Below, one piece after another: positions 1-23,375 of a stretch of 23,375 nt of DNA (the first letter of the stretch is position 1; the number at the start of each line of letters is the position of its first letter). Source of the DNA: a virus; the IMG/VR virus record IMGVR_UViG_3300017987_000371, positions 1 to 23,375 of that record, one strand, 5' to 3'. The translations under genes were made by a program, and so were the position numbers. The notes beneath the pieces were generated by a model. The model searched no databases. It saw only the letters and a list, made by a program, of their open reading frames with translations, and was not told the DNA's origin.

Positions 1-137
1 CGACGTCGAGTAGTACGTATTAGACACTAAATATACATTCATTGTACAGGCTCGATTTTAGTGCCTTTGCGGTGATCACCTTTCTCTTTCGGAATACCCA
101 ACAAAAACAGGCAATTACGATTTGACGAGAAATTTAC

Positions 138-166
138 TTGACAGTCAAGTGTTCAGTGCGGAAAAT
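138..166 (+). promoter_or_regulatory. Probable sigma70-type promoter of the late structural operon, overlapped by a palindrome
   Basis: TTGACA (138-143) is a consensus -35 box. A 17-nt spacer follows, then GAAAAT (161-166), which matches four of six positions of the -10 consensus. The -35 box lies inside a perfect palindrome, ACTTGACAGTCAAGT (136-150, 7-bp arms around one central A), so a dimeric regulator bound there would compete with or recruit RNA polymerase. The first gene of the head operon starts about 55 nt downstream. The sequence shows the boxes and palindrome; promoter activity and regulation are inferred. Confidence 0.55.
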
Positions 167-174
167 GTACTTAT

Positions 175-195
175 GGTGTACATCAGATGTACACC
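175..195 (+). repeat. Perfect 9-bp inverted repeat at the predicted 5' end of the transcript
   Basis: GGTGTACAT (175-183) and ATGTACACC (187-195) are exact reverse complements separated by CAG. The repeat begins about 9 nt after the proposed -10 box, so it would sit at the very start of the mRNA. It could be an operator, or an RNA hairpin protecting the 5' end. The core word TGTACA also occurs at 43-48, and TGTAC occurs at 166-170, so the element may be one of a small family of sites in this leader. Confidence 0.5.
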
Positions 196-219
196 GCCGC
201 AGCTTGTAGAAAGTAGAAC

Positions 220-486
220 ATGACAACGGCCATCACAAACGCTTTCCTAGACCAAGTAATCGCCGGATTAAAGCAAAAAATACTCAATTTTGAAACGGCC
301 GTAACCGCTCTCGAGTCGGGCGCCGTCACCGAGTACAACCTCGACACCGGTCAAACCGTCGTCAAGGTCAAAAAGGCCGACGTGTCGAATCTCCGAGAGT
401 CTCTTCGAACCATGTACGGCCGGCTTTCCGAGCTCGACATTCGTCGTCACGGTGGCTCGACTACACAGATGATCCCGGATTACTAG
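220..486 (+). CDS. gpW-like head-tail joining protein
   Basis: This 88-aa protein sits immediately upstream of the portal gene, the position of gene W in lambda. Like gpW it is small, with a helical N-terminus, a short polar turn (around YNLDTGQT, residues 39-46) followed by VVKVKKADVSNLRESL, and a basic C-terminus rich in Arg and Gly (RRHGG). In lambda, gpW is added to the filled head to let FII and the tail attach. The start codon is preceded only by a weak purine stretch (AGAAAGTAGAAC), unlike the strong AGGAGG sites of later genes. It is the first gene after the likely promoter. The assignment rests on position, size and general pattern, so it could be another small connector. Confidence 0.7.
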   Translation: MTTAITNAFLDQVIAGLKQKILNFETAVTALESGAVTEYNLDTGQTVVKVKKADVSNLRESLRTMYGRLSELDIRRHGGSTTQMIPDY

Positions 487-495
487 GAGGCGATT

Positions 496-2130
496 ATGTG
501 GGATGCTGAATACGTAGGGCCCGACGCACCGGAACGGGCCGTTTTTCCGACCTCTACCACAACCGCCGACAGTGTCGAATATATCGACGCTCCGGGCTCC
601 GAGCACGCCTTCTTCGACGGCGAGAAATACATCGGCGGCTTCGGCCCGACTCAACTCTTTACAATGGATTACGAGACGCTTCGGGCTCGAAGCGCTCAAC
701 TCTTTCGAGAAAATATCTACGCTCGAGGCCTTATTCGCCGGCTCTCGACAAACATAATCAACACCGGATTGCAACTAGAAGCGATTCCCGAAGAGTCGGT
801 CGTCGGCGTTCCCGAAGATTCGCTCTCGATGTGGTCGGAAGATGTCGAGACCCGGTTCGGCCTGTATTCAAAGACTCCAAGCCTTTGCGACCATCAAAAG
901 AGAGTCTCGCTCAACCGCCGGCAAAGACACATTCTCGAAGAGTCTCTCATCGTCGGCGATTGCCTTCTTGTTCTCCACTACGATCCGATCTTCAAGACGA
1001 ACCGGCTCGAGATCATCTCCGGAACGAGAGTCGACACACCGCTCGAGGAGCCGGCCAAGGGTAACACCATTAAGTACGGTGTCGAGCTCGACGCCGACGG
1101 GAAGCATGTTGCGTATCACGTAGCGCAAGAAGACGGGACATCGAAGAGAGTCGCCGCGGTGGGTCGGAAGTCGAAGCGACGCGTCGCTTGGATGGTATAC
1201 GGCACCGACCACCGTATCGACGACGTTCGCGGTGTTCCCCTTCTCGGGATCGTGATTCAGAGCATTAAAGAGATAGACAGGTATAGGGATAGCACCCAGC
1301 GAAAGGCGACGATCAATAGTATCTTGGCGATGTTCGTCAAGAAGACACAAGATGGCATGGGAACGCGTTCTCTTGGCGCCGGGGCTTCTCTTAAGGGTCA
1401 AGTCGACGTTACCGATTCCGACGGAACCACGAAGACACGGAATATACAAAAGTTCGTCCCCGGTGTCGTAATCGAAGAGCTCGGCTACGGAGAAGAGCCG
1501 GTTCCACATTCGGTATCGGGGACCGATGTCAACTTTGGCCGCTTCGAGTCGGCCGTACTCGCCGCTATAGCGTGGTGTAATGAGATCCCTCCCGAAATAT
1601 TGGTTCTCTCTTTCAATAGCAACTACAGTGCGAGCCAGGCCGCCACAAACGAATTTAAAATGTTTCTCAACGGTGAGAGGTCGAAGTTCGGCGAGCAAGT
1701 GTTACAGCCGATTTACTCGGAATGGCTTATCACCGAGATTCTCACCGGCCGCGTTATCGCTCCCGACTTTCTCGACGCAATGAGAGACCCGTCGAAGGTG
1801 TACATCTTTGCGGCCTGGCTCAACTCCGACTGGACCGGAGCAATCAAGCCAAGCCTCGACATCGTCAAGACGGCGAAGGGATACGGCCTTCTCGCCGATC
1901 GGGGCTGGATAACGAACGCTCGAGCGACGAGAGAAATCACCGGAACGAAGTTCTCTCGGAACGTTCGGATTCAACGCAAGGAGAGAGAGCTCCTCGCCGA
2001 GCTCGGAGAGATTCTCGGGCCCGACCTCGAGAACATGAACGTCGAAGATGTTTCAACCGAAGAAATTGACCAGCAAGAAGCGGCGGCGGCGGCCGTTGTT
2101 CCATTATTGAAAGCAGACGGTAGAGAGTAG
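496..2130 (+). CDS. Portal protein, lambda gpB family
   Basis: The 544-aa product matches the lambda-type portal family in length and pattern. After a short variable N-terminus comes an LRARSAQLFRENIYARGLIRRL segment (about residues 62-84) followed by NIINTGLQLEA, the typical start of the portal core. A middle region reads VGDCLLVLHYD and is followed by a helical region and an acidic/Gln/Ala-rich tail (EEIDQQEAAAAAVV). Portals form the dodecameric DNA-entry ring at one head vertex. The start is fixed by TAGGAGG just upstream, where the stop codon of the preceding gene is part of the ribosome binding site. Its place before a protease gene and a capsid gene follows the lambda order. Confidence 0.95.
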   Translation: MWDAEYVGPDAPERAVFPTSTTTADSVEYIDAPGSEHAFFDGEKYIGGFGPTQLFTMDYETLRARSAQLFRENIYARGLIRRLSTNIINTGLQLEAIPEESVVGVPEDSLSMWSEDVETRFGLYSKTPSLCDHQKRVSLNRRQRHILEESLIVGDCLLVLHYDPIFKTNRLEIISGTRVDTPLEEPAKGNTIKYGVELDADGKHVAYHVAQEDGTSKRVAAVGRKSKRRVAWMVYGTDHRIDDVRGVPLLGIVIQSIKEIDRYRDSTQRKATINSILAMFVKKTQDGMGTRSLGAGASLKGQVDVTDSDGTTKTRNIQKFVPGVVIEELGYGEEPVPHSVSGTDVNFGRFESAVLAAIAWCNEIPPEILVLSFNSNYSASQAATNEFKMFLNGERSKFGEQVLQPIYSEWLITEILTGRVIAPDFLDAMRDPSKVYIFAAWLNSDWTGAIKPSLDIVKTAKGYGLLADRGWITNARATREITGTKFSRNVRIQRKERELLAELGEILGPDLENMNVEDVSTEEIDQQEAAAAAVVPLLKADGRE

Positions 2131-2141
2131 GAGGCGATACG

Positions 2142-2423
2142 ATGGCAAGCAATCCCGCACTAGTAACAATCCCCGCGGCTCAATGGACGAAGGTAGCGAC
2201 GGGAGCGAAAACGGGATGGATCTTCCCGCTCATCTTCGGATCCGTTAACTACGTTCAAACGTACCGATTGACCACCGACCCGGCACCGACCGACGGAGAC
2301 TATTCCGAGGCCGTTCCGGTTTCTCAAGATGGGTACGAATTCGACTATTCCGTCGCCATGGATATTTATGTGTCGGTCACCGGCTCGGCGGCCGGAAAAG
2401 TTCGCGTAGACGTAGACACCTAG
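2142..2423 (+). CDS. Small beta-rich virion-type protein of unknown function
   Basis: This 93-aa protein has a strong GGAGG site 7 nt before its ATG, overlapping the portal stop. It has no signal peptide or membrane segment. The sequence alternates hydrophobic and polar residues (WTKVATGAKTGWIFPLIF, YEFDYSVAMDIYVSVTG), suggesting a compact all-beta fold. Short beta-sandwich proteins of this appearance are common among phage structural genes and may decorate the capsid or neck, but no catalytic or binding motif is visible and I do not assign a role. The position between portal and protease is an accessory slot relative to lambda. Confidence 0.75.
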   Translation: MASNPALVTIPAAQWTKVATGAKTGWIFPLIFGSVNYVQTYRLTTDPAPTDGDYSEAVPVSQDGYEFDYSVAMDIYVSVTGSAAGKVRVDVDT

Positions 2424-2440
2424 ACAAAGGAGCTCGAGCG

Positions 2441-2719
2441 ATGTCACCAAAAGCGGCCGAAGACAGAGAACTCTTAATTCGTATCGACGAGCGAACGACT
2501 CATATCGCGAAAGACGTCGAAGAGCTCAAACAAAAATCAATATCCGAGCACAAGGCGAAGCAACTCGATCAAGCGGCCCTTATGAAACACGAAGAAATTA
2601 TGCATTCTCCGAAGGTGGCGACACCGCTCTCGAGAAAACAAATTACATGGATCATACTTGCCATCCTCGGGCTTCTTTCGGCGCTCGGGATCTCGGTTCC
2701 GGCGACATTAGGAGGCTAA
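2441..2719 (+). CDS. Small coiled-coil protein with one C-terminal membrane segment
   Basis: The 92-aa product starts with a charged helical stretch with heptad-like spacing (RELLIRIDERTTHIAKDVEELKQ runs across about residues 8-30). It ends in a single hydrophobic segment (ITWIILAILGLLSALGISV, about residues 69-87). AAAGGAG precedes the ATG at good spacing. An N-terminal cytoplasmic coiled coil plus a C-terminal membrane anchor resembles XhlA-type haemolysin/holin-associated proteins, but a lysis function is only a possibility. Lysis genes are normally elsewhere, and no endolysin lies nearby. It could instead be a membrane-tethered assembly or superinfection protein. Confidence 0.8.
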   Translation: MSPKAAEDRELLIRIDERTTHIAKDVEELKQKSISEHKAKQLDQAALMKHEEIMHSPKVATPLSRKQITWIILAILGLLSALGISVPATLGG

Positions 2720-2720
2720 A

Positions 2721-4025
2721 ATGTCAAACTGGCTAGTGAATGAAAGCGCTCGAGAGGTCATCGGCCTCAGAAACGAACACAATATTACCGCGGCCGACCG
2801 GGCCGCCTACGAAGAGAAAATTACCGCCGGGCCTTCCGGGAAGACGAAAGTCGAAAACCGAGTCGCGTACATACCGATCAACGGCCTTCTCACGGAAGAT
2901 CCGGATTTCTGGGCTTATTGGTCTGGACTCGGAAACACCACATACAAGAGCATTCGAGCGGCCGTTCTCGAGGCCGAAGCGCTATATGAGGCCGGCGAAC
3001 TTGATAAGGCCGTTTTTGATGTTACCAGCTCCCCCGGGGGTAACGTCACCGGGCTTTTTGAAACGATGCAAGTCGTTAAAGATTCATCAATGCCGACAAA
3101 GACTCTCGTGCGGGACCTGGCCGCTTCCGCAACATACATGCTGATAAGCCAGACCGACGACATTCAGCTGCTCAACCGAGCGACTCAGGTCGGGAGCGTC
3201 GGCGTTATGCGAACGATGAGAAACGACGAGCAACTCATTCGAGTGACTAATACGGAATCTCCCGACAAAAATCCCGACGCTGCCACCAAAGCCGGCCTCG
3301 ACGTAGTCAAGTCGGAGCTTGACGATCTCTTCGACGTTTTCGCCGAGAAAATCGCCGACGGTCGAAACACCGCGAAGAGCGAAGTCGTCGAGAACTTCGG
3401 CCGCGGCCGTATGGTCATCGCCGAAAAGGCCGTCGCCGCCGGTATGGTCGACGGGATCATAAATTCAAAAGAACAGTCGACGAGCTCGAGCTCGGCGGCC
3501 GTCAAGACGCCGGTCGAGGTCGCCGCTCATTACGAGACAACGGCTTCGGCGAAATCGACTCGGATCGAAACAAACATCGCCGCACCGGAGAAGCTCGCTT
3601 CTTCCGACGGCTCAACACCGGCCGCCGAAACAGGGACAGCGGTCACAGCAAAGGAGGTCGAATCAATGGATTTGACGACACTCAAGAGCGAGCATCCCGA
3701 GATTTACGCGGCGGTGCTCAAGGAAGGTGAGGAGAAAGAGCGGAAACGCGTCAACAGTCACCTCACCATGGGCGAGAAGTGCAAGGCTATGCCGATCGCT
3801 CTCAAGGCAATCAAAGAGGGAACGGAGCTCGACGGAGAGCTCACCGCGGATTATGTCGCGTCCCTCACCAACGCGAACGACATCGAAGCTCGCACCGACG
3901 ACAATCAAGACACCGGCGACGCCGGAGCGGCCGCCGGTTCGAGCTCGGAAAGCGTCGAAGACTACGTCGCCAAGCAGGTATGCGCGATGCTCGGCGCTTC
4001 CGACGACGACGAAGAGGAGGTGTAA
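2721..4025 (+). CDS. Head maturation protease, S49/ClpP-like (lambda gpC type)
   Basis: The 434-aa protein has the S49 phage-protease layout. A beta strand VAYIPINGLL (48-57) is followed by SSPGG (103-107, in place of the usual DSPGG), the LAASATYM block with probable nucleophile Ser136, and a TQVGSVGVM strand. A Lys in SPDKNPDA (Lys183) lies where lambda-type enzymes carry the Lys of the Ser-Lys dyad. The catalytic domain ends near residue 250, followed by a Ser/Ala/Thr-rich linker and, from residue 316, an acidic scaffold-like domain. Such proteases cut scaffold and portal during procapsid maturation. AGGAGG lies 5 nt before the ATG. The catalytic residues are inferred from pattern, not from an alignment. 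Confidence 0.92.
   Translation: MSNWLVNESAREVIGLRNEHNITAADRAAYEEKITAGPSGKTKVENRVAYIPINGLLTEDPDFWAYWSGLGNTTYKSIRAAVLEAEALYEAGELDKAVFDVTSSPGGNVTGLFETMQVVKDSSMPTKTLVRDLAASATYMLISQTDDIQLLNRATQVGSVGVMRTMRNDEQLIRVTNTESPDKNPDAATKAGLDVVKSELDDLFDVFAEKIADGRNTAKSEVVENFGRGRMVIAEKAVAAGMVDGIINSKEQSTSSSSAAVKTPVEVAAHYETTASAKSTRIETNIAAPEKLASSDGSTPAAETGTAVTAKEVESMDLTTLKSEHPEIYAAVLKEGEEKERKRVNSHLTMGEKCKAMPIALKAIKEGTELDGELTADYVASLTNANDIEARTDDNQDTGDAGAAAGSSSESVEDYVAKQVCAMLGASDDDEEEV
3666..4025 (+). CDS. Nested scaffold protein from an internal in-frame start (lambda Nu3 type)
   Basis: Inside the protease gene, AAGGAGG (3651-3657) stands 8 nt before an in-frame ATG at 3666 (codon 316). It is as strong as any ribosome binding site in the window, although no new gene needs it in another frame. 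Translation from it gives 119 aa sharing the protease C-terminus: a charged helical region (KEGEEKERKRVNSHL), a linker, and a very acidic end (GASDDDEEEV). Lambda makes its scaffold Nu3 in the same way from gene C. The site and frame are seen directly; use of the start and the scaffold role are inferred from the lambda parallel. Confidence 0.8.
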   Translation: MDLTTLKSEHPEIYAAVLKEGEEKERKRVNSHLTMGEKCKAMPIALKAIKEGTELDGELTADYVASLTNANDIEARTDDNQDTGDAGAAAGSSSESVEDYVAKQVCAMLGASDDDEEEV

Positions 4026-4027
4026 TC

Positions 4028-5029
4028 ATGTCCTTGACCATCAACCAATACGATACCGGCTCCGTCGTTTTCGAAGGAGACTACGAGGACGATACGCTGA
4101 AATTTGCGGCGGCCGGAACGGTTCTCAAGGGAACGATTCTCGCGCGCGACAATTCCGACGACAAGTTGATCCCCTTCGAAAAGGGCCCGCTCTCCGCTCG
4201 CAAGGTGTGCTCGGCCGAGACGTACAAGTTCGTAGACGGCGACACCATGGTTATCGATGTCGACGACGCCGGTAACGCGACGGTTACGTTCAACGCGGCC
4301 GCGGGGTACGTCGAAGACACGACCACAACTTACCCTTGTGCGGATCAAGACGGCTTGACCGTCATCATTTCGGTCGACGGCGGCGACGCTCAGACTTGCA
4401 CGTTCTCGGGAGCGACAACGACTCTCGCTTCGATTCTCGCGCAAATGAACGCGGCCTTCGAAGGCGTCAAGGTCATCGACAACGGCTCCGGCCAGCCGAA
4501 GATCATTTCGGACACCGAGGGCACCGGGAGCACCATCAGTGACCCGACCGGAACCGGGCTCTTCGTAACGAACTCCGACGCTCCCGTCGCCGGCACCGGC
4601 GATGCTGTGAACGCGGACGAGGTCACCGCTCTCGAGGTCGAGACGCTCATCGAAGGCGACTCCACCGCCGCGGTCACCGTAACCAGCGGGATCCCGACCA
4701 TTTGGAGCCCGACCACCGGGAGCGGCTCCGAGCTCGAGTTCGTCTCCGGAACTCTCCTCGCGAAGCTCGGCCTCTCCGCCGAAGTCATCACACCGCCCGA
4801 CACCGGGGCTCTTACTCCGGTTTCGGTACTCACCGACGAGATCGTCGCCACCGGCGCCGGAGACAAGCCGGTTCGGCCTCTCCAAATCGGTAAGGTGAAC
4901 AAGAACAAACTGGTTATCCACGCCGACGGAGACGCGACGAACGTCGACGAAGTCGTCAAGGATCAACTCAAAGACACCGGGATTCTGGTAGTAGAGAGCA
5001 CCGTTCTCTCTCTCCAGGATAACGACTAG
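4028..5029 (+). CDS. Head decoration protein (lambda gpD type) with a large central insert
   Basis: The ATG at 4028 follows GAGGAGG at good spacing, giving 333 aa; an in-frame ATG upstream at 3779 lies inside the protease gene and is not needed. Residues 12-60 (VVFEGDYEDDTLKFAAAGTV onward, then a TILARDNSDDKL strand) and 262-333 (PVSVLTDEIV, IGKVNKNKLVI, LKDTGILVVES) read like the two halves of a gpD-type trimeric decoration protein of about 110 aa. Between them lie about 180 residues of Thr/Gly/Asp-rich beta sequence, including DGLTVIISVDGGDAQTCTF and a LAKLGLSAEV end. The insert probably forms an extra domain exposed on the capsid surface. gpD-type proteins stabilise the expanded head. Confidence 0.82.
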   Translation: MSLTINQYDTGSVVFEGDYEDDTLKFAAAGTVLKGTILARDNSDDKLIPFEKGPLSARKVCSAETYKFVDGDTMVIDVDDAGNATVTFNAAAGYVEDTTTTYPCADQDGLTVIISVDGGDAQTCTFSGATTTLASILAQMNAAFEGVKVIDNGSGQPKIISDTEGTGSTISDPTGTGLFVTNSDAPVAGTGDAVNADEVTALEVETLIEGDSTAAVTVTSGIPTIWSPTTGSGSELEFVSGTLLAKLGLSAEVITPPDTGALTPVSVLTDEIVATGAGDKPVRPLQIGKVNKNKLVIHADGDATNVDEVVKDQLKDTGILVVESTVLSLQDND

Positions 5030-5044
5030 AAAGGAGGGGCAACT

Positions 5045-6133
5045 ATGACGACTCCCGCAACGAAAAAGATGATCCGGGCGTACTACGAACAACGTCCCTT
5101 GAAAATGTTTCTCCAAAGTCTCTTTCAGAGTCCCCCGGAGAACTTCCACAAGTCGGAAAAGGTCGAATGGGAAGTCGAGCGAGACGGAGAAGAAGTCGCC
5201 GTCGCGATCAAAGACTATTCCACCGGATACCGGAACAACACCGCCGACGAGTACACCGCGAAGGAGCTCGTTCCCCCGGCGTACAAGGAGAGCTTCCGGC
5301 TCCACGTCTACGACCAAATGAAGAAGCAATCCGGCAAAGTCGACACCGACGATCCGGACTTCCAGGCCGCGGCCACCGCGAAGAGCTTCAAGAACTACCG
5401 TCGGATCGAGAAGAAAATCCGCCGAGCGATCGAGCTTCAATGCGGCCAGATTCTCACCACCGGCCAGCTCGACCTTAAGGACGAGAACGGGAACACCATT
5501 TACGCGATCGACTTCAAGCCGAAGGCCGCTCACTTTTTCTCGGCCGGCACGGCATGGAACGCGGCCTCTCCGACCATCGAAGCGAACATCATGACGGCCG
5601 CTCAACTGGTTCGGAACAACACCGGGCTCGACGCCGACGAGATCATCATGGATGAAAATTCGTGGGTCGCCGCCAAAAACAACGCGGATTTCATGAAGAT
5701 TTTCGACTATCGCCGGGCCGACTTCGGCTCTCTAGGCGAAAACGGAAACAAGTACGCGAACACCGGCGCAACCTATCACGGAAGAATCCAGATCGGCGCG
5801 TACTGGTACAGTATCTACACCTACGACAAGACGTACACCGATCCGGAGACCGGGAATACCTCTCGTTTCTTGCCTTCGGCGAAATGCGTCGTTCGGGCTT
5901 CCGAAGGCCGGCTCGACCTCACTTTCGGCTATGTGCCGAACTTCCGGCCGATCGCTTCTCAAGCGCTCCGCTTCTTGCCGGGCCGCATGAGCTCCCGAGC
6001 TCAGGGTATGGATATGTTCCCGAACGCGTGGCTCTCGCTCGACGGCGAGGCGATGTTCGCCGGGCTCGCTTCCAGGCCTTGCGCGATTCCGACGGCGATC
6101 GATTCGTTCGCCTGTATCTCGACCGGCGTATAA
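5045..6133 (+). CDS. Major capsid protein, lambda gpE family
   Basis: The 362-aa product has the length and sequence pattern of lambda-type capsid proteins. It has an N-terminal arm (YYEQRPLKMFLQSLFQ), then EVERDGEEVAVAIKDYSTG and PPAYKESFRLHVYDQM. A basic helix region (SFKNYRRIEKKIRRAIELQ) follows, then the late domain ending in RMSSRAQGMDMF and a Gly/Ser/Ala-rich tail. It forms the HK97-fold shell. AAAGGAGG lies upstream of the ATG, and the gene directly follows the decoration gene, the D-E order of lambda. Codon use is strongly biased, as expected for an abundant protein. Confidence 0.95.
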   Translation: MTTPATKKMIRAYYEQRPLKMFLQSLFQSPPENFHKSEKVEWEVERDGEEVAVAIKDYSTGYRNNTADEYTAKELVPPAYKESFRLHVYDQMKKQSGKVDTDDPDFQAAATAKSFKNYRRIEKKIRRAIELQCGQILTTGQLDLKDENGNTIYAIDFKPKAAHFFSAGTAWNAASPTIEANIMTAAQLVRNNTGLDADEIIMDENSWVAAKNNADFMKIFDYRRADFGSLGENGNKYANTGATYHGRIQIGAYWYSIYTYDKTYTDPETGNTSRFLPSAKCVVRASEGRLDLTFGYVPNFRPIASQALRFLPGRMSSRAQGMDMFPNAWLSLDGEAMFAGLASRPCAIPTAIDSFACISTGV

Positions 6134-6154
6134 GCCGAGAAAGGAGCCGGAGCA

Positions 6155-6457
6155 ATGGCGAAGAAGAAGAAAGCAGCGAAGCCGGCGAAGGTAGCGACGA
6201 AGAAGGCCGAGGCGAAAATCGAGAAACCGATCGAGCCGACGCCGACACCGGAGCCCGTTCCGGCTCCCGAGCCGGCCACCAAGGCGCCGAAGTCCGAAAG
6301 ATGGGTCGTCGCAAAGGGTCACGTCATATCCGGCCGGAGAGGCCTTCTCGAGGCCGGCGACGACGTAACCCCGGAACTAGTACACCCGCTCGAGGAGCAA
6401 GCTCTTAAGTCGTTCGAGATGCTCAAGGCTCGAGGGCTCATCGTTCCGGCTTCGTAA
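6155..6457 (+). CDS. Lys/Pro/Ala-rich head-tail region protein of unknown function
   Basis: The 100-aa protein has two parts. Residues 1-48 are low complexity: a Lys/Ala-rich start (MAKKKKAAKPAKVATKKAEAK) followed by a Pro/Glu/Thr stretch. Residues 49-100 form a small folded-looking domain (WVVAKGHVISGRRGLLEAGDDVTPEL, ending MLKARGLIVPAS). AAAGGAG precedes the ATG. Its place just after the capsid gene matches small connector or capsid-associated proteins. The basic tail could contact DNA or the acidic head interior, but this is speculation. Confidence 0.8.
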   Translation: MAKKKKAAKPAKVATKKAEAKIEKPIEPTPTPEPVPAPEPATKAPKSERWVVAKGHVISGRRGLLEAGDDVTPELVHPLEEQALKSFEMLKARGLIVPAS

Positions 6458-6475
6458 ATGTAGGTAGGGATCACT

Positions 6476-6853
6476 ATGGGCATTAGAGAGACGGCCGCGG
6501 CCGACATAAAAGCGATACTCGAGGATAAAACAACCGGCTTCGGTTGGGATATTACCTTGACTTCTCCGAGCAACGTGTCGGCCGCGTTCGTCGGCTTTTC
6601 GACGGATGTCTATCGAGAGTATGACGACGACGATCGACTTGTCAGTCTTCGAGCTGCCTCTATTGCCCTTAGTACCCTTTCTCTCACCGCGGCCGGGATG
6701 GCTCTCCCGGAAGGAATACACTCGGAGACCTCGAGGCCTTGGGTCGTCGAGTTCGCCGACATCGAAGGGAACGCGGGAAAGTTCAAAGTCAAAGAATCAA
6801 ATCCAGACCGGGCCGCCGGTGTTGTGGTGTGCCACCTCGAGGAGTACAAGTAA
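6476..6853 (+). CDS. Probable head-tail connector/tail attachment protein
   Basis: This 125-aa protein lies between the capsid gene and the tail-completion gene, where lambda carries FII and Mu carries small neck genes. It begins with a helical segment (ETAAADIKAILEDKTTG), followed by beta strands (WDITLTSPSNVSAAFVGFSTDVYREYDDDD) and a typical strand-turn ending (GNAGKFKVKESNPDRAAGVVVCHLEEYK), consistent with a small beta-barrel joining protein. GTAGGG upstream of the ATG is a moderate ribosome binding site. Its stop codon directly abuts the next ATG, so the two are probably translationally coupled. The exact family is not identified. Confidence 0.72.
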   Translation: MGIRETAAADIKAILEDKTTGFGWDITLTSPSNVSAAFVGFSTDVYREYDDDDRLVSLRAASIALSTLSLTAAGMALPEGIHSETSRPWVVEFADIEGNAGKFKVKESNPDRAAGVVVCHLEEYK

Positions 6854-7594
6854 ATGACCGTCCCGACGCTCATCGACAAGTACGACAACCTCGAGATCGT
6901 ACGCGACAAAATCGGCCAGATTCTAGCCGACGAGACGGCCTCTCAACAAGCGCTTGCAACGGCCGCCGGAAAAGATCCCGACGGTTGGAGGCTTCGAGTT
7001 TTCGTCGAGCATTCTAACGCGTGGGAACAATGGCTAAACGAGGTCGTCGACTCTTCGCCGATTGTGAACGTCACCATCGACGGAACGACGAACGACCACT
7101 CGGCCAGCTCGGCCACCGTTCAAACCACCGACGCGACCGTCTTCGTCGACATCTTCGGAGTCGGTATCTCGGAAGAAGACGGAACCGGGCACAAGCCGGG
7201 AGATAAGCTCGCTTCTTTTGAGGCATGGAGGGCTCACCGGCTCGTAAGAAATATCTTGATGTATGGAGGGTATTTTCGGCTCGACCTTCCGGCCATTGTC
7301 GGCCGCCGGTGGCACACTGCGAGCGAGTCGTTCAAGGTGACGGCTTCCGACCGTACTATTCAAACCGTCGCCGGCGTGAGAATGACGTTCTCGATACGGT
7401 TCCCCGAGTTCCCCGTCGGCGCCGATGTCTCGAACATTCTCGAGGAGATTTATGTCGAGCTCAAAAGAGACGAAGACGGAATGATCATCGCCGAGGCTCT
7501 TTATGATTATTCAGGAGAGAATTATGTCATCGACAGAAACACCGGTGATTTCGTGCTCGATACGAACACCGGAGAGCGGGTAAAGGTGCCGTAA
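6854..7594 (+). CDS. Probable tail terminator/neck protein (Mu gp37 position)
   Basis: The 246-aa product has an N-terminal helical part, then a central region that starts WRLRVFVEHSNAWEQWLNEVVDSSPIVNVTIDG, a TVFVDIFGVGISEEDGTGH strand pair, a helix with AWRAHRLVRNILM, and a beta-rich end (TIQTVAGVRMTFSIRFPEF). This mixed alpha/beta layout before the sheath gene resembles tail-completion proteins of Mu-like phages, which cap the tube and sheath and allow head joining. The C-terminal extension (YDYSGENYVIDRNTGDFVLDTNTGERV) has a repeated -D-NTG- pattern. The start directly follows the stop of the preceding gene, and the stop overlaps the next ATG (TAATG). Confidence 0.65.
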   Translation: MTVPTLIDKYDNLEIVRDKIGQILADETASQQALATAAGKDPDGWRLRVFVEHSNAWEQWLNEVVDSSPIVNVTIDGTTNDHSASSATVQTTDATVFVDIFGVGISEEDGTGHKPGDKLASFEAWRAHRLVRNILMYGGYFRLDLPAIVGRRWHTASESFKVTASDRTIQTVAGVRMTFSIRFPEFPVGADVSNILEEIYVELKRDEDGMIIAEALYDYSGENYVIDRNTGDFVLDTNTGERVKVP

Positions 7595-9129
7595 TGACCA
7601 CCAACTCAGACGAATTGACACTCGGAGCGATTTCCATACCGCACAACTACGAATACGCCGACGCGGCCGCGCGTCTGGCGGTCGTTACACTGCCCGACAA
7701 GGCCGTCGGGATGTTAGCCCTTCAAGCGGACAAGGGAAGCCTTTGGAGAGTCCGTCAGGTGTCTCCCTGTATCATTTGGGAGAGAGTATCGGGAGAAGAC
7801 GAGACCGAAGCGGCCGCGAACTATGTCATCGACCACGTAAACGGAGACGACGACACCGGGAACGGCTCGAGCTCGTACCCATGGAAGTCGTTTCGAGGCC
7901 TTCTCACGATAGGCCGGAAGATTTGCCATCGAACCTATGTAGAGGTGAAGGCTTCCGACGCTTACGACTATATGCCACCGAGAAATCACTTCGAAGCCGG
8001 CGGCGGCTCGCTGATTATCGATGCAAGCGGCGAAGACGAAGTCGTTCTCGCCGGGCCCTTTACAGCTACGGCGGTAAATGGTGTCGGAGACGCCGGTGTG
8101 TGGGGTGTTCCCTATGCTACCGACATCACCGTAGCCGGCGAGTCGTGGACACCCGACGAGTATCACAGTCGACATATTCGCTTCGAAAACGGAGCCTTTC
8201 AAGGCCATCTAGTGCCAATTCTGAAAAACACCGGCGACACCCTTCGAACGCATCAAGACGCTTACGGATGGGCCGTCGGCTTCGAGTTTTCTATTGTGCG
8301 AGAGCCGGTCACGGTAACCGTTAGCCATGCGATCGAATGGTCTTCGAACCGAGCCGATAATTCGGAAGAATTTCTATTTGTCGCCGGGATTCGATTCGTC
8401 GCCGCCGGCGTAAATTTCGGAGAGAGAGCTTTCAAGCTCAGAAACATAAACGCTCTTTTTTCGTTTTGTTCTCTGGTTAGATCCGACGTCGGCGAAGTGC
8501 CGATGATAATGGAGAACAGCTCGATCCAAATGTGGCAAGCTCCGGCCGGAACATTTGCGAATACAGCGCTTAATTCGATTTGGAGTTATGGATTATTCGT
8601 GAGCCCGAACAACGGTTCTCCGTCCACCGGCGGCCGAGATATCGAGCTCTTCGGGTATCGTAATGAAATCGGGATGGTATGCCTTCGAGGCAAGATAACC
8701 AGTATGTCGGCCGAAGGCTCTTATATTGGCTTTTCGCTGATCGGAGGCTTTGAAAATCAAGGTCAATCGACGAACATTATCGATCAATGTTTTTATGAGC
8801 AAATTGGCTATGCTGATAGGGCTTTTTTGTGCCATGACGGTTATACCTACGTTCTTTCGGCGTGGATAGATGGAACGGCTCGAGCGATCTCCGTACGCAA
8901 TAAGGCGGGGTGTAGGCTCGATTGGCTCAAGGGCGCGAACATAACCGAAGACTATGCGGCCGAAGTGTCGGCCGGTGGTCGGATTCGACGACTCGGCTCA
9001 AATGTTTCTATTGTCGGAGCCGTCGGAGCCGTTGAATTTTCTTTTAACAGTGGAACCCATGCAACTTGGCCAGCGGCGGGGCCACCGGGGTACACCGACG
9101 GGGCCGGCTCATGGGTAACGACAGAATAA
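7594..9129 (+). CDS. Tail spike/fibre with N-terminal anchor domain and predicted beta-helix
   Basis: The 511-aa protein has two regions. Residues 17-64 (HNYEYADAAARLAV through SLWRVRQVSPCIIWERV) closely resemble residues 17-64 of the large fibre encoded at 17016, at identical residue numbers, and probably attach both to the virion. From residue 77 it reads YVIDHVNGDDDTGNG...YPWKSF, the usual opening of pectin-lyase-like right-handed beta-helix spikes, followed by a long Gly/Asn/Ser-rich beta sequence. Such spikes bind or cut cell-surface polysaccharide; no catalytic residues can be named here. The gene overlaps the preceding stop by one base and lies between neck and sheath genes, an unusual site for a spike. 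Base use around 8450-8850 is more AT-rich than that of its neighbours. Confidence 0.8.
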   Translation: MTTNSDELTLGAISIPHNYEYADAAARLAVVTLPDKAVGMLALQADKGSLWRVRQVSPCIIWERVSGEDETEAAANYVIDHVNGDDDTGNGSSSYPWKSFRGLLTIGRKICHRTYVEVKASDAYDYMPPRNHFEAGGGSLIIDASGEDEVVLAGPFTATAVNGVGDAGVWGVPYATDITVAGESWTPDEYHSRHIRFENGAFQGHLVPILKNTGDTLRTHQDAYGWAVGFEFSIVREPVTVTVSHAIEWSSNRADNSEEFLFVAGIRFVAAGVNFGERAFKLRNINALFSFCSLVRSDVGEVPMIMENSSIQMWQAPAGTFANTALNSIWSYGLFVSPNNGSPSTGGRDIELFGYRNEIGMVCLRGKITSMSAEGSYIGFSLIGGFENQGQSTNIIDQCFYEQIGYADRAFLCHDGYTYVLSAWIDGTARAISVRNKAGCRLDWLKGANITEDYAAEVSAGGRIRRLGSNVSIVGAVGAVEFSFNSGTHATWPAAGPPGYTDGAGSWVTTE

Positions 9130-9176
9130 ACGAAAGTAGAGGGACGGAACCCACTACAAAACAAGGAGGTTAGGAA

Positions 9177-10682
9177 ATGCCAATTAGTACGGCAGTTGAT
9201 CCGAGCGCAGTCGCGAGAGTGCTCGGAATCAAGGAACAGTACGTGGACCTTCGAGGCGGCGCGGTGGTCTATCTCCCTCAACGAGTCGCGGTCTTCGGTC
9301 AAGGTAGTTCTTCGGTAACGTACTCGACGACGAAGTACCAGCCGGCCGGACACGTCGAAGTGGCCGAGAAATACGGATGGGGATCTCCGCTTCACCTTAT
9401 GGTGAAGGAGCTCCTTCCCGACAACGGAGACGGAGTCGGCCTCAATCCAGTGACGGTGTACCCGCTCGCCGAGCCGGGCACTTCGGCGCCGGCGACAATC
9501 GACGTCGCTCCGACCGGAACGGCGACGGCAAACGGAACCTTTCGACCGTATATCAACGATATACCGGGAGAGTCCTTCGTCATCCGCAAAGGCGAAGCCC
9601 CGGCGACGTACGCACCGAACATCGCCGCGGCCATCAACGCGAATACTTCGCTTCCCGTCACCGCGGCCGAAGCGGCGGCGGTGGTCACTTGTACTTCGAA
9701 ATGGGAAGCCGACACCGCAAACGGGATCAACATTCGATTTGATGGCCCGACCGACATCGGAGTCGACCTCACCTCGACGGTGATTACCCATAACAACGAC
9801 GGCGCGGGAACTCCCGACGTTACCGCGGCCATCGCTCAGATCGGCAACGTTTGGGAGTCGATGCTCATCAACTCGAATCTCTACACCGACACGACGACTC
9901 TCGACGAGTTCGAAACCTTCGGTGTCGGCCGATGGGGACCGGTTACGAAAAAGCCTTTGATGGTGTTCACGGGAGCCACCGAAGCGACTCGAGCGACTAT
10001 GGTCGCCGCCGGCGACGCACGGAGAACCGACCGAGTCAACTCGATTCTCAACGCTCCGGGCTCCGACGGGCTCCCGTTCATGTTCGCGGCGCGATGTGTC
10101 GCTCGAGCGGCGAAGCTCGCCGGCTCGAACCCACCGTTCGATTATGCGAGACAGAAAATCGATACCATCGAGCCGGGCACCGACGCTGAACAATGGGATG
10201 GAACGAGCCGAGAGATCGCAGTCAAGGCCGGGATTTCGACTATCACCGTCGAAGACGGTGTGATCTATATGTCGGATACGGTCACCACGTATCACCCGAG
10301 TGGAGTCGAAAATCCCCCGTATCGGTATGTAGTGGACATCGTCAAGTTGCAAAACGCGATCTTCAATTTGAACCTGTTGCTCGACGTTCCGAAGTATGAC
10401 GGAGCTCCTCTCATTCCCGACGACGAGTTCGCACCGGAGAACCCTTCGGCCATCAAGCCGAAAGACATCAAAGGTGTCGTGTATGGATGGGTCGACGGGC
10501 TCGCCGACGCGGCGATCGTGGTCGATCGGGATTGGATCAAGGATACCGTCGTTTGCCAGATTAGCTCAACGAACCCGAAGCGGTGCGATGTTTCGGTGAC
10601 ACTGAAACTCGTCGGAAATTCCAACATAATCTCCGTGGATCTGAACTGGGGATTTTACTTCGGCGGCGCCGTAGCGGCCTAG
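9177..10682 (+). CDS. Contractile tail sheath protein, Mu gpL type
   Basis: The 501-aa protein follows AAGGAGG and precedes the tail tube gene, the invariant sheath-tube order. The N-terminal part has RVLGIKEQYVDLRGGAVVYLPQRVAVFGQG, typical of Mu-like sheaths. The middle carries an Ala-rich insert-like domain (FVIRKGEAPATYAPNIAAAINANTS). The C-terminal half contains the conserved fold region (WESMLINSNLYTD, RWGPVTKKPLMVFTG, MFAARCVARAAKLA) and ends in beta strands (VTLKLVGNSNIISVDLNWGF). Sheath subunits polymerise around the tube and contract to drive it through the envelope. Confidence 0.92.
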   Translation: MPISTAVDPSAVARVLGIKEQYVDLRGGAVVYLPQRVAVFGQGSSSVTYSTTKYQPAGHVEVAEKYGWGSPLHLMVKELLPDNGDGVGLNPVTVYPLAEPGTSAPATIDVAPTGTATANGTFRPYINDIPGESFVIRKGEAPATYAPNIAAAINANTSLPVTAAEAAAVVTCTSKWEADTANGINIRFDGPTDIGVDLTSTVITHNNDGAGTPDVTAAIAQIGNVWESMLINSNLYTDTTTLDEFETFGVGRWGPVTKKPLMVFTGATEATRATMVAAGDARRTDRVNSILNAPGSDGLPFMFAARCVARAAKLAGSNPPFDYARQKIDTIEPGTDAEQWDGTSREIAVKAGISTITVEDGVIYMSDTVTTYHPSGVENPPYRYVVDIVKLQNAIFNLNLLLDVPKYDGAPLIPDDEFAPENPSAIKPKDIKGVVYGWVDGLADAAIVVDRDWIKDTVVCQISSTNPKRCDVSVTLKLVGNSNIISVDLNWGFYFGGAVAA

Positions 10683-10697
10683 AAAGGAGGCTCTAAA

Positions 10698-11081
10698 ATG
10701 CCAGCAATTGGAGGCAGTCCGGAAACAGTCTCTCTCGACGGTCGTGAGTTCACGTGGACCGAAGACAGTGACATTAATCGAAGCCTAGGCGGGTACACGA
10801 ACACCGTTCTTCAAAACGGCGACGGCTCGTCTCGGCTCATCACAAACCGGAAGGGATGGCGGCTCGAAGGTGGCTCAATCGTTATCGACAATGCGAAAAA
10901 CGATCAAGAGTACATCGAAACGCTAATCGCTTCGAAGCGCTTTTTTAACGTCGTCGTGACGTACGCCGGCCCGGTGAGCTACGCCGGGAAGGGACAGATC
11001 GAAGGTGACGCGAACTTCGCGAATCAGACGGCAAGTATGCCGATCACTCTCGCGGGAACCGGGCAGTTGAAAAAGCTGTAA
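10698..11081 (+). CDS. Tail tube protein, Mu gpM type
   Basis: The 127-aa protein directly follows the sheath gene after AAAGGAGG. It is beta-rich with the pattern of contractile-tail tube subunits: VSLDGREFTWTEDSDINRSLGGYTN at the start, a central RKGWRLEGGSIVIDN strand, and VTYAGPVSYAGKGQIEGDANFANQTASMPITLAGTG at the end. These subunits stack as hexamers to form the inner tube through which DNA passes. Length is typical of the family. Confidence 0.9.
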   Translation: MPAIGGSPETVSLDGREFTWTEDSDINRSLGGYTNTVLQNGDGSSRLITNRKGWRLEGGSIVIDNAKNDQEYIETLIASKRFFNVVVTYAGPVSYAGKGQIEGDANFANQTASMPITLAGTGQLKKL

Positions 11082-11096
11082 AGGATCGGGGCTTGT

Positions 11097-11142
11097 GGCG
11101 ACGTCGGTACGCTCCGACCTTTACCAGCGATGGGGCGTCGCC
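11097..11142 (+). promoter_or_regulatory. Structured leader ahead of the tail assembly chaperone gene
   Basis: GGCGACG (11097-11103) pairs perfectly with CGTCGCC (11136-11142). Inside are TCGG/CCGA (11104-11107 with 11114-11117) and CCA-GCGA-TGG (11124-11133), the latter with a GNRA-type tetraloop. Together they could form a three-way junction. The structure ends 8 nt before the AAAAAGGAG ribosome binding site of the next gene. There is no U-run, so it is not an obvious terminator. It could set the translation level or serve as an mRNA processing site between highly and weakly expressed genes. The pairing is seen; function is inferred. Confidence 0.4.
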
Positions 11143-11146
11143 GCTT

Positions 11147-11170
11147 TAAAAAGGAGCAAACGAAAATGAC
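11147..11170 (+). repeat. 24-nt direct repeat, copy 1: ribosome binding site plus start codon
   Basis: An exact 24-nt block containing AAAAAGGAG, a 9-nt spacer, the ATG and the next two bases is shared with 19483-19506. The two copies start unrelated genes, so similarity of the proteins cannot explain it. Confidence 0.85.
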
Positions 11171-11603
11171 AAGCGAAGTGAAAACACTAGATCTCGAAAA
11201 TAAAGTCGACGAAGAATCTATCGACACGGAATTCGAGCGATTCATCGAAATGAACGACATCGACCTCGACACCGAAGGTCTCGACGACAACACTCGCCGA
11301 GACATCGAAGCCGACATTCGGAAGGTCAAGAGAGGGATCAAAGACGGCCGTATTACCATCGACGACAAAGGTCACGCGACGGTACACCCGAGAGTTAGCA
11401 AGGATCAAAAGCCTATCACTTTTGGGTATCTCACAGGCAACGCGTGGATGGAATCCGACCGGAAGAAGGGTCATCAAGACGTGCAAAAACAGTTCGCCGT
11501 TATGGGCGCTTGTTCCCGTCGTTCGGTGGCTCACTTCGGGGCCCTTCGTCAAGGGGATTTGAAGTACTGTCAAGCGGTGTTCTCGCTTTTAGCGGATCTG
11601 TAG
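11166..11603 (+). CDS. Tail assembly chaperone, short form (Mu gp41 position)
   Basis: The 145-aa protein lies between tail tube and tape measure, the conserved position of tail assembly chaperones. It is acidic at the start (LDLENKVDEESIDTEFERFIEMNDIDLDTEG) and mostly helical, with a basic C-terminal half. The ATG at 11166 is chosen because AAAAAGGAG stands 9 nt upstream; an in-frame ATG at 11130 lies inside the leader structure. Chaperones of this type coat the tape measure protein before the tube polymerises, and are usually made with a longer form by ribosomal frameshifting; see the entry at 11591. Confidence 0.8.
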   Translation: MTSEVKTLDLENKVDEESIDTEFERFIEMNDIDLDTEGLDDNTRRDIEADIRKVKRGIKDGRITIDDKGHATVHPRVSKDQKPITFGYLTGNAWMESDRKKGHQDVQKQFAVMGACSRRSVAHFGALRQGDLKYCQAVFSLLADL

Positions 11604-11812
11604 TCATCGAGCTAGTTCGAGAGGGTCAGCTCGGCCTGATACCTTACGAACAAAGAACGAGGTTCAACGTGTATAGAGAGATGTTAATTCAAATTTGTCG
11701 GCTCTATCCGTCGTTACCGCCGGTTCGTTCTTTGACTACAGACGAGATCAAGTTTTTCTATCGGGGAATAGTTCCCGAGCTCAAACAAGCGACGAAGCCG
11801 AGGTCGAATTAA
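11591..11812 (+). CDS. Probable -1 frameshift extension of the tail assembly chaperone
   Basis: After the stop of the short form, the -1 frame is open to TAA at 11810-11812 and encodes a protein-like stretch (VIELVREGQLGLIPYEQRTRFNVYREM, YPSLPPVRSLTTDEIKFFYRGIVPEL). It has no credible ribosome binding site of its own. Joining it to the short form by a -1 shift gives a 215-aa long form ending exactly where the tape measure gene begins (TAATG). The best slip candidate by eye is the CTT-TTA codon pair at 11586-11591, but it is not a textbook X XXY YYZ heptamer. Frameshifted chaperone pairs are widely conserved in long-tailed phages, so the arrangement is expected, while the exact site is uncertain. 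Confidence 0.6.
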   Translation, partial: SGSVVIELVREGQLGLIPYEQRTRFNVYREMLIQICRLYPSLPPVRSLTTDEIKFFYRGIVPELKQATKPRSN

Positions 11813-13503
11813 TGCCAGGCCGCAAGAACATAGTTTTAAAAGCCGTTTTCCGAGGCGTCGATCGGATGTCTCGAACCGTCTCGAAGATGGGCCGAAAATT
11901 GAAACGATTCGGAGCGGCCGGCCGTCGCACCATGAAGCGCTTAAACCGGGCTATAAACCGCGTTGGAATGGCCCTTGCCACTGGCCTTAAAGCTGGGTTT
12001 ATCGCCGCGACGGTGGCTCTCGCTGGCCTTGCGGTGGTCATTGGGAGAGTTGCCGGGCAAATGGACAAGCTCGCCAAGCAATCCAAGCGGCTCGATTTCC
12101 CGATCGAAGAATTACAGCAATGGCAATTTGTAGCCCAACAAGCTGGATTGACGACCGAAGAGTTCTCGAAGGGGCTCGACACCTTCTCGAAGACGGTCGG
12201 AGAGGCGAAGCTCGGCCAGGGCGCCCTAACAACGATGTTGAAACGAAACGACCCGGCGTTCTTGAAACAGCTCAAAAACACGAAAGATACATCGGAGGCC
12301 TTCGACCTTTACATCAAAAAGATGCAATCGATCGACGATCCTCAAAAGAGAATGGCGTTCGGAGCTCTCGCCTTCGGTCGAGCCGGGAAGAAGCTCGGGA
12401 ACATTGCAACGCTTACCGCCGACGAGATCGCGAAGCTCAAAAAAGAGATGCTCGACAATGGTATCGTCACCGCCGAGCAAGCGAAGGCCGCCGAGAATTT
12501 TAACGACGCCATGAACTCGATGAAACTTCGAGTTATGGGCTTTTTATATGAGGCTCTCGGGCCGCTCCTTCCGGAGCTCACGAAAGTACTTCGAGAGGTT
12601 AGGGCTTGGACGGTCGAGAACAAGGAGCTCATCAAGACGAAAGTGATCGACTTCGTCAAGAAGCTCGTTCAAGGAGCCAAAGACTTCTATCAATGGCTCA
12701 TAAAGTTTAACGACCAATACAAGCCGATCGAGAAGATCGGGAAAGCGCTCGAGGTGGTCGGTAAATTGATGAATTGGGTCGCCGACAATCCCGACAAGGT
12801 CAAGGCCATCGGAACGGCCTTTCTCGTCGCCGCGGCGGCGATCAAGGTATTCACCGCGGCCTTGACAGTGGCGAGCGCAGTCGCGGCCGCTAACCCGCTT
12901 GTACTAGCCTTTGCGGCGGCCGTCGTCGGAGTCGGAGCGGCCGTCGTTCAAATTATCCGCTATTGGGATGAATTGAAGATCGCGTTCGGTTGGTTATGGG
13001 ATGACATCAAGAGCATATTCACAGACGGAATAGGTAAAGTTCTCAACCCGATCGCGTTCCTTGTTAGTTCAGTGAAAGACATTAAAGCGGCGTGGGATCC
13101 GACAAAGGGATTTTTCGAAAACCTATGGAATTCTATAGTCGCTGTTTTTGAAGGGGCTTACAATTCGATAGAAGACTTTGTTTCGCGTATCGTAAATACT
13201 GTAAAATCTCTTCGCCTGAAAGATCTCTTTCCATCTCATAAAAACCCACTCGGGCTAGTGGGAAAGCTCGCCATGGATTTTGTAACGAATAGCGGAGGCG
13301 GGGTAACCACCGACGGCGGCGGCGCGACCGTGCTCCCGTCGACGGTCTCTCCCGAGCAGCTCATGGGCCGAAGTATCGAAGAGAAGGTGTCGACTAACAA
13401 GACGGTTCTAGAGATCAAGACACCTCCGGGCACTTCGGCCGAGGTTACCGGGCAAGAAGGAACTAACGAAGGCCTCACGATTCAAACCTCGGGGGGTGCA
13501 TAA
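11812..13503 (+). CDS. Tail tape measure protein
   Basis: The ATG at 11812 overlaps the TAA of the chaperone extension, and GAGG precedes it; this gives 563 aa. The first 50 residues are very basic (GRKLKRFGAAGRRTMKRLNRAINR), followed by a hydrophobic segment (about 52-82). A long helical central region follows, then a second Ala/Val-rich hydrophobic segment (about 330-383), Trp-rich repeats (YWDELKIAFGWLWDDI, FFENLWNSIVAVFEG) and a Gly-rich end. This is the standard tape measure layout: it sets tail length and may form a channel in the membrane. At roughly 1.5 Angstrom per residue the tail would be about 85 nm, a short to medium contractile tail. Confidence 0.92.
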   Translation: MPGRKNIVLKAVFRGVDRMSRTVSKMGRKLKRFGAAGRRTMKRLNRAINRVGMALATGLKAGFIAATVALAGLAVVIGRVAGQMDKLAKQSKRLDFPIEELQQWQFVAQQAGLTTEEFSKGLDTFSKTVGEAKLGQGALTTMLKRNDPAFLKQLKNTKDTSEAFDLYIKKMQSIDDPQKRMAFGALAFGRAGKKLGNIATLTADEIAKLKKEMLDNGIVTAEQAKAAENFNDAMNSMKLRVMGFLYEALGPLLPELTKVLREVRAWTVENKELIKTKVIDFVKKLVQGAKDFYQWLIKFNDQYKPIEKIGKALEVVGKLMNWVADNPDKVKAIGTAFLVAAAAIKVFTAALTVASAVAAANPLVLAFAAAVVGVGAAVVQIIRYWDELKIAFGWLWDDIKSIFTDGIGKVLNPIAFLVSSVKDIKAAWDPTKGFFENLWNSIVAVFEGAYNSIEDFVSRIVNTVKSLRLKDLFPSHKNPLGLVGKLAMDFVTNSGGGVTTDGGGATVLPSTVSPEQLMGRSIEEKVSTNKTVLEIKTPPGTSAEVTGQEGTNEGLTIQTSGGA

Positions 13504-14880
13504 ATGTCATTCAGTACCCTAGGCGCCGACGTTCTCGCCGCTCTCGGCCTCGGAGGTGAATACGAAGACTCGGAGGGATGGAACACTCGACTTCTTCCCG
13601 CGGCATATCAGCCGAGTACCGTGCACGGGCTCACCGGTGTCGACGGAGGGCCCTTTAAGCTCACCTTCCAGTATGAAGACCTCGAGAAGACTTTCGGCCG
13701 TCACAGCTCCGTACACGAATTCTCAGAGGCCGGGAACGCGTACGTTCAACAGTTCGGCAAGATGGGCCAACGGTTCCCCATGAGAATGTACCTTTGGGGC
13801 GCCGATGTCGATACGATGGCCGCCGGCTTCGAGACTCTTCTCGGGCTCTCCGGAATCGCGACGCTCGAGCATCCAATGTACGGGCCGAAACAAGTGATAC
13901 CCGTAGGTGAGATCGTACGGAGAGACAATCTCGTCACCGCGGCGAATCAAGTCATCTTTGACGCGACATTCGTCGAGACGACCGGGCTCATCTATCCGGC
14001 CGAACAAGTCGACGCACAATCCGAGATCGCGAACGCTCTCGGAGCTCTCCTCGCCGCTCAGGCCGCTCAACTCGCTCAACAGCTCGATCTTGCCTCTCCG
14101 CTCGACGGCCTCGGATTTCTCGACAGTATTCAAAACACCCTCGGGAGTGTCGTCGCCGCGACGAACGTCATTCAAGACGCGGCTCTCGGATTTCAACAAG
14201 AATTCGACGACACTTTGAACCTGTTGAGCTCGGCGGCCGGTGGTATCACCGCGACGGGAAGCCTCGCGAGTGAAACACTCGACGCCGTCATCTCGAGTAC
14301 TCAAACATTCATCGGGAACGGCTCGAACTCGAGTCTTCCACCGACCGAAGTTTCGGCGGCCTATTTCTCGATTTTGAGCTCGATTTACACCGGCGTTATA
14401 GACATAAACGACACCCAAAGCATCAACGACTTTCATACGAACGAGATGACGGCCGGAGCTTCAATCGGTTCGGTAGCAAAGAACGCGGCGAACGCTCGTT
14501 TCAACACTCGAAACGAAGCGCTCGACTCGGCTCTCGACTTGATGGATCAGCTCAACGCTTACGCAACTTGGGCCGACGGCCTTTATTCTGACCTCGACGC
14601 GAACGGGCCCGGCGCCGGGAACGTCGATCTAGGGTACGGCTTTCAGGCACTAGTAAAGCTCGTCGGGCTCACCGCGGGGTACTTGGTCGACCTCTCGTTC
14701 TCGTTGAAACAGGAGCGGAGAATCGTTCTAACGTATCCGAGAACGCCTATCGACCTTTGCGCCGAGCTTTACCCCGGGCTCGTCGACGACAATCTCGACT
14801 TTTTCATCGCTTCGAACAACCTGTTAGGCCGCGAAGTTCTAGAAATCCCGAAGGGGAGAGAGATCAAGTACTACGTATGA
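13504..14880 (+). CDS. Mu gpN-like tail/DNA circularisation-type protein
   Basis: This 458-aa gene abuts the tape measure stop. Its first 160 residues carry the features of the Mu gpN/DNA circularisation N-terminal family: a strand with GGPFKLTFQYEDLEKTFGRHSSVHEF, then YVQQFGKMGQRFPMRMYLWG (interrupted by variable positions) and LEHPMYGPKQVIPVGEIVRRDNL. The remainder is helical and Ala/Ser-rich. In Mu this protein belongs to the baseplate-tail hub region; the name circularisation reflects an old annotation. The stop overlaps the next start (ATGA). Its place between the tape measure and gpP-like gene agrees with the Mu order. Confidence 0.85.
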   Translation: MSFSTLGADVLAALGLGGEYEDSEGWNTRLLPAAYQPSTVHGLTGVDGGPFKLTFQYEDLEKTFGRHSSVHEFSEAGNAYVQQFGKMGQRFPMRMYLWGADVDTMAAGFETLLGLSGIATLEHPMYGPKQVIPVGEIVRRDNLVTAANQVIFDATFVETTGLIYPAEQVDAQSEIANALGALLAAQAAQLAQQLDLASPLDGLGFLDSIQNTLGSVVAATNVIQDAALGFQQEFDDTLNLLSSAAGGITATGSLASETLDAVISSTQTFIGNGSNSSLPPTEVSAAYFSILSSIYTGVIDINDTQSINDFHTNEMTAGASIGSVAKNAANARFNTRNEALDSALDLMDQLNAYATWADGLYSDLDANGPGAGNVDLGYGFQALVKLVGLTAGYLVDLSFSLKQERRIVLTYPRTPIDLCAELYPGLVDDNLDFFIASNNLLGREVLEIPKGREIKYYV

Positions 14881-15932
14881 GCGAAAAAGTCACCATAGCG
14901 ATCGACGGGGCCCGATTTGGGCAGTGGGAAGATCTCTCGATAACTCGCTCGTACGACACTTTCGACACGGCCTCATTCAAGGCGCCATTTGATTCGGAGA
15001 ATCCAGCTCACCGGGAGAAGTTCGAGCCGTACAAGTTTCCAGCGATTACCATTGACACCGAGACCGAAGAGATCCCTAGAGAGGCGATGGTCACCGGAAC
15101 GATGTTGACTCCTATCCCGAACGACGACGTCGACCGGTCGACACTTGATGTTTCTTGCTATTCGAAGCCGGGAGAGCTCAACGACAATAATACAAGGGTC
15201 GACCACTGGACACCGCGTTACAAAAACCAAACGATCGATGTTATCGCCGAAGACATTTGTGAGCCTTTCGGGATCGGTGTTCAAATGCTTGTCGACGTCG
15301 CCGAGATTCCGGAGTTCAAAAACGTCGCGTACGCTATCACGGACAATCCGCTCGGCTTTTTGATAGGGCTCGCGAGACAAAGAGACCTCCTTACGGCCTC
15401 GGATGTCGACGGGAATCTTGTCTTCCAACGGCAAACCGATCTAGGCTCTCCGGTGGCGAAGCTCGAGAAGGGTGTATCTCCGCTCAAGTCGTTTCGGATG
15501 TCTTCGAACGTGCAAGGCTTCAAAAGCATAGTAACGGCCTTCAAAAAGGCGAGAGCCGGGAACGCGGCCGGGAACTACTACTCGACTCTGAATCCATTCG
15601 TAACAGACCTGGATACGCCTTACAGGCCGCAAAATATCACCCTAGGGGATGCAAGGGGCGCCGACGCACAAGAAGGTTCTCTCGCCGCCTACAAGCGCAT
15701 GATTGCAAATCTATGCACGTACACCGCGACGGTCATCTCATGGCGAGACAAGACCGGGGCCCTTTGGACACCGAACACGACGATTAAGATCAAGGCACCG
15801 CGATCGATGGTGTATGACTTTTACGAGTTTTTGATTCGGTCGGTAACTTTTAACAAGTCGGCCAACGTCGAGACGGCGACGCTCACTCTCGGGATTCATG
15901 GCGACGCGGAGGCTTTACCATGGTCGAGCTAG
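14877..15932 (+). CDS. Baseplate hub protein, Mu gpP (gp44) type
   Basis: Starting at the ATGA overlap (14877) gives 351 aa; an in-frame ATG upstream at 14757 lies inside the preceding gene. The N-terminus (VTIAIDGARFGQWEDLSITRSYDTFDTASF) is the typical hub opening. A middle region with TIDVIAEDICEPFGIGVQ and FLIGLARQRDLLTASDVDGNLVF is the classic gp27/gpP-like domain, and the protein ends in beta strands. The trimeric hub joins tail tube and central spike. Its 3' end overlaps the spike gene by 13 nt. Confidence 0.9.
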   Translation: MSEKVTIAIDGARFGQWEDLSITRSYDTFDTASFKAPFDSENPAHREKFEPYKFPAITIDTETEEIPREAMVTGTMLTPIPNDDVDRSTLDVSCYSKPGELNDNNTRVDHWTPRYKNQTIDVIAEDICEPFGIGVQMLVDVAEIPEFKNVAYAITDNPLGFLIGLARQRDLLTASDVDGNLVFQRQTDLGSPVAKLEKGVSPLKSFRMSSNVQGFKSIVTAFKKARAGNAAGNYYSTLNPFVTDLDTPYRPQNITLGDARGADAQEGSLAAYKRMIANLCTYTATVISWRDKTGALWTPNTTIKIKAPRSMVYDFYEFLIRSVTFNKSANVETATLTLGIHGDAEALPWSS

Positions 15933-16432
15933 GACGAGTCAAAGGCCTCGAGGCGGCCACCGACGACGGAGACAAGACTCTCGAGGTGACGGCTACCACC
16001 GCGGACCCGGAAGAAATAGAAGGTTCTCAGGCTTCGCCGGCCGGCTTCGACGGTCAACCGTTGAACGACGATCTCGCCGTAGCGGTAAAGGCTCCCGGTC
16101 AAGGTCAATGGGTCATTGTCGGCTACCTGGATTTAAAGAACGGGAGCGGAGTCGCTCAAGGTGAATCAAGACAGTACTCGAGAGACGCCGACGGAAATAT
16201 CGTTTTTTCGATACATCTCAAAGCCGACGGAACCGCGGAGATCGGCGGCTCGGCCGATACGGCCGTCGGCTTCTCAACCCTGAACACCGAGTTCGAGAAG
16301 CTCAAGACGGAGATAATGACGAATCTCGCGGCCATTGCGACCGGGCTCGCGGCGGTGCCTTATACGTACGTACCGACGGCGCTCACTGCCTCACTGGCCG
16401 GCGCCGAGAAAGCGACGGTCAAGCTGCCATGA
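15920..16432 (+). CDS. Baseplate spike/puncturing protein, Mu gp45 type
   Basis: The 170-aa gene begins inside the hub gene; GGAGG (15908-15912) lies 7 nt before its ATG. It starts VELGRVKGLEAATDDGDKTLEVTATT, then AVKAPGQGQWVIVGYLD and a repetitive beta region (FSIHLKADGTAEIGGSAD), as in gp45-like spikes with an OB-fold followed by a beta helix. The C-terminus is an amphipathic helix (LNTEFEKLKTEIMTNLAAIATGL) rather than a metal-binding HxH tip, so the membrane-piercing apex may differ from P2/Mu or be supplied elsewhere. The stop overlaps the next start (ATGA). Confidence 0.82.
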   Translation: MVELGRVKGLEAATDDGDKTLEVTATTADPEEIEGSQASPAGFDGQPLNDDLAVAVKAPGQGQWVIVGYLDLKNGSGVAQGESRQYSRDADGNIVFSIHLKADGTAEIGGSADTAVGFSTLNTEFEKLKTEIMTNLAAIATGLAAVPYTYVPTALTASLAGAEKATVKLP

Positions 16433-17010
16433 CCACTTACGGAAACATCAAGATAGCTCGAGGAGACCTCAAGATTACTTGTACTCCCGACGGCGGAGAG
16501 ATTACCGTCGGCGGCGGCGAAACCGAGATGGATGTCTTTCTCTATACGGCCTGTTATCTCTCGATGTTCGGTGGCAACGAAGACGACTCCGGCGGAGACG
16601 ACGAGACTTATTCATGGTGGGGCAACCGAGACGAGCTCGACACCGCGAAACAATACCGAAGCCGAACGCAGTTTTTGATCCGAACGCTTCCGGCGAACTC
16701 GACGAACATTAAGCGAATCGAAGAAGCCGTAAAACAAGATCTGCAATGGATACTCGACGAGCGAATCGCAAACGAGATCAGCGTCGGCGCACAAATGGTG
16801 CAGCCGAAACGTATTCGAATCATTATTGTTATCCGCGCCGAAGGCGAGCTAAAGACGTTCGAGTTCGTCGAGAATTGGCTCGCCATGGCCGAAGAGTTCG
16901 GTCGACAGGTATTACCGCCGGCCGACGAAGAAGACTATTTGATAACAGACCCACCGGGAAGCGAGTTTATACGAGATGACTCGTCGAGCGAGTACTTGAT
17001 AGAAGGGTAA
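16429..17010 (+). CDS. Baseplate wedge protein, Mu gp46 type
   Basis: The 193-aa protein overlaps the spike gene by four bases. It opens with strands (YGNIKIARGDLKITCTPDGGE), then MDVFLYTACYLSMFGG, an acidic loop containing a WW pair (TYSWWGNRDEL) and a conserved-looking helix-strand unit (NIKRIEEAVKQDLQWILDERIANEI, KRIRIIIVIRAEGELKTFEF). This is the pattern of gp46-like proteins, the Mu counterpart of the T4 gp25-type wedge subunit that links sheath and baseplate. Position between gp45-like and gp47-like genes supports the call; here a fibre gene has been inserted before gp47. Confidence 0.85.
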   Translation: MTTYGNIKIARGDLKITCTPDGGEITVGGGETEMDVFLYTACYLSMFGGNEDDSGGDDETYSWWGNRDELDTAKQYRSRTQFLIRTLPANSTNIKRIEEAVKQDLQWILDERIANEISVGAQMVQPKRIRIIIVIRAEGELKTFEFVENWLAMAEEFGRQVLPPADEEDYLITDPPGSEFIRDDSSSEYLIEG

Positions 17011-17015
17011 GAACC

Positions 17016-19271
17016 ATGTCAAAAAGACATTCAATTGTAGGAACGGGATCAAGACACGCGTTACACAATTTCGAGTACGCCGACGCGACGGCTCGGCTCG
17101 CGGCGAGCGGATTCCTCGCCGAGAACTTGTATCAAATCGCAAAACAAGACGACGATGATTCCCTTTGGATGTTAACGGGGATCGGCCCGGCGACTTGGCT
17201 CGAGATTCAAACGGGGGTTGGCACCGGTGTTTGGTCAAGAGCCGGAACGATTCTCTCACCGACCACTTCCGGCGACACTGTCCAGGCCGGAGACGGGACG
17301 CTAGGGCAGCCATCCTACGCCTTTCAAGGAGATGTCGACACCGGCTTTCGGCTTCCGTCGGTTGGCGAAATCGGTGTCGTAATTGCCGGCGCTCAACAGG
17401 CGAAATTCGACGCGACCGGGCTCGACATCGACGGAGCGATTACCCTCGGAACGGGAACTTCGGTCGATGAAATCTCTACCGATGGCTCATTATCGGCGGC
17501 GACCGACGACCTTCTGTACACCGGACTTGCTGTAAAAACCTATTGCGACAATCTGCTCGAGACGAATGACGCTCTCGTTTTCAAAGGCGTTATTGATTGC
17601 TCTACGAATCCCGATTATCCGGCCGCCAATAAGGGTCATACCTACAAGGTGAGCGTCGCCGGGAAAATCGGCGGTGCGTCGGGAGAGAACGTCGAGATCG
17701 GTGATACTCTTTACTGTATCGTTGATAGTTCCCCCTCCGGAGACCAAGCAACAGTGGGATCCAATTGGTGTATTGTTCAAACGAACATCGACGGGGCAGT
17801 CATCGGGCCGAGCTCGGCCGTCGACAGGTCGATCGCTCTCTTCGACGGGACAACCGGCAAGCTAATACAGGATTCCATCCCTACTATCGATTCCAGCGGC
17901 CGAATAAGGGTCGGGACCGGAACCGAAGGTAACCCCGAAATCTCTTTCGTAAGTGATGTAGATACGGGCATTTGGAGAACTGGAACGAACAATTTCCGAT
18001 TTGTCGCGGGCGCGACGTCCATTGCAGGTATCAGCTCCGCAGGCCTCACGATGTACGATGGTCAGATCCTTGCCTTAGACGGAACGGTTGCGGCCCCGTC
18101 GTATTCTTTCGTGACACAGCAGAATACAGGGATCCGGCTGTTTTCCAGGGGCGGTGGCAACTACGACATGATCTTTCAGAACGCTGGCACGACGCGCCTG
18201 GAAATCAGCGCCATAACCCCACACGTTTCTGTGAACGGTAACTTCAGTGTCCTGGGTGACATTGACGGGTACGATTGCGCCCTGTCTGGATACCTACAAC
18301 TCACCAATGGCGGCACGATCCAGACAACGCTGAATGGAGACATCACACTCGATCCAAATGGTACAGGCCTTGTTCGAATTGGTAATACTGGTACACCTGG
18401 AAGATCTCCAAAGTTTTACACCGATCAAACCGTTGAATTTGATGGGGTTGTGTATTCTGATAATGCTTTCACGGCTAACCGGATTTACATCGGCAGTAGT
18501 AGTTATATGCAGATTCAAACGGTCACCGACGATGGGACTCACTTTGGTATAGGCAATGTCAGCGGAGGCGGAAACAGACATCTTATTTTTTGCGATCGCG
18601 ACTGGGTCCTTAGGGACTTCGACCACGACACACAGAGCGCAAATCCAACAATTTTTATACATTCGGTCACAGACCCAAATATCAGCAACACCGAATGGGG
18701 CTCGCTGCTTTACAATGCCGCCACCAAGGAGTTCAGGATTGGGGCGGGCGAGGGCGCGATCTATGCAACCGCCGCTTTTCGGCCATGGGTCCGAATCACA
18801 TCCGAGATGACCGGGCTTAGTCCTGATAACGGATGGATGATATACAATAGTGACTATCAGAAACCATGGTACTACAACGGCACTACATGGCAAGTGAGCG
18901 GGGAGACTATCCAGCTACAAAATCGTTCCGGGGGAACGAGAGTCGCCGGTGACGTTGTCATTATTGATACTGGTAACGCGAAAGCCGTTACTACTACAAC
19001 TTTATCTTTTAATGAACTTTGCACCGGTGTGGTTGTTATCGGCGGAGCGAACCTCGCACAAATGACGATAGCATATTCTGGAATTTGGCCGGTCAAGGTT
19101 ACCGGGGCGGTATCTATTGGGGATTCCCTGTGTACTTCTACGACGGCAACCCGCGCTTATGCACCCGGCACTACTGGCGAATTTGGACAAATGGCGAGGG
19201 CTTTGGAAGCGAATGCAAGCGGCACCGCCACAATAGACGCTCGAATCGGATGCGTTTCGGAGGTTTTCTAA
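17016..19271 (+). CDS. Large tail fibre with shared N-terminal anchor and mosaic receptor-binding region
   Basis: The 751-aa protein has an N-terminal anchor (residues 17-64) like that of the spike encoded at 7594. Three repeats of a beta unit with a D-TG-R or NTG-R core follow at about residues 95-140 (YAFQGDVDTGFR), 302-347 (FVSDVDTGIWR) and 352-398 (YSFVTQQNTGIR). Between the first two is a segment with HTYKVSVAGKIGG and DTLYCIVDSSPSGD. The C-terminal 120 residues (LQNRSGGTRVAGDVVIIDTGNA to ATIDARIGCV) form a separate Gly/Thr-rich beta domain. From about 17930 to 18900 the base and codon use departs sharply from the rest of the window, as if the receptor-binding part had been exchanged. 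A GAAGGG lies before the start. Confidence 0.85.
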   Translation: MSKRHSIVGTGSRHALHNFEYADATARLAASGFLAENLYQIAKQDDDDSLWMLTGIGPATWLEIQTGVGTGVWSRAGTILSPTTSGDTVQAGDGTLGQPSYAFQGDVDTGFRLPSVGEIGVVIAGAQQAKFDATGLDIDGAITLGTGTSVDEISTDGSLSAATDDLLYTGLAVKTYCDNLLETNDALVFKGVIDCSTNPDYPAANKGHTYKVSVAGKIGGASGENVEIGDTLYCIVDSSPSGDQATVGSNWCIVQTNIDGAVIGPSSAVDRSIALFDGTTGKLIQDSIPTIDSSGRIRVGTGTEGNPEISFVSDVDTGIWRTGTNNFRFVAGATSIAGISSAGLTMYDGQILALDGTVAAPSYSFVTQQNTGIRLFSRGGGNYDMIFQNAGTTRLEISAITPHVSVNGNFSVLGDIDGYDCALSGYLQLTNGGTIQTTLNGDITLDPNGTGLVRIGNTGTPGRSPKFYTDQTVEFDGVVYSDNAFTANRIYIGSSSYMQIQTVTDDGTHFGIGNVSGGGNRHLIFCDRDWVLRDFDHDTQSANPTIFIHSVTDPNISNTEWGSLLYNAATKEFRIGAGEGAIYATAAFRPWVRITSEMTGLSPDNGWMIYNSDYQKPWYYNGTTWQVSGETIQLQNRSGGTRVAGDVVIIDTGNAKAVTTTTLSFNELCTGVVVIGGANLAQMTIAYSGIWPVKVTGAVSIGDSLCTSTTATRAYAPGTTGEFGQMARALEANASGTATIDARIGCVSEVF
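17930..18900 (+). other. Compositionally distinct segment inside the fibre gene
   Basis: Counting by eye, TCGA occurs about 3 times in 18050-18890 but about 15 times in the equally long 17041-17880. The segment uses AAT, GGT, CTG and ACA codons freely, whereas the surrounding phage genes favour CTC, GTC, TCG and GAG before a following G or GA. The boundaries are approximate. The reading frame stays open, so the change reflects exchange of a protein segment rather than gene decay. Confidence 0.6.
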
Positions 19272-19272
19272 A

Positions 19273-19419
19273 ATGGCGTACAATAACTACAAATCGATAT
19301 GGAAAGATATTGTTGACAATGCCGGCACAGATCTGGCCGACATCATCGCGGCACTGCAAACAACAGCTTGTTTTTTTCAGTTTTTGTCAATGAGAGACTG
19401 GACAAGAGCCCGATCGTGA
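19273..19419 (+). CDS. 48-aa protein directly downstream of the fibre gene
   Basis: GGAGG (19259-19263), inside the end of the fibre gene, lies 9 nt before this ATG, which is one base after the fibre stop codon. The product begins MAYNNYKSIWKDIVDN, continues as an amphipathic helix (AGTDLADIIAALQTT) and ends FLSMRDWTRARS. Small proteins directly behind fibre genes can be fibre chaperones or accessory adhesin pieces, but I recognise no family. A run of seven T (19371-19377) sits in the codon phase needed for -1 slippage, which would replace the last 13 residues with 16 others. The ribosome binding site and tight spacing are the main support. Confidence 0.55.
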   Translation: MAYNNYKSIWKDIVDNAGTDLADIIAALQTTACFFQFLSMRDWTRARS

Positions 19420-19436
19420 GTGGATGATAACTCCGG

Positions 19437-19501
19437 CTTGACGTCGGATCAAAAGACATATGTCAAGGGTAAAATACCAACCTAAAAAGGAGCAAACGAA
19501 A
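19437..19501 (+). promoter_or_regulatory. Second structured leader, related to the one at 11097-11165
   Basis: CTTGAC (19437-19442) and GTCAAG (19462-19467) are inverted repeats, and between them lies the palindrome GACATATGTC (19455-19464, partly overlapping). As in the earlier leader, the sequence begins GGCTTG followed by ACGTCGG, then the pairing region, then AAAAAGGAG and the start codon. The half sites CTTGAC/GTCAAG also form the palindrome over the -35 box at 136-150. It may be a control element copied from one leader to the other; no function is proven. Confidence 0.35.
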
Positions 19502-19506
19502 ATGAC
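19483..19506 (+). repeat. 24-nt direct repeat, copy 2
   Basis: This block is identical to 11147-11170 and includes the ribosome binding site, the spacer and the ATG of the Lys-rich coiled-coil gene. The two copies are about 8.3 kb apart. Confidence 0.85.
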
Positions 19507-19762
19507 GAAAGCAACGAAGAAAAAGAAACCGGTAGCGAAGAAGGTCACTCCGATCAAGTCGGCGAAGAAGGCCGCGGCGGCGAAGAAGGCCGCGCCGACG
19601 GCCGAAGGCAAGCTCGCCGAGCTCCGGGCTTCGCTCGACAATTTGAACAAAGCTCATCAGCAGCACGCCGGCCAACTACAAGCAATCGAGCAACAAATCT
19701 TGATGACACAAGGAGCGATACAAACGCTCGAGGAGCTTTCCGGGGCAAAGAAAGACGGCTAG
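19502..19762 (+). CDS. Lys/Ala-rich coiled-coil protein of unknown function
   Basis: The ATG at 19502 lies 9 nt after AAAAAGGAG and gives 86 aa; another in-frame ATG at 19460 lies in the leader. Residues 1-35 are Lys/Ala-rich (TKKKKPVAKKV, SAKKAAAAKKAAPTAEG), similar in composition to histone H1 tails. Residues 36-80 are predicted coiled coil (LAELRASLDNLNKAHQQHAGQLQAIEQQILMTQGAI) with heptad-like leucines and glutamines. Three bases separate it from the gp47-like gene. It could bind nucleic acid or bridge fibre and baseplate components. I recognise no family. Confidence 0.72.
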   Translation: MTKATKKKKPVAKKVTPIKSAKKAAAAKKAAPTAEGKLAELRASLDNLNKAHQQHAGQLQAIEQQILMTQGAIQTLEELSGAKKDG

Positions 19763-19765
19763 AAA

Positions 19766-20911
19766 ATGCGAACGATCTCCGAGGTAAACACCGCGATAAT
19801 TAGCCAGCTCGAGCTAGAGCTCAATAAGGTCTTACCGCTCTTTCCGAAGGCCGCGAATCGCGTTATCTCGAAGATGCTCGCCGGCGCCTTTATCTTGCTC
19901 GGGAAGTACCTCGGGGTGTCGTTCTTCCAAATGTTCGTTGTTACCGCGACTTGGGAGCAAATCGAGATAGACGGGAAGTTCGTCAAGCCTCTCGAGCTTT
20001 GGGCCGACATCTTCGACGTCGGAGCTCCCATCGGCGACACTCACGCCGAGCTAGAGATCGAGATACCGACCACCGCGGCCGGCGACACCATCAAAGCGGC
20101 CTATCAGTTCCGGCACCGGCCGAGCGATTTAATTTACTTGTGTACGGCCGACACCGTCACCACAACGCCGACGACTACGGTTCCGGTACAATGTACCACC
20201 GGAGGCGAGATCGGCAACCTAGACGCCGGTGTCGGTGTTGTGCTCGAAGTGGTTGAGCCTCGGTCTTCGATAGCGGATTCGGGAACGGTGTCGGCTCTCA
20301 CTGTCAACGGTGCCGACGGAGACACAGAGAGTGTTTACCGTCAAAGGATACTGGACCGGGCAAAACTTCCGGCCGAAGGTGGGGCGCCTTACCATTATTG
20401 GACGTGGGCCACATCGGTAGACGGGATTCCGTACGCTTACCCGTACGTTTCGACCATCATTCCGACGGCCGTCGAGATATACGTCGACACCGAAGACGGT
20501 TCGGCACCGACGGCGGCTCAACTCACCGCGGTCGAGAACGCGGTCGAAGCCGAGCGGCCGGTGAGCGACAAAGTCGACGTCGCCGGAGTGACGTTCGTCT
20601 CTTTCGACGTCGAAGTTCGAGACCTAGATTCGAAGAATCTCAACGACGCGAAGACGAGAATAACGACGGTAATCAAGAATTACTTCCGGAGCCGAGAGCC
20701 GTTTATCGATGGCGTATCAAAGCTGCCAGCGAGAGACATTCTGTCATCGGGAGAAGTTCAAGGTCTTGTGATGGAAGAAGCGGCGAGAATCAACGCGACG
20801 CTTTCCGGTGTGTCTATCACCTTGGCGACGGTGCCGGTCGTTCTTTGGTACTTGGGCCGAGATAACCAAAACCGCGGGAAGAAGGTCACCGCGGCCGTCA
20901 CGTATCCCTAG
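19766..20911 (+). CDS. Baseplate J protein, Mu gp47 type (copy 1)
   Basis: The 381-aa protein has the gp47/baseplate J pattern: a helical start with PLFPKAANRVISKMLAGAFILLGK, then a beta-rich middle (ADTVTTTPTTTVPVQC, GNLDAGVGVVLEVVEP). The conserved DGDTESVYRQRILDRAKLPAEGGAPYHYWTWA-type block follows (about residues 179-212), and the C-terminal part ends in GVSITLATVPVVLW. These proteins form the wedge ring of the baseplate. There is no clear ribosome binding site, only TAGAAA before the ATG, so it may depend on coupling with the preceding gene. A paralogue begins at 22624. Confidence 0.9.
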   Translation: MRTISEVNTAIISQLELELNKVLPLFPKAANRVISKMLAGAFILLGKYLGVSFFQMFVVTATWEQIEIDGKFVKPLELWADIFDVGAPIGDTHAELEIEIPTTAAGDTIKAAYQFRHRPSDLIYLCTADTVTTTPTTTVPVQCTTGGEIGNLDAGVGVVLEVVEPRSSIADSGTVSALTVNGADGDTESVYRQRILDRAKLPAEGGAPYHYWTWATSVDGIPYAYPYVSTIIPTAVEIYVDTEDGSAPTAAQLTAVENAVEAERPVSDKVDVAGVTFVSFDVEVRDLDSKNLNDAKTRITTVIKNYFRSREPFIDGVSKLPARDILSSGEVQGLVMEEAARINATLSGVSITLATVPVVLWYLGRDNQNRGKKVTAAVTYP

Positions 20912-20920
20912 GAGGGTATT

Positions 20921-21742
20921 ATGTCAATGTGGAACATCTTCCGACATCTTCTCCCGAGGGCGCACGCGTGGCGGGTTTTTTTCGAAACACAGATTTATGA
21001 CTTCTTCAAGGGCTTAGGTCAAGCGATTGTAGACGACCCGATCTCCGAGAGCGACAAAACGACTCTAGGAGTGTTTCCGGAGTTCACCGAAGACCTTGAC
21101 GAGTACGAAGAGCAGTTCAACATCCTACCGGTCGAAGGCCTCACCGACGCCGAAAGAGCGGCCAGGATCGAGGCGGCCTGGAAAGCTATCGGAGGTCAAA
21201 GCCCTTCGTATATCCAAGGGGTACTTCAAAAAGCCGGCTTCGACTTGTACGTTCATGACTGGTACGATCCGAGCTACGTTCCCCCGCCGGTGCTTCCGGT
21301 CATCAAGGCCGAATGCGGAGAAACCCCGATGGAATGCGGCGAAGAGTTCGCCGAATGCGGAAACACCGAAGATCAAGGCATAGCGAGCGGCGAGGCCTGG
21401 AATCCGATAGACTATATCGTCACTCCCGGAGTCCCGTACAAGCTCTTAATCAACAAAGACTACACCGTGAGCGTCGACTTTTATGGGGAATGCGGCGAGC
21501 CTCTCGCCGAATGCGGCGAGCCTACGATGGAATGCGGGAACTATTCGGCCATCAATTACGACGAGACGCTCTTTTATATCGCTCCATACTTGTCGGCCTG
21601 GTACTATTATATATACATCGGATCACAAACTTTTATTAGCGCGGTGAACGTTCCGAGCGAGCGAGCCGACGAGCTCGAGGATCTCGTTCTAAGCTTGTGC
21701 CCGACTCACAAAAAGATCGTTTTATGTGTCAACTACACATAA
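20921..21742 (+). CDS. gp48/YmfQ-like tail protein with ECG heptad repeats
   Basis: The 273-aa protein follows gp47 as in Mu. Residues 1-115 (NIFRHLLPRAHAWRVFFE, FNILPVEGLTDAERAARIEAAW, SPSYIQGVLQKAGF) and the C-terminal PTHKKIVLCVNYT match the gp48/YmfQ layout of small baseplate-edge proteins. Between are two triplets of ECG spaced exactly seven residues apart: Cys132, 139, 146 and Cys191, 198, 205. Each triplet ends in ECGN. They could form a beta-roll-like ladder, disulfides or a metal site. TAGGAGGG, sharing the stop of the previous gene, gives strong initiation. Confidence 0.85.
   Translation: MSMWNIFRHLLPRAHAWRVFFETQIYDFFKGLGQAIVDDPISESDKTTLGVFPEFTEDLDEYEEQFNILPVEGLTDAERAARIEAAWKAIGGQSPSYIQGVLQKAGFDLYVHDWYDPSYVPPPVLPVIKAECGETPMECGEEFAECGNTEDQGIASGEAWNPIDYIVTPGVPYKLLINKDYTVSVDFYGECGEPLAECGEPTMECGNYSAINYDETLFYIAPYLSAWYYYIYIGSQTFISAVNVPSERADELEDLVLSLCPTHKKIVLCVNYT
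21311..21361 (+). repeat. ECG heptad repeat, triplet 1
   Basis: Three GAA-TGC-GG(A/C) units recur every 21 nt within the gp48-like gene and encode ECGETPM, ECGEEFA and ECG followed by Asn. The DNA units differ at third positions, so the repeat is kept at protein level. Confidence 0.8.
21488..21538 (+). repeat. ECG heptad repeat, triplet 2
   Basis: This second set of three units has the same 21-nt spacing (ECGEPLA, ECGEPTM, ECG followed by Asn). It lies 45 residues after the first set ends and has the same terminal ECGN. Confidence 0.8.
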
Positions 21743-21759
21743 GGGAAGGATAGAAAACA

Positions 21760-22620
21760 ATGGCAATCTCACCGAAAGACGTCTTCACCGGAAAAATCGA
21801 TATTTCCGACTTGATAAACTACCCGCTCGGGAAGGCGAGAGATGTCGCGGTAGCCGGAGACGGAACCGGAACGCCGTTCGTCGCCGCTCTCGTAAATGAC
21901 ATCTTTGGTTTGCAGCAGTGGCTACTGTCCAAGGCCGGGATCACTGCGAGCGGAACGAATGACGGGGCCGTAACTTCTCAATACGGCGACGCGATTCGAA
22001 AAATCTCGGGCTATCCAGGGAAAATGGATATAGTGACTTGGCCAACGATTCCGACCGGGCTCCGGGCCTTCTTTCTTGATGGCTCGATGGGGGCGACAGT
22101 ATCCGTCGCAACGTATCCCGATCTAGTTGCCGCCTCTTATGTCGGAGACGGAAACAACGCGGCCGCGCACGCCGCCGACGGTAAATTCTGCAAGACCTCC
22201 GACGCGGCCGGCCTCACTCCAAGTACATCGGGAGCCTACCTTACAATTCCCGATATGCGGTTTCGAGCTCCTCGAGGACTCGGCGGAGGCCGCTACATGG
22301 GCCACTACGAAGCCGATCAAGTTCAGTCGCATAACCACTTGATAGTCGACGTCACCGCGGCGGCCGGCGTTCAAGACGCCTACATCGGCGCTACGCTCTC
22401 CGGAACCGCCGGAACGATCGACGGCCTAGGCCATCCTCCGGCCGGCCCTACGCAGGCCAGGGGGGACGCGGTCGCCGATAACGACGAGATGGGAGAAGCG
22501 ATCGGAACTCATGGCGTCGCTCGACAGGATAGCACCGGCTCGACAATAACCGGTCATGGCCGAGTCGGAACCGAAACCCGAATGATGAACGTCGGGATCA
22601 AGTATATTCTTTGGTACTAG
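21760..22620 (+). CDS. Collar-type tail fibre/receptor-binding protein
   Basis: The 286-aa protein starts with a short attachment region (DVFTGKIDISDLINYPLGKARDVAVAGDGTGTPFVAALVNDIFG) common in short tail fibres. A collar-like domain (LRAFFLDGSM, ATYPDL, LTIPDMRFRAPRGLGGGRYMG) follows, then QVQSHNH (residues 187-193), a motif typical of T4 gp12/collar fibres whose His residues can bind metal, and a C-terminal TETRMMNVGIKYILWY typical of host-contact fibre tips. It probably forms trimeric short fibres. GGAAGGATAG precedes the ATG. Codon use is native, unlike the middle of the large fibre. Confidence 0.87.
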   Translation: MAISPKDVFTGKIDISDLINYPLGKARDVAVAGDGTGTPFVAALVNDIFGLQQWLLSKAGITASGTNDGAVTSQYGDAIRKISGYPGKMDIVTWPTIPTGLRAFFLDGSMGATVSVATYPDLVAASYVGDGNNAAAHAADGKFCKTSDAAGLTPSTSGAYLTIPDMRFRAPRGLGGGRYMGHYEADQVQSHNHLIVDVTAAAGVQDAYIGATLSGTAGTIDGLGHPPAGPTQARGDAVADNDEMGEAIGTHGVARQDSTGSTITGHGRVGTETRMMNVGIKYILWY

Positions 22621-22623
22621 ACA

Positions 22624-23375
22624 ATGAAGACCACCGAACAACTCCGAGAGCTTATAATCACGCAGATCGAAAACGAGATCGGTCAAGCTATACCCATCTT
22701 TCCGAAGGTGTTCTTTCGAGTGCTGGCTAAGGTGGTCGCCGCGGTCTTTATTCTGCTTTATAAACGCGTCGGCTTTTACGCGTTACAACGGTTCGTCAAG
22801 TCGGCTTCCTGGGATGAAATCGAGGTGAACGGGGTGCTCGTTCGGCCGCTCGTTCTTTGGGGGGAGCTCATCGGAGTCGGGCCGCCGAAGGTCGGAGTTC
22901 AGGCCGAGTACAATGTTCAGTTTACCCTCGAGGAGGGCGCCGAAGATCAATACTCGACCGGGATCAAAATGATGCACGAAGCATCGAAGATTATGTTCAA
23001 GACGGTCGAGTTCTTGAACACCACCGAGCGGCCGATTTGTAAAGTTCGAGCGTTTGCCGACACTCAAGGGAACGCCGGCGCCGGCGACCAAGGGAACTTG
23101 GCTCTCACCGAGATGACTCTCGTCAAGCCACCGGCCGGCCTCGGTAAAAAGGTCGATATGCTTCTTCAAACGAAGGAGGGATTTGACGCCGAGACCGAAG
23201 CCGAGTATCGAGAGAGAGTCGTCGAAGAGTACAAGGTTCGGCCGCAGGGGGGAGCCTACGTCGACTTTCGGAAGTGGGCTCTCGAAGTGCCTGGAATCGT
23301 CGAGGCGTACGTATACACCGGATATGTCGGAGAGGTCATTGTGTATATCGCCGACAACGACGGTTTACCAAGTGC
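22624..23375 (+). CDS. Baseplate J protein, Mu gp47 type (copy 2, cut by window end)
   Basis: An open frame runs from ATG at 22624 to the end of the window (250 full codons, no stop). Residues 1-88 align without gaps to the gp47-like protein at 19766: IPIFPK versus LPLFPK, FRVLAKVVAAVFILLYK versus NRVISKMLAGAFILLGK, and W63, EIEVNG, LVLWG. Further on, EAEYRERVVEEYKVRPQGGAYVDFRKWALEVPGIVEAYVY is the conserved gp47 block, and EVIVYIADNDG follows. The middle domains differ between the two. Like copy 1 it lacks a clear ribosome binding site (only TAGACA before the ATG). The rest of the gene lies outside the window. Confidence 0.88.
   Translation, partial: MKTTEQLRELIITQIENEIGQAIPIFPKVFFRVLAKVVAAVFILLYKRVGFYALQRFVKSASWDEIEVNGVLVRPLVLWGELIGVGPPKVGVQAEYNVQFTLEEGAEDQYSTGIKMMHEASKIMFKTVEFLNTTERPICKVRAFADTQGNAGAGDQGNLALTEMTLVKPPAGLGKKVDMLLQTKEGFDAETEAEYRERVVEEYKVRPQGGAYVDFRKWALEVPGIVEAYVYTGYVGEVIVYIADNDGLPS

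Follow-up and report, generated by a model that had tools for sequence, protein, structure and literature searches.

The DNA studied here raises the question of why a phage with a Mu-like tail should carry two genes for a baseplate wedge protein that such tails normally encode once, and of how two such proteins would be accommodated in one baseplate. The window, i.e., the whole stretch analysed, is the entire IMG/VR record IMGVR_UViG_3300017987_000371 (23,375 bases), and its + strand holds the structural genes of an uncultured contractile-tailed phage: head genes, then sheath, tube and tape measure, then gp43-, gp44-, gp46-, gp47- and gp48-type baseplate genes and fibres. Its sheath is 46–51% identical to those of the cultured phages Oceanospirillum vB_OsaM_PD0307, Vibrio 97.13 and Shewanella SppYZU01, and the same range holds for the Shewanella, Acinetobacter and Aeromonas phages compared below.

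Two J genes in one baseplate operon

An earlier sequence-only reading of the window had noticed two gp47-like baseplate J genes, here J1 and J2, flanking gp48 and a fibre gene, and this is confirmed by the open reading frames, which lie where that reading had placed them (products of 381 and 383 aa), by Pfam Baseplate_J (PF04865; 112.4 bits for J1 and 76.9 for the window part of J2, cut-off 21.1) and by matches of both proteins to PHROG 6. Judging by sequence and predicted fold, both represent the gp47-type wedge protein (BW2) of the Mu-type simple baseplate and are paralogues that parted long ago. The genes concerned are the following.

496-6853, + strand: portal, head protease, major head protein and head closure
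13504..14880, + strand: tube initiator/DNA circularisation protein, Mu gp43 type (Pfam DNA_circ_N 2.5e-9; PHROG 184 5.9e-34)
14877..15932, + strand: baseplate hub, Mu gp44 type (Pfam Gp44-like_2nd 7.4e-11; PHROG 177 1.9e-47; alignment); the frame as listed begins with TTG at 14757, the ATG at 14877 being the better start
15920..16432, + strand: spike position, Mu gp45 type by synteny only (PHROG 5226, unknown function, 4.3e-22)
16429..17010, + strand: gp46-type wedge protein (BW1), single copy (Pfam GP46 3.9e-7; PHROG 180 1.2e-19)
17016..19271, + strand: fibre-like gene between gp46 and J1, 751 aa, no Pfam match; residues 134–262 share 57% identity with a tail-fibre domain protein from Xanthomonas phage Rb1
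19460..19762, + strand: Lys/Ala-rich protein of 100 aa, probably coiled-coil (open reading frame list; Pfam matches low-complexity only)
19766..20911, + strand: J1, gp47-type wedge protein (BW2), at the usual site beside gp48 (Pfam Baseplate_J 3e-32)
20921..21742, + strand: gp48-type wedge protein (BW3), single copy (PHROG 203 6.1e-9; PHROG 4920 2.8e-35)
21760..22620, + strand: tail fibre with an N-terminal anchoring domain found family-wide; its N-terminal 80–100 residues are 45–60% identical to relatives' fibres adjoining J or gp48
22624..23375, + strand, complete in the second contig (L002:10001-11152): J2, second gp47-type wedge protein (Pfam Baseplate_J 2e-21, window part)

The gp48-type protein scores 21.5 bits against Pfam Mu_Gp48, under the cut-off of 37.4, and the gp48 family profile retrieves Mu gp48 (9ki1_a) at 1.4e-6. 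Like several of its cultured relatives it has repeated ECGE/ECGN-like motifs in two clusters, which could be metal- or disulphide-forming. Most relatives lack a fibre-like gene between gp46 and J; a distance of at least 3 kb between gp44 and J (median 1.0 kb) is also found in L058, L077, L195, L203 and L229.

A second contig, IMGVR_UViG_3300017989_000566 (L002/L004), matches window positions 10422–23375 at 99.98% and runs 5,174 bases beyond the window end. J2, for which the earlier reading had allowed a truncation just past 23375, is complete there as a 383-codon gene, the last of the tail operon, its 3′ end overlapping by 15 bases a convergent gene on the opposite strand. The product of that gene (L002:11138-11647, minus strand) weakly matches a phage metallopeptidase family (HELRH motif), and beyond J2 lie opposite-strand genes, a transglycosylase-like gene, a single-strand binding protein and a RusA-type resolvase. 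Assembly chimeras are a known hazard of metagenome contigs, and the two contigs could share source reads, but a junction of two phages is very improbable here: the second contig spans the whole J1–J2 region and 5 kb more, with 2 mismatches in 10,752 bases, and J1 and J2 are both intact with GC and GC3 resembling those of neighbouring genes, J2 equalling its neighbours in both.

The second contig also bears on two of the three functions that the sequence-only reading had offered. The gene order J–gp48–fibre–J would fit a second wedge ring or a duplicated baseplate arm, and a second gp48 and fibre had been proposed as what might follow J2; neither is found 3′ of J2 in the 5.2-kb extension, where opposite-strand genes follow instead, and with one gp46, one gp48 and no second hub we regard a second ring or arm as highly unlikely. 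A switchable adhesin cassette, exchanging J or fibre copies, is suggested by the position of the fibre between the two J genes, and is the least probable of the readings considered, since both J genes point in the same direction, no near-identical DNA common to the two copies and no border repeat were found, no long border-spanning inverted repeat was found in the region, no recombinase was matched among the scanned proteins, and the arrangement is identical in both contigs. The lack of near-identical shared DNA further implies that the duplication is old.

Both J genes were said to lack a clear ribosome binding site, and this holds: ahead of J1 there is no Shine-Dalgarno word of at least 3 bases and ahead of J2 just GGT, whereas AGGAGG precedes gp48. 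It is weak evidence, however: such a site is likewise missing from gp44, from the tape measure gene and from the gene at 11130, and the start codons of J1 and J2, each 3 bases past the stop codon of the preceding gene, suggest translational coupling to the genes upstream. Within the operon J1 precedes gp48, but is parted from gp46 by the fibre-like gene and the small gene; J2 sits after the fibre.

Occurrence and ancestry of the pair

In tblastn searches of cultured phage records J2 matched 128 and J1 142, each at one place per record, and none of these approximately 130–140 cultured relatives has a second full J; when the complete records of 12 relatives were scanned with Pfam Baseplate_J, each had a single J. 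A profile search of the fetched loci gave 168 distinct J loci related to these, of which 78 include 3.5 kb or more to either side of J; this virus apart, none of them has a second full J gene. Two candidates for two-J loci, L166 and L184, were rejected as single J genes broken in frame by frameshifts. One J per phage is thus the norm among the relatives, as had been claimed for the single gp47 of Mu-type tails.

Used singly as queries against IMG/VR, J1 and gp48 retrieved the overlapping contig only, and J2 the overlapping contig and one remote single-J contig, so that no close relative carrying the pair was found by these three queries. The family was reached by alignment scans, the loci being the best 80 of each viral scan; the J alignment scan was keyed on the motif R[PA][QL]GGA.DY, which is absent from J1, and gp48 and gp44 scans were added to counter this bias. 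With loci sampled through conserved motifs, the best 80 per scan, the results speak for the rarity of the pair and not for its uniqueness. It is seen in one virus, on two contigs differing at 2 sites, and a literature search lying mostly outside subscription journals gave no report of a phage with two J genes. One contig with the J of this phage type (L101, JAHWGK010000043.1) has been assigned to the MAG of a Thermoplasmata archaeon; as its J clusters among viral contigs, this is likely a binning error.

The two proteins are far apart. BLASTP of the window proteins aligns 80/250 identical residues (E 3e-39), and the full-length comparison, with J2 completed from the second contig, 111/375 (about 30%, E 8e-52). 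The sequence-only reading had described a gap-free N-terminal alignment, a divergent middle and a later block again alike, a pattern borne out by identities of 41% for J1 residues 1–90 (gap-free), 17% for 91–175 and 33% for 176–260. Broken down by predicted fold, the pair has identities of 0.40 (two long N-terminal helices, 1–62), 0.43 (link), 0.17 (beta domain, 91–180), 0.36 (middle domain) and 0.25 (C-terminal part), the means among other family members being 0.64, 0.58, 0.52, 0.66 and 0.50, respectively. J1 keeps 47/92 conserved family residues and J2 67/92. Complementary loss of conserved residues between the two was not found; 18 conserved positions are changed in both, against 12.2 expected, several of them to the same residue, and this excess points to shared ancestry rather than to a division of labour. 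The divergence ratio relative to the family is 0.65 and 0.69 for J1 and J2, and 0.73 and 0.81 for gp44 and gp48 of the same virus; the J proteins are thus the more diverged, as is expected of copies freed from having to do both jobs.

Among the relatives J adjoins gp48 in 175 loci, and the majority order is gp46, J, gp48, fibre; 26 loci have the order J, fibre, gp48, or at least enough space for it between J and gp48. L018, L019, L024, L048, L077, L085 and L091 are among these approximately 26 relatives, and in the loci inspected the gene between J and gp48 is usually the fibre. The fibre, intervening or adjacent, has a common N-terminal domain across the family, and gp48 proteins of J–fibre–gp48 loci score as a class distinct from that of J–gp48–fibre loci. 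By these class profiles gp48 of this virus clearly belongs to the J–gp48–fibre class (249 vs 163 bits for the other), J2 leans to the J–fibre–gp48 class (340 bits vs 321 with the J–gp48–fibre profile), and J1 is level (275 and 278).

The tree of J proteins proposed earlier places both in one neighbourhood, on long branches. A first tree grouped L014 with J2, on long branches; without L014, L010 and L003, J1 and J2 are sisters (95/84), the program warning of long branches, and when built separately both fall in one clade rich in J–fibre–gp48 contigs (SH-aLRT 95). We favour, tentatively because of the long branches, a duplication in the lineage of this virus, after which the copies diverged strongly, on top of a mosaic baseplate; that one J was acquired from elsewhere is the alternative origin, and the trees prove neither.

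Predicted folds and the seats of the wedge

In Mu, two gp47 chains, an inner and an outer conformer, share each wedge with one gp46 and one gp48. The N-terminal regions of the gp47 pair and gp48 form a three-helix bundle, the hub is contacted by the inner gp47, and adjacent wedges are linked by the grip of inner on outer chains (PMC11915804). The PDB entry for the Mu baseplate (9ki1) has 12 gp47 and 6 gp48 chains, and the (BW2)2–BW3 heterotrimer is common to Milano, T4 and R-type pyocin (PMC10811340). The present virus shares with the Mu-type baseplate the gene set gp43–gp44–gp45–gp46–J–gp48–fibre, a single gp46, a single gp48 and, by prediction, the gp47 fold in both J proteins; it differs in having two diverged gp47-type genes, not one, all other parts being single. 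Oceanospirillum vB_OsaM_PD0307, Vibrio 97.13 and VP16T, Shewanella SppYZU01 and SFCi1, Acinetobacter Scuro and Aeromonas AeroV_348 have the same structural order J–gp48–fibre, but these cultured myoviruses have one J, in most of them directly after gp46.

AlphaFold2 models of J1 and J2 have mean pLDDT values of 85.7 and 87.0, and the best structural match of both is chain H of Mu gp47 (9ki1_H: Z 18.2, 332 aligned, rmsd 11.1 for J1; Z 16.6, 327 aligned, rmsd 11.8 for J2). The two are predicted to share the gp47 fold of N-terminal helices, a beta domain and C-terminal alpha/beta domains, the high rmsd probably reflecting rigid domains set at different angles, as in a protein of several conformations. 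The matches do not discriminate between inner and outer seat, chain H being the best for both with little difference (VIA-align 2 lists).

With two BW2 genes, one gp46 and one gp48, the virus has the parts for one protein per seat of a 1:2:1 wedge. By analogy with the solved relatives, in which two copies of one BW2 occupy non-equivalent seats with their N-terminal helices bundled with one gp48, the likeliest reading is that J1 and J2 would split the inner and outer seats between them to give a J1–J2–gp48 heterotrimer, to which we give a probability of about one in two. Each of the six wedges would then be built from single copies of gp46, J1, J2 and gp48, with the inner J specialised on the hub contact and the outer J on the rim and the neighbouring wedge. 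The stronger form, in which the heterotrimer is obligate and duplication has split the BW2 seats between genetically separable paralogues, we hold to be slightly short of an even bet. Of the three functions first offered, the mixed wedge ring is the most plausible. Both genes are intact and both models match Mu gp47 over nearly the whole length, in support of the split; the resemblance between them is greatest in the bundle helices and the link, which in either protein would lie against the one gp48, and smallest in the beta domain and the C-terminal part; by analogy, the segments that distinguish the seats in known structures would be among the latter. Expression of both J genes, the heterotrimer and the seat of each J are what we infer.

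Against the seat split, J1, with about half of the conserved family residues lost, could be an accessory form. One J would then fill both seats as in the relatives and the other would be optional, for example letting the 751-aa second fibre dock; the better conservation of J2 and the place of that fibre-like gene, between gp46 and J1, agree with this. We nevertheless consider an accessory role rather unlikely: it is the less conserved J1 that lies next to gp48, as J normally does, the fibres of Mu attach to gp48 and not to gp47 (PMC11915804), and other relatives with a long gp44–J stretch (>2.8 kb) have a single J. Simple redundancy, with the copies mixing freely or one of them decaying yet still open, would suit a pair confined to one lineage and a much changed J1, but seems less probable still, in that two frames still intact along 380 codons at about 30% identity speak against unconstrained drift, and the fold is retained, with good confidence, in the predicted models of both.

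Two other systems help to place the J1–J2 pair. In the PLTS/eCIS of some Archaea, Cyanobacteria and Firmicutes, Baseplate J comes from two distinct genes (PMC4122934), a likeness at the level of gene count; these systems are without capsid or portal, while this virus has the head genes listed above, the portal gene among them. Two J genes as such have been reported before, and what appears new, by the literature searched, is the pair in a phage. The phage phiCD508 (PDB 9gb2, 9g8s) has one gp47-like protein, gp65 or Triplex 1a, a single sequence present as 24 chains in two entries and in several conformers between which the wing domain varies; there the difference between copies is conformational, here it is genetic.

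For baseplate specialists this matters because the wedge seats decide how fibre binding passes to hub and sheath; for others it is a modest variation. In the known simple baseplates the same protein sits in both seats, so that any mutation hits both. If J1 and J2 do divide the seats, each seat would be mutable on its own, and the phage would offer a natural case of a homomeric ring turned heteromeric inside a contractile tail.
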